Source: Dechloromonas denitrificans
GTDB taxonomy: Bacteria; Pseudomonadota; Gammaproteobacteria; Burkholderiales; Rhodocyclaceae
Direction: 5' to 3'
Length of the DNA: 64,000 nucleotides
NCBI RefSeq assembly: GCF_001551835.1
Contig: NZ_LODL01000010.1
Span: 62,570 to 126,569, forward strand
The notes under the pieces are model-generated. The model had not been told where the DNA came from, ran no database searches, and saw only the letters and a list, made by a program, of their open reading frames with translations. Shown here piece after piece: positions 1-64,000 of the stretch. The first letter of the stretch is position 1. Every line of letters starts with the position of its first letter. A program made the position numbers and the translations under genes.

Positions 1-1
1 G

Positions 2-571
2 CACAGCGAAATGGATGCCTGCATCGCCGCCGGCACCCATCTCAACCTGATTCCGGTGCTCGGCAAAGTAGCCGGCCATCCGCAGGCGGCCGATGGCCTG
101 GTGATGGCGCTGATCGCGACCGATTACCTCAATCTGGCCGGGCCGCCCAGCCTCGATTCCTGTACCCGCGACATCTACCCGGCCGGCGCCGGCTTGCCGC
201 TGCCGACCGTCCTCGGCATTGCCCGCGGCATCGCCTCGGCGGCCCGCCACCTGCACGGCCAGGGCATCCTGCATGGCGATCTCTACGCCCACAACATCCT
301 CTACCACACAGCCGGTGACTGCCTGCTCGGCGACTTTGGTGCCGCTTCCTTCTTCGAGCCGGAGGCGAAGGCCCGGGCGCAAGCCCTGCAACGCATCGAG
401 GTGCGCGCCTTCGCCTGCCTGCTCGATGAACTGCTCGATCTTTGCCCGGCCGGCGAGCCGCCGCAGACGTTGAGCGCCCTGCGGGCCTTGGCGGAGCGTT
501 GCCATGACCCGGAAGTGGGGCGCCGCCCCTTGTTCGCTGAGATTGCCGAGCAACTGGCCGAATTCGGCTAG
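2..571 (+). CDS. Protein kinase, C-terminal part (cut by window edge)
   Basis: The reading frame is open to the left edge, so the N-terminus and ATP-binding lobe lie outside. What is visible is the C-lobe of a Hanks-type kinase: a catalytic loop HGDLYAHN (bases 272-295) fits HxDxxxxN with the catalytic Asp and the metal-binding Asn, and GDFGAAS (bases 329-349) is the DFG motif. The usual HRD arginine is a glycine, as in some bacterial and lipopolysaccharide-kinase-like enzymes. The protein ends about 75 residues after DFG, shorter than a full C-lobe. It could be the kinase part of the proteobacterial leucine-rich-repeat kinase family, but no repeats are in view. The substrate is unknown. Confidence 0.7.
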   Translation, partial: HSEMDACIAAGTHLNLIPVLGKVAGHPQAADGLVMALIATDYLNLAGPPSLDSCTRDIYPAGAGLPLPTVLGIARGIASAARHLHGQGILHGDLYAHNILYHTAGDCLLGDFGAASFFEPEAKARAQALQRIEVRAFACLLDELLDLCPAGEPPQTLSALRALAERCHDPEVGRRPLFAEIAEQLAEFG

Positions 572-652
572 TCGACCGGCGAGTGCAGGTATTGCTGCGG
601 TCGACGGGCGAAAATGCCTAAAATATCAAATATGTCGATTGTCAGGCAGCGA

Positions 653-1069
653 CTAGATGTTGCGGAAGCCCATGACGTTGCTCAGCAGGTGCAGTTTGGG
701 CTGGCTGTCCAGCCAGTCCCGGGCCTCGGCAAGGCTGGGGCAGACTTCGGTCTGGTAGGAGGACATGTTGGAGGCGATGAGAACCTGTCTGACCCGTTCC
801 TTCAGGCTTTCGTCGGTCGTCACATAGACGATCCGGCAATTCGGATTGCTGGCGTGGGCACCGTAATTGATCGCCGAAATCTGGGTCAGGGTTTCTTCCG
901 ACAAGCTATGCCCGCTGGCTTCCGAAAAGTCATTGATGACGTAGTGCGCCTCGTCGAAGCGAGGGTCGGCCTGCGTCTGTTCGACGGCCTGGATGAACTC
1001 CCGGCCACTGACAAAACCGGAAAAACGCTTGAGGAGTCCTTCAGGTTCCCAATCAACTTCGTATGCCAT
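653..1069 (-). CDS. Small SpoIIAA/STAS-like protein
   Basis: A 138-residue soluble protein without signal peptide or membrane segment. The alternating pattern (a G-containing beta hairpin near residues 10-20, then a helix, then YVINDFSEASG around residues 43-53, and a C-terminal IVYVTTDE strand followed by a helix) resembles the SpoIIAA-like family of single-domain proteins found in environmental proteobacteria. Those have no settled function. It stands alone, convergent with the kinase gene on its left and preceded by about 270 bases of AT-richer spacer. Real gene is likely from codon usage; the family assignment is tentative. Confidence 0.6.
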   Translation of the reverse strand: MAYEVDWEPEGLLKRFSGFVSGREFIQAVEQTQADPRFDEAHYVINDFSEASGHSLSEETLTQISAINYGAHASNPNCRIVYVTTDESLKERVRQVLIASNMSSYQTEVCPSLAEARDWLDSQPKLHLLSNVMGFRNI

Positions 1070-1340
1070 AGGTCACCTTTCTCGACAGGGTTCGGCTGCA
1101 ACGCTATCCGTCAATGACCAATGCATTCCAGTCTGCGGCTTAAGGCTCAGGCTTGCTTGAAATAATGGTATCAATTGTAAATTCTGAAAAAATACCGTGA
1201 TCCAAGTAAGGGACTTGGTTTTTCGGTAATGGTTCCAGCAACTTGGCAGAATTGGGCGGAAACCGTTGGCGGGCCGAGCTGCCTGCATTTATGCCGTAGG
1301 GGTTGGGTTTGTATGGCGAATGAATGGCAATCCTGAGCCA
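1070..1340. other. Spacer between SpoIIAA-like gene and LysR gene
   Basis: A 271-base non-coding stretch with a noticeably AT-rich core around 1150-1235, presumably carrying the promoter of the leftward SpoIIAA-like gene. I see no convincing inverted repeat, terminator or RNA gene in it. Confidence 0.4.
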
Positions 1341-2252
1341 TCAGAGTCCTGCGGTCAACGCCTCGATTTCGTCATTTTTCGCCAGTTCGGTGAGAAACCA
1401 GGCCAGGGCCTTGCCCGGCTGCCGGCTACGCCAGGCCAGATGCAGCGGCATGGCCGGGCGCGGGTCGCTGATTTCTTTCTCGACCAGGCGGCCGGCGACG
1501 ATTTCCGGGGCGGCCAGCCAACGTGGCAGGTGGCCGATGCCAAGGCCGGCGACCTGGGCGCTCGCCTTGCTGCGGATGTCGGGGACGCGCAAGGCGGGCT
1601 GCCCCTCGATCAGGCCGATGCTGCGCGCGTCAAGTTCCTGCGAGGTATCGGCGACGACGATGGCGCGATGGCGCAGCAGCTCGCTGTTCGGGATGACGCC
1701 CGGCCAGGCGGCCAGCGGGTGCGTGGGGGCGACGGCAAAGACGAAGTCGCTGTGCGCGCACATCAGCCGGGTCGCCATGCCGCTGCGCGCCGGCATGTCG
1801 CCGGGGGCGCCGATCACCAGGTCGGCCCGGCCGGTGGCCAGCGCATCCCAGCAGCCGCCGAGCACTTCGTAGGAGAGCCGGATCTGCGTGCCGTGGCCGG
1901 CGCCATAGAAGCGCTCGAGTAGCGGGTAGAGGCGTTCGAGCGGAATGATGGCGTCGATCGCGATGCGCAGTTCGGCCTCCCAGCCGGTGGCGATGCGCTG
2001 GACGCGGCGTTCCAGTTCGTCGGCGGCGCGCAACAGGTGGCGGCCGTCGTCGAGCAGGGTGCGGCCGGCCTCGTTCAGCGTCGCCTTGCGGCCGCTGCGG
2101 CTGAACAGTTGAGCGTCGAGTTCACTTTCCAGCTTGGCGACGGCATGCGACAGGGCCGAGGGGACGCGATGCAGGGCGTTGGCGGCGGCGGTGAAGCTGC
2201 CGTGGCGCTCGATGGCATCGAGAATCTGCAACAGGTCGAGGCTGATTTTCAT
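1341..2252 (-). CDS. LysR family transcriptional regulator
   Basis: A 303-residue LysR-type regulator of standard length. The N-terminal winged helix-turn-helix covers about residues 1-65 (SFTAAANALHRVPSALSHAVAKLE is the recognition region), followed by a linker helix and a periplasmic-binding-protein-like effector domain (about 90-300). It is divergent from the pirin gene with a 104-base shared spacer, the classic arrangement in which a LysR protein controls its neighbour. By that context it probably regulates the pirin and flavodoxin genes in response to an electrophile, quinone or related small molecule; this is inference. Confidence 0.9.
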   Translation of the reverse strand: MKISLDLLQILDAIERHGSFTAAANALHRVPSALSHAVAKLESELDAQLFSRSGRKATLNEAGRTLLDDGRHLLRAADELERRVQRIATGWEAELRIAIDAIIPLERLYPLLERFYGAGHGTQIRLSYEVLGGCWDALATGRADLVIGAPGDMPARSGMATRLMCAHSDFVFAVAPTHPLAAWPGVIPNSELLRHRAIVVADTSQELDARSIGLIEGQPALRVPDIRSKASAQVAGLGIGHLPRWLAAPEIVAGRLVEKEISDPRPAMPLHLAWRSRQPGKALAWFLTELAKNDEIEALTAGL

Positions 2253-2356
2253 GTGAATTTAATTGAACGATATGCCCGGAATAATTCGCTGGTTGTTGCT
2301 GAACTCTACGCCTACCATCGTAACTAAGCTATATCGATTATTCACAAGGAGTTGCC
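2253..2356. promoter_or_regulatory. Divergent LysR/pirin promoter region
   Basis: The 104-base AT-rich spacer between the LysR start and the pirin start must hold both promoters and any LysR box. A good ribosome binding site AAGGAG lies at 2346-2351, five bases before the pirin ATG. I could not fix a unique T-N11-A operator. Confidence 0.4.
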
Positions 2357-3061
2357 ATGATCACCCTTCGCCCCTCGGCTGAACGCGGCCTGGCCGACCA
2401 TGGCTGGCTGCTGGCCCGGCACACCTTCTCCTTCGGTGACTATTACGATGCCGCCGAAATGGGCTGGGGCGCGCTGCGCGTCATCAACGAAGACCGCGTC
2501 GCCCCCGGCACCGGCTTTGGCCGGCACGGCCATCGCGACATGGAGATCGTCACCTACATCCTGTCCGGTGTGTTGGAGCACAAGGACAGCTTGGGCAACG
2601 GCGACGTCATCCGGCGCGGCGAAGTGCAGCGCATGTCGGCTGGCACCGGCATCCTGCACAGCGAATTCAACCCCTCGCCCGACGAGGCCACCCATCTGCT
2701 GCAGATCTGGATCGAACCAGCCGTCCGCGGCCGGCCGGCCAGCTACGAGCAGCAGGCGCTGGGCATCGGCGAGATGCGCGGCCACTGGCATCTGGTCGCC
2801 TCGCCGGACGGCGCCGAGGGCAGCACCACCATCGGCCAGGACGCCCGGCTGTGGGCCAGCGTGTTCGGTGCTGGTGAATCATTATCCTATGCCCTGGCGC
2901 CGGGTCGCTTGGCCTATGTTCATGTCGTCCGCGGTCGACTGGCCCTGAACGGCCAAAACCTGGCGACCGGCGACGGTGCCAAGATTGCCGATGAAAGCGC
3001 ATTGCAATTCCTGGCCGGCGAAGAGACGGAATTCCTGCTCTTCGACCTGCCGCCCGTTTGA
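2357..3061 (+). CDS. Pirin family protein (YhhW-like)
   Basis: A 234-residue bicupin of the pirin family, close in size to E. coli YhhW (231 residues), which has quercetinase activity in vitro. The N-terminal cupin contains the metal-ligand signature [15 protein letters not shown] (His residues about 57 and 59) and, later, [17 protein letters not shown] (His about 101 with a nearby Glu), so the four iron or metal ligands look present. The C-terminal half carries the second, metal-free cupin. It begins five bases after AAGGAG and is followed after 33 bases by the flavodoxin gene, so the two likely form one transcript under the divergent LysR protein. A role in quinone or flavonoid detoxification is plausible, not proven. 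Confidence 0.9.
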
Positions 3062-3094
3062 GTATCTATAAATCAATCCCTTCAGGAGAACTCC

Positions 3095-3649
3095 ATGAGT
3101 AAAGTCGTCATCGTCTATCACTCCGGCTACGGCCATACCCAGCGCGTCGCCCAGCATGTCGCCGAAGGCGCCCAGGGCGAACTGCTCGCCATCGACGCCG
3201 AAGGCAATCTGCCGGAAAACGCCTGGGACAAGCTGAACGCCGCCGATGCCATCATCTTCGGCACGCCGACCTACATGGGCGGCCCGAGCTGGCAGTTCAA
3301 GAAATTCGCCGATGCCTCGTCCAAGGCCTGGTTCACCCGTGCCTGGCAGGACAAGGTGTTCGGCGCCTTCACCAACAGCGCCAGCCCGGTCGGCGACAAG
3401 GGCGCGACGCTGATCAGCCTGCAGACGCTGGCCTCGCAGCACGGCGGCATCTGGGTCAGCCTCGGCCTGTTGCCGAGCAACAAGAAGGAATCGACCCGCC
3501 AGGACGTCAACAGCCTGGGCGGCTCGGTCGGCCTGCTCGTCCAGTCGCCGTCCGATGCCAGCGTGGACGAAATCCCGCAGGGCGACCTCGATACCGCCAA
3601 GCGCTACGGCCAGCGCATCGCCGAAGTCGCCGCCCGCGTACACGGCTGA
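3095..3649 (+). CDS. WrbA-like flavodoxin family NAD(P)H:quinone oxidoreductase
   Basis: A 184-residue flavodoxin-fold protein. The FMN phosphate loop is YHSGYGHTQRVA (about residues 8-19), a second FMN loop is GTPTYMGGPSWQFKKFAD (about 60-77) and the third is around SLQTLASQHGG. This matches WrbA-type quinone reductases, which transfer two electrons from NAD(P)H to quinones and avoid semiquinone radicals; it is a little shorter than E. coli WrbA (198 residues). A clear AGGAG site lies 8 bases upstream. It is the last gene of the pirin pair and is closed by a strong terminator at about 3672-3707. Confidence 0.88.
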   Translation: MSKVVIVYHSGYGHTQRVAQHVAEGAQGELLAIDAEGNLPENAWDKLNAADAIIFGTPTYMGGPSWQFKKFADASSKAWFTRAWQDKVFGAFTNSASPVGDKGATLISLQTLASQHGGIWVSLGLLPSNKKESTRQDVNSLGGSVGLLVQSPSDASVDEIPQGDLDTAKRYGQRIAEVAARVHG

Positions 3650-3671
3650 TCGTCGCAGGCAGTTCGTCCCA

Positions 3672-3707
3672 ATGCCGTACCGGCCTTACCCGGTGCGGCA
3701 TTTTTTT
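3672..3707 (+). terminator. Rho-independent terminator after flavodoxin gene
   Basis: Twelve-base stem (3672-3683 with 3690-3701, one G-T pair) with a six-base loop, followed by a run of seven T at 3701-3707. Confidence 0.9.
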
Positions 3708-3741
3708 GCCTGCATGCCGGACATCGTGAAATGGCGCGCAC

Positions 3742-3750
3742 TGCTATAGT
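3742..3750 (+). promoter_or_regulatory. Extended -10 promoter of double-receiver gene
   Basis: TGCTATAGT is an extended -10 element (TGnTATAnT) 32 bases upstream of the start at 3783 and just after the previous terminator. No strong -35 is visible. Confidence 0.4.
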
Positions 3751-3782
3751 GCAGCCATTCCCCCGCTTTCCGGAGTGACTGC

Positions 3783-4586
3783 ATGGCATTGACCACCTCG
3801 CTGGCTGACCTGTCCGTTCTACTGGTCGAACCTTCCCACATGCAGGCCAATCTGGTGACGCGCATGCTGCAACACCAGGGCGTGCGGCAGATCAAGGTGG
3901 TCGATACCGCCGAGGCGGCCCTTGCCGCGCTGACGGAGGGGGCGGCGGCCGGCTGGGTGGTGATCAGCAGCCTCTACCTGCCGGACATGGCAGGCACCGA
4001 GCTGGTCATGGCGATGCGCGCCGACGAGGAGTTGGAAAGCATTCCCTTCATCCTGGTCTCCAGCGAAACCCGGCCACAGGTGCTGGAGCCGGTTCGCCAG
4101 TCGGGTGCCTGCAGTATTGTCGCCAAGCCGTTCAGCGAGCAGCAGTTGTCGCGGGCGCTGTTCGCCGCCGCCGACTATCTGAACCCGCCGGAAGACCTCG
4201 ATGTCGCCGAAATCGAAAGCCTGCGCGTCCTGCTCGTTGATGACAGCCTGGCCTCGCGCCGCCATTTGCGCCGCCTGCTCGAGGAGCTTGGAATCGAACG
4301 GATCACCGAGGCGGTCAACGGCAAGGAGGCGGTCGACCTGTTGCAGGAAACGATGGTCGATCTGGTCATCACCGACTACAACATGCCGGAAATGGATGGC
4401 CGCGAACTGACCGAATACATCCGCACGCAAAGCTGGCAGAACTCGGTGCCGGTACTGATGGTGACCAGCGAGCAGAACACGGGCCGGCTGGCCGCCGTCG
4501 AACGGGCCGGCGTTTCGGCGATCTGCGACAAGCCTTTCGAGGCCGGCAACATCCGCAAGCTGATCAGCGAGTCCTTGACGCGATAA
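3783..4586 (+). CDS. Tandem receiver-domain response regulator (first receiver degenerate)
   Basis: A 267-residue protein made only of two CheY-like receiver domains and a short linker. Receiver 2 (about residues 143-265) is canonical: VDD acidic pair, phospho-acceptor D198 in VITDYNMPEMDG, and conserved Lys in DKPFEAG. Receiver 1 (about 8-130) keeps the fold and the KPF lysine, but the acidic pair is EP and the acceptor position is S63 (VISSLYLPDMAG), so it cannot be phosphorylated normally. There is no output domain, so it probably acts by protein contact, for example in chemotaxis or a phosphorelay. Its 3' end overlaps the end of the convergent membrane-protein gene by 23 bases. Confidence 0.88.
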   Translation: MALTTSLADLSVLLVEPSHMQANLVTRMLQHQGVRQIKVVDTAEAALAALTEGAAAGWVVISSLYLPDMAGTELVMAMRADEELESIPFILVSSETRPQVLEPVRQSGACSIVAKPFSEQQLSRALFAAADYLNPPEDLDVAEIESLRVLLVDDSLASRRHLRRLLEELGIERITEAVNGKEAVDLLQETMVDLVITDYNMPEMDGRELTEYIRTQSWQNSVPVLMVTSEQNTGRLAAVERAGVSAICDKPFEAGNIRKLISESLTR

Positions 4587-5112
4587 GGCGGATGACGGCG
4601 CGGCGGCCGACGATGACCAGCGCCAGCAGCGTCAGCAGCGGGTCGAACAGCACATCCCACAGATTGGCGAAGAGGCCGCTGGCGTAGCCGGCGAGGTCGA
4701 TGGCGAGGATCAGCAACCAGCTGTCCTGGCGCCGCCACCATAGCGCCGCAGCGACCGGCAGCAAGGCGACGAGCAGCGCCCACGGCTGGTAACCCAGGGC
4801 ATAGGGGTCGAACGCCCCCCAGCCCAGCGCCGCCGGATAAAACAAGGCAACGAAACCGAGCAGGCCGAGGGCCGGAGCGAAACTCAGCGGCGAAGGCTGG
4901 CGGTTGGCCAAGTGCAGGATGGCCAGTTGCAGCAAGGTCAGCGATGGCGTGCCGAAGGTGCCGTGCATGACCGGGGCGATGCCGACCAGCAAGGCGAGCG
5001 TCGTCGCCGCCAGCGCGACGCGGGCGCGCAGTTCGCCGAGTGGCAGCAAGGTGGCGAGGGCGCCAAAAATCAGCCCGTGGGCGAGTAGACCGTAGGCGGC
5101 CAGTGCATTCAT
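4564..5112 (-). CDS. Small multi-spanning membrane protein of the sialidase operon
   Basis: A 182-residue very hydrophobic protein with about six predicted membrane helices and Arg-rich cytoplasmic ends; I do not recognise the family. The start at 5112 is chosen because its ATG overlaps the stop of the sialidase-like gene (ATGA), indicating translational coupling; the longer frame upstream is just overlap with that gene. It is the last of three coupled genes (GT39-type transferase, sialidase-like protein, this one), so a supporting role in the same envelope glycan process is inferred. Its 3' end runs 23 bases into the convergent double-receiver gene. Confidence 0.7.
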   Translation of the reverse strand: MNALAAYGLLAHGLIFGALATLLPLGELRARVALAATTLALLVGIAPVMHGTFGTPSLTLLQLAILHLANRQPSPLSFAPALGLLGFVALFYPAALGWGAFDPYALGYQPWALLVALLPVAAALWWRRQDSWLLILAIDLAGYASGLFANLWDVLFDPLLTLLALVIVGRRAVIRLIASRTR

Positions 5113-6242
5113 GGTGTTTCCCCGTCCAGCCAGGCTTCGCTGAAGGTGGCGTGCTTGATTCCCTGGCGGCGCCAGGTATAGGCCAGGTGGATACGGCCGT
5201 CGCGGCCGAGCAGCAAGGCCGGGTAGGAGAATTCGGCGCCGCCGTCGGGAGCGCTCTCGACGGTGCGGCTCGGCTGCCAGGTCTTGCCTTCGTCGGACGA
5301 CAGCCACAACAGCATGGCTTCGCGGCTGTCCTGCGGATTGCCGGCCAGCAGCAGGCGGCCGCTCTTCAAACGGAGCAGGGCGACCGAGGCGTTCGGGTTG
5401 GGCACTGGCAGCGCTTCGCCTTCTTCCCAGAGCTGGCCGCCGTTCTGCGTCGCTGACACTTGCACCTTGCCTGGCCCGGGGCCGGCATCGCGCAGCAGCG
5501 CGATGGCACGCTGCGCGTCAAGGGCGACGACTGCCGGTTGCAGCGTGCGCACCGCATGCGGCATGCGGACCTTGTCGACAATCTGGCCGGTCGCCGACAG
5601 GCGCAGCCATTCGCCGTGCTTGGCGATGAATTCGTGATAGACCGGTAGGCCGAGGCCGCCATCGGCCAGCGGCAGCGGCGGCGTGCGGACCAGCGTACTG
5701 ATGTTGGCGAAGGGCGAGGTCTGCAGCTTGCTCGGTTTGCTCCAGGTCTTGCCGCCGTCGGTCGACATGCTGTGGTTGATCGAACTGCCGGCCCAGCCGC
5801 CGACGGCAACGCTGACGTACCACAGGTGCAGCCAGCTCCCTTCGGTATAAAGCACCGGGTTGCCGAGTTTGCGGACATGGGCGAAGGTGCCGCCGGCCGT
5901 GCTCTCCCGGTTGGCGATCGGCTGCGCTTCGCTCCAGCCATCGCGGCCGAGCGCGCTGTACCAGATGGCGACATCATCGGCCCCTTCCTTCGATCCGGCG
6001 AACCAGGCGGCGGCGATGCGGCCGTCGGCCAGTTGGGCCAGGCTGGCGGCGTGCGCCGAGGCAGCGACCCGGGGCAGCATCTCGGCGGCGAAGACGGCGG
6101 GCAGCGTCGACGGAGCGGCGGTGGGCGGCGGCACGAAAGCGGCTGCTTCCAGGCTCGGGGCGCGCCAGAAGGCGCCGGCCACGGCGGCAGCGAAGAGGAG
6201 CGGAGCCAGCCAGCGTGGCAGTTTTTCGGGCATTTGCATCAT
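5109..6242 (-). CDS. Sialidase-like BNR/Asp-box repeat protein
   Basis: A 377-residue protein with an N-terminal hydrophobic segment (residues about 10-28) acting as signal peptide or anchor, so the beta-propeller is exported. Asp-box repeats are visible: STDGGKTW (about 160-167) and SSDEGKTW (about 310-317), with a degenerate one, ATQNGGQLW, between them. This fits the six-bladed sialidase superfamily (exo-alpha-sialidase-like). A real sialic acid substrate is not certain, because the catalytic Arg triad cannot be fixed by eye and many family members act on other glycans. It is coupled by ATGA overlaps both to the GT39-type gene upstream and to the membrane-protein gene downstream. Confidence 0.82.
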   Translation of the reverse strand: MMQMPEKLPRWLAPLLFAAAVAGAFWRAPSLEAAAFVPPPTAAPSTLPAVFAAEMLPRVAASAHAASLAQLADGRIAAAWFAGSKEGADDVAIWYSALGRDGWSEAQPIANRESTAGGTFAHVRKLGNPVLYTEGSWLHLWYVSVAVGGWAGSSINHSMSTDGGKTWSKPSKLQTSPFANISTLVRTPPLPLADGGLGLPVYHEFIAKHGEWLRLSATGQIVDKVRMPHAVRTLQPAVVALDAQRAIALLRDAGPGPGKVQVSATQNGGQLWEEGEALPVPNPNASVALLRLKSGRLLLAGNPQDSREAMLLWLSSDEGKTWQPSRTVESAPDGGAEFSYPALLLGRDGRIHLAYTWRRQGIKHATFSEAWLDGETP

Positions 6243-7846
6243 TTGGCCTTGACCTCGAACCAGCGCACGGTAGTCAGCAGCGGCGCCAGCGAGCGGCTGG
6301 CCAGCGCCGCCTGCCAGTCGGCTGTCCTCGCGCCGACGCGGGCGAAACGCAGGCCCGAGCCGTGCGAGGCCAGGGTCTGGTAGCTGCCGAGTTGGCGGGC
6401 GGTATAGCCGGCGGCGCTCAAGCTCTGCTGGAAGCGGGTGAGGTCTTTGTCTTCAAGGAAAACCGGGGTCCGGCTGGCGGCCAGTTCGACCAGGTCGAAC
6501 TGGTCGAGCCCGGCGTAATGGCGCTGGGCCTGGCCGCTTAAAATCGGCAGCATGGCCGGTTGCGGGCCGTCGAACATGGCGACCGGCTGCTGGCGGCCGA
6601 GCTCGATGACGCTGTCCGGCACGGCATTGACGCCGATGGCCGGGAAGACGCCCCAGAGTAGTGCGATCCAGAACAGGGCCGGCGCGGCCAGCGTATGGCC
6701 GAGGCCGCGGGCTTGCCACCAGGCCCAGCAGAGGTAAAGGGCGGGCAGCAGCAGCCAGTACCAGCCACCCAGTCCGAACCAGGCGGTGAAGCCGGCCAGT
6801 GCCGCGCCGAGCAGCAGGGCGAGCAGGGCGCCGAGACGGAACGGCCAGCGCGCCCGGATCTGCGGCAGGGTCAGCGCCAGGAAGATGGCGAAAGGGACTA
6901 GCGAGCCGATCAGGTAGCGGTCGAAGCTCTTGATGAACAGGAAAGGCAGGAAGGTGGCGAGGAACCAGACGAGGGCCAGCCGGGCCGTCGCCGAGGCCCG
7001 TCGCTGTTGCCAGACGGCGAGCGCGAAGACGAAGACCCAGGGCAGGGCGACGTTGAGCAGGCCGAGCATGATGCCGGGCGAGAGGTTGAAGAACTGGCGG
7101 GATTCCAGTTCGTCGGCCAACACCAGGTCGACCGCTTCCGGGTAAAGCAGGCGGACGATGAAGAACCAGGGCAGGGCCAGCACTGCCCACAGCACGCCGT
7201 GCAGCGCCAGGCTGCCGAGTTGCGGCCGGAGATCGCCGAAACGCAGGCGGCGGCCGAAGAGCAGCGCCAGGCAGCCGCCGCCGAAGACGAGGGCGACGAT
7301 CGGCCCCTTGGTCAGGAAACCGGCGGCAAGGAGCAGGGTGGCTGCGGTCAACCACCAGAAACGGCGTAAATCCAGCCAGATCAGAAAGGCCCAGAAGGCC
7401 GTTGCCGAGAGGGCGGCGACCGGTACGTCGAGCATGAAACGACGACCTTCGGTGGCGATGCCGAGGCAGCCGAGCAGGATGCAGCCGGCCAGCCAGCCGG
7501 TTTCAGCCTTGCCGGACAAGCGGCGGGCGATGCCGGCGGTAGCGACAATGAGCAAGGCGGTAAAAAGGACGCCAACGAAGCGAGCGCTCACCAACGAAAT
7601 GCCGAAGGTTTCGAAACTGGCGCGGCCCAGCCAGTAGAGCAGTGGCGGCTTGCGAATGCGCGGCGCGTGGTCGAGGAAAGGTACCAGCCAGTGATTGCCT
7701 TCGAGCATTTCCATCGGCGTGCGCAGGCCGAGGAAGAATTCATCCTTGCCGGTCAGCCCGGTCGCTTCCCAGATGCCGGGCAGCAGTACGGCGAGGGCAA
7801 GCAGGAACAGCAGCAGGGTCTGGCGGGCGGGAGAGAGGGCGAACAT
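6239..7846 (-). CDS. ArnT-like GT39/GT83 membrane glycosyltransferase
   Basis: A 535-residue protein with about 12 membrane helices. Shortly after the first helix it has TGKDEFFLGL, the acidic DE motif that in ArnT/PMT-type enzymes holds the catalytic aspartate in the first periplasmic loop, followed by RIRKPPLLYWL, also typical of ArnT. These enzymes use polyprenyl-phosphate sugars to modify lipid A or proteins on the periplasmic side. I start it at 7846 (MFALSP) because the longer upstream frame is antisense to the next gene and lacks membrane character. It is first in a three-gene operon with the sialidase-like protein, suggesting that the two add and trim or recognise the same surface sugar; this is inference. 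Confidence 0.85.
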   Translation of the reverse strand: MFALSPARQTLLLFLLALAVLLPGIWEATGLTGKDEFFLGLRTPMEMLEGNHWLVPFLDHAPRIRKPPLLYWLGRASFETFGISLVSARFVGVLFTALLIVATAGIARRLSGKAETGWLAGCILLGCLGIATEGRRFMLDVPVAALSATAFWAFLIWLDLRRFWWLTAATLLLAAGFLTKGPIVALVFGGGCLALLFGRRLRFGDLRPQLGSLALHGVLWAVLALPWFFIVRLLYPEAVDLVLADELESRQFFNLSPGIMLGLLNVALPWVFVFALAVWQQRRASATARLALVWFLATFLPFLFIKSFDRYLIGSLVPFAIFLALTLPQIRARWPFRLGALLALLLGAALAGFTAWFGLGGWYWLLLPALYLCWAWWQARGLGHTLAAPALFWIALLWGVFPAIGVNAVPDSVIELGRQQPVAMFDGPQPAMLPILSGQAQRHYAGLDQFDLVELAASRTPVFLEDKDLTRFQQSLSAAGYTARQLGSYQTLASHGSGLRFARVGARTADWQAALASRSLAPLLTTVRWFEVKAK

Positions 7847-7968
7847 GGGGCGGGATTTTACCCCGCCTTCCGCCGCGCCGCGGGCTGCGCTTTTCCCGGT
7901 CTGCGCGCGCTGCCTTCTCTCGCCGCTGAAATCGGGGATAATCCTGCGCACAAGGGAGATTAACAATA

Positions 7969-10527
7969 ATGCGGATAAGATATTTCGTCTTTGGCGCCTC
8001 GGCCATTGTCGCCATGCTTTTCTTTGGCGGCGCCTACTGGTCGCTCGACCGGGTGTTCGATCACGTGGTCCGCGCCAATGCGACGCGGACTTCGGAGGCG
8101 ACCACCCGCATCGCCTTCGCCTCGATGTACCAGCTGATGAGCCAGGGCTGGCGGCGCAGCCAGGCCGATGCCTTCCTGCGCGCGATGGCCGAATCCGGCA
8201 AGGACAGTGGCCTGACGGTGCAGATCTATCGCAGCCAGGTGGTTGTCGATCTCTACGACGAAATCGAGCAGCCGCCACTCGATGATGACCTGAAGAACGT
8301 CATGACCAGCGGCCAGACGGTGCGCCGCGGCACTCACGACTACGCCCGCCACATCTACCCGCTGATTGCCCAGGAACGTTGCCTGCGTTGCCACCGCAAT
8401 GCCGAGGTCGGCGCCGTGCTCGGTGCGGTCGAGGTTCGTCAGGAATACGCCAGCCTGCTGGCCGATGCCCGGCGCGAACTGCTGCTCGCCTTTGCCGTGC
8501 TGTTGCCGCTCGCCTTCCTGTTCGCCGCCGGTGCCGTCTGGTGGGTCAGTCGGCGTATCGAAAGCTCGGTCGAGCAATTGCAGGCCGACTTCGACCAGGT
8601 CAATGCCATCGGTGACCTGCGCAATATCACCATCGCCAAGCACGACCTCGGTTTTGTCGAACTGAACCAGCTGGTCGGCGCGCTCGGTCGCCTGCTCGAC
8701 AAGCTGCGGACGATTGCCGTCGACAAGGATATCCTGACCTTCGAAATCGGGTTGCTCGAAAAATTCGTCATCACCTCCGATGTCGTGCGCGACTGGCGCG
8801 ACTACGTCGGGCGCCTGCTGACCGATATCAACAGCGTGCTGCCGGCCCATACGCTGTTCTCGATTTTCAAGATCGACGACGAACTGTTCGATCTCGAAAT
8901 CTTCTGGCGCGGCCCGGTCACCGGCCAGACGCGAGCGATGATGGAGCGCTACATCCGCCAGGAACTGGGCGGTCTGGCGGCCTTCTCCGATTTCGGTTCG
9001 TGCAACATCTACCACCACGTCGCCAACCCGCAGGGCGCTTCGATCGAACTCACCGAAGAAGAGGTTGCGCTGCACGTCAAATCCTTCTTTGTCGATAAGC
9101 CGAAGATCGGCGGCATCGTCGGCATCGGCGTCCATGCCGGTGTGCTGGAAGACGAAACCCGCTATCTGGTCATGGAAGGCGTGCTGTCCACGCTGCTCAA
9201 CGTCGTCGGTTCGGTCAAGGCGATTTACAAGTACACCCGTGACCTCGAGTATTACGCCACCCGCGACCCGCTGACCGATCTCTTCAATCAGCGCGTCTTC
9301 TGGGAGCTGAGTTCCTACGAAGTCGGCCGCGCCCAGCGCCACAACTACAGCTTCGGCCTGCTGCTGATCGATCTCGACAACTTCAAGCTGATCAACGACA
9401 ACTACGGCCACACGGTGGGCGACAGCTACCTGCAGCACTTTGCCCGGCAGGTCCAGAGTGCCCTGCGCGATGGCGACATCCTGGCCCGTTATGGTGGCGA
9501 CGAATTCGTCGCCCTGCTGCCGGAAGCGCAGGCCGACGCGGTGGCGATGGTGGCCGAGCGGATCCGGCGGGCGATCGAGACGATCGAGATCCAGACGCCG
9601 GAGGGCATTACCATCCGCGGCACGGCCTCGATCGGCCTCGCCGTTTATCCCGACCATGCCGACAACGCCAAGGATCTGCTGCTCTTTGCCGACAACATGA
9701 TGTATCGCGCCAAGGCGGCCGGCAAAGACCAGGTTGCGGTGCCGACCGAAGAGGATGTGGTGGCGATCTTCCGGGACATCTCCCAGAAGAGCGTCATGGT
9801 CCTCGAAGCGATCGAGGCGCGGCGGGTCGTGCCCTTCTTCCAGCCGATTCTCGATGTCGCCAGCAAGCGCATCGTCGCCTACGAAATCCTGTCGCGCATC
9901 GAATTGGACGGTGAGATCATCCGGGCCGACGAATTCGTCGAAATCGCCGAGAAGATGGGGGTCATTCACCGCCTCGACATGCTGGTGCTCGAGCAGGCGC
10001 TGGCCATTCTGGCCGCCCAGGGGCACGAGGGTGAAATTTTCGTCAATCTGTCGCCCCGCTCGCTGGTCTTCAACGAATTTGCCCGTGATTTGCGTCGCAT
10101 CGTCGCGCAGAGTGGCATTTCGCCGGAACACATCGTCTTCGAGATCACCGAGCGCGACACGGTGAAGAACCTCGGGCTGCTCGAACGTTTCCTCAACGAC
10201 CTGAAGGCGGACGGTTTCAAGCTGGCGATCGACGACTTCGGTTCCGGCTTCTCGTCCTTCCACTACCTGCGGCGCTTCCCGATCGACTATCTGAAAATCG
10301 AGGGCGATTTCATCGCCAACATGCTCAATAGCGACAAGGACCACACCTTCGTCACCAGCATCCGTTCGCTGGCGCGCGAAATGGGTATCACCGTGGTCGC
10401 CGAGTATGTCGAATCGGCCGAAGTCCTCGGCGAACTCGAGCGGCTGGAAGTGCACCGCGCCCAGGGCTATTACATCGGCCGGCCGGCCCGCAATCTGTTG
10501 CCGATCGACTGGCAGCCGGCCGAGTAA
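7969..10527 (+). CDS. Heme-c-motif sensor GGDEF-EAL protein
   Basis: An 852-residue membrane protein. A first membrane helix (about 5-25) and a second (about 165-190) enclose a periplasmic domain of about 140 residues with C138-L-R-C141-H142, a covalent heme-c binding motif, in a Tll0287/DUF3365-like context. A middle region of about 200 residues resembles a GAF-type domain. The GGDEF domain has an intact active site GGDEF (509-513) and an inhibitory site RDGD (500-503). The EAL domain has EIL (639-641) in place of EAL, but retains NLSPRSL, FEITERD and DDFGSG (755-760), so phosphodiesterase activity is plausible. It should make or degrade c-di-GMP in response to redox state or a heme ligand such as NO. 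Confidence 0.9.
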   Translation: MRIRYFVFGASAIVAMLFFGGAYWSLDRVFDHVVRANATRTSEATTRIAFASMYQLMSQGWRRSQADAFLRAMAESGKDSGLTVQIYRSQVVVDLYDEIEQPPLDDDLKNVMTSGQTVRRGTHDYARHIYPLIAQERCLRCHRNAEVGAVLGAVEVRQEYASLLADARRELLLAFAVLLPLAFLFAAGAVWWVSRRIESSVEQLQADFDQVNAIGDLRNITIAKHDLGFVELNQLVGALGRLLDKLRTIAVDKDILTFEIGLLEKFVITSDVVRDWRDYVGRLLTDINSVLPAHTLFSIFKIDDELFDLEIFWRGPVTGQTRAMMERYIRQELGGLAAFSDFGSCNIYHHVANPQGASIELTEEEVALHVKSFFVDKPKIGGIVGIGVHAGVLEDETRYLVMEGVLSTLLNVVGSVKAIYKYTRDLEYYATRDPLTDLFNQRVFWELSSYEVGRAQRHNYSFGLLLIDLDNFKLINDNYGHTVGDSYLQHFARQVQSALRDGDILARYGGDEFVALLPEAQADAVAMVAERIRRAIETIEIQTPEGITIRGTASIGLAVYPDHADNAKDLLLFADNMMYRAKAAGKDQVAVPTEEDVVAIFRDISQKSVMVLEAIEARRVVPFFQPILDVASKRIVAYEILSRIELDGEIIRADEFVEIAEKMGVIHRLDMLVLEQALAILAAQGHEGEIFVNLSPRSLVFNEFARDLRRIVAQSGISPEHIVFEITERDTVKNLGLLERFLNDLKADGFKLAIDDFGSGFSSFHYLRRFPIDYLKIEGDFIANMLNSDKDHTFVTSIRSLAREMGITVVAEYVESAEVLGELERLEVHRAQGYYIGRPARNLLPIDWQPAE

Positions 10528-11331
10528 TCAGCAGCCCTTGTAGGCTGGCTGCCGTTTCTGCATGAAAGCGTCGATGCCTTCGCCGGCATCGTCGCTCATC
10601 ATGTTGCAGGCCATCACTTCACCGGCGTAGTCGTACGCTTCAGCAAGCCCCATTTCGAGCTGCTTGTAGAACATGCCCTTGCCCATACGGATGGCGACGG
10701 CGCTCTTGCCGAGGATGCTGCCGGCCAGCCGTTCGATTTCGGCGTCCAGCGCATCGGCTGGCACGACGCGGTTGACCAGGCCCTTGGCCTTGGCTTCCAT
10801 GGCATCGATGAATTCGCCGGTGAGCAGCATTTCGAGCGCCGCCTTGCGGCCGAGGTTGCGGGCCAGGCCGACGGCGGGTGTCGAGCAAAAAAGCCCGACG
10901 TTGATCCCGGAAACGGCGAACTTGGCGACATCGGCGGCCACCGCCAGGTCGCACATCGAGACCAACTGACAACCGGCGGCGGTGGCGATGCCGTGCACGC
11001 GGGCGATCACCGGTTGCGGCATGCGCGTGATGGTGAGCATCAGTTCGCCGCACTGGCGGAACAGCGCCTGCATGAATTCCTTGCTGTGGTTGGCGCGCAT
11101 TTCCTTGAGGTCGTGGCCGGCGCAGAAGGCCTTGCCGGCCCCGCCGATGACGACGACACGGATGGCCGGGTTGCCGGCGATGGCATCGAGTTCGGCCTTG
11201 ACTGCGGTCAACATCTCCTTGGACAGTGAATTGAACTGGCCCGGCCGGTTCAGGGTCAGCGTGCTCAGGCCGTCGGCACGGTCGTTACGCAGGACGAGCG
11301 GGGTGTTTTCGGTGGTGCTTGCTACAGTCAT
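10528..11331 (-). CDS. Enoyl-CoA hydratase/isomerase family protein without catalytic glutamates
   Basis: A 267-residue crotonase-fold protein. The CoA and oxyanion-hole segment GKAFCAGHDLKEM and the AAGC turn are present. The two glutamates that catalyse hydration in classical crotonase (rat E144 in GGCEL and E164 in PEI) are replaced by Q122 (AAGCQL) and G142 (AVSGI). It is therefore unlikely to be an ordinary enoyl-CoA hydratase. The pattern resembles the ECHDC3-type subgroup, whose reaction is unclear. It directly abuts the end of the convergent GGDEF-EAL gene and has no beta-oxidation neighbours here. Confidence 0.88.
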   Translation of the reverse strand: MTVASTTENTPLVLRNDRADGLSTLTLNRPGQFNSLSKEMLTAVKAELDAIAGNPAIRVVVIGGAGKAFCAGHDLKEMRANHSKEFMQALFRQCGELMLTITRMPQPVIARVHGIATAAGCQLVSMCDLAVAADVAKFAVSGINVGLFCSTPAVGLARNLGRKAALEMLLTGEFIDAMEAKAKGLVNRVVPADALDAEIERLAGSILGKSAVAIRMGKGMFYKQLEMGLAEAYDYAGEVMACNMMSDDAGEGIDAFMQKRQPAYKGC

Positions 11332-11403
11332 CTTTGGTCTCCGGAAGCTGTTTTATTAGAAAGCGTTAATGTAGCCCGGCCAGCAGCGCGGCGGGAAGCG
11401 GCT

Positions 11404-14172
11404 TCAGCTTTCGCCGATCTTGAACGGCGCATTGAGCGGCAGGCGCAGGGTGTAACGGACGCCCTGGCCGGGCACGGTGTCGAGTTGCAGCTTGCCGCCC
11501 AGCACGTCATTAGCCAGGTTGTGGGTGATGTAGAGGCCGAGGCCGCTGCCGCCATTGCCGAGCCGGGTCGTGAAAAACGGATCGAAGGCGCGGGAGGCTT
11601 CGGCCGTATCCATGCCACGCCCGTTATCGCGGTACTCGAGTACCGCTTCGTCGCCTTCCCGGTGGGCGCTCAGCGCGATTTCACCGACCATTTCCGCTGT
11701 AAAGGCATGGGTCAGCGAATTGAGTACCAGGTTGGCGACGATCTGTTCGAGTGGCCCGGGGTAGCTGTCGAAGACGATACCCGCGGGAATCTCGACTTTT
11801 AGCTGGTGGACCGTCCGTTTCAGGCGTGGCCGGAGAGTGGCGAGCATTTCTTCCACGGCCTGGGCGAGATCGAAGCGGCGGCGCCGGATGCTGGTCTGGT
11901 CGACTGCGACCTGTTTGAAGCTGCTGATCAGTTCGGCCGCCCGTTCGATGTTGCGCTCGATCAGCGCGCTGGCCTGGCTGATGTCGCTCATGAAGCCGAG
12001 CAGGGCGGATTTGCTCAGGGCGCCGGCATCGAGGCTGCCCTTGAGTTCCTTGATCCGGCCGCGCAAGGTGCTGGCCACGGTATTGGCATTGCCAAGCGGC
12101 GTGTTCAGCTCGTGGGCGACGCCGGCCACCAGGCTGCCCAGTGCGGCCAGGCGCTCGGCCTGGGCCAATTGCGTCATCGCCGCCTTGATTTCGGCATTGG
12201 CCTTGACCAGCGCCGTGGTCCGTTCGGCGACGCGGTGTTCGAGGTCTTCATTGAGTTGAAGGACGGCTTTTTCGGCGGCGATACGTGCCGAAATATCCTC
12301 GACGATGCCGATGCCGCCGATCAGTTCGCCTTGGGCACTGATCGCCGGGGCGGTACGGAACGAGACCCAGGTCCGGTGGCCGGACAGCGTGCTCTGGTAT
12401 TCGCCCTGGAAGTAGCCCGGCGTACCCTCGGTGGCCTGCCGGCAGGCCGGGATCGGCGATTGGTCGCGCAGGCGGGTCAGGTCGATGCCGATCAGTTTGT
12501 CGCGCGGCGCCTGCAGGATTTCGGCGAAGCGGTCGTTGGCATAGGTGATCTTCATGTCGAGATCGAAATGCACGATGCCGACTGGCGAGTGGCGGAGCAG
12601 CAGGCGGTAGCGTTCTTCGCTGGCGCGCAGGGCCGACTCCGTCTGCTTGCGCTGTTCGATATCGCGGACGGCGGCGACCAGGCGCGGCTGGCCGCCGATT
12701 TCGGCCGGGCGCAGCGCCACTTCCACCCAGAACAGTTGGCCGTTCTGGTGCCGGGCATGCCATTCGAAGACCTGGACGCCATCTTGCTGTGCCTGAGTAA
12801 GGCGCTGGAGGGCCTCGCTCTGTGTGAATGGCGGCTGGTTGCTGCTCAGTTCGGCGAGGCTGAGGTGGCGCGCGTCAGCGGTCGAATGGCCGTACAGGCG
12901 GCTGAAGCTTTCATTGGCTTCGACAATCTCGCCACTCGGCGTCTGGATGATGATCGCCTCGTTGGTCGCTGCGAGAATTTCCCGGTAGTTGCGCTCGCTG
13001 CTCGCCAGCGTGCGCTGGGCACGTTGCGAACGGCGCATCAGGACCGCCAGCAGCAGCGCGACGAGGCCGAGGCTGCCGATCAGGGCCAGGCTCAGCCAGA
13101 ATTCACGCGGGTACGTCTGGCGCAGCGATGGCGGGCGATGGCGGATTTCCGCGTTGGCCGGCAGCAGGTCCGGGTCGATGGCGAAGCGGGCGAGTTGCCG
13201 ATAGTCGAAAATCGCCTCGCTCCAGCCCCGGCTCAAGGGCATTGTCTCGGGATCTTCGCCAGCCAGGATGCGGCTGGCCAACTGGGCGGCCTGCAGGCCC
13301 TGGCGATGGCTGCTGACGACCAGCCCGCCGAGGACGCCGGGGACCAGCATGCCGTCTTCCTTGGCGATCAGCGGCACCGGGGCCGCGGCAGCCCACAGTT
13401 GCGAGGCTTCGGCATGCGATAGCTGGCGTCCCGTGCTGTCGCGGTTGAAGGTCAGCATGATGACGGCACTATTGGCGTCGAGTTCGGCCAGCCTGGCCTG
13501 GATCGCACCGACCGGCAGGGCACTGAGAAACTCGAAGCGCAGTTCCGGGTGTTTGGCGGCCAGGGCAGCGGCACCGGCCGCCTGGGCCAGTCCGGTACGG
13601 CTCTGGTCATGGATGAAGAACAGGCGCTGCAGCGTCGGCCGCAGTTTTTTCAGCAGGATGATGTTGCTGTCGATGTCGGCATCGTCGAAAACCCCGGTCA
13701 GGGCCGGCTCGGCTTCCAGTGTCGCCGAGCGCTTGCCGGCGACGCCGCTGAAGACGATCGGGATGTTGCCGGGCAGGGCGCCGGTCTGGCGCTGGTGCAG
13801 GGCGAAATCGAGCGCGTCGTCGTCCTGAGTGATGACCAGGTCGATTTTCTGGGTGCGGTATTTTTCTTTCAGCAGGCGGGCGACCTGGGCGAAATATTCC
13901 GGCGTCGGGCTGAGGCGCTTGGTGTCGAGAAATTCGACATGCAACTCGACCGGGTGGCCGGCTGCGGCAAATCCATCCTGCAATCCGGCCAGTTGGCCGT
14001 CAGTCCACGCCAGGCCGGCATGGTAGGCGGTAATGACCAGTAGGTGCTGCCGTTCGGCAGGGGCGGCGAGGGCCGGCCGGAGGGCGCTGGTCAGCAGGAG
14101 CAGCACGGCAAGCAGCAGCGCCGGCGCTGAACGATTGCCCGTCTTAGCCGGTGGCCAGGCGTGCTGCAGCAT
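11404..14172 (-). CDS. Sensor histidine kinase with ABC-type binding domain and PAS domains
   Basis: A 922-residue membrane kinase. After a signal or anchor helix (about 18-36), residues about 40-340 form a periplasmic ABC substrate-binding-like domain (LVITAYHAGLAWTDGQ... IVFSGVAG), followed by a membrane helix (about 355-380), two PAS domains (about 390-640), a coiled coil, and a HisKA dimerisation domain with H687 in VAHELNTPLGN. The ATPase domain has the N box (NLVLNSLTHAF), G1 (DNGRGMD) and G2 (GGSGLGLYITHN). No response regulator lies next to it. It is divergent from dnaE across 124 bases. It probably senses a small organic ligand that binds the periplasmic domain. Confidence 0.9.
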   Translation of the reverse strand: MLQHAWPPAKTGNRSAPALLLAVLLLLTSALRPALAAPAERQHLLVITAYHAGLAWTDGQLAGLQDGFAAAGHPVELHVEFLDTKRLSPTPEYFAQVARLLKEKYRTQKIDLVITQDDDALDFALHQRQTGALPGNIPIVFSGVAGKRSATLEAEPALTGVFDDADIDSNIILLKKLRPTLQRLFFIHDQSRTGLAQAAGAAALAAKHPELRFEFLSALPVGAIQARLAELDANSAVIMLTFNRDSTGRQLSHAEASQLWAAAAPVPLIAKEDGMLVPGVLGGLVVSSHRQGLQAAQLASRILAGEDPETMPLSRGWSEAIFDYRQLARFAIDPDLLPANAEIRHRPPSLRQTYPREFWLSLALIGSLGLVALLLAVLMRRSQRAQRTLASSERNYREILAATNEAIIIQTPSGEIVEANESFSRLYGHSTADARHLSLAELSSNQPPFTQSEALQRLTQAQQDGVQVFEWHARHQNGQLFWVEVALRPAEIGGQPRLVAAVRDIEQRKQTESALRASEERYRLLLRHSPVGIVHFDLDMKITYANDRFAEILQAPRDKLIGIDLTRLRDQSPIPACRQATEGTPGYFQGEYQSTLSGHRTWVSFRTAPAISAQGELIGGIGIVEDISARIAAEKAVLQLNEDLEHRVAERTTALVKANAEIKAAMTQLAQAERLAALGSLVAGVAHELNTPLGNANTVASTLRGRIKELKGSLDAGALSKSALLGFMSDISQASALIERNIERAAELISSFKQVAVDQTSIRRRRFDLAQAVEEMLATLRPRLKRTVHQLKVEIPAGIVFDSYPGPLEQIVANLVLNSLTHAFTAEMVGEIALSAHREGDEAVLEYRDNGRGMDTAEASRAFDPFFTTRLGNGGSGLGLYITHNLANDVLGGKLQLDTVPGQGVRYTLRLPLNAPFKIGES

Positions 14173-14283
14173 TCTCTCTCCCCCGCTATTGTTTGGCGGC
14201 TAGAGTAGCGTGCTGGCCGGACTTTGTCTAAATGCCGCGTGCCGTCCATTGCTGCCGGCCAAGCGGTGCGGGGTGGCAAGCGG

Positions 14284-14289
14284 TAAAAT
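14284..14289 (+). promoter_or_regulatory. -10-like box directly before dnaE
   Basis: TAAAAT lies only eight bases before the dnaE ATG (14297). If it is the -10 element, transcription would begin at or next to the start codon, giving a leaderless mRNA; no ribosome binding site is visible. Confidence 0.35.
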
Positions 14290-14296
14290 TGCGCCC

Positions 14297-17200
14297 ATGA
14301 ATTCCCCGCGCTACGTACACCTCCGTCTCCATTCCGAATATTCCGTCACCGATGGCATCGTCCGCATCGGCGATGCCGTCAAGCGTGCCGCCGGCGATGG
14401 CATGCCGGCCATGGCGCTGACCGATCTCGGCAACCTCTTCGGCCTCGTCAAGTTCTACTCCGGGGCGCGCGGCAAGGGCGTCAAGCCGATTGCCGGCGCC
14501 GATGTCTGGATCTCCAATCCCGAGTCGCCGGACGACGCCTATCGCTTGCTGCTGCTGGCCCGCAACCGGGCTGGTTACCAGCAGTTGTGCGAGTTGCTGT
14601 CCAAGGCCTATCTGGTCGAGGGGCGGCGCGACCGCGCCGAAATTCGCCGCGAATGGTTCGGCGAAATCGGCTGCGACGGCCTGATCGCGCTCTCCGGCGC
14701 CCATCTCGGCGACATCGGCGAAGCCCTGATCAACGGCAATTTCGACTTGGCCGGCGAGCGGGCCAAGGCTTGGGAGGCGATCTTCCCGGGCGCCTTCTAT
14801 CTCGAGGTGCAGCGCTACGGTCAACCGCAGCAGGAGGCAATTGTTCAGCAGACGGCCGATCTGGCCGGTGAGCTTGGTTTGCCGCTGGTCGCGACGCATC
14901 CGGTCCAGTTCATGAACCGCGACGACTTCCGGGCGCACGAGGCGCGCGTCTGCATCGCCGAAGGCTACGTGCTGGGCGACACCCGGCGGCCGAAGATCTA
15001 CACCGAGGAACAGTATTTCAAGACGCAGGATGAAATGGCCGAGTTGTTCGCCGACCTGCCGGAAGCCCTGGAAAATTCGCTGGAAATCGCCAAGCGCTGC
15101 AATATCGAACTGACGCTGGGCAAGAATTTCCTGCCCAATTTCCCGATTCCGGAAGGCATGACCATCGACGAATTCCTGGTCGATGAAGCAAAGAAGGGTC
15201 TGGAGCTGCGTCTGGCCCAACTCTACCCGGATCCGGATGAGCGCCTCAAACGGCGGCCGGAATACGACGAGCGGCTGGTTTTCGAGTGCAATACCATCGT
15301 CCAGATGGGCTTCCCCGGCTACTTCCTGATCGTTGCCGACTTCATCAAGTGGGCCAAGGCGAACGGCGTGCCGGTCGGGCCGGGGCGGGGTTCCGGTGCC
15401 GGCTCGCTGGTCGCCTACAGCCTGCTGATTACCGATATTGACCCGCTGGCCTATGCCCTGCTGTTCGAGCGCTTCCTGAACCCGGAACGGGTCTCGATGC
15501 CCGACTTCGACGTCGACTTCTGCCAGGACAACCGTTGGCGCGTCATCGAATACGTCCGCCAGCACTACGGCGAGGACGCGGTCAGCCAGATCGCCACCTT
15601 CGGCACGATGTCCTCAAAGGCGGTGATCCGCGACGTCGGCCGGGTGTTCGGCCTGCCCTACTCGATGTGCGACCGCATTTCCAAGCTGATCCCGATCGTC
15701 CAGAACAAGCCGGTATCGCTGGCCGAGGCGCTTGAGCAGGAGCCACAGCTCAAGGAAATGATGGAAGGCGACGGCGATGGCGAAACCATCCGCGAACTGT
15801 TCGACCTGGCCGGCCGTTTGGAAGACTTGACGCGTAACGTCGGCATGCACGCCGGCGGCGTGCTGATCGCGCCCGGCAAGATCACCGAGTTCTGCCCAAT
15901 CTACCAGGCGACCGGTGCCGATGCATCGTCGGTTTCGCAGTTTGACAAGGACGACGTCGAGAAGGTCGGCCTGGTCAAGTTCGACTTTCTGGGTCTGCGA
16001 AATCTGACCATTATCGAGCTGGCCGTCGAGTACATCCGCCGGATGACCGGCGAGAAGCTCGACCTGATGGCGCTCGGCTTCAACGATCCGGGGGCCTACC
16101 AGATCCTCAAGGACGCCAATACGACGGCGATCTTCCAGGTCGAATCGGAGGGCATGAAGAAGCTGCTGAAGAAGCTGGCGCCCGACCGTTTCGAAGACAT
16201 CATCGCTGTGCTGGCGCTTTATCGTCCCGGCCCGCTCGGCTCCGGGATGGTGGATGACTTCATCCTGCGTAAAAAAGGCCAGCAGGCCATCGATTATTTC
16301 CACCCCGACCTGACCGCCTGCCTGTCGCCGACCTACGGCGTCATCGTGTACCAGGAACAGGTGATGCAGATTTCGCAGATCATCGGCGGCTACACGCTGG
16401 GTGGTGCCGACATGCTGCGCCGGGCGATGGGCAAGAAAAAGCCCGAGGAAATGGCCAAGCACCGCGAGACCATCGCCGAGGGCGCCAAGAAGCTGGGCTA
16501 CGACCCGGCGCTGGCCGAACAGTTGTTCGACCTGATGACCAAGTTCGCGGAGTACGGCTTCAACAAGTCGCACACCGCCGCCTATGCCGTCGTCACCTAC
16601 CATACGGCCTGGCTGAAGCGTTACCACTGCGCCGCCTTCATGGCGGCGACCATGTCGTCCGACATGGACAACACCGACTCGGTCAAGATCTTCTATGAAG
16701 ATGCCGTGGGGCCGGCCAACAAGCTGAAGATGCTCGGGCCGGACGTCAATGCCTCAAATTACCGTTTTGAGCCGGTCGACCGCAGCACTATCCGCTACGG
16801 CCTGGGCGCGGTGAAGGGTACCGGCGAGCAGGCGGTCAACGACATTCTGCGCGCGCGCGAGGCGGGCGGGCCGTTCAAGGACCTGTTCGATTTCTGCCAG
16901 CGCTGCGACAAGCGCATGGTCAACCGTCGCACCACCGAGGCGCTGATTAAGGCCGGCGCCTTCGACAGTATCGACAGCGATCGCTACAAGCTGCTCGCTT
17001 CGGTCGGCGTGGCGATGGAGTTTGCCGATCAGGCCGAACGCAATGCGATGCAGACCAGCCTGTTCGACATCGGCAACGTCGCCGAGGAGCATGCGCCGCA
17101 ATACGTCAACGTCAAGCCGTGGGACGAAAAGGAAAAGCTGATGCAGGAGAAGACGGCGCTCGGCTTCTTCTTCTCCGGCCATCCGTACAACACCTGCAAG

Positions 17201-17749
17201 AAAGAGCTGTCGCGCTTCATCCGCCGGCCACTCAACAAGCTTGAGCCGTCCAAGGAATTGACCATGCTGGCTGGCGTGGTGGTTGGCGTCCGGACCCAGA
17301 TGACCCGGCGCGGCAAGATGCTCTTCGTGCAGCTCGACGACGGCACCGGCATGATCGAGGTGACGGTCTTCAACGAACTGTTCGAAGCCGAGCGGGCCAA
17401 GATCGTCACCGACGAGGTGCTGATCATCGAAGGCAAGGTCAGGTACGATGATTTTTCCGGCAGCAACAGCGTTACCGCCGACAAGCTGATGACCGTCGGC
17501 GAAGCGCGCGCCCGCTTCGCCAAATACCTGCTGTTGCGCATGAACGGCAATACCGATGCGCGCAAGCTGAAAACCCTGCTTATGCCCTTCGCCCCGGGGC
17601 CGGCCGCCGTTCGCCTGCGTTACGCCAATCCGGCCGCCGAATGCGAAATGATCCTCGGCGAGAACGCCCGGGTCCGCCTCGACGACCTGCTGCTCGAAGC
17701 GCTCGGCGATTGGCTGAAGCCGGAAAACGTCGAGATCGTCTACCAATGA
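14297..17749 (+). CDS. dnaE: DNA polymerase III alpha subunit
   Basis: A 1150-residue replicative polymerase, close in length to E. coli DnaE (1160). The start at 14297 gives MNSPRYVHLRLHSEYSVTDG, aligning with the E. coli N-terminus; the longer frame is non-homologous. An N-terminal PHP domain (about 1-280), the polymerase core with GPGRGSGAGSLVAY and the catalytic PDFDVDF motif (Asp residues about 400-404), a helix-hairpin-helix tail and an OB domain are all recognisable. It synthesises both strands at the fork as part of the holoenzyme. It is translationally coupled (ATGA) to a WbuC-type cupin gene. Confidence 0.98.
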   Translation: MNSPRYVHLRLHSEYSVTDGIVRIGDAVKRAAGDGMPAMALTDLGNLFGLVKFYSGARGKGVKPIAGADVWISNPESPDDAYRLLLLARNRAGYQQLCELLSKAYLVEGRRDRAEIRREWFGEIGCDGLIALSGAHLGDIGEALINGNFDLAGERAKAWEAIFPGAFYLEVQRYGQPQQEAIVQQTADLAGELGLPLVATHPVQFMNRDDFRAHEARVCIAEGYVLGDTRRPKIYTEEQYFKTQDEMAELFADLPEALENSLEIAKRCNIELTLGKNFLPNFPIPEGMTIDEFLVDEAKKGLELRLAQLYPDPDERLKRRPEYDERLVFECNTIVQMGFPGYFLIVADFIKWAKANGVPVGPGRGSGAGSLVAYSLLITDIDPLAYALLFERFLNPERVSMPDFDVDFCQDNRWRVIEYVRQHYGEDAVSQIATFGTMSSKAVIRDVGRVFGLPYSMCDRISKLIPIVQNKPVSLAEALEQEPQLKEMMEGDGDGETIRELFDLAGRLEDLTRNVGMHAGGVLIAPGKITEFCPIYQATGADASSVSQFDKDDVEKVGLVKFDFLGLRNLTIIELAVEYIRRMTGEKLDLMALGFNDPGAYQILKDANTTAIFQVESEGMKKLLKKLAPDRFEDIIAVLALYRPGPLGSGMVDDFILRKKGQQAIDYFHPDLTACLSPTYGVIVYQEQVMQISQIIGGYTLGGADMLRRAMGKKKPEEMAKHRETIAEGAKKLGYDPALAEQLFDLMTKFAEYGFNKSHTAAYAVVTYHTAWLKRYHCAAFMAATMSSDMDNTDSVKIFYEDAVGPANKLKMLGPDVNASNYRFEPVDRSTIRYGLGAVKGTGEQAVNDILRAREAGGPFKDLFDFCQRCDKRMVNRRTTEALIKAGAFDSIDSDRYKLLASVGVAMEFADQAERNAMQTSLFDIGNVAEEHAPQYVNVKPWDEKEKLMQEKTALGFFFSGHPYNTCKKELSRFIRRPLNKLEPSKELTMLAGVVVGVRTQMTRRGKMLFVQLDDGTGMIEVTVFNELFEAERAKIVTDEVLIIEGKVRYDDFSGSNSVTADKLMTVGEARARFAKYLLLRMNGNTDARKLKTLLMPFAPGPAAVRLRYANPAAECEMILGENARVRLDDLLLEALGDWLKPENVEIVYQ

Positions 17750-18216
17750 GCACACTGATCGATCAGCCGTTGCTGACGACGGTCAGCAACGAGGCCCGGC
17801 TGGCGCCGCGCCGCCGCAAGAACCGCAACTTCCATCCGGCCGACGATTATCCGGGGCATCGCCTGCTCAACGGCATCGAGCCCGATTCCTACGTGATGCC
17901 GCATTGCCATTACGATCCGCACAAGGATGAAACCATCCTCTGCCTGCGCGGCCGCCTGGGCGTTGTCCTTTTTTGCCCTTCTGGCGAGGTCGACCGCAGC
18001 ATTGTGCTGGCACCGGCCGGTGAGGTGGTCGGCATCGATATTCCGCACGGTGTTTTCCATACGGTGCTGGCCCTGGACAGTGGTACGGTGTTTTTCGAAG
18101 CCAAGGCCGGCCCCTATGTGCCGCTGAGTCTTGCGGAAAGGGCGGCGTGGGCCCCGGCCGAGGGCTCGCCCGAGGTGGCGCCTTACCTGGCCGCGCTGCA
18201 CCGCCTGTTCGCGTGA
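17746..18216 (+). CDS. WbuC-type cupin fold metalloprotein
   Basis: A 156-residue cupin. Metal ligands are suggested by MPHCHYDPHKDET (His residues about 47, 49 and 53, Glu about 56) and a later IPHGVFHT. It matches the WbuC family, named from O-antigen clusters but also found alone, with no well-established reaction. The start at 17746 overlaps the dnaE stop by four bases (ATGA), so it is translated together with dnaE although no functional link is known. Its stop is two bases from the stop of the convergent hybrid kinase gene. Confidence 0.82.
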   Translation: MSTLIDQPLLTTVSNEARLAPRRRKNRNFHPADDYPGHRLLNGIEPDSYVMPHCHYDPHKDETILCLRGRLGVVLFCPSGEVDRSIVLAPAGEVVGIDIPHGVFHTVLALDSGTVFFEAKAGPYVPLSLAERAAWAPAEGSPEVAPYLAALHRLFA

Positions 18217-18217
18217 A

Positions 18218-20338
18218 CTAGTGGCGCGTTTCCAGCCAGTGCAGCAGTAGTTTGTAAAGCAGGCTCGGGTCGACCGGCTTGCCGATGTGGTCGCTCATGC
18301 CGGCCTTCAGGCATAGCTGGCGGTCTTCCTCGAAGGCATTGGCGGTCATCGCGATGATCGGTGTCCGGACATGCGCCGGCAGTTGCCGGATCAGCCGGGT
18401 CGCTTCAATGCCATCCATCACCGGCATCTGCATGTCCATCAGGATCAGGTCGTAGGCGTTGCGGCCGGCCAGGTCGACGGCTTCGCGACCATTGCCGGCA
18501 GTGTCGATCGACCAGCCGATATCGTGCAGGATGGCCAGTGCGACTTCCATGTTGATCGGGTTGTCTTCGGCGATCAGCAACCGGGTGCGGCCAAAGCGCT
18601 GGCGCAGGTCCTGCTCGGCCGCCTGCGATACGGCGCCGGCCGTTTGCCGGGTGTCGGCCTCCTTGATCGGCAGCAGCGGAATGGCGCACCAGAAGCGGCT
18701 GCCCTGCCCCAACTCGCTGTCGACGCCGATCTGGCCGCCCATCAGTTCGCTGAGACGGCGGCAGATGGCGAGCCCTAGGCCGGTGCCGCCGAACTGGCGC
18801 GTCGTCGACATGTCGGCCTGTTCAAAGGCCTGGAACAGCCGATCCCGGCTCTCCGGCGGGATGCCGATGCCGGTGTCGATGACTTCCAGGCGCAGCCAGG
18901 CGATGGCCGGGCTTTCCTCGCTGATCTCGGCGCGGACGGTGATGCTGCCGGCCCTGGTGAATTTGATCGCATTGCTCAGCAGGTTGAGCGCGATCTGCTT
19001 GAGTTGCAGGGGGGCGCCGAGAAACAGGTGGTCGAGGCCGGGGGCGATTTCGCAATGCAGTGCGAGCTGTTTGGCCTGCCATTTGTCGGCCAGCGACTGG
19101 ATGGCATCTTCGAGCAGACGTTTGGCGTTGAACTCGCGTTGCTCGATCTGCAGCTTGCCGGATTCGATTTTCGAGATGTCGAGAATGTTGTTGATGATGT
19201 CGAGCAGATGGTCGGCCGAGTGCGTGATCTGCGCCAGCTGGTGCTGGGTCTCGCTGTCGCTGGCGTGTTTGCGGAGTTGATGCGTGAAGCCGATGATGGC
19301 ATTCATCGGCGTGCGGATTTCGTGGCTCATGTTGGCGACGAAGGCACTCTTCGCCCGACTGGCCTGTTCCGCTTCATTCTTGGCGCCGACCAGTTCCGAA
19401 GTGCGCTCGGCCACCCGGCGTTCGAGCAGGGCGCGTTCGGCTTCCAGTTCGGCGGTGTTGCGCTGCAACTCTCTGACCACATCGCTCAGGCTGCGGTCGC
19501 GCTCCTCGATGGTTCCGGCCATCTCGTTGAACGACCTGGCCAGCGTGCCGATCTCGTCGCTGGCCTGCTCGTCGCTGCGGGCCTTGAAGTTGCCGGCGGC
19601 AAAATCGCCGGCCTTGGCCTCCAGGTTGGCCAGGCGCCGGGCAACCTGACGCGAGATCAGCCAGCCGAGGGCGAGAAAAACGATGCCGAAGCCCAGCATC
19701 TGGTTGAACAGGTTGCCGAGCCAGAGTTGCTGGGTGCGTTCGCGGACATCGCGCAAGGGAATCTTGATGCTCATCACGCCGCGCAGGTCGCCCAGCTTGT
19801 AGTCATAGGCCTGGTCATACTGGCGACGGATCGTTTCCGGAGCGCTCTCGCGGCTGCCGTGGCATTGCAGGCAGTAGGCCTCAACCCAGATCGGGCTGGT
19901 GAAGTGGAAGTAGCGCTCGCCCTGGGCGCCGCCGATTTCCTGCTTGAACTCGCTGTCCTTCGGGTGGCTGCGAAACCATTCGATGGCCCGCATTTCATCG
20001 GCATCGGCCTGGTTGGCCGGATTGCGCGGCGTATCCGAGACATTGTTGAAAATCAGGCCGCCTTTCGACCAGTTCTGCAGATCGGCCGATATGCGCGACA
20101 TGGCGTGGGCCGGCAGAAAGCCGAGCGTCTTGTCGGTCAACTCGATGCCGCTGTCGATGAACTGATGGTGATAGACGCGGCGTACCGCCATCAGCGTCGC
20201 GCGCAGGTTCAGCGCTTCCTGATAGGCGCTCTGCTCGACGTAGCGTTCGAGCTTGTAATAGTTGAGGGCGAGGCTCAAAGCCAGCGAGGCAAGCATCAGC
20301 CCCCCCATCCAGAGCCAGATCTTGGCCCGGAGTTTCAT
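18218..20338 (-). CDS. Hybrid histidine kinase with heme-c-motif sensor domain
   Basis: A 706-residue kinase. The first membrane helix (about 8-26) and second (about 205-228) flank a periplasmic Tll0287/DUF3365-like domain with C156-L-Q-C159-H160, a heme-c binding motif. Then come HAMP (about 228-285), a coiled coil, HisKA with H339 (ANMSHEIRTPMNAIIGF), an ATPase domain (DTGIGIP, GTGLGLAICRRL) and a C-terminal receiver with acceptor D635 (LILMDMQMPVMDG). The sensor type matches the GGDEF-EAL protein at 7969. Phosphate is expected to pass H339 to D635 and on to an unknown Hpt protein. A perfect FNR-type box lies 79 bases upstream, so expression is probably switched by oxygen. Confidence 0.93.
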   Translation of the reverse strand: MKLRAKIWLWMGGLMLASLALSLALNYYKLERYVEQSAYQEALNLRATLMAVRRVYHHQFIDSGIELTDKTLGFLPAHAMSRISADLQNWSKGGLIFNNVSDTPRNPANQADADEMRAIEWFRSHPKDSEFKQEIGGAQGERYFHFTSPIWVEAYCLQCHGSRESAPETIRRQYDQAYDYKLGDLRGVMSIKIPLRDVRERTQQLWLGNLFNQMLGFGIVFLALGWLISRQVARRLANLEAKAGDFAAGNFKARSDEQASDEIGTLARSFNEMAGTIEERDRSLSDVVRELQRNTAELEAERALLERRVAERTSELVGAKNEAEQASRAKSAFVANMSHEIRTPMNAIIGFTHQLRKHASDSETQHQLAQITHSADHLLDIINNILDISKIESGKLQIEQREFNAKRLLEDAIQSLADKWQAKQLALHCEIAPGLDHLFLGAPLQLKQIALNLLSNAIKFTRAGSITVRAEISEESPAIAWLRLEVIDTGIGIPPESRDRLFQAFEQADMSTTRQFGGTGLGLAICRRLSELMGGQIGVDSELGQGSRFWCAIPLLPIKEADTRQTAGAVSQAAEQDLRQRFGRTRLLIAEDNPINMEVALAILHDIGWSIDTAGNGREAVDLAGRNAYDLILMDMQMPVMDGIEATRLIRQLPAHVRTPIIAMTANAFEEDRQLCLKAGMSDHIGKPVDPSLLYKLLLHWLETRH

Positions 20339-20387
20339 GCCGTCCTTCGGCAGGGGGAGGGGAGGGATATTGCTTCTGGCATCAGCG

Positions 20388-20393
20388 CATTGT
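20388..20393 (-). promoter_or_regulatory. Candidate -10 of hybrid kinase promoter
   Basis: On the minus strand GACAAT matches TATAAT at four of six positions and its centre is about 33 bases from the centre of the FNR-type box, the spacing of a class II FNR-activated promoter. Confidence 0.4.
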
Positions 20394-20416
20394 CATGCGC
20401 CAGGGATTTATATAAT

Positions 20417-20430
20417 TTGATGAATATCAA
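20417..20430. promoter_or_regulatory. Perfect FNR/Anr-type box
   Basis: TTGAT-GAAT-ATCAA matches the FNR/CRP-family anaerobic consensus TTGAT-N4-ATCAA at every defined base. It lies in the 115-base AT-rich spacer between the chemoreceptor stop (20454) and the hybrid kinase start (20338), both on the minus strand, so the kinase is the likely target. Confidence 0.75.
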
Positions 20431-20453
20431 ATACAGTATGGAAGTGTTTGATT

Positions 20454-21971
20454 TCAAACGACCATGTCGGATTTGAAGCCGATGCGAACCGCACCCCAGT
20501 GCCGGCCGTTGATGACAATCGGCATCGAGAGGTCGTTGAGGATTTCGCCGGTGTCGCGGACATAGGTCTGGAACAACGAGGACTTCTGGTTGCGGGCCAG
20601 TTTGATGCCGACCGGGTCGTTGAAGATCCGCTTGTGCCGGCACTTGGTCAGGTCGATCGCCGGATCGCCGCTCGGGGCATTCGAGAAGATGCCGTTGTGG
20701 GCCGGCGCGTAGCCGTTGCTGTCGACGGCCAGCGAGTAGGTCAGCCCCGGCACGTCGCGCAACGTGTCGTCGTACAGACGGGTCAGTTCGCTGTCGCACT
20801 GGCCGTCGTAGGCTGTCGTGAACCGTTTGGGGTTCGAGCCGGGGATATCCTTGTAGGCCTGGTCGAAAACATTGACGCCGCGTTCGGCCAGGCGCTGCAG
20901 GATGCCGGCCACGTCGTCGCGGAAGGCGGCGCACTTGTCGTGCAGCGTATCGAACTTGCTGTTGCCAGTGCGGAAATCGGCCAGCGTGCATTGCAGGTCT
21001 TCAGTCGATTCGCGCAGGGTTTTCGCCGAATCCAGACACTGCTTCATGCGGCCGGAGATATCGAGCGAATGATTGCGGATTTCCTCAACCTCGCCGTGGA
21101 TCGTCTGATTGCTCTCGCGCAGGTTGTAGATGGCGGAAGAAATCGTCGACAACTGCTCGGTCGTCTGCCGGAAGTCGCCCACCATTGTGGTCAGGTCGGC
21201 GGCCGAGGTTTCGATGTATTCGTTGGCACGGGTCACCTCGCCGACGATGGTCTGGGTCTTGGCCGAAGTGTCGGAAACGAGATTGATCATCGACTGGGTA
21301 TTCTGGCCAATGACCTGGGTTGCCGTCTTGACCTTTTCCGCCAGTTTTCGCACTTCGTCGGCGACCACGGCAAAGCCGCGCCCGGCTTCGCCGGCCCGGG
21401 CCGCCTCGATCGCCGCGTTGAGGGCGAGCAGGTTGGTCTGGTCGGAAATATCGTTGATCAGCGAAACGATTTCGTTGATCTTCATCGAACTGGTGTGCAG
21501 TTCACCGACCGTGGACGAGAAGTGCTCGATATGCTGGTTGGTCGAGCGCATCGTGCTCGCCACGGTTTCCATCTGGGTCAGCGAGCGCTGCGCGAGATCG
21601 AGATTGTTCTTGGTCGAGGCCTGGATGGCATCGGAGTTGGTAGCGACTTCGCCGACCGCCATATTGACCCGGTTGCTCGATTCAAAAACAGCGCTGGCCA
21701 GCGCTTCCTGGCGCCGCACCGCGTCGTCGGTCAGTTGCACCAGGTGGTTCATGCGGGCGGCGTCGGCGGCAATGCTGACGCTGCGTTCGCGGGCGTGGGA
21801 GATCAGGCCGCGGACGCGGCTGAAAAAGCGGTTGATATTGGCCGAAATGCGTCCTTCGGCATCGTGGCCAGTGGTGCCGACGGTCAGCGAGAGATCGGCG
21901 CTACCTTCGGCAATGGCGGCCAGGTCGCGGTCGATCTTGTTGAGCGAGGCGCTTTTTCCAAACAAGCCCAT
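20454..21971 (-). CDS. Soluble methyl-accepting chemotaxis protein
   Basis: A 505-residue chemoreceptor without any membrane helix. The start at 21971 ([12 protein letters not shown]) follows AGGAGA by six bases; the longer frame overlaps the upstream gene. Residues about 1-60 are HAMP-like, then the antiparallel coiled coil with the highly conserved tip [22 protein letters not shown], which contacts CheA and CheW. After the coiled coil a C-terminal domain of about 150 residues (around [14 protein letters not shown] to [10 protein letters not shown]) looks like a Cache/PAS-type sensor. A cytoplasmic receptor with the sensor at the C-terminus would monitor an internal signal such as energy or redox state. 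Confidence 0.9.
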
Positions 21972-22039
21972 GAATGTCTCCTGCGTATATTTTTTTTGAG
22001 GCCGGCCCGACTGGCGGCAAAGAGGGGCGGCTGAATGGC

Positions 22040-22064
22040 AAAACAGCACCTGGAAGGTGCTGTT
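22040..22064 (-). terminator. Terminator after HTH-receiver gene
   Basis: Nine-base perfect stem (22042-22050 with 22056-22064), five-base loop, and a short T run on the minus strand. It separates the HTH-receiver gene from the chemoreceptor gene. Confidence 0.6.
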
Positions 22065-22071
22065 CGTTCGG

Positions 22072-22662
22072 TCAGTAGGGGCGCTGGCGGGCGGCCAGTC
22101 GGCCGAGCAGGAAACCCTTGATTTCGTGGAAGGGAATCGGCTTGCCAAAAATGGTGACATCGGCCGGGACACCCTTATGGAGGACTTCTTCGCGGTCGAT
22201 GGCGCTGACGACGATGATGTCCATGCGGGCAAGGTCCGGGTTGGCGCGTAGATGACGGATCATTTCGAAACCGTCCATGCCCGGCATCATCAGGTCGGCG
22301 ATCAGGATGTCGGGGGCATTCTGGCCGACTTGCATCAGACCTTCGAACCCGTTATTGACCAGGCGCAGCTTGATCGGCAGGTTCCAGTGTTCGAAGGTGG
22401 CGCGGTACAGCGCCTGCAGGGTCGGGTCGTCTTCGGCAATCAGGACGTCGAGTTGGCCGCCGCTTTCCTGGACGCTCGGGGTCAGGGTCCGGCGGCGGGC
22501 CAGCATGGCCTCGACCGAGGCGGTCGGGATGCGGCGATGGCCGCCCGCTGTCTTCCAGGCCTCCAGCGCGCCGCTCTCCACCATGTTCTGCACAGTGCCC
22601 AGAGAAACACCAAGGCGCAGTGCCGCCTGGCGGGTGCTGAGGAATTCCGAGTCGGCCATCAT
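22072..22662 (-). CDS. Response regulator with N-terminal MerR/excisionase-type HTH
   Basis: A 196-residue protein with domains in unusual order: residues about 6-55 form an excisionase/MerR-like helix-turn-helix ([23 protein letters not shown]... TAGGHRRIP), and residues about 72-190 form a receiver with the acidic pair ED and acceptor Asp in [13 protein letters not shown]. Most response regulators have the receiver first. The switch lysine is present in FGKPIPF. It could be the DNA-binding partner of one of the neighbouring sensor proteins, since the hybrid kinase and chemoreceptor genes follow on the same strand. A terminator separates it from the chemoreceptor gene. Confidence 0.85.
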
Positions 22663-22720
22663 TTTTCCAGAATTGCAAAAGTGCTAAATTCTAGCCCCTT
22701 CCGGCCTGTTTTTGTAGCGT

Positions 22721-22755
22721 AAAAAAACCCCGATTAACAAGTAGTAATCGGGGTT
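22721..22755 (-). terminator. Terminator after peroxiredoxin gene
   Basis: Eleven-base perfect stem (22726-22736 with 22745-22755) and, on the minus strand, a run of seven T. It lies 42 bases beyond the peroxiredoxin stop. Confidence 0.92.
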
Positions 22756-22796
22756 GGCGGAAAGCGCACCGTCCAGCGGTGCGATTTCAGTGTCTT

Positions 22797-23396
22797 TTAC
22801 AGCTTCCTGGCGTTCTTTGCCAGGTAGGCGGCAACGCCTTCGGTCGAGGCGACCATGCCGGGCTTGCCCTTGTTCCAGCCGGCCGGGCAGACTTCGCCAT
22901 GCTCTTCGAAGAATTGCAGGGCATCGACCATGCGCAGCATTTCGTCGATGTTGCGACCGAGCGGCAGCATATTGACGACCTGATGCATGACGACGCCATC
23001 CTTGTCGATCAGGAAGGAACCGCGCAGCGCAACGCCGGCTTCTTCGAGTTCGACGTCATAGGCGCGGCAGATGTCGTGCTTGATGTCGGCGACCAGCGGA
23101 TAGCCGACCTGGCCGATGCCGCCGTCCTTGACTGCGGTGTTCTTCCAGGCCAGGTGGGTGAACTGGGAATCGATGGAAACGCCGATCACTTCGACGCCGC
23201 GCTGCTTGAATTCTTCCAGGCGGTGATCGAAGGCGATCAGTTCGGATGGGCAGACGAAGGTGAAGTCGAGCGGGTAGAAGAACAGGACAACCGGCTTGCC
23301 CTTGAAGTGGGAGAGCGTCAGGTCCTTGATTTCATTGTTGCCGTAGACGGCAGTGGCGGTGAAGTCGGGGGCTGGCTTGCCAACGAGAACGGCCAT
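22797..23396 (-). CDS. 2-Cys peroxiredoxin (AhpC/Prx1 type)
   Basis: A 199-residue typical 2-Cys peroxiredoxin. The peroxidatic cysteine is C49 in DFTFVCPSE, the resolving cysteine is C170 in EVCPAGW, and the C-terminal YLAKNARKL tail is the kind that makes these enzymes sensitive to overoxidation. It reduces hydrogen peroxide and organic peroxides with thioredoxin or AhpF; neither is encoded nearby. The start at 23396 follows AAGGAG by six bases, excluding the longer frame. It is divergent from the DAB-type locus and ends in a strong terminator. Confidence 0.95.
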
Positions 23397-23482
23397 GGTG
23401 ATCTCCTTATGATGATTTGATCTGGGGTTGGGGTAAGCGGCGAATTTAGCGAAGGCCCGTTTTGCTGTCAAACCGGCCGGGC

Positions 23483-23513
23483 TTGCCAGCAAGCGCGTTG
23501 GCACTGGCATAAT
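23483..23513 (+). promoter_or_regulatory. Candidate promoter of the DAB-type operon
   Basis: TTGCCA at 23483-23488 and an extended -10 TGGCATAAT at 23505-23513 precede the first gene of the locus; spacing between the hexamers is 19 bases, slightly long. I looked for a sigma-54 site here and did not find the -12 GC. Confidence 0.35.
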
Positions 23514-23562
23514 CACAAAATCAAAATAATGACGGTTGCCAAAACCGGTGGAGGGGTGGGGC

Positions 23563-25008
23563 GTGTTGAAGGTGCTGGTTTTCATGCCGGTGCTGGGGGC
23601 GGCGGCGGTGGCTGTGCTGCCGGCCCGGCGCGCCTTGCCGCTGTGGCAGCTGACGATGCTGTTCGCGCTGGCGGCGCTGGCCTATGTCGGCTGGCTGGCG
23701 GCGCGCTTCGACCCGGCCGGTGCGGCGATCCAGATGTTGGACAGCCGGGCCTGGAATGCCCGGCTCGGCACCTACTTCGCCCTCGGCGTCGATGGCATTT
23801 CGCTGGCCATGCTGCTGTTGACCGCCTTGCTCAGCCTGGTAGCCGTGCTCGTGTCGCGGCGGATGGAGGCGGGGGCGCGGCTCTATTTCGTCCTTGTCCT
23901 GCTTCTCGAATCGGCGATGTTCGGCGTGTTCACCGCTCGCGACTGGTCGCTGTTCTATGTCTTCTGGGAGGCGACGCTGTTGCCGCTGTTCTTCCTGATC
24001 GACCGTCTGGGCGGCCCGAACCGGCAGAAGGCGGCGCTCAATTTCTTTCTGTATACGCTGGGCGGTTCGGTCTTCATGCTGGTCGCGCTGCTCTTTCTCT
24101 ATGACGCGGCGCCCGGCCACAGCTTTGCGATGGCCGACATGGCCGAGGGCGGACGAGGCCTGCCGCTGCCGACGCAATTGCTGATCTTCGCCGGCCTGTT
24201 CATCGGCTTCGGCGTCAAGATGCCGGTTTTTCCGCTGCACGGCTGGTTGCCGCTGGCCCACGTCGAGGCGCCGAGCCCGGTCTCCATCCTGCTCTCCGGC
24301 GTGCTGCTCAAAATGGGCGCCTACGGCCTGATCCGCGCCGCCGAAACGCTGCCCGCCGCCTTGCTGGCGACGCAGGACTGGCTGGCCATCCTGGCCTTGA
24401 TCAGCCTGCTCTACGGCGGCATCCTCGCCTGGCGGCAGCAGGACTTGAAGGCGATGGTCGCCTACTCGTCGATCTCGCATATGGGCGTCGTCCTGCTCGG
24501 CATCGCCACGCTGAACGTCACCGGCCTGACCGGCGCGGTGTTCCAGATGGTGGCGCACGGGCTGAGCGCCGGCACCCTGTTCCTGATCGTCGGTCTGCTT
24601 TACCAGCGGACGCACAGCCGCGATCTGGCCGACTACCACTCGCTGCTCGGCCAAGCGCCGCGCTTTGCTTTCTTCATCGCTTTCGCGCTGCTCGCGGCGA
24701 TCGGCCTGCCGGGCAGTGCCGGCTTCATCGCCGAACTGCATGCCCTGCTCGGCGGCTTCGTGCGCTGGGGTGGCTGGGTGCTGCTGCTCGGCCTGGCCAT
24801 GCTGATCGGCGCCGCCTACAGCCTGCGCGTCATCGGTCGCCTGTGCCTGCCGGGCCCGGCAATGGTGCTGGCCGACATGACGCGGACCGAGACAAGTGCC
24901 GCCGCCATCCTCTGCGCCGCGCTGCTGCTGCTCGGCCTGTGGCCGGCGCCGCTGCTCGATCTGGTGGCGGGCAGCGTCGGCCAGCTCAGCCGTTTGTTCG
25001 GGAGTTGA
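23563..25008 (+). CDS. NuoM-like proton-conducting membrane subunit, first of DAB-type locus
   Basis: A 481-residue protein with about 13-14 membrane helices of the complex I antiporter-like family (PF00361). Residues essential in NuoM are recognisable: a membrane Glu in [10 protein letters not shown], Lys in [15 protein letters not shown], Lys in [14 protein letters not shown] and Glu in GFIAEL. I choose the GTG at 23563 because GGAGGGG lies eight bases before it; an upstream TTG (23536) is possible. The stop is one base before the dabA ATG. No other complex I genes are present, so it most likely belongs to the DabA complex and supplies an ion pathway, rather than NADH dehydrogenase. Confidence 0.88.
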
Positions 25009-25009
25009 G

Positions 25010-28000
25010 ATGGCGGGCGACCTGGACGATCTGCCGATCCGCGAGCGCCTGCAGCACTGGGTCGAGCACCTCTGCCACATCCTGCCGGCGCAAGCGCCGA
25101 TCCGCGATTTCGTCCATCACAACACGCTGCACGGCTTCCAGCACCTGCCATTCGCGGAAGCCCTGGGCGCCGCCCGGCGCCTGAGCGGGGCCCAGGTCTA
25201 TTGGCCGGAGGCCAACTTTCACGCCGCCTATGCCGCCGGCCGGATCGGCCCCGACGATTTGCAGGCGGCGCTCGACGATGCCGGCCTGGCCGGGCTCGAG
25301 GCGGAAGTGATCCGCGGCCTGCGCCGGCGGGACATCCTGGCGGCCAGCTTGCGCGAGCCGCTGACCCCGCCGACAGCGCATCGCACAGCTTGGGCGGCGC
25401 GCGAAACGGGCGGTTTGGCCGACCCCATTTTTGCCATTTCCGGCACGTTGACCGCAGGCATTGCCGAGGAAGTGCCCGAAACCTGGGAAGGGGCCGCACT
25501 GGCCCGCTGGAACGCCCTTTGCGAGCGGGTCGGTCGGGACTGGACGCTGCGCAGCCTGCTCGAATACCTGAGCGGCGAGGACGTGCTGGAAAAAGTGCGC
25601 AGCAGCTTGCAGCGCCATCTGGCGGCCCATCTCGATCTGGGCGTCGCCGCCTGGCGCAATCCGCAGCAGTGGCAGGGCTTCTTCGCCGCCTGGCGGGCCA
25701 GCGCCGGGCAGGACCTGGCCTGGGAAATCGACGATCTGCACAACGTACGCGAAGAGATCGTTCATCTGCCCGAACAGGCGCTTGATGTGCTGGTCGATGA
25801 ACTGGGTCGCCTGCTGCCCGACGAGCAACTGTGGCCGGGCTACCTCGAACGGCTGGCCCTGGAGCAGCCGGGCTGGGCCGGCATGTTCCTGTGGCGTGAC
25901 CGCAACCCGGGGCGGGGCGACGGCACCGGCGTCGCGATGCTCGACTACCTGGCCGTCCGCGTGTTGCTCGAACGCCTGCTCTGTGAAGACCTGATCCGCC
26001 GGCTGACCGGCGTGCCGATGGGCTTCGACGAACTGCGCGGCTACTTCACCACCGAACTGGCCGAGTTCGCGGTCCGCGACGCGCTGCGCCGGGGCGAGCT
26101 GAACGAAGAATTGCAGCACCGCGCCGCCCGCCTGCTCGAACCGGACGAACATGCCCCGGTGGACGACGCGGCCTGGGCAGCGCTGGCTGCCAGTATCGCG
26201 GCTAGCCGCCAGACAACGGCGCCGGCCGTGGCGGCCCGGCGGCTGGCCGGCCTGCTCGGGCAACTGGCGCTGACCCCGGCTGAAGCGGCCGGCCTGAGCC
26301 CTGACGATGCCATCGCCTTGCTCGCCGCCGCCGACAGCCTGGACGAACTGGCCCGCGGCCAGGTCTGGCTGTTGGCCTACGAACGCCATTACCGCGAACA
26401 GTTGTTCGCCGCGCTGAACGCCAATCAGGCGCGCCAGTACAGCCCGCCGATGCCCTCGGCCCAGGTCATCATGTGCATGGACGACCGTGAGGAAGGGACG
26501 CGTCGGCATCTCGAAGAGATCGCGCCGGATATCGCGACTTACGGCGCCGCCGGCTTTTTCGGCGTGCCGATCTACTGGCAGGGGCTGGACGATGCCGACA
26601 AGACGGCGCTCTGTCCGGTCGTCGTCCAGCCGACGCATCTGGTCCGCGAAACGGCCGAGCCCGGGGCCGAAGCCGCGCTGGCCGCGCATGCCGCTCGCCG
26701 CGAAAAACGGTTGCGCTGGCGCGAGCGGCTCTATCAGACGACGCGTCGCGCCGCATTCGGCGGCCCGCTGCTGAGCAGCCTGGCGGCGGTGCCGGCACTT
26801 GCCGCATTGACCGCGACGACGCTCGCCCCCGGCTGGTTCGGCGAGGCGCTGCAGCGCTGGCGACGCGGCTACGAAGGGCCGGTGGCCAGCCAACTGGCGC
26901 TCAACGCGGTCGGTGATGAAGCCGGCACGCCGAGCGCGCCGCAAGCCGGTTTGAGCGATGCCGAGCAGGTCGACCGCGTCGCTGCCTTCCTGCGCATGAT
27001 CGGCCTGAGCGAAGGCTTCGCGCCGCTCGTCCTGCTGCTCGGCCACGGTTCCGGCAGCCGCAACAATCCGCATCTTGCCGCCTACGACTGCGGTGCCTGT
27101 TCCGGCCGGCACGGCGGGCCGAACGCCCGCGTCTTCGCGGCGATGGCCAACCGCCCCGAGGTCCGGCGCGGCCTGGCCGAACGCGGTGTGTGCATCCCGG
27201 CCAGCAGCTGGTTCGTCGCCGCCGAACACAATACCTGCGACGACGCGATTGCCTGGTATGACCTCGATGACGTGCCCGAGCCTTTCCAGGCGGCACTCGA
27301 CAAACTACTGCAGCAGTTGAACGAAGCCTGCCGGGCGCATGCCGCCGAGCGCTGTCGCCGGCTGGCTTCGGCCCCGTTCAAGCCATCGCCGTGGCAGGCC
27401 CGGCAGCACGTCGTCGGGCGCAGCCACGATATTTCGCAGGCCCGGCCCGAACTCGGCCACGCGACTAATGCCGCCGCCTTCATCGGCCGCCGCCAGATGA
27501 GCCGCGGCCTCTTTCTCGACCGCCGCGTCTTTTTGATTTCCTACGACCCGACCGGCGACGATGATGGCCGCCTGGTCGAAAACATCCTGCTGGCCGCCGG
27601 CCCGGTCGGGGCCGGCATTGCCCTCGAATACTATTTCTCGACGGTCGATAACGAGCGTTTCGGTTGCGGTTCGAAGATCACCCACAACATCACCGGCCTG
27701 TTCGGCGTCATGGAGGGCGCCGATTCCGACCTGCGTACCGGCCTGCCCTGGCAAATGGTCGAGATCCACGAGCCGATGCGTCTGCTCGTCGTCGTCGAAC
27801 AGACGCCGGCGGTGCTGGCGGCCATTCTCCAGCGTCAGCCGCCGCTGCAGGAGCTGATCGACAACGCCTGGATCGTTTTGGCTTCTAAATGCCCGTTTAC
27901 CGCAGGCATCGCGCTGTATTGCCCGCGCCGCGGCTGGTTGCCCTGGTCCGGGTCGGCCGTGCTGCCGCAGGTGGCACAGTCGGCCGCCTGGTTTGCCGGC

Positions 28001-28048
28001 GAATCGGGGCCGCTGCCGCCGGCCGTCATCCTGGGGGCGCACGCATGA
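25010..28048 (+). CDS. dabA: DabA-like inorganic carbon transporter subunit (DUF2309)
   Basis: A 1012-residue protein of the DUF2309 family. In Halothiobacillus neapolitanus DabA, a beta-carbonic-anhydrase-like zinc site is formed by C351, D353, H524 and C539. Here the same pattern is intact: C489 and D491 in IMCMDDREE, H679 in LGHGSGSRNN and C694 in YDCGACSG, with the identical spacing within each pair. DabA with a NuoL-type partner hydrates CO2 to bicarbonate inside the cell, made one-way by a cation gradient. It is about 180 residues longer than that DabA, mostly before the first zinc ligand. It is coupled by ATGA to the NuoL-like gene and preceded after one base by the NuoM-like gene. Confidence 0.92.
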   Translation: MAGDLDDLPIRERLQHWVEHLCHILPAQAPIRDFVHHNTLHGFQHLPFAEALGAARRLSGAQVYWPEANFHAAYAAGRIGPDDLQAALDDAGLAGLEAEVIRGLRRRDILAASLREPLTPPTAHRTAWAARETGGLADPIFAISGTLTAGIAEEVPETWEGAALARWNALCERVGRDWTLRSLLEYLSGEDVLEKVRSSLQRHLAAHLDLGVAAWRNPQQWQGFFAAWRASAGQDLAWEIDDLHNVREEIVHLPEQALDVLVDELGRLLPDEQLWPGYLERLALEQPGWAGMFLWRDRNPGRGDGTGVAMLDYLAVRVLLERLLCEDLIRRLTGVPMGFDELRGYFTTELAEFAVRDALRRGELNEELQHRAARLLEPDEHAPVDDAAWAALAASIAASRQTTAPAVAARRLAGLLGQLALTPAEAAGLSPDDAIALLAAADSLDELARGQVWLLAYERHYREQLFAALNANQARQYSPPMPSAQVIMCMDDREEGTRRHLEEIAPDIATYGAAGFFGVPIYWQGLDDADKTALCPVVVQPTHLVRETAEPGAEAALAAHAARREKRLRWRERLYQTTRRAAFGGPLLSSLAAVPALAALTATTLAPGWFGEALQRWRRGYEGPVASQLALNAVGDEAGTPSAPQAGLSDAEQVDRVAAFLRMIGLSEGFAPLVLLLGHGSGSRNNPHLAAYDCGACSGRHGGPNARVFAAMANRPEVRRGLAERGVCIPASSWFVAAEHNTCDDAIAWYDLDDVPEPFQAALDKLLQQLNEACRAHAAERCRRLASAPFKPSPWQARQHVVGRSHDISQARPELGHATNAAAFIGRRQMSRGLFLDRRVFLISYDPTGDDDGRLVENILLAAGPVGAGIALEYYFSTVDNERFGCGSKITHNITGLFGVMEGADSDLRTGLPWQMVEIHEPMRLLVVVEQTPAVLAAILQRQPPLQELIDNAWIVLASKCPFTAGIALYCPRRGWLPWSGSAVLPQVAQSAAWFAGESGPLPPAVILGAHA

Positions 28049-29571
28049 ATCCGCTGTTGCACAGTCTGTCCGACGCCATCTGGCTGGTCCCGGCCCTGTC
28101 GCTGCTCGCCGTCGTCGTCACTGCCGCCCGCGTTCTGCTTGGGCGGGCGGTCGGCGATGCGGCCGAGCCGCTCACCGCCCGCCTCGCCTCGCTCGCTGCT
28201 TTCGCCGGTCTCGTCTTGCTGCTGGCGATCGACGGTCTGGCGCTGGCGCACGGTGCGCCGGGCCATCGCCGCCTCGGCCACTGGTTCGGCAGCGGCAACT
28301 GGGAGGCGACCTTCTCCTTCCTGCTCGACCCGCTGTCGCTGAGCATCAGTACGCTGACGGCGCTGATCGGCTGGCTGGTCATCCGTTTTTCGGCCAATTA
28401 CCTGCATCGCGAGGCCGGTTTTCACCGTTTCTTCATCGCGCTCTCCTTCTTCCTGGCCGGCATCCAGCTCGTACTGCTCGCCGGCAACGGCTTGCTCGCC
28501 TTCGTCGGCTGGGAGATGTGCGGTGTCTCCTCATTCCTGCTCATCGGCTACGCCTGGCAGCGCCCGGTGGCGACCGGCAATGCGCTGTTCGCCTTCGTCA
28601 CCAATCGCGGTGGCGATGCCGGTTTTCTGCTGGCCCTCGGCCTGGCCGCGGCCTGGCTTGGCGGTTTCGAATGGACGGCGCTGTCCAGGGCTTCGCAGAT
28701 CAGCGTCGTCAATGACCGCTTGCTGGTCATCGGCTTCGTCATCGCGGCGCTTGCCAAGTCGGCGCAACTACCGTTCACGCCGTGGATCACCCGGGCGCTG
28801 GAAGGGCCGACGCCGTCGTCGGCCATTTTCTACGGCGCGGTGATGGTGCATGCCGGCGTCTATCTGCTGCTCCGGCTGGAACCCTTGTTGCTGCAGGTGC
28901 CCGACGTGATGTTCGGGCTGGTCCTGGCCGGTGCGCTGACCGCGCTCTACGCCTGGTTGTGCGGCCTGGTGCAGAGCGACGTCAAGTCGGCGCTGGTCTT
29001 CGCCACCGTGTTCCAGGTGGCGCTGATGTTCGTTGAAATCGGCCTCGGCTGGACGACGCTGGCGCTTGTTCATCTCTGCCTGCATGCCGCGTGGCGGGCC
29101 TGGCACTTCCTGCTGGCGCCGTCCTGGCTGGTGCTGACCCGGCAGCGGCCGCCGCCACCGCCGGCCTGGCTGTGCCGCAACCAGTTGCTGTATACGGCGG
29201 CGCTGCAGCGTTTCTGGCTCGACAAGCTGAGTGAGGTTCTGCTCGTCAAGCCGACCGAGTCCTTCGCGCGCGACGTGCGCGGCCTGGAGGAGCATTTCAT
29301 CGACCATGCCATCGGCCAGCCGGGGCAGGGCCAGGCGGTCCATGCCGAGCGTCCGCTGGTGCTGGCCGACGGCTTGCCGGGCCAGGCGCTGGCCGCCGTC
29401 TCGGACGCCCTGCAGAGGATCGAGAACCGCCTGCTGCTGCGCGGCCGCGGCGGCACGGCGGAAAAGCTGCTGCACCGGCTGGGCAGCTATCTGCGCACGC
29501 TGGAAGGCCTGCTCGAACAGCCGCGCTATCTGATGATGGCGGTGATGGCGACTTTTGTGGTGATCCTGTGA
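28045..29571 (+). CDS. dabB: DabB-like NuoL-type membrane subunit
   Basis: A 508-residue antiporter-like protein with about 13 membrane helices. Key residues: Glu in LAFVGWEMCGVSSFLLIGY, Lys in ALAKSAQLPFTPWI followed by the NuoL-type EGPTPSSAIFYGAVMVHAGVYLL, and Lys in QSDVKSALVF. This order and the GWExxG motif place it with NuoL/MrpA and with DabB, the only membrane subunit needed in characterised DAB systems. After LVHLCLHAAWRAWHFLLAPS the protein leaves the NuoL pattern and ends in a soluble stretch of about 100 residues plus a final helix, lacking NuoL's long lateral helix. Start overlaps the dabA stop (ATGA), and its stop overlaps the next start. Confidence 0.88.
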   Translation: MNPLLHSLSDAIWLVPALSLLAVVVTAARVLLGRAVGDAAEPLTARLASLAAFAGLVLLLAIDGLALAHGAPGHRRLGHWFGSGNWEATFSFLLDPLSLSISTLTALIGWLVIRFSANYLHREAGFHRFFIALSFFLAGIQLVLLAGNGLLAFVGWEMCGVSSFLLIGYAWQRPVATGNALFAFVTNRGGDAGFLLALGLAAAWLGGFEWTALSRASQISVVNDRLLVIGFVIAALAKSAQLPFTPWITRALEGPTPSSAIFYGAVMVHAGVYLLLRLEPLLLQVPDVMFGLVLAGALTALYAWLCGLVQSDVKSALVFATVFQVALMFVEIGLGWTTLALVHLCLHAAWRAWHFLLAPSWLVLTRQRPPPPPAWLCRNQLLYTAALQRFWLDKLSEVLLVKPTESFARDVRGLEEHFIDHAIGQPGQGQAVHAERPLVLADGLPGQALAAVSDALQRIENRLLLRGRGGTAEKLLHRLGSYLRTLEGLLEQPRYLMMAVMATFVVIL

Positions 29572-31082
29572 TGAACGGCACGCTCGGCAGCCTCAGCGAA
29601 GTTTTCTGGTACGAACAGGCCGGCCTGCCCTTGCTGCTGCTCCTGCAATTGCTGCCGCTGTTCGGCGCCGCCGTGGTTTTTGCCTTCAAGGAGCGGTCGA
29701 CCGCAGTCCTCGCCGGCAAGCTCTTCGCGCTGGCCGAACTGCTGCTCGCCATCGTCGTCGTCAGCCGTCTCCAGCCGACCAGCACCGCCCTGCAACTGGC
29801 CGAGCGCTTCGCGCCGCTGGCCTACCATGTCGGGGTCGATGGGGTCAGCCTGATCTTCGTGCTGGTCGCCGCCTTGCTGACCTTCCTGATGACGCTGTAC
29901 GGCATGAGCCGCGGCATGATTTCGCCGGGCCGGTTGTTCGCCGTGCTGTTGCTGGCCGAGGCCGGCCTGGTCGGGATGCTGGTGACGCTCAATGTCGCCT
30001 GGTTTGCCGCCTTTTCGGCGCTGGAATTGTGGGCGGTCGTCTATCTGCTCCGGCGCTGGGCCTCGTCGCATGCCGAAACCCAGGCCCTGGCGCGTTTTGT
30101 TCAGTACCAGGCTTTCGGCTGGGGGCTATTTGCCGCCGGCTGCGTCGTGCTCGGCTGGGGGCATGCCGAAGCGCATGCCGGGCGCTGGAGTTTCGACCTG
30201 TTTGATCTGATCGGCGCGGTGCCGGTCGGCAAGTTCCAGACGGCGGCCTTCTACCTGCTGTTTTACGGGCTGGCGGTGCGCACGCCGCTCTTTCCGCTGC
30301 ACGGCTGGCTGCCGAACATGGCGCAGCACGGCCTGATCGCCGTCGCCCCGGCGCTGATGGTCGGCGTCAAGGTCGGCATCTACGGCATGTTCCGCTTCGT
30401 GCTGCCGCTGACCCCGGTCGCCGTCGAGTACTGGCAGCCTTACGTCGTCGGCTTCGCCGGGGCCGGTGTTTTCTTCACCGCTGCGCTTGCTTTCCAGCAG
30501 ACCAACCTGCGCCGCCTGCTTGCCTTTGCCGTGGTCAGCCACACCAGCCTGCTGGTGATTGGCGTTTTCAGTCTGCACGAAGCCGGCATTCAGGGGGCGA
30601 TGTTGCTCGCCGCCAATTTCGGGCTGGCGGCGACCGGCATGTGGTTCATCGTCGGCTTCGTTTTCCGCCGTACCGGGACGACCGAGTTGCACGAACTGTC
30701 CGGCCTCTTCGAGCGCATTCCCTTCCTCGCCATCGCCTTTCTCGGCTTCGGCCTGGCCATTGTCGGCATGCCCGGCACGCCAGGTTTCGACGCCGCCCAC
30801 TTGATCCTTGAGGCGGCTATCGACCAGTTTGGGGCGCTGCTCACGGTGGCGACCGCGCTCGGCAACGTCGCCGCGGCCGGCTTCCTGCTCTGGGCCTTCC
30901 AGCGAGCCTTCCTGTCGCAGGCAAAAAGCGGTGCCTACGATGTGGACCGCACGCTGCCGATGGAATATGTCGTCTGCGGCATCGCGCTGGCCGCCATGCT
31001 GGCCATCGGCTTCTTCACCGAACCCTGGCTGCATTTGACCGAAAGCGCCAGCCAGGCGGCGGCTGCGAGGTTTGCCCGATGA
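29571..31082 (+). CDS. NuoM-like membrane subunit, second copy (Arg in place of channel Lys)
   Basis: A 503-residue PF00361 protein with about 14 membrane helices. The membrane Glu is in AAFSALELWAVVYLL and a Lys in VGVKVGIYGMFR, but the lysine of the broken helix is replaced by arginine ([14 protein letters not shown]), and the late Glu region reads TPGFDAAHL. It is clearly diverged from the first and third NuoM-like subunits, so it is not a recent duplicate. I start at 29571, where TGATG overlaps the previous stop; a GTG three bases earlier is possible. It is coupled to the next gene by ATGA. A distinct place in a multi-subunit ion channel is inferred. Confidence 0.85.
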   Translation: MNGTLGSLSEVFWYEQAGLPLLLLLQLLPLFGAAVVFAFKERSTAVLAGKLFALAELLLAIVVVSRLQPTSTALQLAERFAPLAYHVGVDGVSLIFVLVAALLTFLMTLYGMSRGMISPGRLFAVLLLAEAGLVGMLVTLNVAWFAAFSALELWAVVYLLRRWASSHAETQALARFVQYQAFGWGLFAAGCVVLGWGHAEAHAGRWSFDLFDLIGAVPVGKFQTAAFYLLFYGLAVRTPLFPLHGWLPNMAQHGLIAVAPALMVGVKVGIYGMFRFVLPLTPVAVEYWQPYVVGFAGAGVFFTAALAFQQTNLRRLLAFAVVSHTSLLVIGVFSLHEAGIQGAMLLAANFGLAATGMWFIVGFVFRRTGTTELHELSGLFERIPFLAIAFLGFGLAIVGMPGTPGFDAAHLILEAAIDQFGALLTVATALGNVAAAGFLLWAFQRAFLSQAKSGAYDVDRTLPMEYVVCGIALAAMLAIGFFTEPWLHLTESASQAAAARFAR

Positions 31083-32536
31083 AACTGCCGCTGCTCTCGC
31101 TGCTCGTCTTCCTGCCGCTGCTCGGCGCCGGCCTGCTCTGGTTGCTGCCGGCCCGCGCCACCCGCTGGTTGACGGCGGCGAGCATGCTGGCGACGCTGGC
31201 GCTCGGCGTGGCGGCGCTGGTCGCCTACCAACCGGCCGGAGCGCGCTTCCAGTTGCTCGAACAGGCGAGCTGGATTGCCAGCCTGAACGTGCATTACCGG
31301 CTCGGCGTCGATGGCCTGTCCATCCTCTTCCTGCCGGCCACCGCCTTGCTCTTCCTCGGTTCGCTGGTCGCCTGCTGGAATGTCGTGCAGACCTCGGCCC
31401 GGCTGCATTACAGCCTGTTGCTGCTGTTGCAGACGGCGATCCTAGGCATCTTCTGCGCCCTCGACACCGTGCTGTTCTTCGTCTTCTGGGAACTGACGCT
31501 GGTGCCGCTCTACTTCCTGCTCGGCCGCTGGGGTGTCAGTAGCAGCAGCCCGCAGGCGGCGGCGCGCTATTTCCTGCTCATGCTGGCCGGCGGCATCCCG
31601 CTGCTGCTCGCTTTCGTCCTGCTCGCCGCCAGCCAGCCGGTGCCGACCTTCGACCTGACGGTGCTGCTCGACGCCCAGCTGCCGCGCTCGACGCAGACGG
31701 CGGTATTCCTGCTCTGCCTGCTCGGTTTCGGCGTCAAGGTGCCGCTGGTGCCGATGCATACCTGGTTGCCGCAGTTCGCGCTGGCCGCGCCGGGCTCGCT
31801 GACTGCCCTGCTGCTCGGCCTCAAGCTCGGTGCTTTCGGCCTGATCCGCTTTGCCGTGCCACTGGCCCCGGCCGCGGCGCAGGACATGCACTGGCTGCTG
31901 GCCGGCCTCGGCACCGTCGCCATCCTCTACGGCGCGGTCGGCATGCTGGCCCAGACCAATCTGCGGGTCGGCCTGGCCTACGCCAGCATCTGCCACGTCG
32001 GCCTGGCCGTGCTCGGCCTGGCGTCCTTCACGGCGCAGGGTACGCAGGGCGCGGTGTCGCTGCTGCTCAGTTTTTCGGTGGCGACCGGCGGCGCTTTCCT
32101 GCTTCTCGAATTCCTCCGTCAGCGGACCGGTTCGACCGACATCCATGCCCTGGGCGGCGCCGCCAAAACCATGCCGCTGCTTGCCACCGGCTTCCTGATC
32201 TGCGGCCTGGCCGGGGTCGGCATGCCGGGGACCAGCAGTTTTCCCGGCGAGTTCCTGTTGATCATCGCCGCGCTGCACAGCCATACCGGGGCCGGCATGG
32301 CGGCGCTGTTTGGCCTGTCGATCGCGGCCGGCGGCTTCCTGGCACTTTATCGCAAGGCCTTCTTCGGTCCGGTGACGCGGCCGGAAGTGAGCCAGGCGCA
32401 GGATCTGCGGCCGCGCGAATGGGCCGTGCTGGTGGCGCTGATCGTGATGATCGTGGCGATCGGCATTTACCCGGGGCCGTGGATCGAGATCGTCCGCCCG
32501 GCCGCCGAGGCCTGGGCGGCCGGACTGGCGCGTTGA
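31079..32536 (+). CDS. NuoM-like membrane subunit, third copy
   Basis: A 485-residue PF00361 protein with about 14 membrane helices and the full charged set: Glu in FVFWELTLVPLYFLL, Lys in GVKVPLVPMHTWLP, Lys in LGLKLGAFGLIR and Glu in SFPGEFLLI. It is the last gene of the operon, started by an ATGA overlap. It ends 37 bases before the stop of the convergent phnA-type gene; a weak seven-base stem at 32539-32558 without a T run may slow transcription there. Like its neighbours it has no accompanying Nuo peripheral-arm genes, so membership of a DabA-centred complex is the best reading. Confidence 0.87.
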   Translation: MKLPLLSLLVFLPLLGAGLLWLLPARATRWLTAASMLATLALGVAALVAYQPAGARFQLLEQASWIASLNVHYRLGVDGLSILFLPATALLFLGSLVACWNVVQTSARLHYSLLLLLQTAILGIFCALDTVLFFVFWELTLVPLYFLLGRWGVSSSSPQAAARYFLLMLAGGIPLLLAFVLLAASQPVPTFDLTVLLDAQLPRSTQTAVFLLCLLGFGVKVPLVPMHTWLPQFALAAPGSLTALLLGLKLGAFGLIRFAVPLAPAAAQDMHWLLAGLGTVAILYGAVGMLAQTNLRVGLAYASICHVGLAVLGLASFTAQGTQGAVSLLLSFSVATGGAFLLLEFLRQRTGSTDIHALGGAAKTMPLLATGFLICGLAGVGMPGTSSFPGEFLLIIAALHSHTGAGMAALFGLSIAAGGFLALYRKAFFGPVTRPEVSQAQDLRPREWAVLVALIVMIVAIGIYPGPWIEIVRPAAEAWAAGLAR

Positions 32537-32573
32537 GACGGCGGGGCGTCGCCCGCCGCGGGTTGTTGCTGCT

Positions 32574-32915
32574 TTAGACCTTCTTGACGAATTCCGTCTT
32601 CAACTGCATGGCGCCGATGCCGTCGATCTTGCAGTCGATGTCGTGATCGCCGTCGATCAGGCGGATGTTCTTGACCTTGGTGCCGACCTTGACGACCGAC
32701 GACGAGCCCTTGATCTTCAGGTCCTTGATCACGGTGACGGTGTCGCCGTCCTGCAGCACATTGCCGTTGGCGTCCTTCCACACCTTGGCCTGCTCGGCGC
32801 TCTCGGCGCCGGCTTCCTTGCTCCATTCGTGGGCGCATTCAGGACAGACGTACATGCTGCCGTCTTCGTAGGTGAATTCAGAACTGCACTGCGGGCATTT
32901 CGGCAAATCGCTCAT
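32574..32915 (-). CDS. PhnA/YjdM-type zinc ribbon protein
   Basis: A 113-residue protein: an N-terminal zinc ribbon with two CxxC knuckles (CPQCSSEF and CPECAHEW) and a C-terminal SH3-like PhnA domain ([15 protein letters not shown]... [20 protein letters not shown]). It matches the YjdM (formerly PhnA) family. Despite the old name there is little evidence for a role in phosphonate breakdown, and no phosphonate genes are present. It begins 12 bases after the SulP stop on the same strand, so the two are probably co-transcribed. Confidence 0.9.
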
Positions 32916-32927
32916 GGTTTTTCCTAG

Positions 32928-34619
32928 TTAGTAATCTTCTTCGCTGCCGCCCATCAGGTTGGGCAGCAGGATGTAGGCGCGCTGCAGGGCGGCCGCGAGG
33001 TCGGCGCAGACGTTGTCGTCGCCGAGGTGGTCGATGAAACCGGAGCGGTAGAGCAGCGAGCCGGGTTGCGAGTTGAGGCCGCAGACGAGCAGCGTGCAGC
33101 CACGCTTCTTCAATTTGTCGAGCAGGTTTTCCAGACCTTCGAGGCCGGTGGTGTCGAGCTGGATCAGTTGCGTCATGTCGAGGATGACGACTTCCGGATG
33201 GCCGGCCGCCGGGTCGAGCAGCGCTTCGAGCTTGTTCACGGCGCCGAAGAACAGTGAGCCAAACAACTGCCAGGCGGCGACGCGCATCGAGCCGTCCGGG
33301 TAGAGGAATTGCGGTTCGCTGGCTTCTTCGCGCAAGTGGCGGCGCTCGACGCGGGTCAGTTCCGACATCCGGTAGATGAAGAACAGGCAGGCCAGCACCA
33401 TGCCGAGCTCGACGGCGATGGTCAGGTCGAAGACGACGGTGACGAAGAATGTGGCGAGCAGGATGACCCGGTAGTTGTAGGAGTAGCGGCGCAGTTCCTT
33501 GAATTCGTGCCATTCGCCCATGTTGACCGCAACCACCATGACAATTGCCGACAAGGTGGCGAGCGGCACGTAGGCGGCAAGCGGCGCGGCGACCAGCACG
33601 ATCCCGAGCAGGACCAGGGCGTGGATGATGCCGGCAATCGGCGTCCGGCCACCGGTCTTGACGTTGGTCGTGGTGCGGGCAATGGCGCCGGTCGCCGCGA
33701 AGCCGCCGAAGAGCGGGGCGACGATGTTGGCCAGGCCCTGGGCGATCAATTCCTGGTTGGGGTCGTGGCGGTCGTCGATCTGGCTGTCGGCGACGCGGGC
33801 CGAGAGCAGCGATTCGATGGCACCGAGCAGGGCGATGGTGATGGCCGGCGAAATCAGCTTGCCGAAATCGTGGATCGACAGGCTGGGCAAGCCGATGTTG
33901 GGCAGTTCCTGCGGAATGCCGTTGAAGCGGCTGCCGATGGTCTCGACCGGCAGGTCAAACAAATAAGCGACCAGCGTGCCGACGACCAGCACGGCGAGCG
34001 GCCCCGGGGCTCGGCGCAGCACGCCAACGTACTGGGCCAGCTTGTTGTAGAAAATCAGGAAGACGAAGCAGGTGCTGGCCAGGCCGAGCGTCGGAAGGTC
34101 CACGGTATGGGCGTGGGCGGCCAGCGTCTTGATGCGGAGAAAGAACTCGGCCGGCAGGCTGTCGATCTTCAGGCCGAAGAAATCCTTGAGCTGGGCGAGA
34201 AAGATGACGACGGCGATGCCGTTGGTGAAGCCGATGACGACGGTGACCGGGATGAAGCGGATCAGTTGTCCCATCCGGGCGAGGCCCATGCCGAGCAGGA
34301 AAAGGCCGGCCAGGATGGTCGCCCCCATCAGGTTGGCGAAGCCGTGCATGGCGACGATGCCATAGATGATGGGAATGAAGGCGCCGGTCGGGCCGCCGAT
34401 CTGCACCCGCGAGCCGCCGAACAGCGAAATGATCAGGCCGGCGACGATCGCCGTCCAGATGCCGGCCGTCGGCGAGCAGCCGGAGGCGATGGCGAAGGCC
34501 ATGGCCAGTGGGAGGGCTAGTACGCCAACCGTGATGCCCGCCGCGAGATCCTTGCCGAACTGCGCGCGGTCGTAGCTTGGCAGGCAATCCAGCAGCTTGG
34601 GGCGGAAGGCGATTTTCAT
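32928..34619 (-). CDS. SulP family anion transporter with STAS domain
   Basis: A 563-residue transporter with about 12-14 membrane helices in two repeats and a C-terminal STAS domain (about 440-555; LDMTQLIQLDTTGLEGLENLL is the STAS core). The N-terminal substrate region GITVGVLALPLAMAFAIASG is typical of SulP. Substrates in the family include sulfate, dicarboxylates and bicarbonate (BicA in cyanobacteria), and sequence alone does not settle which. Its position convergent with the DAB-type operon makes bicarbonate worth testing. It is divergent from a ribbon-helix-helix gene whose promoter region carries short direct repeats. Confidence 0.92.
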   Translation of the reverse strand: MKIAFRPKLLDCLPSYDRAQFGKDLAAGITVGVLALPLAMAFAIASGCSPTAGIWTAIVAGLIISLFGGSRVQIGGPTGAFIPIIYGIVAMHGFANLMGATILAGLFLLGMGLARMGQLIRFIPVTVVIGFTNGIAVVIFLAQLKDFFGLKIDSLPAEFFLRIKTLAAHAHTVDLPTLGLASTCFVFLIFYNKLAQYVGVLRRAPGPLAVLVVGTLVAYLFDLPVETIGSRFNGIPQELPNIGLPSLSIHDFGKLISPAITIALLGAIESLLSARVADSQIDDRHDPNQELIAQGLANIVAPLFGGFAATGAIARTTTNVKTGGRTPIAGIIHALVLLGIVLVAAPLAAYVPLATLSAIVMVVAVNMGEWHEFKELRRYSYNYRVILLATFFVTVVFDLTIAVELGMVLACLFFIYRMSELTRVERRHLREEASEPQFLYPDGSMRVAAWQLFGSLFFGAVNKLEALLDPAAGHPEVVILDMTQLIQLDTTGLEGLENLLDKLKKRGCTLLVCGLNSQPGSLLYRSGFIDHLGDDNVCADLAAALQRAYILLPNLMGGSEEDY

Positions 34620-34673
34620 GGCGCACGCTCTCGGGAGAAGCGTTGGATTATATGAGCAGGCGATTATTCGTCA

Positions 34674-34694
34674 ATGTTAATCATATGTTAACAT
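34674..34694. promoter_or_regulatory. Direct repeats and palindrome before RHH gene
   Basis: ATGTTAA occurs twice at an 11-base interval (34674-34680 and 34685-34691), and the second copy is inside a perfect ten-base palindrome ATGTTAACAT (34685-34694). One-turn spacing of short repeats is typical of operators for ribbon-helix-helix repressors; the site lies between the divergent SulP and RHH genes. Confidence 0.45.
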
Positions 34695-34722
34695 GATGCA
34701 ATCCGACTGATTGGAGGCCGCG

Positions 34723-34917
34723 ATGGAAAAGCGTACCGCCCGCCTGACCTTATTGATTGATCCGCAGAAAAAACAGATTTTCGAAGAAATTTGCGCGGCG
34801 CAGGACCTGACCCCGTCGCAGGTCGTGCGCAAGCTGATCCGTCAGTACATCATCGACAATGCCGGCAGCCGCGAGCTGCCGGAGTGGCTGAAGGCGGCCG
34901 GCAAGGCCGGCGACTGA
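34723..34917 (+). CDS. Ribbon-helix-helix (CopG-like) DNA-binding protein
   Basis: A 64-residue protein. RTARLTLLIDPQKKQIFEEICAAQDLTPSQVVRKLIRQYI is a complete ribbon-helix-helix domain: a beta strand that enters the major groove as a dimer, then two helices. The start is the ATG at 34723, five bases after GGAGG, rather than the TTG at 34711. There is no toxin gene next to it, so it is probably a stand-alone repressor acting on its own promoter and possibly on the divergent SulP-phnA pair. Confidence 0.82.
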   Translation: MEKRTARLTLLIDPQKKQIFEEICAAQDLTPSQVVRKLIRQYIIDNAGSRELPEWLKAAGKAGD

Positions 34918-35256
34918 CTAGCTTTCGTCCGGCTCGACCGGGGGCTTGGGGCGCACCTTGTCGGGGTGGTGGATGGCGATGTACTGGTCGTAGCGGGCCT
35001 GCATTTCCGGGCCCTGCTTGTGGATCTCGCGCAGGATGCGGGTGACCGCCCAGATCATGACGACGACGCCGCCCGCGGTGCAGGCCACGGCTTCGGCGGT
35101 CGACGTCGGAAAATTGGCAAAAATGGCGCCTTTCTGGGCGGGGAACCAGCTGGCCCCGACACCGACGCAGGACAGGCCGAAGACGTCGGCCATCGCGTAA
35201 AGAAAGATCGGGCCGGTCAGGCGCGGGCGGGGCGGGCGAATCGGGTTATTGAGCAT
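34918..35256 (-). CDS. Small two-helix membrane protein of unknown function
   Basis: A 112-residue protein with two predicted membrane helices (about 15-40 and 55-78), then a charged cytoplasmic tail rich in Pro, Glu and Asp. I do not recognise the family. It stops directly after the convergent RHH gene and is divergent from the periplasmic binding protein gene, so it is transcribed alone. Confidence 0.6.
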   Translation of the reverse strand: MLNNPIRPPRPRLTGPIFLYAMADVFGLSCVGVGASWFPAQKGAIFANFPTSTAEAVACTAGGVVVMIWAVTRILREIHKQGPEMQARYDQYIAIHHPDKVRPKPPVEPDES

Positions 35257-35266
35257 GGGCCGTGGC

Positions 35267-35272
35267 TATAAT
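35267..35272 (+). promoter_or_regulatory. -10 element for binding-protein gene
   Basis: A perfect TATAAT lies 40 bases before the start codon at 35312. No good -35 is visible at 17 bases; it overlaps the leader of the divergent small membrane-protein gene. Confidence 0.4.
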
Positions 35273-35311
35273 GCGAGAAATTCCCATTTTGCCCGAAGAA
35301 GGTGCCGTCGT

Positions 35312-36463
35312 ATGCTGAGGTTTCCCCGTATATCGCTGATTGCCGCTTTGCTGATGACGAGCGGTCTGGTTCACGCCGACATCAAGGTCGGCATCATCGC
35401 TTCCTCGACCGGGCCGACCGCGGTGGTCGGCATTCCGCAAAAGAACACGGCGGCCCTGCTGCCGACCGAAATCGCCGGCCAGAAGGTCGAATACATCGTG
35501 CTCGACGACGCCTCCGATCCGACCAATGCGGTGACCGGCGTCAAGAAACTGATCGGCGAGCAGAAGGTCGATGCGCTGATCGGCCCGACGACGACGCCGG
35601 CCGCGCTGGCCATGCTCGATTTCGTCGCCGAGTCGAAAACGCCGCTGCTGACCACGGTCGGTTCTTCGGCCGTCGTCCTGCCGATGGACGAGCGCAAGAA
35701 ATGGGTCTTCAAGACGACGCAGAACGACGACCTGATCGCCGAGGCGGTGCTCGCCCACATGACGGCGAACGGCGTCAAAACCTTGGGTTTCATCGGCTTC
35801 AACGATCCCTATGGCGAGAACTGGTACAAGGTGTTCGGTGGCATGGCCGAAAAGGCCGGCATCCAGATCATCGCCAACGAGCGCTTCAACCGGACCGATC
35901 ACTCGGTCACTGGCCAGGTGCTCAAGGTCATCTCGGCCAAGCCGGACGCCGTCTTCATCGCTGCCACCGGCGGCCCGGCCGTGCTGCCGCAGGCCGGCCT
36001 GCAGGAAAAGGGCTACAAGGGCCGCATCTACCAGACGCACGGCGTGGCGACCAACGACTTCATCCGCCTCGGCGGCAAGACGGTCGAGGGTACCCTGATG
36101 GCCGGCGGCCCGCTGCTCGCCGCCGATGACCTGGCGGCCGCCAACCCGATCAAGGCGGTGGCGCAGGGCTATATCAAACTGTACGAGGGCAAGCATGGCG
36201 CCGGCAGCATGTCCACCTTCGGGGCCAATACCTGGGATGCCGGTCTGCTGCTGCAGAAAGCGATTCCCGAGGCGCTGAAGAAGGCCAGGCCGGGCACGCC
36301 GGAGTTCCGCGCCGCCCTGCGCGACGCGATGGAACGTTCGAAGGAAGTGGTCGGCGCCCAGGGCGTCTTCAACATGACGGCGCAGAACCATAACGGCATG
36401 GATGCACGGGCCCGGGTCATGATGACCGTCAAGGGCGGCAAATGGGTCTTGCTCAAGGAATGA
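35312..36463 (+). CDS. Periplasmic branched-chain-amino-acid-type binding protein
   Basis: A 383-residue type I periplasmic binding protein (LivJ family) with a signal peptide (residues 1-21, cleavage after VHA). The mature part begins [23 protein letters not shown], typical of ABC systems for amino acids, amides or aromatic acids. No permease or ATPase genes are nearby, so it either serves a transporter encoded elsewhere or acts as a ligand sensor. The start at 35312 places the signal peptide at the N-terminus; the longer frame adds unrelated residues. The DUF411 gene starts at its stop codon, so the two are co-translated. Confidence 0.9.
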
Positions 36464-36465
36464 TG

Positions 36466-36966
36466 ATGCTCAAGCGTTTATTGGTTGCCGGCTGGCTGGC
36501 CCTGGCTGGAATGACGGTGGTGGCGGATGAGGCGGCCAAGCCGCTGGTCGAGATCTACATGCCGTCGCCGTGCCTGGCCTGCATTGACTGGGGCGCCTAT
36601 CTGGCCGACAACGGCTTCAAGGTCAGCTACAAGGAGACGGCCGACATGGCGGCCGTCAAGAAGCGGCTGAAGGTGCCGAAAGAGGTCGAATCGGTGCATA
36701 CCGCCGTTGTCGGCCGCTATTTTGTCGAAGGCCACGTGTACGCCGAGGATATCCACGAACTGCTGCGCGACAAACCCAAGGCTCGCGGCATTGCGGCCCC
36801 CGGGCTGCCGCGCGGCGCGCCGGGCCGGGAGTATTCCAACCCGACCTGCGAAACAGCCTGTACGACGCTCGATCTGACCAGCGGCGAGCGCGAGGTCCAG
36901 CGCGACCTGTTCAATACCCTGCTGGTCAAGCCGGACGGCTCGACCAGCATCTGGGCGCGCCACTGA
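36466..36966 (+). CDS. DUF411 metal-binding periplasmic protein
   Basis: A 166-residue exported protein with a signal peptide of about 20 residues (MLKRLLVAGWLALAGMTVVA) and a thioredoxin-like CxxC site (PSPCLACIDWG), the hallmark of DUF411. Family members often sit near copper resistance genes and are thought to bind copper or mercury. Two further Cys (NPTCETACTTLDL) lie near the C-terminus. Three ATG codons stand in a row at 36460-36468; I prefer the third because AAGGA is then six bases away, but the first is also possible. It starts at the stop codon of the binding-protein gene. Confidence 0.8.
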   Translation: MLKRLLVAGWLALAGMTVVADEAAKPLVEIYMPSPCLACIDWGAYLADNGFKVSYKETADMAAVKKRLKVPKEVESVHTAVVGRYFVEGHVYAEDIHELLRDKPKARGIAAPGLPRGAPGREYSNPTCETACTTLDLTSGEREVQRDLFNTLLVKPDGSTSIWARH

Positions 36967-36989
36967 AACGCTGCCTGCGTTCCGGCTGA

Positions 36990-37007
36990 ACCCCGCTGCG
37001 GCGGGGT
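36990..37007. terminator. Hairpin between convergent DUF411 and flavoprotein genes
   Basis: Seven-base GC-rich stem with a four-base loop between two convergent stops. There is no T run of note on either strand, so efficiency is uncertain. Confidence 0.4.
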
Positions 37008-37008
37008 G

Positions 37009-38268
37009 TCAAAAACCGAGGGCGGCGAACATGCCCGTCGCCCACCGGACATCTTCGTTGTCGGGCTGAGGGTTGTAGGTCTGGCGGACGCTCTGCTGGA
37101 TCAGACCGTCGCCGCGGAAACGGTAGGCGGTTTCGAGGCGCGCCATCTCCATCGGCTCGATCCGGTTCAGTACATAGCAGGTGCTGTCCGGCAACAGCTT
37201 TTCCGGTACCTTGCCGGCCGCCCGCGCCGCGATCTGCTGCGCCGCGATCTGCCCGAGGCGGGCCGCCATCTGGCCGGTCTTCGGGTAATGGCCAAACAGC
37301 GGCGAGGCCTTGTCGATCTGGTCGCCGACCAGGAAAACGCGCTCATCGCCAACCGCATGCAGATGTACCGGGTCGATCGCCGCCCAGCCGCTCGGCTTGC
37401 CGTCGCTGCCCTGGCCGATCAGGCCGGCCTGCCAGATGATATCGGCGGCCTGCTGCGGCGGCATCAGGATGGCATCGTCGAAATCGATGGTGTCGAAATC
37501 GGTGCTCAGCTGTTTCTTGTAAGGGTCGATCGATTTGACCCGGGCCTGCGGCAGGTAAGTGATCTGGTCGCGGTAGCTGTCGCGAAAGACCCGATCGAAG
37601 CTGAGTGCCGGCTGATTCGGGTCGAGCACGATCAGCCGACCCTTGATGCCGCGCTGTTTCATCCACCAGGCAATCATCCCGGCCCGCTCGTAGGGGGCCG
37701 GCGGGCAGCGGTAAGGCATCGGCGGCACGGTCATCACCAGGTCGCCGCCGGTGAACTTCTCCAGTTTCGCCTTCAGTCGCAGGTGGCCGTCGCTGTCGGC
37801 AAAGGCACTCGGGAAGTTCAGGCGGCTGTGCTCGGCAGCGCTGCGGTCGACGCCGTACCAGGGCGAAAAGTCCTCGCGGATGCCGGCCGCGATGATCAGC
37901 CAGTCGTAATCGAGTTCTTCGGTCGGGCAGACGACCTTGCGCCGGGCGCGGTCAATCGCCGTGACTTCGGCCTGCAGGAAACGATAGCCGTGACGCTGGG
38001 CGGCCTGCCGGTAGTCGTGCTGCAGCGCCTTGCCATCGGCCAGGCCGACCAGCCAGCGGTTGGAGAGCGGGCGCGACCAGAAGGCGGCATTCTTCTCGAC
38101 CAGAACGACCTCCAGTGCCGGCGCCAGGCTGCGTAGCTGGCGGGCTGCGGCCAGGCCGCCCCACCCCCCGCCGACGATGACGACGCGGCCATTGCTGGCC
38201 CGGGCGGCAGGCAGGAATGCTGCAGCGGCTAATCCGAGAGTGGCGCTTAGAAGGGTTCGGCGTTTCAT
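37009..38268 (-). CDS. Tat-exported FccB-like sulfide dehydrogenase flavoprotein
   Basis: A 419-residue FAD protein of the sulfide:quinone reductase/flavocytochrome c family. A Tat signal (MKRRTLLSATLGLAAAAFLPAARA) precedes the FAD-binding VVIVGGGWGGLAAARQL (about 29-45). Redox cysteines at FccB-like positions are visible in MPYRCPPAPYER and in the C-terminal DSTCYVL, next to the FCSD flavin-binding domain. In FccAB the flavoprotein oxidises sulfide or polysulfide in the periplasm and passes electrons to cytochrome FccA; no cytochrome gene is adjacent. It is monocistronic, with a promoter and a palindrome upstream. Confidence 0.85.
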   Translation of the reverse strand: MKRRTLLSATLGLAAAAFLPAARASNGRVVIVGGGWGGLAAARQLRSLAPALEVVLVEKNAAFWSRPLSNRWLVGLADGKALQHDYRQAAQRHGYRFLQAEVTAIDRARRKVVCPTEELDYDWLIIAAGIREDFSPWYGVDRSAAEHSRLNFPSAFADSDGHLRLKAKLEKFTGGDLVMTVPPMPYRCPPAPYERAGMIAWWMKQRGIKGRLIVLDPNQPALSFDRVFRDSYRDQITYLPQARVKSIDPYKKQLSTDFDTIDFDDAILMPPQQAADIIWQAGLIGQGSDGKPSGWAAIDPVHLHAVGDERVFLVGDQIDKASPLFGHYPKTGQMAARLGQIAAQQIAARAAGKVPEKLLPDSTCYVLNRIEPMEMARLETAYRFRGDGLIQQSVRQTYNPQPDNEDVRWATGMFAALGF

Positions 38269-38283
38269 GGTTCAATCTTGTTT

Positions 38284-38312
38284 GATAAAAGCCTTGACAA
38301 AGTGATTGTCAA
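38284..38312 (-). promoter_or_regulatory. Sigma-70 promoter of FccB-like gene
   Basis: On the minus strand a perfect -35 TTGACA (38307-38312), 17 bases, then -10 TTTATC (38284-38289), followed 15 bases later by the ATG at 38268. Confidence 0.6.
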
Positions 38313-38314
38313 GG
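38292..38314. promoter_or_regulatory. Perfect inverted repeat overlapping the FccB-like promoter
   Basis: Nine-base arms CCTTGACAA and TTGTCAAGG with a five-base spacer, covering the -35 and the spacer of the promoter above. This is the position expected of a repressor operator. The N5 spacer does not fit an FNR box. Confidence 0.5.
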
Positions 38315-38320
38315 TCTGAC

Positions 38321-38531
38321 TTATGCACAGTGAAGAATCTTTTTTCGTTGGCCGGCAATTAAACAGCGTTTGAAGGCTTGACTTGTGTTCGTATTTAAAA
38401 TTATCAATAAAAACAACGGCTTGAAACTTCGCTCAAGTTTCGGGCAGGGTAAGAAAAAGCCTTGTGGGACGGTGACTTAGCGAATCCGCCCACGATTCAT
38501 TCACAGACTTATCCACAGATTTTGTGGATAG
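38321..38531. promoter_or_regulatory. Cluster of DnaA-box-like sequences
   Basis: A perfect DnaA box TTATCCACA at 38509-38517, an inverted one-mismatch box TGTGGATAG at 38523-38531, and a third one-mismatch box TTATGCACA at 38321-38329, all in the AT-rich spacer. Confidence 0.45.
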
Positions 38532-38620
38532 TTCGAAAAGCCTAAACCCTATACCTAGATTGGCTCCTGAACTTAAAGTACTACATTAGGTTTTGGGCAT
38601 TGTTTGCTGCGCTGCAATAA

Positions 38621-38649
38621 GACAACGGCCTGCGAGGCAGGCCGTTGTC
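38621..38649 (-). terminator. Hairpin terminator after metG
   Basis: Thirteen-base perfect stem (38621-38633 with 38637-38649) and a three-base loop, 11 bases beyond the metG stop. The following minus-strand sequence has only a short T stretch, so it may work with Rho. Confidence 0.65.
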
Positions 38650-38660
38650 GATGCTGCAGA

Positions 38661-40757
38661 TTATTTCACTCGCATGCCGGGTTGGGCGCCGGCATCCGGC
38701 GACAGCAGGAAGATTCCCGGCGTTTTGCCGTCGCTGTCCGAAGCGGCCATCACCATGCCTTCCGAGAGTCCGAACTTCATCTTGCGCGGCGCCAGGTTGG
38801 CGACCATCACGGTCAGCCGGCCGATCAGTTGCGCCGGGTCGTAGGCCGCCTTGATGCCGGCGAAGACGTTGCGCGTCTTTTCCTCGCCGATGTCGAGCGT
38901 CAGGCGGACCAGCTTGTCGGCCCCGTCGACGTGTTCGGCGTTGGCGATCAGCGCAATGCGCAGATCCACCTTCATGAAGTCGTCGATGGTGCACAGCTTG
39001 TCGCTGCCGGCCTCGGCCTTGATTTCCTTCTGCTGGTGCTCGGCATGGCGCTGCTGCGATTGCGCTTCCGGGGTCGGGGCCGGGGCCAGCGATTCACGGT
39101 TGGCCTCGACCAGTTTTTCGATCAGCTTGGGATCGACCCGGGTCATCAGGTGCTCGTAGGCATTGATGCCGTGGCCGGCGGCGAGCAGGCTCCCGGTGTC
39201 GGTCCAGGCCAGCGGCGCGATGTTGAGGAATTTCTCGACCTTGGCGGCGACGATCGGCAGGATCGGCTTCAACAGCACGGTAAGCAGACGGAACAGGTTC
39301 AGCGCATTGCTGCAGGCGGCGTGCAGTTCGACTTCCTTGCCTTCCTGCTTGGCCAGTTCCCAGGGCTTGACGCTATCGACGTACTGATTGGCGGCATCAG
39401 TCAGCGCCATGATCTCGCGCATCGCCTTGCCGAATTCGCGGGCTTCGTAGAGTTCGGCAATGCGGCCGGCCGCTTCCTGGATGGCCTTGATCGTCGGCAG
39501 GTCGGCGGCGGCCGGCGCCAGTTGGCCGTTGAAGCGCTTGGTGATGAAGCCGGCCGAGCGGCTGGCGATATTGACGTACTTGCCGACCAGGTCGGAATTG
39601 ACGCGGGCGCAGAAGTCTTCCAGGTTGAGGTCGATGTCTTCCATGCTCGCCGACAGCTTGGCGGCATAGTAATAGCGCAGCCATTCCGGATTGAGGCCGG
39701 TATCGAGGAAGCTCTGGGCGGTGATGAAGGTGCCGCGCGATTTCGACATCTTGGCGCCGTCGACCGTCAGGAAACCGTGCGCGAAGATCTTGGTCGGCGT
39801 CCGGTAGCCGGCGTGGGCCAGTTCGGCCGGCCAGAACAGCGCGTGGAAGTAGAGGATGTCCTTGCCGATGAAATGGTAGAGCTCGGTTGTCGAATCCGGC
39901 TTGAAGTACTCGTTGAAGTCGAGGCCGTTCTTGCTGCACAGGTTCTTGAAGGAGCCCATGTAGCCGATCGGGGCATCGAGCCAGACGTAGAAATACTTGC
40001 CCGGTGCATCGGGAATCTCGAAGCCGAAGTAGGGCGCATCGCGCGAAATGTCCCAGTCGGTCAGCTTGTTGTCGCCGGGGGCGCCCAGCCATTCCTGCAT
40101 CTTGTTGGCCGCTTCGTTCTGCAGCACGCCATTGTCGCGGCTGGTGTACTGACGCAGGAAAGCCTCGCAGCGCGGGTCGGACAGCTTGAAGAAATAGTGC
40201 TCGGAAGTGCGCAGTTCCGGCTTGGCGCCGGAGACGGCGGAGAACGGCTCGATCAGGTCGGTCGGCGCATAGGCGGCGCCGCAGACTTCGCAGTTGTCGC
40301 CGTACTGGTCCTTGGCGTGGCACTTCGGGCACTCGCCCTTGATGAAGCGGTCGGGCAGGAACAGTTGCTTGACCGGGTCGTAGTACTGCTCGATGGTCCG
40401 CGTCTCGATCAGGCCGGCCGCCTTCAGCTTGCCGTAGATGTCGTTGGCGCAGTCGCGGGTTTCGTCGGAGTGGGTGCTGTAATAATTGTCGAACCCAACG
40501 TGGAAGCCGGAAAAATCGCGGTAATGTTCGCCATGGACGCGGGCGATCAGTTGCTCGGGCGTGATGCCTTCCTTCTCGGCGCGCAGCATGATCGGCGTGC
40601 CGTGCGTGTCGTCGGCGCAGACGTACCAGCATTCGTTGCCGGACATTTTCTGGTAGCGGACCCAGATGTCGGTCTGGATGTATTCAACCAGGTGGCCGAG
40701 GTGAATGGCGCCGTTGGCATAGGGCAGGGCGGAGGTGACGAGGATTTTGCGCGGCAT
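38661..40757 (-). CDS. metG: Methionyl-tRNA synthetase
   Basis: A 698-residue class I aminoacyl-tRNA synthetase that charges initiator and elongator tRNA-Met. The HIGH motif is HLGH in [14 protein letters not shown], the zinc knuckle has [17 protein letters not shown] (about 146-162), the KMSKS motif is AKMSKSRG, and the C-terminal 100 residues form a tRNA-binding OB domain ([17 protein letters not shown]). This is the long, four-cysteine form as in E. coli (677 residues). A minus-strand TAAAAT box lies about 31 bases before the ATG. Confidence 0.98.
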
Positions 40758-40787
40758 CGGGAGCGTCAGGCAGAAAAATAAAGCGTG

Positions 40788-40793
40788 ATTTTA
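40788..40793 (-). promoter_or_regulatory. -10-like box of metG
   Basis: TAAAAT on the minus strand, 31 bases before the metG ATG; similar boxes occur at comparable distances before dcd, the PilZ-like gene and glyA. Confidence 0.35.
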
Positions 40794-40843
40794 CCGCGAG
40801 CGGCTGCGGCGCGCCGTTTATAGCAAGTCCGCTGCCGCGGCTG

Positions 40844-40871
40844 CCGATTGTTGCAATCGGTAAACGATTGT
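40844..40871. promoter_or_regulatory. Inverted and direct repeats before the OmpR-type gene
   Basis: CCGATTG and CAATCGG form a seven-base inverted repeat with a three-base spacer (40844-40860), and CGATTGT recurs at 40865-40871, twenty bases (two turns) from its first copy at 40845. The site lies between divergent metG and the response regulator. Confidence 0.35.
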
Positions 40872-40951
40872 AATGGCTTGGTAAATTTAGCCGAATGGAT
40901 TATTGCTGAAGACAGGTGATGGCGGCAGAATTGACATATTAGGGAGATCTC

Positions 40952-41638
40952 ATGAATTTTGCCGTAGTGGAAGACAGCCGCAGCCAGGCTGAAGTGCTCA
41001 AGGCCTTGTTGAAGAGCGAAGGCCATCAGGTTGAGGTCTTTGCCGAAGGCAAGGCTTGCCTGGAGGCCCTGAAAACGCGCTCGTTCGATTTTTTTGTCAT
41101 CGACTGGACGCTGCCGGACATTGGCGGTGACGAGGTGCTCAAGCACATCCGGGAGCAGTGCGGCTGGGAAGTGCCGGTCGTTTTCTGCACGGCACGCACC
41201 GAGGAAGAAAGTGCTGCCGATATCCTGCGCCTCGGCGCCGATGACTACATTCCCAAGCCGATCCGTTACATGGAGTTCATGGCGCGCATCCAGTCGCTGC
41301 TGCGCCGCCGCCAGCATGTCCGGCCCAGCGCCTTGCGCGTCGGCGGCATCGAAGTCGATCTCGATGGCCGGCGTATTCGTCTGGGCGGCGCCGACGTCGA
41401 TCTGACGCAGCGCGAATTCGATCTGGCGGTGATCTTCCTGCGCAATATCGGCCGGGTCCTGCCGCGTGAAGAACTGCTGGCCAACGTCTGGGTCAAGGAA
41501 AGCGAGGTCGATACGCGGACCGTCGATACCCATGCCAGCCGTTTGCGGAAGAAGCTCGGCTTGGCCGGCGAAAGCGGCCTGATGCTGACCTCGGTTTATG
41601 GTCAGGGCTACCGCCTGGATACCGTCCAGCAAGGCTGA
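40952..41638 (+). CDS. OmpR family response regulator
   Basis: A 228-residue two-domain regulator: receiver (about 1-118) with the acidic pair ED, acceptor Asp in FFVIDWTLPDIGG and Lys in IPKPIRY, then an OmpR-type winged helix (about 130-225; LTQREFDLAVIFLRNIGRVLPREELLANVW and the recognition helix DTHASRLRKKLG). No kinase gene is adjacent, so its partner is elsewhere. AGGGAGA precedes the ATG by six bases. Repeats about 80-110 bases upstream may be an autoregulatory site. Confidence 0.93.
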   Translation: MNFAVVEDSRSQAEVLKALLKSEGHQVEVFAEGKACLEALKTRSFDFFVIDWTLPDIGGDEVLKHIREQCGWEVPVVFCTARTEEESAADILRLGADDYIPKPIRYMEFMARIQSLLRRRQHVRPSALRVGGIEVDLDGRRIRLGGADVDLTQREFDLAVIFLRNIGRVLPREELLANVWVKESEVDTRTVDTHASRLRKKLGLAGESGLMLTSVYGQGYRLDTVQQG

Positions 41639-41716
41639 TTCGACGCTCCGCTTTGCGGTATACTGGACCAAATTGCTCGGGTATTGCCCGGCCGTTCACC
41701 CCAACCCGGAGTTTCC

Positions 41717-42808
41717 ATGAGTCTTACAGAACAGCAGATCAAGACCGCCCTGAGTGCTGCGGTCGACCCCAATACCGGCAAGGATTTCGTTGCCGGCAGG
41801 GCCGTCAAGAACATCAAGATCGACGGTGACGATGTCGCCTTCGATATCGAGCTCGGATACCCCGCCAAGACCCAGATTGACCTCGTCCGCAAGCAGGTGA
41901 TCGCCGCCGTGCGCACTGTGCCCGGGGTCGGCAACATTTCGGCCAACGTCTTCAGCAAGATCGTCGCCCACTCGGTGCAACTGGGCGTCAAGCTGCTGCC
42001 GGGCGTCAAGAACATCATTGCCGTCGCCTCCGGCAAGGGCGGGGTCGGCAAGAGCACGACCGCGGTCAACCTGGCCCTGGCTCTGGTCCAGGAAGGCGCC
42101 AGCGTCGGCATTCTCGACGCCGATATCTACGGCCCGTCGCAACCGCAAATGCTCGGCCTGGCCGGCCAGCAGCCGGAATCGAAGGACGGCAGCAGCATGG
42201 AGCCGCTCGAAGCCTACGGCCTGCAGGCGATGTCGATCGGTTTCATGGTCGATGTCGAAACGCCGATGGTCTGGCGCGGCCCGATGGTCGCCCAGGCGCT
42301 CGACCAATTGCTCGGCCAGACCAACTGGCGCGGCCTCGACTATCTGATCGTCGACATGCCGCCGGGCACCGGCGACATCCAGCTCTCGCTGACCCAGAAG
42401 GTGCCGGTGACCGGCGCGGTGATCGTCACCACGCCGCAGGACATCGCGCTGATCGACGCCCGCAAGGGCCTGAAGATGTTCGAGAAGGTGAATGTGCCGA
42501 TTCTCGGCATCATCGAGAACATGAGCATCCACATCTGCTCGAAGTGCGGCCACGAAGAGCATATCTTCGGCGAAGGCGGCGGCGAGAAGATGTGCCAGGA
42601 CTACGATGTCGAATTCCTCGGCAGCCTGCCGCTGGAAATGGCGATCCGCGAGATGGCCGACGGCGGCAAGCCGACCGTGGTCGGCGCGCCCGATTCGCGG
42701 ACGGCCGAGATCTATCGCGGCATCGCCCGCCGCGTCGCGGTCAAGATCGCCGAGAAGGCCAAGGACATGACCTCCAAGTTCCCGAACATCGTGGTCCAGA
42801 ACACCTAA
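41717..42808 (+). CDS. apbC: Mrp/ApbC iron-sulfur cluster carrier ATPase
   Basis: A 363-residue P-loop ATPase that carries and inserts iron-sulfur clusters. The N-terminal MIP18/DUF59 domain (about 1-85) precedes the deviant Walker [12 protein letters not shown] (about 104-114); the cluster-binding CxxC is [14 protein letters not shown] (about 275). The start at 41717 (MSLTEQQ) follows CCGGAG and excludes the longer frame. TATACT at 41659-41664 may be its -10. A strong terminator follows just before dcd. Confidence 0.96.
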
Positions 42809-42827
42809 TTTTTTGCCAAATCCCCAC

Positions 42828-42860
42828 ACAAAGGCGGGTAAAATCCCGCCTTTGTTTTTT
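42828..42860 (+). terminator. Terminator between apbC and dcd
   Basis: Eleven-base perfect stem (42828-42838 with 42845-42855), six-base loop and a run of six T (42855-42860). It ends only 19 bases before the dcd start. Confidence 0.9.
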
Positions 42861-42879
42861 GTCGACCGGATACGAGAAA

Positions 42880-43446
42880 ATGGCCATCAAATCAGACAAA
42901 TGGATACGCCGCATGGCGGCCGAGCACGGCATGATCGAGCCGTTCGAGCCGGAACTGGTGCGTGAGGCGAATGGCCAGAAGATCGTTTCCTACGGTACCT
43001 CGAGCTACGGCTACGACATTCGCTGTGCCCGCGAATTCAAGGTGTTCACCAACATCAATTCGACGGTGGTCGATCCCAAGGCTTTCGATCCGAAGTCTTT
43101 CGTCGAGATCGAATCCGACGTCTGCATCATTCCGCCGAACTCCTTCGCGCTGGCCCGGACCATGGAATATTTCCGCATCCCGCGCTCGGTGCTGACCGTC
43201 TGTCTCGGCAAATCGACCTACGCCCGCTGCGGCATCATCGTCAATGTGACGCCCTTCGAGCCGGAATGGGAAGGCTACGTGACGCTGGAGTTCTCCAACA
43301 CGACGCCGCTGCCGGCCAAGATTTACGCCGGCGAAGGCTGCGCCCAGGTCCTGTTCTTCGAGTCCGACGAAATCTGCGAAACCTCGTACAAGGATAGAGG
43401 CGGCAAATATCAGGGGCAGGTGGGCGTCACGCTGCCCAAGATCTGA
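42880..43446 (+). CDS. dcd: dCTP deaminase
   Basis: A 188-residue trimeric dCTP deaminase, the usual length. [22 protein letters not shown] is the conserved N-terminus; the nucleotide site is in [14 protein letters not shown] and the active-site segment is [36 protein letters not shown], with the catalytic Glu in VTLEFSN. It makes dUTP for thymidylate synthesis, complementing thyA and folA in this window. It starts 19 bases after a strong terminator, so it needs read-through or its own promoter; TAAAAT at 42839-42844 sits within that terminator loop, 36 bases upstream. Confidence 0.97.
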
Positions 43447-43478
43447 CCCGGGCCTGTAAAGAAAACGTCTTATTCTGT

Positions 43479-43505
43479 GACCCGCTGCGGCGGGTCGCCG
43501 CTTTT
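43479..43505 (+). terminator. Hairpin between dcd and decarboxylase gene
   Basis: Seven-base stem (43479-43485 with 43490-43496), four-base loop, and four T at 43502-43505, ending 12 bases before the next ATG. Weak to moderate. Confidence 0.5.
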
Positions 43506-43517
43506 CAAGGATTCAAC

Positions 43518-45746
43518 ATGCGCTTCCACTTTCCCGTCATCATCATCGACGAAGACTTCCGTTCGGAGAATACTTCCGGCCTCGGTATTCGCGCCCTGGC
43601 CGAAGCGCTCGAAAAGGAAGGGCTGGAAGTGCTCGGCGTCACCAGCTACGGCGATCTGACCTCGTTTGCCCAGCAGCAATCGCGGGCCAGTGCCTTCATT
43701 CTGTCGATCGATGACGAGGAACTGGCGCTGGAGCCGGAAGAAACCCTGGCCGAACTGCGCGCCTTCGTGACCGAGATTCGCAACCGCAATCTGGAAATTC
43801 CGATTTTCCTGCACGGCGAGACGCGCACCTCGCGCCATATTCCGAACGACGTGCTGCGCGAACTGCACGGCTTCATCCACATGTTCGAGGACACGCCGGA
43901 ATTCATCGCCCGCAACGTCAAGCGCGAAGCCAAGGCCTACCTGCAGTCGCTGCCGCCGCCGTTCTTCCGCGCCCTGACCCACTATGCCGCCGACGGTTCC
44001 TACTCCTGGCACTGCCCCGGCCACTCGGGCGGCGTTGCCTTCTTGAAGAGCCCGGTCGGCCAGATGTTCCACCAGTTCTTCGGCGAGAACATGCTGCGCG
44101 CCGACGTCTGCAACGCGGTCGAAGAACTCGGCCAGTTGCTCGATCACACCGGCCCGGTCGCCGCTTCCGAGCGCAATGCGGCGCGCATCTTCAATTCCGA
44201 TCACCTGTACTTCGTGACCAACGGCACGTCCACGTCGAACAAGATCGTCTGGCACTCGACGGTGGCGCCGGGCGACATCGTCGTCGTCGACCGCAACTGC
44301 CACAAGTCCATCCTGCATGCGATCATGATGACCGGGGCGATTCCTGTCTTCCTGATGCCGACCCGCAACAACTTCGGCATCATCGGGCCGATCCCGAAGA
44401 GCGAATTCGCTTGGGAAAGCATCCAGAAAAAGATCGCCGCCAACCCGTTCATCACCGACAAGACGGCCAAGCCGCGCGTGCTGACCATCACCCAGTCGAC
44501 CTACGACGGCATCCTCTACAACGTTGAGGACATCAAGGAAGAACTGGACGGCAAGATCGACACCCTGCATTTCGACGAAGCCTGGCTGCCGCATGCCGCT
44601 TTCCACGATTTCTACGGCGATTACCATGCCATCGGCGCCGACCGGCCGCGCTGCAAGGAGTCGATGGTCTTCTCGACGCAATCGACGCACAAGCTGCTGG
44701 CCGGGTTGAGCCAAGCCTCGCAGATCCTGGTCCAGGATGCCGAGAACAACAAGCTCGACCGCGACATCTTCAACGAGGCCTACCTGATGCATACCTCGAC
44801 CTCGCCGCAGTACTCGATCATTGCCTCGTGCGATGTAGCGGCGGCGATGATGGAAGCGCCGGGCGGTACGGCGCTGGTCGAGGAATCGATCGCCGAAGCC
44901 CTCGATTTCCGCCGTGCCATGCGCAAGGTCGATGAGGAGTGGGGCGTCGACTGGTGGTTCAAGGTCTGGGGGCCGGACGATCTGTCGGAAGAGGGCATCG
45001 AGGAACGCGACGCCTGGATGCTGAAGCCCGGTGAACGCTGGCACGGTTTCAACAACCTGGCCGACGGTTTCAACATGCTCGACCCGATCAAGGCAACCAT
45101 CATCACGCCGGGCCTCGACGTCGATGGCGATTTCGCCGACGAATTCGGCATCCCGGCCGCCATCGTCACCAAGTACCTGGCCGAGCACGGGGTGATCGTC
45201 GAGAAGTGCGGCCTGTACAGTTTCTTCATCATGTTCACCATCGGCATCACCAAGGGCCGCTGGAACACGCTGGTTACCGCGCTGCAGCAGTTTAAGGACG
45301 ACTACGACAAGAACCAGCCGCTATGGCGCGTGCTGCCCGAATTTGTGCAGAAGAATCCGCGCTACGAGCGGGTCGGCCTGCGTGATCTGTGTACGCAGAT
45401 TCACAGCGTCTACAAGCACAACGACGTCGCCCGCCTGACCACCGAGATGTACCTGTCGGACATGGTGCCGGCGATGCGTCCGGCCGATGCTTTTGCCAAG
45501 ATGGCGCACCGCGAGATCGAGCGGGTGCCGGTCGACGAGCTCGAAGGCCGGGTCACCGCCGTGCTGCTGACGCCTTACCCACCGGGTATTCCGCTACTGA
45601 TTCCGGGCGAGCGCTTCAACCGGACGATCTGCAACTACCTGAAATTCGCTCGCGAGTTCAATGCTGCCTTCCCCGGTTTCGAGACCGACGTGCACGGTCT
45701 GGTCAAGGGCGCCGACGGCCGTTACTACGTCGATTGCGTGCGCTGA
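43518..45746 (+). CDS. Arginine/lysine/ornithine decarboxylase (PLP, AdiA/LdcC family)
   Basis: A 742-residue decarboxylase of the large bacterial acid-stress and biosynthetic family. The N-terminal wing domain (about 1-130), the PLP domain with the Schiff-base lysine in STQSTHKLLAGLSQAS (about residue 393) and HFDEAW, and the C-terminal domain are all present. Length matches AdiA (755) and LdcC (713). It converts arginine or lysine to agmatine or cadaverine; which one cannot be told by eye. No antiporter gene is adjacent, so a polyamine rather than acid-resistance role is plausible. An AAGGA site lies 8 bases upstream. Confidence 0.92.
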   Translation: MRFHFPVIIIDEDFRSENTSGLGIRALAEALEKEGLEVLGVTSYGDLTSFAQQQSRASAFILSIDDEELALEPEETLAELRAFVTEIRNRNLEIPIFLHGETRTSRHIPNDVLRELHGFIHMFEDTPEFIARNVKREAKAYLQSLPPPFFRALTHYAADGSYSWHCPGHSGGVAFLKSPVGQMFHQFFGENMLRADVCNAVEELGQLLDHTGPVAASERNAARIFNSDHLYFVTNGTSTSNKIVWHSTVAPGDIVVVDRNCHKSILHAIMMTGAIPVFLMPTRNNFGIIGPIPKSEFAWESIQKKIAANPFITDKTAKPRVLTITQSTYDGILYNVEDIKEELDGKIDTLHFDEAWLPHAAFHDFYGDYHAIGADRPRCKESMVFSTQSTHKLLAGLSQASQILVQDAENNKLDRDIFNEAYLMHTSTSPQYSIIASCDVAAAMMEAPGGTALVEESIAEALDFRRAMRKVDEEWGVDWWFKVWGPDDLSEEGIEERDAWMLKPGERWHGFNNLADGFNMLDPIKATIITPGLDVDGDFADEFGIPAAIVTKYLAEHGVIVEKCGLYSFFIMFTIGITKGRWNTLVTALQQFKDDYDKNQPLWRVLPEFVQKNPRYERVGLRDLCTQIHSVYKHNDVARLTTEMYLSDMVPAMRPADAFAKMAHREIERVPVDELEGRVTAVLLTPYPPGIPLLIPGERFNRTICNYLKFAREFNAAFPGFETDVHGLVKGADGRYYVDCVR

Positions 45747-45765
45747 CCGGTCCTGAAAACCGCCG

Positions 45766-46257
45766 CTACTTGCGGCGGTAGGTGACAAAGGAAAACCCCG
45801 TTCCGCTCTGGCTGGACGGGGTGTTTTTTTGCACTTCCCGCCAGTCGACCGCCGGAATCTCGGGGAACCAGGCGTCACCTTCCGGTTCGAGGGCAACTTC
45901 GGTGATTTCCAGGCGGTCGGCGACCGCCATGGCTTGCCGATAGACCTGCTCGCCGCCGATGATGAAGACAGTACCGTCGGTGGACGCCAGTTGCAGGCCG
46001 TTTTCCAGCGAGTCGGCGACTTCGGCGCCGGGTGCGGCGTAGTTTTCCTGCCGGCTGATCACGATGTTACGCCGTCCCGGCAGCGGGCGAAAATGCGGCG
46101 GCAGCGATTCCCAGGTCTTGCGCCCCATCAGAACGCAATGGCCGGCGGTCAGCGCCTTGAAGTGCGCCATGTCCTCCGGGATGTTCCAGATCATTTTATT
46201 GTCGCGGCCGATGACGCGGTTGCTGGCGACGGCGGCGATGAGGACGATTTCAGGCAT
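45766..46257 (-). CDS. folA: Dihydrofolate reductase
   Basis: A 163-residue DHFR of standard length. MPEIVLIAAVASNRVIGRDNKMIWNIPEDMAHFKALT carries the Met20 loop and the active-site acidic residue (IPEDM, Asp about 28), and MGRKTWESLP binds NADPH. It regenerates tetrahydrofolate consumed by ThyA, encoded 5 kb away. It is convergent with the decarboxylase gene: a hairpin at 45759-45779 overlaps the end of folA and may end both transcripts. Confidence 0.97.
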   Translation of the reverse strand: MPEIVLIAAVASNRVIGRDNKMIWNIPEDMAHFKALTAGHCVLMGRKTWESLPPHFRPLPGRRNIVISRQENYAAPGAEVADSLENGLQLASTDGTVFIIGGEQVYRQAMAVADRLEITEVALEPEGDAWFPEIPAVDWREVQKNTPSSQSGTGFSFVTYRRK

Positions 46258-46365
46258 GCGATGGTTCTCGGTGGTGACGGGCGATGATGCTATTGTCGGC
46301 GAGGCCGCCGGCCGTGAATCCAGGGTGCATTTTAGAGACGGACAAGGAAATGGAGCGTGATTGTA

Positions 46366-47946
46366 TCAGCCTCGCAATGCCGCGATCAGGCCCCGGGTCG
46401 ATGTATCGAAGCCGTGCGCATCGCCATCGCCCTCGAGCAGCGGGGTCAGTTGGCTGGCCAGCTGCTTACCGAGCTCGACGCCCCATTGGTCGAAGGAGTT
46501 GAGATTCCACAGCACGCCGAGGCAGAAAACCTTGTGCTCGAACAGGGCGAGCAACTGGCCCAGCGTATAGGGTGTCAGCGCCGGCAGAACGAAGGTGGTG
46601 GACGGCTGGTTGCCGGGGAATATCTTGTAAGGCGAGAGTGCTTCCGGCACGCCGGCGGCCCGCACTTCGTCGGCGGTCTGGCCGAAGGCGAGCGCTGCCG
46701 ACTGGGCGAGGCAGTTGGCGAGCAGCGAGACATGATGGCCGGGCAGCGGGAAGTCGGAGGTCCGCAAGACGATAAAGTCGCTGGGAATGATCCGGCCGCC
46801 TTGGTGGAACAGTTGATAGAACGAGTGCTGGCCATTGGTGCCGGCTTCGCCCCAGAGGATCGGGCTGGTTGCGACGCTGAGTGGCTGGCCGTCGCGATCG
46901 GTCTGCTTGCCGTTGCTTTCCATTTCCAGTTGTTGCAGATAGGCCGGCAACAGCGCAAACGATTGGGCGTAGGGCAGGATGGCGGCGGTCGACGCGTCGA
47001 GAAAGTCGGTATTCCACAGGCTGAGCAGGGCCAGCGTCAGTGGCAGGTTGTCAGCGGCCGGCGTTTCGATAAAGTGGCGGTCCATGGCGTGGGCGCCGGC
47101 CAGCAGTTGTTCGAACGGACGCCAGCCGATGGCTAGCGCCAGCGACAGGCCAATTGCCGACCACAGCGAAAAGCGGCCGCCGACCCAGTCCCAGAATTCG
47201 AAAACGTTCTCGCTGGCAATGCCGAACTGGCGGGTCAGCTCCAGATTGGTAGAGATGGCGACGAAATGGCGGGCGATGGCGCTTTCGTGGCTGGCGGCGG
47301 CGAGTAGCCAGTCGCGGGCACTGCGTGCATTGGTCAGCGTTTCCAGTGTCGTAAAGGTCTTGCTGGCGACGATGAACAGCGTCGTGCGCGGATTGAGGCG
47401 GGCCAGCAAGGGGGCGATATCGGCGGCATCGATATTGGCGATGTAATGCACGTCGAGGTTCGGGTGATGGCGGGCGATCAGCGCCCGGGTGGCCATCCGT
47501 GGCCCGAGATCGGAGCCGCCGATGCCGATATTGACGACATCGGTAATGCGGTCGCCGGAGAAGCCGCGCCAGGCCCCGCTATGAATCTGCTCGCAGAAAT
47601 CCCGCATGCGCTTGAGGACGGCGCGGACTTCGGGCGGCGCCTGCTCGCCGGCGCGCAGATCCATGTGGCGGACGGCGCGCTGTTCGGTGTGGTTGATCGG
47701 CTCGCCGGCCAGCATTTTTTGCTTCCACTCATCGAGCCTGGCTGTTCGAGCGAGTTCCTGCAGCAGCGTGCGGGTTTCGGCGGTGATCCGCTGCTTCGAG
47801 AAATCGAGCAGCAGGCCATCATGCTGTAGCGAGAAGCGCTGGAAACGATCGGGGTCGTCGGCGAATAGCTGACGCAGGTGTTGCGGCCGAAGTTTTTCGG
47901 CATGGGCGGCGAGTGCCTGCCAGGCAGGGGTTTCAATCAGATTCAT
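46366..47946 (-). CDS. pgi: Glucose-6-phosphate isomerase
   Basis: A 526-residue phosphoglucose isomerase interconverting glucose-6-P and fructose-6-P. Signatures visible: VVNIGIGGSDLGPRM (about 143-157), VASKTFTTLET, WDWVGGRFSLWSAIGL and the catalytic Glu in WGEAGTNGQHSFYQLFHQG, with the C-terminal conserved FDQWGVELGKQLA. Slightly shorter than E. coli Pgi (549). It lies alone, after folA on the same strand with a 108-base gap. Confidence 0.98.
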   Translation of the reverse strand: MNLIETPAWQALAAHAEKLRPQHLRQLFADDPDRFQRFSLQHDGLLLDFSKQRITAETRTLLQELARTARLDEWKQKMLAGEPINHTEQRAVRHMDLRAGEQAPPEVRAVLKRMRDFCEQIHSGAWRGFSGDRITDVVNIGIGGSDLGPRMATRALIARHHPNLDVHYIANIDAADIAPLLARLNPRTTLFIVASKTFTTLETLTNARSARDWLLAAASHESAIARHFVAISTNLELTRQFGIASENVFEFWDWVGGRFSLWSAIGLSLALAIGWRPFEQLLAGAHAMDRHFIETPAADNLPLTLALLSLWNTDFLDASTAAILPYAQSFALLPAYLQQLEMESNGKQTDRDGQPLSVATSPILWGEAGTNGQHSFYQLFHQGGRIIPSDFIVLRTSDFPLPGHHVSLLANCLAQSAALAFGQTADEVRAAGVPEALSPYKIFPGNQPSTTFVLPALTPYTLGQLLALFEHKVFCLGVLWNLNSFDQWGVELGKQLASQLTPLLEGDGDAHGFDTSTRGLIAALRG

Positions 47947-48037
47947 AACCAGACCTTGAGGCCCGTTTCAAATTGGTGGATAAGCGAGGGATGCGTCGGG
48001 AGAGTACGGATACGGTATTCCGGGGAGGCAGTTCCGG

Positions 48038-48271
48038 TCATGCGGCGATGGGTTCCATGATCCTGGCGCCAAGCATGATTTTCTCAAAGCCGGCCGCCGA
48101 TTGGGAGACTGTTTGCTGCGGTCGACCTTCAATTTTTACCAGAATTGACATGCGTAGCCTACTACGGCCAGTGCGTAGGCCGTCTTCGAGAACCAGGAAT
48201 TGGCTTTCGTTCAGTACCTGGGCCCGAGCGAAACCACCGGAAATGTCGCCATCATACAGCACGTCGAGCAT
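48038..48271 (-). CDS. Small hypothetical protein
   Basis: A possible 77-residue protein starting MLDVLYDGDISGGFARAQ, with AGGGA seven bases before this ATG; a frame extending to 48343 is open but has no good site. I do not recognise it. It is short, soluble, with no motif, and lies between the divergent ends of pgi and ccoG. The alternatives are that it is not a gene and that the 490-base gap is empty. Confidence 0.4.
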   Translation of the reverse strand: MLDVLYDGDISGGFARAQVLNESQFLVLEDGLRTGRSRLRMSILVKIEGRPQQTVSQSAAGFEKIMLGARIMEPIAA

Positions 48272-48438
48272 CTCAGATCCCTGCGCAGTGGGGCGCGGCG
48301 AGATGCAGGAGGGCGAGAAGCGGTGTTCGGCAAGGCAGACCACTTGCCTGGCCGGCGTCGGGAAATTACGCCAGATGCTGCCTTGCCGGATGGCGGGCGG
48401 TCAAGCGGGCTGGCGGGGCCGGGCACCCCGCCGCCGCT

Positions 48439-49845
48439 TCAAGGCATCCAGAACTTCGAGCTTTCCATCACCGCCACGGCCGGCTCGGCGACATCGGCAA
48501 TATTGAAAGTAATCGGCGTCGCCCCGGCAGGGGTCGCGCCCGGCTCGGCCTTGACGATGGCCGTCTGGGTGCCGATCTCGCCGCCGGCGATGGTCATTTC
48601 GCTGTCGCCATCAAGGCGCAGGCCGCTGCTGCCGGCAATGGTGATGCGGAAAGTCCGCGTCTGGTCGCCGGTATTCATGATCTGCAGGCGGTAGCTGTTC
48701 TCGATCGAGCCGTCGTCCGCTTCCCGGGACAAGACATTGCGGTCCTTCAGGACGTTCACCTTCAGCGGAATGCGGGTGGCCAGCGACCAGGCGGTGGCGG
48801 CGGTCAGCAGAATGAGGATGGCCGTATAGGCGATGACCCGCGGGCGGGCCGCCCGGCGGATGATCTCCTTCGGCGTGTAACGCATGCTGTCGGCGTTCTC
48901 GGTCGAATAACGGATCAGGCCGCGCGGGTAGTTCATCTTGTCCATCACCTGGTCGCAGGCGTCGATGCAGGCGGCGCAACCGATGCACTCGTTCTGCAGG
49001 CCGTTGCGGATATCGATGCCGGTCGGGCAGACCTGGACGCAGATGCCGCAGTCCACGCAGTCGCCGAGGCCTTGGGCGCGATGATCGACACCCTTGGCGC
49101 GGGTGCCGCGCGACTCGCCGCGCTTGGCGTCGTAGGCGATGATCAGCGTGTCGGGGTCGAACATCACGAACTGGAAGCGGGCATAGGGGCAGATCTGCCG
49201 GCACATCTGGTCGCGCAGGAAGCCGGCGTTGCCATAGGTGGCGAAGGCGTAGAAAACGACCCAGAAGGCCGACCAGGCGCCCGGCGACAGGGTGAGCAGA
49301 TCGTGCATCAGATCGCGGATCGGCATGAAGTAGCCGACGAAGGTGATCCCGGTCCACAGTGAGAAGAGCACCCAGGTCGCATGCTTGGCGCTCTTCAGCG
49401 CCAGCTTGCGGGCCGACCACGGCGCCGCATCAAGCTTGATGCGCTGCGGCCGTTCTCCTTCGATGACTTTCTCGAACCACAGGAAGATTTCCGTGTAGAC
49501 GGTCTGCGGGCAGGTATAGCCGCACCATAGTCGACCGGCTACCGCGGTGAACAGGAAGAGGGCGAGGGCGCCGAGGATCATCAGCAAGACGAGGTAGATC
49601 GTGTCCTGCGGCCAAAGGACGAGGTCGAAAAAGTAGAACTTGCGGGTGTCGATGTCGAACAGCACCGCCTGCCGTCCGTGCCAAGGCAGCCAGCACAGGC
49701 CGTAGAAAACAATCTGGGTCAGCCAGACGAAAACCCAGCGCCAGCGTGTGTAGGGGCCGCTGATCGAACGCGGGTAAACCTTGGCGTCCGGGTCGGAAAG
49801 CGGCTTGATCTCAATGACTTTTCTCTGGCTGGGTGTTTTCGACAT
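48439..49845 (-). CDS. ccoG: Cytochrome cbb3 oxidase assembly protein CcoG (RdxA/FixG)
   Basis: A 468-residue membrane polyferredoxin. Four to five membrane helices in the N-terminal part, a CGYTCPQTVYTE motif, and two 4Fe-4S ferredoxin motifs (CVDCGICVQVCPTG and CIGCAACIDACDQ, about 265-320) precede a C-terminal Ig-like periplasmic domain (about 360-465). CcoG reduces copper for insertion into the low-oxygen cbb3 oxidase. The oxidase genes themselves are not in the window. I start at 49845 (MSKTPSQRK); an upstream ATG at 49869 would add eight residues. It is divergent from nsrR across a spacer with a strong palindrome. Confidence 0.93.
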   Translation of the reverse strand: MSKTPSQRKVIEIKPLSDPDAKVYPRSISGPYTRWRWVFVWLTQIVFYGLCWLPWHGRQAVLFDIDTRKFYFFDLVLWPQDTIYLVLLMILGALALFLFTAVAGRLWCGYTCPQTVYTEIFLWFEKVIEGERPQRIKLDAAPWSARKLALKSAKHATWVLFSLWTGITFVGYFMPIRDLMHDLLTLSPGAWSAFWVVFYAFATYGNAGFLRDQMCRQICPYARFQFVMFDPDTLIIAYDAKRGESRGTRAKGVDHRAQGLGDCVDCGICVQVCPTGIDIRNGLQNECIGCAACIDACDQVMDKMNYPRGLIRYSTENADSMRYTPKEIIRRAARPRVIAYTAILILLTAATAWSLATRIPLKVNVLKDRNVLSREADDGSIENSYRLQIMNTGDQTRTFRITIAGSSGLRLDGDSEMTIAGGEIGTQTAIVKAEPGATPAGATPITFNIADVAEPAVAVMESSKFWMP

Positions 49846-49892
49846 GGGGTCTCGGTTGGCGAACGGCATGGCGTGGGCTGCCGGTTTGCCAT

Positions 49893-49915
49893 AAGATATA
49901 AATAAAATATATCTT
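49893..49915. promoter_or_regulatory. NsrR-like palindrome between ccoG and nsrR
   Basis: Arms AAGATATA and TATATCTT with a seven-base AT spacer form a 23-base palindrome. Half-sites beginning AAGAT resemble the AAGATGYATTT half-sites of NsrR. The site is 24 bases from the upstream ccoG ATG and 57 bases before nsrR. Confidence 0.6.
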
Positions 49916-49971
49916 GATGCTAACAACCCTCCCCGGCATAAGCAATATTTCCTATAAATCCTATAGCGATC

Positions 49972-50439
49972 ATGCGACTGAGCACCTTTTCCGATTACAG
50001 CCTGCGCGTCCTGATGTACCTCGGGGGGCAGCCGGACCGGCTGGCGACGATTGCCGAGATCGCTGCGGTGCACGCCATTTCCGAGGGCCATTTGATGAAA
50101 GTGGTGCATCAACTCGGGCGTTGCGGCTATATCGAAACGGTGCGCGGCAAGGGCGGCGGCATGCGGCTGGCCCATGCCCCGCACAAGATCGTGCTGGGCG
50201 AGGTCATCCGCCAGACGGAAAGCGATTTCGCGCTGGCCGAATGCTTCACCGACGGCGCAAGCTGCCGCATTCAGGGCGCCTGCGGCCTGCACGCCATTCT
50301 CGGCGAGGCCTTGAGCGCGCTGTTTCTGGTACTTGATGGCTATACGCTGGCCGATTTGCTGGTCAACGGGAAAGGGATGCTGCCGGCGGCCTGCCCGATC
50401 GCCATCACCCGACCAACGGAGAACCTCAATCATGAATGA
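49972..50439 (+). CDS. nsrR: NsrR-type Rrf2 family regulator
   Basis: A 155-residue Rrf2 protein. The N-terminal winged helix (about 1-65; YSLRVLMYLGGQPDRLATIAEIAAVHAISEGHLMKVVHQLG) is that of NsrR, and the three cluster cysteines C91, C98 and C104 sit in ECFTDGASCRIQGAC, matching NsrR rather than IscR. NsrR binds an iron-sulfur cluster and is released from DNA by nitric oxide. It is followed by a small protein and an HPP-family membrane protein in overlapping frames, and is divergent from ccoG. No Shine-Dalgarno sequence precedes the ATG. Confidence 0.88.
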   Translation: MRLSTFSDYSLRVLMYLGGQPDRLATIAEIAAVHAISEGHLMKVVHQLGRCGYIETVRGKGGGMRLAHAPHKIVLGEVIRQTESDFALAECFTDGASCRIQGACGLHAILGEALSALFLVLDGYTLADLLVNGKGMLPAACPIAITRPTENLNHE

Positions 50440-50647
50440 GCAGCCACTGGACAAAAGCGAGATCGAACACGCGCTCGAACTGGAACTCTCCGACGAGGAC
50501 ATTCTTGACGCGCTGGCCCACGTTTCCGGCTATATCGACATCAGTACCGAGGATTTCCGCACCGTCTACCATCTCGCCTGGCGCCATGCCCTGGCCCGCC
50601 TGCAAGGCTTGTCGGCGAATGGTTCGGACAAGGATGCGGCCGCATGA
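50432..50647 (+). CDS. Small acidic protein of the nsrR operon
   Basis: A 71-residue soluble, acidic protein (MNEQPLDKSEIEHALELELSDEDILDALAHVSGYIDIS), largely helical, that I do not recognise. Its start lies eight bases inside the nsrR end with GGAG 10 bases upstream, and its stop overlaps the HPP gene start (ATGA), so it is translated as part of the nsrR transcript. Being held between nsrR and the HPP gene suggests a role in nitrosative stress or nitrite handling; this is inference from position only. Confidence 0.75.
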   Translation: MNEQPLDKSEIEHALELELSDEDILDALAHVSGYIDISTEDFRTVYHLAWRHALARLQGLSANGSDKDAAA

Positions 50648-51204
50648 TGATCGAGCGCCACTGGCGCGAGTATTTACGCAAGATGCGCGGCACGACGCGC
50701 GGCAGCCCGCCGCGGGTCAGCAATGCCGAGATGTTCTGGTCCTGGGTCGGGGCCTTTCTCGGCATCACGGCGCTGGTCTGGAGCGGCCGGCTGTTTTTCG
50801 ACGGCAGCGATCTGGTATTGATGATCGGCTCCTTCGGTGCTTCGGCCGTGCTGCTTTACGGCGCGGTGCGCAGCCCGCTGGCCCAGCCGCGAAATGTGCT
50901 TGGCGGCCACATAATTTCGGCGCTGATCGGCGTGCTCAGCTGGAAACTGCTGCAACCCGTACCCTGGCTGGCGCCGGCGGTGGCGGTGGCGACCGCCATC
51001 GCCATCATGCACGCGACGCGCACATTGCACCCGCCGGGCGGCGCAACGGCGCTGATCGCGGTAATCGGCTCGCCGGAAATCCACCATCTCGGCTTCTGGT
51101 ACGTGTTGGTGCCGGCGACGCTCGGCCCCTTGATCTTGCTGGTGGTGGCCTTGCTGATCAACAATATCCCCCGCTCGCGGCGCTATCCCGAAATATGGTT
51201 CTAG
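50644..51204 (+). CDS. HPP family membrane protein
   Basis: A 186-residue protein with four to five membrane helices and the family's diagnostic HPPGGATALIAVIG segment, which gives the family its name. The N-terminal SPPRVSNAEMFWSWVGAFLGI and PLAQPRNVLGGHIISA segments are also typical. Plant and cyanobacterial HPP proteins have been linked to nitrite transport, which fits its place in an nsrR operon. The start overlaps the preceding stop (ATGATG), so it is coupled. Confidence 0.85.
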   Translation: MMIERHWREYLRKMRGTTRGSPPRVSNAEMFWSWVGAFLGITALVWSGRLFFDGSDLVLMIGSFGASAVLLYGAVRSPLAQPRNVLGGHIISALIGVLSWKLLQPVPWLAPAVAVATAIAIMHATRTLHPPGGATALIAVIGSPEIHHLGFWYVLVPATLGPLILLVVALLINNIPRSRRYPEIWF

Positions 51205-51227
51205 CGCCACCACCAAGGATCTGTCTC

Positions 51228-51473
51228 GTGTCTCTACCCAACGTTCTGAAATTCAACCTGTTGCTCGTCCTGGCCGCTGCCATCGCCGGTTGCGCGCTAT
51301 TCCCGTCCTCACGCTGGGAGAAAAAGGGGGCGAGCGAGGCCGACTACAAGTTCGACGAAACCCAGTGCAAGGCCAAAACCTACGCCGGGAATGACGGCGC
51401 GGTGACCAATGCCACCGTGCGTCGCATGCATGCCTGCTTACAAGAGCGCGGCTGGTCGAGAGTGCCGAACTGA
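51228..51473 (+). CDS. Small lipoprotein
   Basis: An 81-residue lipoprotein precursor: hydrophobic core NLLLVLAAAIAGC with a lipobox ending in Cys (about residue 22), then a short mature part with two further Cys (ETQCKAK and RMHACLQERGW). The GTG at 51228 is preferred because AAGGA lies eight bases upstream; an ATG at 51195 inside the HPP gene is also open. The mature sequence resembles short uncharacterised proteobacterial envelope lipoproteins. It is probably the last gene of the nsrR operon. Confidence 0.75.
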   Translation: MSLPNVLKFNLLLVLAAAIAGCALFPSSRWEKKGASEADYKFDETQCKAKTYAGNDGAVTNATVRRMHACLQERGWSRVPN

Positions 51474-51476
51474 GAA

Positions 51477-51514
51477 TTTGCCGATTCCTGCGGTCGACCG
51501 CCGGAATCGGCAAA
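51477..51514. terminator. Long near-perfect palindrome between lipoprotein gene and thyA
   Basis: A 12-base perfect stem (51477-51488 with 51503-51514) continues, after one mismatch, into the palindrome GCGGTCGACCGC, giving an 18-base-pair hairpin between two convergent genes. No T run follows on either strand. Probably a bidirectional transcription stop. Confidence 0.6.
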
Positions 51515-51532
51515 AATCCGGCCGCAGCTCGT

Positions 51533-52327
51533 TTACACAGCAACCTGGGCTGCGATGTGTGGATGCGGGTCGTAGCCGTCGAGACGGAAATCCTCGAAAC
51601 GGAAGGCGAACAGATCCTTGACGTCCGGGTTGATCCACATCTTCGGCAGCGGCCGTGGCTGGCGTGACAATTGCAGGCGGGCCTGCTCGAAATGGTTCGA
51701 GTAGATGTGTGCGTCGCCGAAGGTGTGCACGAATTCGCCCGGCTGGTAGCCGCAAACCTGGGCCAGCATCAGGGTCAGCAGCGCATAGGAAGCGATGTTG
51801 AAGGGGACGCCGAGGAAAATGTCGGCGCTGCGCTGGTAGAGCTGGCAGGACAGCTTGCCGTCGGCGACGTAAAACTGGAACAGGCAGTGGCAGGGCGGCA
51901 GCGCCATGTTGTCCACGTCGCCCGGATTCCAGGCCGAAACGATGTGGCGGCGTGAATCCGGATTGTGCTTCAGGCTGTGCACCAGTTGCGAGATCTGGTC
52001 GATCAACCGGCCGTCCGGGGTTTCCCAGCGCCGCCATTGCTTGCCGTAAACCGGCCCGAGATCGCCGTTTTCATCGGCCCATTCGTCCCAGATACGGACG
52101 CCGTTCTGTTGCAGATAGGCAATGTTGGTGTCGCCCTGGATGAACCACAGCAACTCGTGCACGATCGACTTCAGATGCAGCTTCTTGGTGGTCACCATCG
52201 GGAAGCCCTGGCTCAGGTCGAAGCGCGTCTGCCAGCCGAAGACGGAACGGGTGCCGGTGCCGGTGCGGTCGGACTTGTCGTGGCCGTTGTCCAGCACATG
52301 GCGCATCAGGTCGAGATATTGCTGCAT
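51533..52327 (-). CDS. thyA: Thymidylate synthase
   Basis: A 264-residue ThyA, identical in length to the E. coli enzyme. The folate and dUMP sites are clear: [11 protein letters not shown] near the N-terminus, the catalytic Cys in [32 protein letters not shown] and the C-terminal [10 protein letters not shown]. It methylates dUMP to dTMP with methylene-tetrahydrofolate; with dcd and folA it covers dTMP synthesis from dCTP. It is convergent with the nsrR operon. Confidence 0.98.
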
Positions 52328-52448
52328 GGGAGTTCAGGGCTTGGCAAAGTAAGCCGCCGATTTTATCTGAACTGGGCGCTCCCACCGCAAATGCCGGAAA
52401 TTGCAGGGCGGGGCCAAATTGTTCACGCCGGAAACCCCGGTCTGCGGC

Positions 52449-52454
52449 TAAAAT
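52449..52454 (+). promoter_or_regulatory. -10-like box of PilZ-like gene
   Basis: TAAAAT, 33 bases before the proposed TTG start at 52487. Confidence 0.3.
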
Positions 52455-52486
52455 TTCCGCTCGCAGCGCGATTGACGGAGAAAAAG

Positions 52487-54031
52487 TTGCTGACCAAGAT
52501 GCCCGTGCTGGGCGGGCTGTTTGCCCAAAAAGATAGTCACCCGCTGGCCGATGCCCACGAATTGCGGAGAATCCTGGCCGAACTGCCGGGCAACAACGCC
52601 TTCAAGTCGCTCGACGAAATCGCCGGCTGGCTCGAATCCCTGCTGGCGGCCGACACGCTCGCCGCCGACCGGATCTACGAAGCCGCCTACCAACTGGAGG
52701 AGGCCGCCGCGCCGCATCTCAAGCGCCTGTCGCGCGAATACCTGCACACGGCACGCCTCAACCGCTCGGACGAAAAGCGCCTGTGGTCGATCAACTACGG
52801 TTTCTGGACGCTGCTCGCCGCGGCCTACGAGCGCTGCCTGCTCGCCCTGGCCACACCTGGCCGCACGGCGGATGCCCTGCGGCCCCTGCTGCCGGCCTTG
52901 TGCACTCGTTTGATCGCGGCGCTTGGCGCGGTCCTCAAGTGGGAACAGTTTCATTACGGGCCGTCGCCCGGCGAAATCTGGTTCCGTCTGGGGCGGGCGC
53001 TGGCGACGGCGGAAGCGGCTGGCGTGGCGAGCAAAGTGACGCCGATTCGCCCGCTGGCCGGCCTTTCCTGCGCCCAGCAGGAATATCTGAAAGTCCTGGT
53101 TTTTCAGGCGGCCTCGATGGACAGCCTGTTGCCGCTCGAAATCGAGTTGGCCGAACGCCTGATCGCCCACTATCTGCCGGCCTTCATTTTTGGCCCGGCG
53201 GTGCATGAGGACAGCGTCTATTGGGTCGATCTCAGCCAGCCCCAGCCGCCCTTGCGGATGGCCCGGATGCCGGCCCAGGCTGCGCCATCTCAGCGTTTCT
53301 TCAAGCCGGGGGCGGCCAACGAGGCGATGCAGGCCTTGCTGCGTACGCTGGAGCGTGGCGGCGACCTGCCGCCCGAGATCAATCTCGGCGACCGCTATCA
53401 TCCGCGCCTGCTGATGCCGGTGCTGCGCCACCTGTCGGCCTATCTGGCGCCGGTGCCGCCGCAACGCCGGCACGACCGGCATCACGTCAAGCACCGGATG
53501 TCGGTGCTGAACGGGCTGATCAACGCCTTCGTGGTGTTTTCCGGTGAATTTGGCGGTCGACCGGCCGGTTTGCAGATCGAAAGCTGGGTCGTTGAGAATG
53601 TCAGTCGCGGCGGTTTCGGGGCGCAACTGAACAGCATTCCGGCAGAATGGCTGAAAGTTGGCGCGCTGATCGCCATGCAGCCGGACGGCGGCGACAACTG
53701 GCTGCTCGGCATCGTCCGTCGCTATCACCGCGAAACCGAGCGTGAGGCGCGGGTCGGCATCGAAACGCTGGCCCGAACGGCGGTGTCGGCCGAGTTGAAG
53801 GTGCGCACGGCATCCAGCTACGCCGCCGTGGCCGGGCTGCCGGCGCTGCTGATCCATGAGGCGGCGGAAGCTGGCGAGGTCCGCGTCATTCTGCCGCCGG
53901 CCTCGTTCGACCTGCGCGAGAGTCTGGAATTCAGCCAGGGCGGCCAGCGGTATCTGCTGGCCCCGGTGGCTCTGGTCGAGCAGACTGCCGATTACGAACT
54001 GGCGCGTTACCGCCAGAGCGTCATCAGCTAA
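52487..54031 (+). CDS. PilZ-like domain protein, large
   Basis: A 514-residue soluble protein. The first 310 residues are helical and unrecognised. The later part has RRHDR (R327 and R331) followed by NVSRGG (N371, S373, G376), the RxxxR and (D/N)xSxxG pattern of c-di-GMP-binding PilZ domains. The start is uncertain: I prefer TTG 52487, six bases after ACGGAG, giving MLTKMPVLGGLFAQKD; the ATG at 52499 has no site at normal distance, and the much longer open frame is antisense to thyA. If PilZ binding is real, it is an effector for c-di-GMP made by proteins such as the GGDEF-EAL protein in this window. Confidence 0.72.
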   Translation: MLTKMPVLGGLFAQKDSHPLADAHELRRILAELPGNNAFKSLDEIAGWLESLLAADTLAADRIYEAAYQLEEAAAPHLKRLSREYLHTARLNRSDEKRLWSINYGFWTLLAAAYERCLLALATPGRTADALRPLLPALCTRLIAALGAVLKWEQFHYGPSPGEIWFRLGRALATAEAAGVASKVTPIRPLAGLSCAQQEYLKVLVFQAASMDSLLPLEIELAERLIAHYLPAFIFGPAVHEDSVYWVDLSQPQPPLRMARMPAQAAPSQRFFKPGAANEAMQALLRTLERGGDLPPEINLGDRYHPRLLMPVLRHLSAYLAPVPPQRRHDRHHVKHRMSVLNGLINAFVVFSGEFGGRPAGLQIESWVVENVSRGGFGAQLNSIPAEWLKVGALIAMQPDGGDNWLLGIVRRYHRETEREARVGIETLARTAVSAELKVRTASSYAAVAGLPALLIHEAAEAGEVRVILPPASFDLRESLEFSQGGQRYLLAPVALVEQTADYELARYRQSVIS

Positions 54032-54037
54032 GTCGAG

Positions 54038-54622
54038 TTATTTGGCCCGAATCGCCGATTTGGGCCGGAAAGCCTTGATCACGGCCTCATTCGTTTCGGC
54101 GTAGGGGCCACCGATCAGGTCGATGCAGTAGGGGACGGCGGCAAAGATGCCGACGTGGGCGACGCTGCCGTCGGCTGCGCGGACGCCTTCCAGCGTTTCC
54201 TTGATCGACTTCGGCTGGCCGGGCAGGTTGATGATCAGCGCCTGCTTGCGGATGACGGCGACCTGCCGCGACAGGATCGCGGTCGGCACGAAATTCAGGC
54301 TGATCCGCCGCATTTCCTCACCGAAGCCTGGCATTTCCTTGTCGGCGACGGCCAGTGTCGCTTCCGGCGTCACATCGCGCAAGGCCGGGCCGGTGCCGCC
54401 GGTAGTCAGTACCAGATGGCAATGGCTGCGGTCGACCAGTTCAATTAGCGTATTTTCAATGCTCGGCTGATCGTCGGCGATCAAGCGGGTTTCCGCCCGC
54501 CACGGAGTGGTCAGTGCACTGGCCAGCCATTCCTGCAGGGCCGGGATGCCTTTGTCTTCATAAACGCCGGTCGAGGCGCGGTCGCTGATCGAGACCAGGC
54601 CGATGATCAGTTCTTCACTCAT
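54038..54622 (-). CDS. mogA: Molybdopterin adenylyltransferase
   Basis: A 194-residue MogA. The start MSEELIIGLVSISDRAS at 54622 matches the family; the longer frame runs into the upstream gene. The nucleotide and molybdopterin site LTTGGTGPALRDVTPEAT (about 75-92) and LPGQPKSIKETLEGV are typical. It adenylates molybdopterin before molybdenum insertion, supporting enzymes such as nitrate reductase. Its ATG lies eight bases inside the end of darP, so the two are translationally coupled. Confidence 0.95.
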   Translation of the reverse strand: MSEELIIGLVSISDRASTGVYEDKGIPALQEWLASALTTPWRAETRLIADDQPSIENTLIELVDRSHCHLVLTTGGTGPALRDVTPEATLAVADKEMPGFGEEMRRISLNFVPTAILSRQVAVIRKQALIINLPGQPKSIKETLEGVRAADGSVAHVGIFAAVPYCIDLIGGPYAETNEAVIKAFRPKSAIRAK

Positions 54623-55160
54623 CGTCCGTTTCCTGTTCAACGGGAGCCGGGGCGCCATCGAGTTCCTGCAGCAACTGGAAAATGGCGCGGAAGTTCTTCG
54701 GCGGTTTCTTGGCTTCCTGCTCCTTCAGCGCATTGCGGCGCAATTGGCGGAGATGTTGCAGGTCGACGCTCGGCCAGAGGGCAGCGATGTCTGCCAGCGT
54801 CGACTCGTCTTCGAGCAGGCGCAGGCGTAGCCGTTCCAGGCGATGAATGCGGGCGATTTCGGCCGACGATTCGCCGCGCAGGAGCGCCAGGCCGGCGCGG
54901 ATCGGTTCGTCGTCGACATTGCGCATCAGCTTGCCAAGATAGGCCACCTGGCGGCGGCGGGCGCCGTGCGCGGTGATCTTCTGGCAGGCGCGGACGGCCT
55001 CGAAAATCTCTTCCGGCAGCTTGATCTTCTTCAGCTGGCCGACGGAAAGTTCGACCAGTTCGGCGCCGAGATCGCGCAATTCATGCATCGCCTCCTTCTG
55101 CTTGGTCTTGGAAGGGCGGCTGGTACTCTCGGTGAAATCTTCTTCGTGCATGGGGCGCAT
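54615..55160 (-). CDS. darP: YjgA/DarP ribosome biogenesis factor
   Basis: A 181-residue highly charged helical protein of the DUF615 family (E. coli YjgA, 183 residues), which associates with late 50S ribosomal assembly particles. Conserved segments SKTKQKEAMHELRDLGAELVELS and GARRRQVAYLGKLMRNVD are present. An in-frame ATG nine bases later (MHEED) is an alternative start. It precedes and overlaps mogA, and is divergent from pmbA, the same divergent neighbour it has in many proteobacteria. Confidence 0.92.
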   Translation of the reverse strand: MRPMHEEDFTESTSRPSKTKQKEAMHELRDLGAELVELSVGQLKKIKLPEEIFEAVRACQKITAHGARRRQVAYLGKLMRNVDDEPIRAGLALLRGESSAEIARIHRLERLRLRLLEDESTLADIAALWPSVDLQHLRQLRRNALKEQEAKKPPKNFRAIFQLLQELDGAPAPVEQETDDE

Positions 55161-55220
55161 TCGCGGGCTGACAATGTCGGGCTGCTATGATAGCGATTTT
55201 CCCGTTCGGACGCCCCATCC

Positions 55221-56564
55221 ATGCCTGAAGTCGCCAGCTTTTCCTACGCCTTTTCGACCTTGCAGCAACTGGCCGAGGATGTCCTCAAGCATGCTCGCGA
55301 CAAAGGGGCGAGCGCTTGCGAGGTGGACGTTTCGGAAGGTTTTGGCCAGTCGGTCGGGGTCCGTTGCGACGAAGTCGAGACCATCGAGTTCAACCGCGAC
55401 AAAGGCATCGGCATCACCATCTATTCCGGCCAGCGGAAGGGTTACGCCAGTACTTCCGACTTCTCGGCGCAGGCTTTGCGCGAGACGGTCGAAGCGGCCC
55501 TGAACATCGCCCGCTTCACCGCCGAAGACGATTGCGCCGGTCTGGCCGAGGCGGCCTTGATGGCCAAGGATTGCCCGAACCTGGATTTGTACCATCCTTG
55601 GGCGCTGACCGTCGAAGATGCGATCACCACCGCACGCCGCTGCGAACAGGCCGCGTTCGACGCCAGCCCGCTGGTCAGCAATTCCGAAGGCGCTTCGGTG
55701 TCCACCCAGCAGGCGCATTTTGTTTCGGCCAACAGCCTGGGTTTCATGGGCGGCTACCCGACCTCGCGCCATTACATTTCCTGCTCGGTGATTGCCGGCG
55801 AGCAGGAGGCGATGCAGCGCGACGACTGGTACACGACGCGCCGTTGCGCCGATGAACTCGACGACCCGGCCACCGTCGGTCGCATCGCCGCCGAACGTGC
55901 CGTCGCCCGCCTCGGTGGCCGCAAGGTCAAGACCGGCGAGTTCCCGGTACTGTTCGAAGCGCCGCTGGCCAGCGGCCTGCTCGGCAGCCTGGTTCATGCC
56001 GCCAGCGGCGGGGCGCTCTACCGCAAATCCTCCTTCCTGCTCGATCACCTTGGCAAACGCGTGATGCCGGAATTCGTGCAGATCAGCGAGCGGCCGCACA
56101 TCAAGCGCGGCCTCGGCTCCTCGGCGTTCGACAGCGATGGTGTTGCGACCTATGACCGTGAAGTGGTCACCGACGGCATCCTGCAAGGCTATTTCCTGAG
56201 CACCTACACCGCACGCAAGCTGGGCATGCAGACTACGGCCAATGCCGGCGGCAGCCACAATCTGATCATCAAGCCGGGCGACCTCGATCTGGCCGGCCTG
56301 CTCGCCCAGATGGGGCGCGGCCTGCTGGTGACCGAACTGCTCGGCCACGGCGTCAATTACGTGACCGGCGATTACTCGCGCGGGGCGGCCGGCTACTGGG
56401 TCGAGAACGGCAAGATCGCCTACCCGGTCGAGGAGATCACCATTGCCGGCAACCTGAAGGCGATGCTGGCCGGCATCGTCGCCGTTGGTAACGATGTCCA
56501 GGTCCGCGGTTCGAAGCAAAGCGGCTCCATCCTGCTCGACCGGATGACCGTCGCCGGGGAGTAG
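55221..56564 (+). CDS. pmbA: Metalloprotease PmbA (TldE)
   Basis: A 447-residue member of the TldD/PmbA family, same length as E. coli PmbA (450). PmbA forms a heterodimer with TldD; TldD holds the zinc site and PmbA supplies part of the substrate tunnel. Typical segments are GKASACEVDVSEG-like near the N-terminus, GRKVKTGEFPVLFEAPLASGLLGSL and the C-terminal GTxVRGSKQSGSILLDRM-like region. The pair processes modified peptides such as microcins and antitoxins. TldD is not in the window. TGCTATGAT at 55183-55191 may be its -10. Confidence 0.96.
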   Translation: MPEVASFSYAFSTLQQLAEDVLKHARDKGASACEVDVSEGFGQSVGVRCDEVETIEFNRDKGIGITIYSGQRKGYASTSDFSAQALRETVEAALNIARFTAEDDCAGLAEAALMAKDCPNLDLYHPWALTVEDAITTARRCEQAAFDASPLVSNSEGASVSTQQAHFVSANSLGFMGGYPTSRHYISCSVIAGEQEAMQRDDWYTTRRCADELDDPATVGRIAAERAVARLGGRKVKTGEFPVLFEAPLASGLLGSLVHAASGGALYRKSSFLLDHLGKRVMPEFVQISERPHIKRGLGSSAFDSDGVATYDREVVTDGILQGYFLSTYTARKLGMQTTANAGGSHNLIIKPGDLDLAGLLAQMGRGLLVTELLGHGVNYVTGDYSRGAAGYWVENGKIAYPVEEITIAGNLKAMLAGIVAVGNDVQVRGSKQSGSILLDRMTVAGE

Positions 56565-56662
56565 TTTTCTAAGGGTTTTCCACCACTCGCCAAAGTTGTC
56601 GCTTTGGATAGAATCGAGGCGCTACATCGCTTGACGTTCCCAATAATTCCTGAGGAGACAAT

Positions 56663-57751
56663 ATGCAACGTCGTGATTTCCTGAAAAAAGCATCGATCGG
56701 TGCTGCCGCGGGTGCTGCCACCACGCTGGCCGCCCCGGCCATCGCCCAATCCGCCCCGACCATCAAATGGCGTCTGACCTCCAGCTTCCCGAAGAGCCTG
56801 GACACCATTTACGGCGGTGCCGATGTGCTGGCCAACCGCTTGCGCGCCATGACCGGCGGCAAGTTCGACATCCGCGTCTTCGCCGGCGGTGAAATCGTCC
56901 CCGGCCTGCAGGCGCTCGATGCCGTGCAGCAAGGTACCGTCGAAGTCTGCCACACCTGTTCCTACTATTACGTCGGCAAGGACAAGGCCTTCGGTTTCGG
57001 CACCTCCATCCCGTTCGGCATGAATGCCCGCCAGATGAATGCCTGGCTGTACTACGGCGGCGGCGACAAGCTGCTCAATGAGTTCTACGCCAATTACAAC
57101 GTCATTCATTTCCCGGGCGGCAATACCGGGACCCAGATGGGTGGCTGGTTCCGCAAGGAAGTGAAGAGCCTGGCCGACGTCAATGGTCTGAAAATGCGGA
57201 TCGCGGGTCTGGGCGGCAATGTCTTCGCTGCGCTCGGCGCCGTGCCGCAGCAGATCGCCGGTGGCGATATCTACCCGGCGCTGGAAAAAGGCACCATTGA
57301 CGCCGCCGAATGGGTCGGCCCGTACGACGACGAGAAGCTGGGCTTCTACAAGGTCGCCAAGAATTACTACTACCCGGGCTGGTGGGAGCCGGGTCCGATG
57401 ATCAACTTCTTCGTCAACAAGAAGGAATGGGACAAGCTGCCGAAGGAATACCAGGAAGCCTTCCAGGCCGCTGCCTACGAGGCCAACGTGACGATGATGG
57501 CGGAATACGATCACAAGAACCCGATCGCGCTGTCCAAGCTGTTGCAGAGCGGCGTCAAGCTGCAAAAGTACCCCGACGAGGTTCTCGAAGCCGCCTACAA
57601 GGCCGCCCAGCAGCTCTACGCTGACGAGTCCGCCAAGAATCCGGCCTTCAAGAAAATCTTTACCGAGTACGACAAATACCGCAAGACGCAGAATGCCTGG
57701 TTCAGCGTTGCTGAAATGCGCATGGACGCCTTCCTGCAGTCGCACAAGTAA
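56663..57751 (+). CDS. TRAP transporter periplasmic binding protein, copy 1 (DctP family)
   Basis: A 362-residue DctP-type protein with a Tat signal (MQRRDFLKKASIGAAAGAATTLAAPAIAQ). The mature part has the TRAP binding Arg in LKMRIAGLGG (about 180) and the aromatic WVGPYDDEKLGFYKVAKNYYYPGWWEPG, as in TakP/LakP-like proteins that bind 2-oxo or hydroxy acids, often with a metal. It presents substrate to a DctQM membrane pair; one is encoded at 59747-61815 on the other strand. A near-identical copy follows after 176 bases. Preceded by TGAGGAG. Confidence 0.93.
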   Translation: MQRRDFLKKASIGAAAGAATTLAAPAIAQSAPTIKWRLTSSFPKSLDTIYGGADVLANRLRAMTGGKFDIRVFAGGEIVPGLQALDAVQQGTVEVCHTCSYYYVGKDKAFGFGTSIPFGMNARQMNAWLYYGGGDKLLNEFYANYNVIHFPGGNTGTQMGGWFRKEVKSLADVNGLKMRIAGLGGNVFAALGAVPQQIAGGDIYPALEKGTIDAAEWVGPYDDEKLGFYKVAKNYYYPGWWEPGPMINFFVNKKEWDKLPKEYQEAFQAAAYEANVTMMAEYDHKNPIALSKLLQSGVKLQKYPDEVLEAAYKAAQQLYADESAKNPAFKKIFTEYDKYRKTQNAWFSVAEMRMDAFLQSHK

Positions 57752-57790
57752 GTCGAGTCGGTCTGCAGCCCCGCGGGGCTGTCGATTCGG

Positions 57791-57824
57791 AAACCCCGCC
57801 CTGTTATGCAGCGCGGGGTTTTTT
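57791..57824 (+). terminator. Terminator after TRAP copy 1
   Basis: Nine-base stem (57791-57799 with 57813-57821), 13-base loop and six T at 57819-57824; it separates the two copies. Confidence 0.85.
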
Positions 57825-57927
57825 CATGCTGCCTATAAGGGATTTCAGCAGTATTCGGAATGAACGGGATGATTAGAATCAGCAGGTCACAGTCGTGACG
57901 TATTTTATTCCCCGGAGACAAGACAGA

Positions 57928-59016
57928 ATGCAACGTCGTGATTTTCTCAAGAAGGCTTCGCTGGGTGCCGCTGCCGGCACTGCCGCAACCGTGGCTGCCC
58001 CGGCCTTCGCCCAGTCGGCGCCGACTATCAAGTGGCGTTTGACCTCCAGCTTCCCGAAGAGCCTGGATACCGTTTATGGTGGTGCCGAAGTGCTGGCCAA
58101 TCGCCTGCGTGCGATGACCAACGGCAAGTTCGACATTCGCGTTTTCGCCGGCGGTGAAATCGTTCCCGGCCTGCAGGCGCTGGACGCTGTGCAGCAAGGT
58201 ACCGTCGAAGTCTGCCATACCTGCTCCTACTACTACGTCGGCAAGGACAAGACCTTTGGTTTTGGCACGGCTGTGCCGTTCGGCATGAATGCCCGCCAGA
58301 TGAATGCCTGGATCTACTATGGCGGCGGTCAGAAGCTGCTCGACGAGTTCTATGCCAACTACAACGTCGTCTCCTTCCTCGGCGGCAACACCGGTACCCA
58401 GATGGGCGGCTGGTGGCGCAAGGAAGTGAAGACCGTGGCTGACCTCAAGGGCATCAAGATGCGCATCGCCGGCCTCGGTGGCACCGTCTTCTCGCAACTC
58501 GGCGTCGTGCCGCAGCAGATCGCCGGTGGCGACATCTACCCGGCGCTGGAAAAAGGCACGATCGATGCCGCCGAGTGGATCGGTCCCTACGACGACGAAA
58601 AGCTGGGCTTCTACAAGGTTGCCAAGAACTACTACTACCCGGGCTGGTGGGAGCCGAGCACCTGTTTCCACTTCTTCGTCAACAAGAAGGAATGGGACAA
58701 GCTGCCGAAGGACTATCAGGAAGCCTTCCAGGCCGCAGCCTACGAGGCCAACGTGACGGTGATGGCCGAGTACGATCACAAGAACCCGATCGCGCTCTCC
58801 AAGCTGTTGCAGAACGGCGTCAAGCTGCAGAAGTTCTCTGACGAGATTCTTGCTGCCGCCTACAAGGCTGCCCAGGAGCTGTACGCTGACGAATCGAGCA
58901 AGAACCCGGCTTTCAAGAAGATCTATACCGAGTTCGACAAGTACCGCAAGAGCCAGAATGCCTGGTTCAGTATTGCTGAAATGCGCATGGACTCCTTCCT
59001 GCAGTCACACCGCTAA
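57928..59016 (+). CDS. TRAP transporter periplasmic binding protein, copy 2 (DctP family)
   Basis: A 362-residue Tat-exported DctP protein, same length as copy 1 and nearly identical from the signal (MQRRDFLKKASLGAAAGTAA) to the C-terminus (MRMDSFLQSHR). Differences are mostly conservative, for example WEPSTCFHFF in place of WEPGPMINFF near the ligand-binding loop, which might shift specificity. At the DNA level many changes are silent, so the duplication is not very recent. It has its own terminators on both sides, hence separate control. The start at 57928 excludes 11 upstream residues without a ribosome binding site. Confidence 0.93.
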   Translation: MQRRDFLKKASLGAAAGTAATVAAPAFAQSAPTIKWRLTSSFPKSLDTVYGGAEVLANRLRAMTNGKFDIRVFAGGEIVPGLQALDAVQQGTVEVCHTCSYYYVGKDKTFGFGTAVPFGMNARQMNAWIYYGGGQKLLDEFYANYNVVSFLGGNTGTQMGGWWRKEVKTVADLKGIKMRIAGLGGTVFSQLGVVPQQIAGGDIYPALEKGTIDAAEWIGPYDDEKLGFYKVAKNYYYPGWWEPSTCFHFFVNKKEWDKLPKDYQEAFQAAAYEANVTVMAEYDHKNPIALSKLLQNGVKLQKFSDEILAAAYKAAQELYADESSKNPAFKKIYTEFDKYRKSQNAWFSIAEMRMDSFLQSHR

Positions 59017-59034
59017 GCAAGCCTACCGACCAAG

Positions 59035-59061
59035 AAAAACCCGCCTTCCGGCGGGTTTTTT
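59035..59061 (+). terminator. Terminator after TRAP copy 2
   Basis: Eleven-base stem (59035-59045 with 59050-59060), four-base loop, T run at 59056-59061. Confidence 0.92.
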
Positions 59062-59088
59062 ATTGCCTGGCTTACACGGCGGCGCGCT

Positions 59089-59553
59089 TTAGTCTTCGAG
59101 CAGGCTGCGCAGCATCCAGGCATTCTTTTCGTGAATCTGCATGCGCTGGGTCAGCAGGTCAGCGGTCGGTTCGTCGCCCGCCTTGTCGACCAGCGGGAAG
59201 ATGCCGCGGGCGGTCTTGGTGACTGCTTCCTGGCCGGCGACCAGTTGCTTGATCATCTCGGTTGCGGTCGGCACGCCTTCGCTTTCCTGGATAACGGTCA
59301 GCTTAGCGAATTCACGGTAGGTACCGGGGGCGGCCACGCCGAGGGCACGGATGCGTTCGGCGATCAGGTCCAGTGCATTCCACAGTTCGGTGTATTGGTC
59401 CATGAACATCACGTGCAGCGTGTTGAACATGGGGCCTTTGACGTTCCAGTGGAAGTTGTGGGTCTTCAGGTAAAGCGTGAACGAGTCGGCCAGCAGGTGG
59501 GAAAGGCCTTCGGCAATTTTTTCACGATCTTTTTTGCTGATTCCAATATCCAT
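59089..59553 (-). CDS. dps: Dps/ferritin-like DNA protection protein
   Basis: A 154-residue Dps. The ferroxidase residues of the family are visible: His in [16 protein letters not shown] and the Asp/Glu set in [24 protein letters not shown]. Twelve subunits form a shell that oxidises and stores iron and protects DNA from peroxide. There is no Lys-rich N-terminal tail, so DNA binding may be weak. GGGAGC precedes the ATG. It is convergent with the second TRAP gene. Confidence 0.95.
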
Positions 59554-59693
59554 GATGTGCTCCCTTCAGAGGCTGGTGGTGGGGGATTCCGGCGGTCAAC
59601 CGCTGGAAATGCCTATATTTCAATTCTGCCCGGCCTTCTGTGTTCATGCCAATGTTTTGTGTTGATAGACGATATAGACGGCGCCTATGAAAT

Positions 59694-59722
59694 AAAAAAG
59701 GCGGGGTCGAAACCCCGCCTTT
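59694..59722 (-). terminator. Terminator after TRAP dctM
   Basis: Ten-base perfect stem (59697-59706 with 59713-59722) and, on the minus strand, a run of six T. Confidence 0.9.
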
Positions 59723-59746
59723 GTTCGTTGCCGGTATGGCTACGGC

Positions 59747-61222
59747 TTATTTGTCGCCTTGCAGGTTCTTCAGCAGGTCGGTGCTCGGATCCTGGCTCTT
59801 GGCGCCTTCGTTCTGGTCGCCTTGCATCAGGGTGTCGAGATCGACCGGGGCCGGGCCTTCGCCGGCTTTTTCCAGGCGCGCCGCTTCGCGTTGTGCGTCG
59901 TCGCCGTAGCTGACGATGTTCGGGAAGATGATGATCAGCGCGACCATGATGATCTGGATGCAGACAAAGGGAATGGCACCCCAGTAGATGTCCGTCGTCT
60001 TGATCGAGGCCGGTGCCACCGAGCGCAGATAGAACAGCGCGAAACCGAACGGCGGGTGCATGAAGGAGGTCTGCATGTTCACCCCGAGCAGCACGCCGAA
60101 CCAGATCAGGTCGATGCCCAGCTTGTCGGCCACCGGCCCGAGCAGCGGCACGATGATGAAGGACAGTTCGAAGAAGTCGAGGAAGAAGGCGAGCAGGAAG
60201 ACCAGGACGTTGACCACGATCAGGAAGCCCAACTGGCCGCCGGGCAGGGAGAGCAGCAGGTGCTCGACCCAGAGGTCGCCGTTCACTGCCCGGAAGACCA
60301 GGCCGAATACCGTCGAGCCGACCAGGATGAAGACCACGAACGAGGACAGCTTGCCGGTGGTTTCCATGGCCTGCTTGAGCAGCTTCCAGGACAGGCGCTT
60401 GCGGGCAACGGCCAGGATCAGCGCGCCGGCTGCGCCCATGGCGCCGCCTTCGGTCGGCGTCGCGATGCCGAGGAAGATGGTGCCGAGGACCAGGAAGATC
60501 AGGACCAGCGGCGGCACCATCGTCGTCAGAACACGCACCGCCAGCTTGAAGCCGCGCAGGCTGCGGGCTTCCGGCGGCAGGGCCGGGGCGGCGTTCGGTT
60601 TGATGATGGTGAGCAGGACGACGTAGCCGACGTAGAGGCCGGTCAGGATTAGACCCGGGATCATTGCGCCTTCGTACATGTCGCCGACCGACTTGCCGAG
60701 CTGGTCGGCCATGATGATCAGAACCAGTGACGGCGGGATGATCTGGGCCAGGGTGCCGGAAGCGGCGATGACGCCGGATGCCAGGCGCTTGTCGTAACCG
60801 TAGCGCAGCATGATGGGCAGCGAGATCAGACCCATCGAGATCACCGAAGCGGCGACCACGCCGGTCGTCGCGGCGAGCAGGGCGCCGACGAAGATGACGG
60901 CGTAGGCGAGACCGCCACGCAGCGGACCGAACAGTTGGCCGATGGTGTCGAGCAGATCTTCCGCCATGCCGGATCGCTCAAGCACCAGCCCCATGAAGGT
61001 GAAGAAGGGGATGGCGAGCAGCGTGTCGTTGGCCATGATGCCGAAGATGCGCTCCGGCAATGCCTGGAAGAGGGCCGGCTGGAGCAGGCCGAGTTCGATG
61101 CCGAGCAGGCCGAAGACGATGCCGTTGGCGGCCAGCGCGAAGGCGACCGGGTAGCCGAACAGCAGGAAGAGAACCAGGGCGCCGAACATCAGCGGCGCCA
61201 TGTTGCCGATAATCCATTCCAT
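59747..61222 (-). CDS. dctM: TRAP transporter large permease (DctM)
   Basis: A 491-residue membrane protein with about 12-13 helices of the DctM/ion transporter superfamily, the subunit that moves substrate with sodium. GVVAASVISMGLISLPIMLRYGYDKRLASGVIAASGTLAQIIPPSLVLIIMADQLG is the conserved core. A soluble charged tail of about 45 residues follows the last helix. Its ATG overlaps the dctQ stop by one base (TAATG), so the two are coupled. It likely works with the Tat-exported binding proteins 0.7-3 kb away, although they are on the opposite strand. Confidence 0.95.
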   Translation of the reverse strand: MEWIIGNMAPLMFGALVLFLLFGYPVAFALAANGIVFGLLGIELGLLQPALFQALPERIFGIMANDTLLAIPFFTFMGLVLERSGMAEDLLDTIGQLFGPLRGGLAYAVIFVGALLAATTGVVAASVISMGLISLPIMLRYGYDKRLASGVIAASGTLAQIIPPSLVLIIMADQLGKSVGDMYEGAMIPGLILTGLYVGYVVLLTIIKPNAAPALPPEARSLRGFKLAVRVLTTMVPPLVLIFLVLGTIFLGIATPTEGGAMGAAGALILAVARKRLSWKLLKQAMETTGKLSSFVVFILVGSTVFGLVFRAVNGDLWVEHLLLSLPGGQLGFLIVVNVLVFLLAFFLDFFELSFIIVPLLGPVADKLGIDLIWFGVLLGVNMQTSFMHPPFGFALFYLRSVAPASIKTTDIYWGAIPFVCIQIIMVALIIIFPNIVSYGDDAQREAARLEKAGEGPAPVDLDTLMQGDQNEGAKSQDPSTDLLKNLQGDK

Positions 61223-61815
61223 TATTTGGCCTCCTTGGCTTTGGCGGCGGCAATGGCGGCAGCCAGTTCTTCTTCGGGTGTCGGGCCGGCGGCCTTGCTG
61301 TTCGGGTCGGCGATCAGGCCGGCCAGGAAGGCGACGCGCTTGATCAGTTCGGAAATGCCCTGCAGGGCGAGCAGCGTGAAGCCGATCGGCAAGAGGATCT
61401 TGACCGGCCAGCGAATCAGGCCGCCGGCGTTGGCCGACATCTCATTGATCTTGATCGAGTCGGCGACCAGCGGCAGCGACAGCCAGAGGACGGCGATGAC
61501 CATGGGCAGCAGGAAGAACAGCGTCCCAATGATGTCGATGACGGCCTGGCTTCGGGGCGACAGCTTGCCGGACACGACGTCGATGCGGACGTGCTCGTTT
61601 TTCTGCAGCGTGTAGGGCGAGCAGAGGATGAAGACAGCGGCGAACAGGTACCACTGGATTTCCAGCAGGCCGTTCGAACTGTAGTTGAAGATGAAACGCA
61701 CGGTGGCGTTGCCTGCACTGATGACAGTCATCAGCAGCACCAGCCAGAACGCACCTTTGCCGACGCGCTCATTGAGCCAGTCGATCAGCTGCGAGAGCTT
61801 GAGCAGAAGGGTCAC
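61222..61815 (-). CDS. dctQ: TRAP transporter small permease (DctQ)
   Basis: A 197-residue protein with four membrane helices, the usual DctQ topology, and an Ala/Glu-rich C-terminal tail. The GTG at 61815 is chosen because AGGAGGA lies six bases before it, and the protein then starts just ahead of the first helix (LLLKLSQLIDWLNERVGKGAFWLVLLM). The much longer frame upstream runs through two genes on the other strand. Coupled to dctM by TAATG. Confidence 0.92.
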   Translation of the reverse strand: MTLLLKLSQLIDWLNERVGKGAFWLVLLMTVISAGNATVRFIFNYSSNGLLEIQWYLFAAVFILCSPYTLQKNEHVRIDVVSGKLSPRSQAVIDIIGTLFFLLPMVIAVLWLSLPLVADSIKINEMSANAGGLIRWPVKILLPIGFTLLALQGISELIKRVAFLAGLIADPNSKAAGPTPEEELAAAIAAAKAKEAK

Positions 61816-61917
61816 GGAAAGTCCTCCTCGATTGGTAAAATTCCCGGCTTCTAGATGGTCCGGGGTTAATGGAAAATCCCACTGATCGAAATTTACCGCG
61901 AAGGTCATAGAGCGAAC

Positions 61918-62574
61918 ATGGTGGAAATCCCTACAAGCCAGCCAACCCGTATCTGTCTGGTGCGTCACGGCGAGACGGAATGGAATGCTGCCCGTCGAAT
62001 TCAGGGGCAGATCGACATCGGTTTGAACGAGATCGGCATGCGCCAGGCCGAGGCGGCCGGGCGCTGGCTGCGGGGGGCCGGCATTGCGGCCGTCTATGGC
62101 AGCGATCTCAAGCGCGCCTGGGCCACGGCGCAGGCCATCGGCCGAGCGCTCGGGCTGGCCCCGGTGGCGGTGCCCGAGATGCGTGAGCGCCGCTACGGCG
62201 TTTTCGAAGGGCTGACCTATGACGAAGCGAAGGCAAAATATCCAGCCGGCTATGCCGCCTTCGAAGGGCGTAATGCCAATTACGACTTCGAGAATGGCGA
62301 GAGCCTGCTGGCGATGTTCGAGCGCGTGACCGGCAAGCTGCAGGAAATTGCCGCCTGCCATCCGGGCCAGAATGTCGTTGTCGTGCTGCATGGGGGCGTG
62401 CTCGACATCATCAACCGCTTCGTGCGTGGCAACAGCCTGGAAACGCCGCGCGACTTCCTGATTCCGAATGCCGGCCTGAACTGGATTGCTGCGGTCGACG
62501 GCCGCTGGCACATCGAAACTTGGGCTGAAACCGAGCATCTGGAGGCGGGGGCGCTCGACGAGCTTCCCTCGTGA
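61918..62574 (+). CDS. Histidine phosphatase family protein (phosphoglycerate mutase-like)
   Basis: A 218-residue histidine phosphatase. The phospho-accepting His is in ICLVRHGETEWN (RHG motif, about residue 17), the second catalytic His is in VVLHGGVLD (about 160), and the acidic residue is in MRERRYGVFEG. This branch includes GpmB-like and CobC-like phosphatases; no cobalamin genes are nearby, so the substrate is open. It is divergent from the TRAP dctQ gene and followed by glyA after 39 bases. Confidence 0.88.
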   Translation: MVEIPTSQPTRICLVRHGETEWNAARRIQGQIDIGLNEIGMRQAEAAGRWLRGAGIAAVYGSDLKRAWATAQAIGRALGLAPVAVPEMRERRYGVFEGLTYDEAKAKYPAGYAAFEGRNANYDFENGESLLAMFERVTGKLQEIAACHPGQNVVVVLHGGVLDIINRFVRGNSLETPRDFLIPNAGLNWIAAVDGRWHIETWAETEHLEAGALDELPS

Positions 62575-62580
62575 TAAAAT
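62575..62580 (+). promoter_or_regulatory. -10-like box of glyA
   Basis: TAAAAT directly after the phosphatase stop, 33 bases before the glyA ATG. Confidence 0.35.
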
Positions 62581-62613
62581 TCCTGCCCTTTTCAATGGCT
62601 TGAGGCATTCCCC

Positions 62614-63864
<1,251 letters not shown>

Positions 63865-63870
63865 GCGCCA

Positions 63871-64000
63871 GTGAAATGCCCTTTCTGCGGTGCGGATGAA
63901 ACGGCAGTTGCCGATACTCGTCTGAATGACGAAGGTGACGTCGTTCGTCGCCGCAGGAAGTGCAATGCCTGCGACAAACGTTTTACCACCTACGAGCGGG
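63871..64000 (+). CDS. nrdR: Transcriptional repressor NrdR, N-terminal part (cut by window edge)
   Basis: The first 43 residues, read from a GTG start: [18 protein letters not shown] then [13 protein letters not shown]. This is the zinc ribbon of NrdR (two CxxC pairs) and the start of the ATP cone follows outside the window. NrdR represses ribonucleotide reductase genes in response to ATP and dATP. It begins six bases after glyA and is probably co-transcribed with it. Confidence 0.93.

What the first reader, a model, noticed from the sequence alone, without database searches (positions are those of the whole stretch)
23563..32536. Five-gene DAB-type inorganic carbon locus with four antiporter-like subunits around one DabA
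Characterised DAB systems consist of DabA and a single NuoL-like DabB. Here NuoM-like, DabA, NuoL-like, NuoM-like and NuoM-like genes form one operon: the first two are one base apart and the rest overlap by stop-start coupling. No complex I peripheral-arm gene is present. DabA has the full zinc ligand set (C489, D491, H679, C694). The locus could encode an expanded CO2-trapping complex with several ion pathways, which would be a different energetic design from DabAB. That the genes are adjacent and coupled is seen; the joint complex is inferred.
Basis: partly seen in the sequence, partly recalled or inferred. Interest (0 to 1): 0.85.

Follow-up and report, generated by a model that had tools for sequence, protein, structure and literature searches.

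The report
Five-part bacterial CO2-trapping membrane machine
A bacterial gene cluster joins a CO2-capturing enzyme to four proton-channel-like proteins instead of the usual one; the cluster is conserved in many nitrifying, methane-eating and wastewater bacteria, and its parts suggest that the proton-driven motor has moved to other proteins than in the one such machine whose structure is known.

Summary
One tight operon (23563-32536, +) encodes NuoM-like M1, DabA, NuoL-like L, and NuoM-like M2 and M3, with no complex I arm genes. The exact order occurs in 55 of the 80 best-matching loci of a named genome collection (nitrifiers, methanotrophs, Accumulibacter, Azonexus, Magnetococcales); 16 of the other 25 are cut by contig ends.

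The DabA zinc site is intact (ligands in 113 of 113 rows). Both halves of the proton-coupling site of the H. neapolitanus DAB2 structure are missing: the essential finger Glu444 is Glu in 0 of 113 (77 of 83 other DabA), and L lacks the helices that receive the finger (60 of 62 L counted have one TM-like segment there). M1 keeps the NuoM channel residues checked; M3 keeps the four charged ones but not a TM11 His; M2 has lost two acids. L and M2 are one protein in five assemblies, and all four rearranged genomes examined keep all parts.

Most likely it is a DAB-type vectorial CO2-hydration complex whose motor sits in NuoM-like subunits. That is inferred: nothing was tested biochemically and no structure could be predicted. 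A 2017 paper already noted NuoM and SulP genes beside such operons.

The parts
23563..25008 (+). M1: NuoM-like antiporter subunit with the NuoM channel residues checked (E144, K234, K265, E407 equivalents and the TM11 His)
   Evidence: PF00361 E 1e-68; TIGR01972 NDH_I_M 461.7 bits, cut-off 263.8; each residue in 66 or 67 of 67 M1
25010..28048 (+). DabA (1012 aa, long form); zinc site C489/H679/C694 with D491-R493 dyad; no Glu at the DAB2 finger position (Ser there)
   Evidence: PF10070 E 1.2e-245; 9rd0_A DabA2 E 9e-77; residue counts
28045..29571 (+). L: NuoL/DabB-like subunit, front part (to about residue 360) intact, TM12-15 missing, C-terminal stretch plus one last TM
   Evidence: PF00662 and PF00361; hhalign to DabB and NuoL over the front 355-356 columns only; TM count; weak NF005626 C-terminal matches in four relatives
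29571..31082 (+). M2: degenerate NuoM-like subunit (no E144, no E407, Arg for K234, K265 kept); fused to L in five assemblies
   Evidence: PF00361 E 1.5e-34; residues; fusions; ATG start
31079..32536 (+). M3: NuoM-like subunit with E144, K234, K265 and E407 equivalents kept, Phe in place of the TM11 His
   Evidence: PF00361 E 5e-52; residues
32928..34619 (-). SulP-family anion transporter beside the operon, possible functional associate
   Evidence: PF00916 E 1.1e-91 with STAS domain; a homologue lies beside 35 of the 84 loci clustered

Best explanation
The operon encodes a proton-motive-force-driven, one-way CO2-hydrating complex of the DabA family (CO2 to bicarbonate in the cytoplasm), built as a complex-I-like membrane arm of four antiporter-like subunits that carries DabA. 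DabA does the chemistry with the same zinc site as DAB2 (shown by conservation). In DAB2 the proton path is made by the DabA finger (Glu444) inserted at TM12-13 of DabB. Here both the finger Glu and those helices are absent (shown from sequence), so L is most likely an adaptor that holds DabA and keeps the NuoL-type ion-pair residues (E144, D178, K229) for talking to a neighbour. Proton flow is most likely carried by M1 and M3, which keep the charged residues of a NuoM channel, and passed on to DabA through the ion-pair chain, with M2 as the degenerate link next to L (inferred). The product bicarbonate would feed RuBisCO in most hosts, and other carboxylases in hosts without RuBisCO such as this one (inferred).
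For: DabA family and intact catalytic site: PF10070; C351/H524/C539 in 113 of 113, D353 in 112 and R355 in 111 of 113 five-gene-type rows (109 distinct). Loss of the DAB2 coupling site: finger column Glu in 0 of 113 (24 Asp, 89 without an acid) against 77 of 83 other DabA rows; of the 89 rows without an acid only 2 have an acid within six residues. Beyond the NuoL H338 position L has one TM-like segment in 60 of the 62 counted (two in the other 2), DabB 3-4 in 56 of 66 counted, NuoL 3-5 in 12 of 12. Intermediates: the two relatives with DabA, L and one extra antiporter (L065, L246) have the same truncated L; the single-antiporter relatives L248, L122 and L123 keep further helices. Motor residues: E144 in L 68/68, M1 66/67, M3 67/67 (1 gap), M2 0/68, two-gene DabB 3/84; E407 in M1 66/67, M3 64/65 (3 gaps), M2 0/68; K265 in M1 67/67, M2 68/68, M3 66/66. 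One unit: exact order in 55 of 80 loci; one branch each for L, M1, M2 and M3 (a quick tree with long-branch warnings); pairwise tree-distance correlations 0.84-0.94 over 67 loci; L-M2 fusions in L161 (same contig as L259), L167, L190, L204 and L260; M1-L-M2-M3 contiguous without DabA, which sits on another contig, in G472. RuBisCO in 11 of 14 five-gene genomes. Mechanism of DAB2: PMC13144422, abstract and sections 4, 8, 11 and 12 read.
Against: M3 has Phe in 67 of 67 rows where NuoM and M1 have the TM11 His (H338 column), so its channel may not be complete. The window's own genome and two same-genus genomes have no RuBisCO, and its genome has two beta-carbonic anhydrases, so a CO2-concentrating role is not obvious there. 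24 of 113 rows have Asp at the finger position, so part of the clade may still use a finger acid. The match of the L tail to the NuoL lateral helix is weak (4 of 10 fragments, E 0.0085-0.031; unrelated families appear in the same scan from E 0.017; hhalign probability 1.2%). L191 is a DabA with neither M1 nor L found in 4.0 kb before and 2.9 kb after it. Tree congruence is also expected from shared vertical descent, and no outside gene was used as control. Energetically, coupling several protons per CO2 would be far more than needed (at about 150 mV one proton already shifts the balance by about 10^2.5; established thermodynamics), so not every subunit need pump.
Confidence: 0.53

Rival explanations
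1. DabA and L alone make the CO2-hydrating enzyme; M1-M3 form a separate Mrp-like cation/proton antiporter that is only co-expressed, for example for pH or Na+ balance.
For: DabA+DabB suffices in DAB2 (PMC13144422, sections read). M1, and M3 for its charged residues, keep antiporter residue sets.
Against: L lacks TM12-15 and DabA lacks the finger Glu, so the DAB2 proton path cannot be complete in DabA+L. L and M2 are one protein in five assemblies. The four antiporter genes stay together without DabA in G472. No Mrp small-subunit gene was found in the window operon, whose genes follow each other without gaps.
Confidence: 0.16
2. A Na+- or anion-coupled bicarbonate importer, as argued for MpsAB, working with the neighbouring SulP transporter.
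For: A SulP gene lies beside 35 of 84 loci clustered. MpsAB has been argued to use sodium (PMC13144422, sections 4 and 11). A related DabA (L247) sits in a whole Mrp-type Na+/H+ antiporter operon with a SulP gene.
Against: The catalytic CO2-hydration residues are fully conserved. DAB2 kept full activity without sodium (PMC13144422, section 11). The ion of these subunits cannot be told from sequence here.
Confidence: 0.13
3. The machine runs the other way: DabA catalyses an exergonic reaction and the antiporter array exports ions (the 2017 COGNAT proposal).
For: Proposed in PMC5700660 for this gene group before the function of DabA was known.
Against: The DabA zinc site is that of a carbonic-anhydrase-like enzyme. 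CO2 hydration yields about one proton's worth of energy even at 1000-fold disequilibrium (established thermodynamics), too little for several pumps.
Confidence: 0.07
4. Ordinary two-gene DAB with complex I duplicates that hitch-hike and decay.
For: M2 has lost two acids of the channel and M3 one His.
Against: Order and spacing conserved over many genera; M2 has its own invariant residues (13 rows); all parts kept in four of four rearranged genomes examined.
Confidence: 0.03

Closest known systems
DAB2 (DabA2-DabB2) of Halothiobacillus neapolitanus, PDB 9rd0; two-gene DAC/DAB systems
   Same: PF10070 protein with the same Zn, Asp-Arg site; adjacent NuoL-like PF00361 partner
   Different: One antiporter subunit, DabB, with TM12-15 and a DabA finger Glu444; here four antiporter-like subunits, no finger Glu, and no TM12-15 in L
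DAB1 of H. neapolitanus (DabA1, DabB1 and a small membrane protein; PMC13144422, section 4)
   Same: More than two subunits; long DabA (length of DabA1 recalled)
   Different: Only one antiporter-like subunit. The long DabA rows that I take as DAB1-like (not compared with DabA1 itself) keep the finger Glu (motifs such as FITVEAIG) and lie on another branch of the DabA tree
COGNAT 'clade C' ybcC operons (PMC5700660, 2017)
   Same: Very probably the same group: DabA/YbcC gene upstream of a NuoL gene, with NuoM (COG1008) and SulP (COG0659) genes nearby
   Different: The passages read give no gene number, order, residues or intermediates; function was then unknown; no experiment
Respiratory complex I membrane arm (NuoL/M/N)
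   Same: Set of homologous antiporter subunits with E144/K229-K234 residues; L front half like NuoL
   Different: No peripheral arm and no quinone or NADH subunits in the locus; DabA in place of the redox arm; L truncated
Cyanobacterial NDH-1MS CO2-hydrating complexes (named in PMC13144422; CupA details recalled)
   Same: CO2-hydrating subunit working with complex-I-type antiporter subunits
   Different: Driven by ferredoxin oxidation through a redox arm; catalytic subunit unrelated as far as recalled, not compared here

Membership tests
DabA protein family (PF10070) | Match over the curated cut-off along the whole profile | tested here: met
   817.9 bits against a cut-off of 25, profile 1-747 of 747
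DAB/DAC vectorial carbonic anhydrase | Zn ligands Cys2His and Asp-Arg dyad of DabA | tested here: met
   113/113 for the ligands, 112/113 Asp, 111/113 Arg
DAB/DAC vectorial carbonic anhydrase | Adjacent NuoL-like DabB subunit | tested here: met
   L: PF00361 + PF00662; 100% hhalign probability to DabB over 355 columns
DAB2-type (two-subunit) mechanism | DabA finger Glu444 forming the periplasmic half-channel | tested here: not met
   Ser in the window; 0 of 113 Glu, 24 Asp
DAB2-type (two-subunit) mechanism | DabB TM12-15 that receive the finger | tested here: not met
   60 of 62 L counted (of 68) have a single TM-like segment beyond the H338 position; hydropathy only, no structure
DAB/DAC vectorial carbonic anhydrase | Rescue of a carbonic-anhydrase-deficient E. 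coli, CO2 as substrate, dependence on proton-motive force | not testable with these tools
   needs experiment
Respiratory complex I | Peripheral-arm and quinone-site subunits in the locus | tested here: not met
   none among the operon and flanking genes scanned; the genome's separate complex I L/M/N genes are on C19
Mrp-type cation/proton antiporter | MrpE/F/G/B/C small subunits in the locus | tested here: not met
   no room for them inside the gapless window operon, none among the flanking genes scanned; present in the related locus L247
COGNAT clade C operons | DabA gene upstream of the nuoL homologue with COG1008 and COG0659 genes near | tested here: met
   gene order, NuoM models, SulP; their supplementary tree was not seen, so identity of the clade is inferred

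The most novel reading that the evidence does not exclude
A distinct class of PMF-driven CO2-hydrating machine in which the proton motor has been moved out of the catalytic pair: the DabB-like subunit has lost its output half and DabA its finger acid, and NuoM-type channels in other subunits (M1, M3) drive DabA by long-range ion-pair coupling, i.e. a complex I membrane arm run as a motor on a carbonic anhydrase instead of a redox arm. L and M2 may share one composite channel.
Probability: 0.38. Interest if true: 0.87.

Novelty: new variant of a known kind. Interest (0 to 1): 0.7.

Why it matters
Long-range coupling in complex I is hard to test because redox chemistry, quinone and pumping are entangled. 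Here nature seems to have put the same antiporter array on a simple enzyme, so the coupling could be read out by growth of a carbonic-anhydrase mutant. Each of the 16 five-gene genomes sampled in the order shows a single DabA gene (at most two candidates per genome were scored), so this system is probably their only one. It occurs in nitrifiers, methanotrophs and polyphosphate-accumulating wastewater bacteria, whose carbon supply matters for N2O, methane and phosphate removal. It also warns against annotating these genes as complex I NuoL/NuoM.

Tried and rejected
Hydropathy and profile comparison were used instead, so TM counts are estimates; no fold search was possible. Considered and rejected: that the operon is a duplicated complex I (no arm genes; three further adjacent PF00361 genes of complex I type in 13 of 13 five-gene genomes); that a RuBisCO link explains the window (no RuBisCO in this genome); that it is plasmid-borne (123 plasmid records hold a DabA, none covers 80% of the query). 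A further Mrp-type DabA operon like L247 was looked for in the two best matches to its DabA in a phylum search: G920 turned out five-gene, G775 two-gene. One row labelled DabB in the antiporter tree (B_L049_7398) is a misfit ORF with a branch of 6.4 and should be ignored; it is also among the 86 DabB rows counted. The 113 five-gene-type DabA rows are 16 from order loci with the five-gene arrangement, 81 from the 80 best loci (L155 has two; loci cut by contig ends included) and 16 that score over 1000 bits; four are duplicates of the same contig. The split DabA of G492 was left out of these rows. The 13 complete loci from the order search were chosen after their order was seen, so the unbiased count is 55 of 80. 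In recounting I found that M3 lacks the TM11 His and that 3 of 84 two-gene DabB rows keep E144; the odds of the best explanation and of the novel case were lowered by 0.02 for the first.
Full report
THE LOCUS. M1, M2 and M3 pass the NuoM subfamily cut-off of NCBIfam (461.7, 268.4 and 417.7 bits against 263.8). L matches NuoL models only over about its first 360 residues. DabA matches the solved DabA2 of H. neapolitanus, 9rd0_A, E 9e-77; L matches DabB2 9rd0_B over residues 12-362 only. On one side lies a SulP transporter on the opposite strand; on the other, divergently, a peroxiredoxin. The genome (G000, 4.24 Mb, 41 contigs) has one DabA, a separate set of complex I L/M/N genes, no RuBisCO large subunit and two beta-carbonic anhydrases. 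The closest named relatives are Rhodocyclaceae, Azonexus and Dechloromonas genomes.

CONSERVATION. In 399 genomes of the order, 90 hold a DabA. Regions around these places were fetched (one place below the cut-off, in G171, was not). Sixteen genomes have the five-gene type: 13 complete loci, and three cut by contig ends or split over contigs (L057, L062, L066+L133). The other DabA loci show one antiporter-like gene per DabA, apart from L065 (two), a short extra fragment in L043, and loci cut at contig ends. In the named genome collection a scan with the 13-row DabA alignment A1 kept the best 80 of 586 relatives, itself a capped list. 55 of these 80 show exactly M1-DabA-L-M2-M3. Of the other 25, 16 are cut by contig ends; L158, L184 and L181 differ only through overlapping ORFs; L161, L167, L190 and L204 have L-M2 fusions; L155 (Thiothrix) repeats DabA-L; and L191 has a DabA with no M1 or L found nearby (the grouping is mine). 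Named hosts include Nitrosospira sp. NpAV, Nitrosomonas oligotropha Nm45, a Nitrotoga MAG, Methylobacter marinus, M. psychrophilus and M. tundripaludum, Methylomonas methanica, Azonexus fungiphilus and A. hydrophilus, Accumulibacter, Thiobacillus and Thiothrix MAGs, and several Magnetococcales. In 369 genomes of the class, 83 match the five-gene DabA profile A4. Eighteen are of the five-gene type (17 at 1033 bits or more, plus one split over two contigs); the next best scores 645. Of these 18, eleven (the window's genome included) have the genes together, one of them with M1 cut by the contig end and one with M3 split over two frames; three are split or cut by contig ends but agree as far as they go (G492, G715, G449); four are rearranged (G596, G466, G725, G472). 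Two genomes outside the class (G920, G805) also have the five-gene order.

ONE UNIT. All four rearranged genomes still hold all five parts. In G472 the four antiporter genes M1-L-M2-M3 are contiguous and DabA lies on another contig, so the membrane set holds together on its own. In G596 and G466 the gene beside DabA is one protein of about 1050 aa that scores as both L (644-660 bits) and M2 (525-533); the same fusion is seen in L167, L190 and L204. L161 and L259 are the same contig, so five assemblies in all. A tree of 123 rows places L, M1, M2 and M3 each on one branch, with M2 and M3 as sisters; it is a quick tree and carries long-branch warnings. Pairwise distances among the five trees correlate at 0.84-0.94 over 67 loci, none of 1000 shuffles reaching that; vertical descent alone would also give much of this, and no outside control gene was used. 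Thirteen of 13 five-gene genomes carry three further adjacent PF00361 genes of complex I type. A SulP homologue lies beside 35 of the 84 loci clustered, many with short flanks: 44 ORFs, of which 22 upstream on the same strand, 13 downstream on the other strand as in the window, 6 upstream on the other strand and 3 downstream on the same strand.

WHAT IS KEPT AND WHAT IS LOST. The DAB2 cryo-EM paper (PMC13144422; abstract and sections 4, 8, 11 and 12 read) defines the zinc ligands C351, H524 and C539, the D353-R355 dyad, and a DabA finger whose Glu444 enters DabB beside displaced TM12-14 helices and takes the place of NuoL Lys399/Asp400; changing Glu444 abolishes activity. In 113 five-gene-type DabA rows (109 distinct) the ligands are complete (113/113), Asp 112/113, Arg 111/113. 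The Glu444 column holds Glu in none, Asp in 24 and no acid in 89, against Glu in 77, Asp in 3, Gln in 2 and Ala in 1 of 83 other DabA rows. Only 2 of the 89 have an acid within six residues, so this is not a small alignment shift. L keeps the NuoL residues R175 (67/68), D178 (68/68), K229 (67/68), E144 (68/68) and H338 (68/68); K342 is Arg (68/68) and H254 is Tyr (67/68). Two-gene DabB keeps E144 in only 3 of 84; in DAB2 this position is Ile151 and restoring Glu halves growth yield (PMC13144422, section 11). Retention of E144 in L, M1 and M3 fits subunits that have neighbours to signal to. After the HxxxH motif L has one TM-like segment in 60 of 62, DabB three or four in 56 of 66, NuoL three to five in 12 of 12; 6 of 68 L and 20 of 86 DabB rows were not counted because the motif pattern did not match. 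Four of ten L tails weakly match the same C-terminal part of the NdhF model NF005626 (profile 575-634 of 675, E 0.0085-0.031), which suggests a remnant of the NuoL lateral helix; the other six did not, and unrelated families appear in the same scan from E 0.017. M1 keeps E144, K234, K265, E407 and the TM11 His (66 or 67 of 67 each). M3 keeps E144 (67/67), K234 (66/66), K265 (66/66) and E407 (64/65), gaps aside, but has Phe for the TM11 His in 67 of 67. M2 has Arg for K234 (68/68), keeps K265 (68/68), and has lost E144 and E407 (0/68 each) and the His; it has its own invariant residues, such as D408 and H411, in the TM12 motif (13 rows). E. coli NuoM numbers and NuoL H254/H334/H338/K342 are recalled; the NuoL numbers 144, 175, 178, 229 and 399 are in the paper.

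INTERMEDIATES. In the DabA tree (63 rows, quick method) the 30 five-gene rows are one clade (SH-aLRT 100). Their sister set (99) is L246, L065, L248, L122 and L123, all with DabA upstream of L (L248 has a long branch). L246 and L065 have one extra antiporter and an L that ends soon after the HxxxH motif; L248, L122 and L123 show no extra antiporter and an L with several further TM segments. None of these five has Glu at the finger column (P, A, L, Q, Q). On this small sample the loss of the finger Glu is shared by the wider group, and truncation of L goes with the gain of extra antiporter subunits.

MECHANISM. Shown: family, catalytic residues, loss of both sides of the DAB2 coupling site, charged channel residues kept in M1 and M3, degenerate M2, unit inheritance. 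Inferred: DabA docks on L; protons run through M1 and M3 (and possibly a composite L-M2 path); the ion-pair chain E144/K229-K234 passes the signal to L and DabA, as proposed for complex I; the product is cytoplasmic bicarbonate. More subunits need not mean more protons per CO2: at about 150 mV one proton gives about 14.5 kJ/mol, or a shift of about 10^2.5, and four would give a useless 10^10. The array may rather allow work at low PMF, or be a legacy of the arm. RuBisCO is present in 11 of 14 five-gene genomes; in the window's genus three of the four five-gene genomes lack it, so supply of bicarbonate to other carboxylases is the likely use there.

WHAT IS KNOWN. The COGNAT paper (PMC5700660; passages read) found in 2017 that where ybcC (DabA) lies upstream of the nuoL homologue the neighbourhood often holds SulP and NuoM genes, and guessed that more membrane genes mean more ions moved. 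Its supplement was not seen. A 2026 paper (PMC13399641, passages) mentions only the two-gene MpsA/COG3002 pair, and PMC12628692 (passages) a two-gene DAC. Nine full-text searches for DUF2309, COG3002, DabA with NuoM and related terms listed no paper that by title and abstract start appears to describe the five-gene system; only the four papers named here were opened, and most subscription papers are not in that library. I recall, without having seen them here, a 2019 paper naming DABs and a 2021 paper on one- to three-subunit complexes. The verdict is therefore a well-conserved variant of a known kind, whose existence was glimpsed before and whose rewired coupling site I found nowhere described in those searches.

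Noticed in passing
A second, different expanded DAB; its finger acid is Asp.
   Followed up: partly
L155 (Thiothrix MAG NZ_JAQTLS010000002.1), 8448-23126: Order M1-DabA-L-DabA-L-M2-M3: the DabA-L pair is doubled within one set of M subunits.
   Followed up: no
L251 and L271 (genome G472): DabA and the four antiporter genes are on different contigs; the DabA there has Pro at the finger position and one of the lowest scores of the clade.
   Followed up: partly
L191 (Magnetococcales MAG JADGCM010000056.1), 4036-7182: A five-gene-type DabA with no M1 or L gene detected within the 4.0 kb before and 2.9 kb after it on a 10-kb contig.
   Followed up: no
window 32928-34619 (-): SulP transporter, below the curated cut-offs of the named bicarbonate (BicA) and dicarboxylate (DauA) models; recurs beside many five-gene loci and might be the bicarbonate partner.
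   Followed up: partly
window 22072-22662 (-): Short protein with a helix-turn-helix (HTH_17) in front of a response-regulator receiver domain, the reverse of the usual order of response regulators ('usual' is recalled).
   Followed up: no
window 18218-20338 (-): Hybrid histidine kinase with a Tll0287-like sensor domain near the operon.
   Followed up: no
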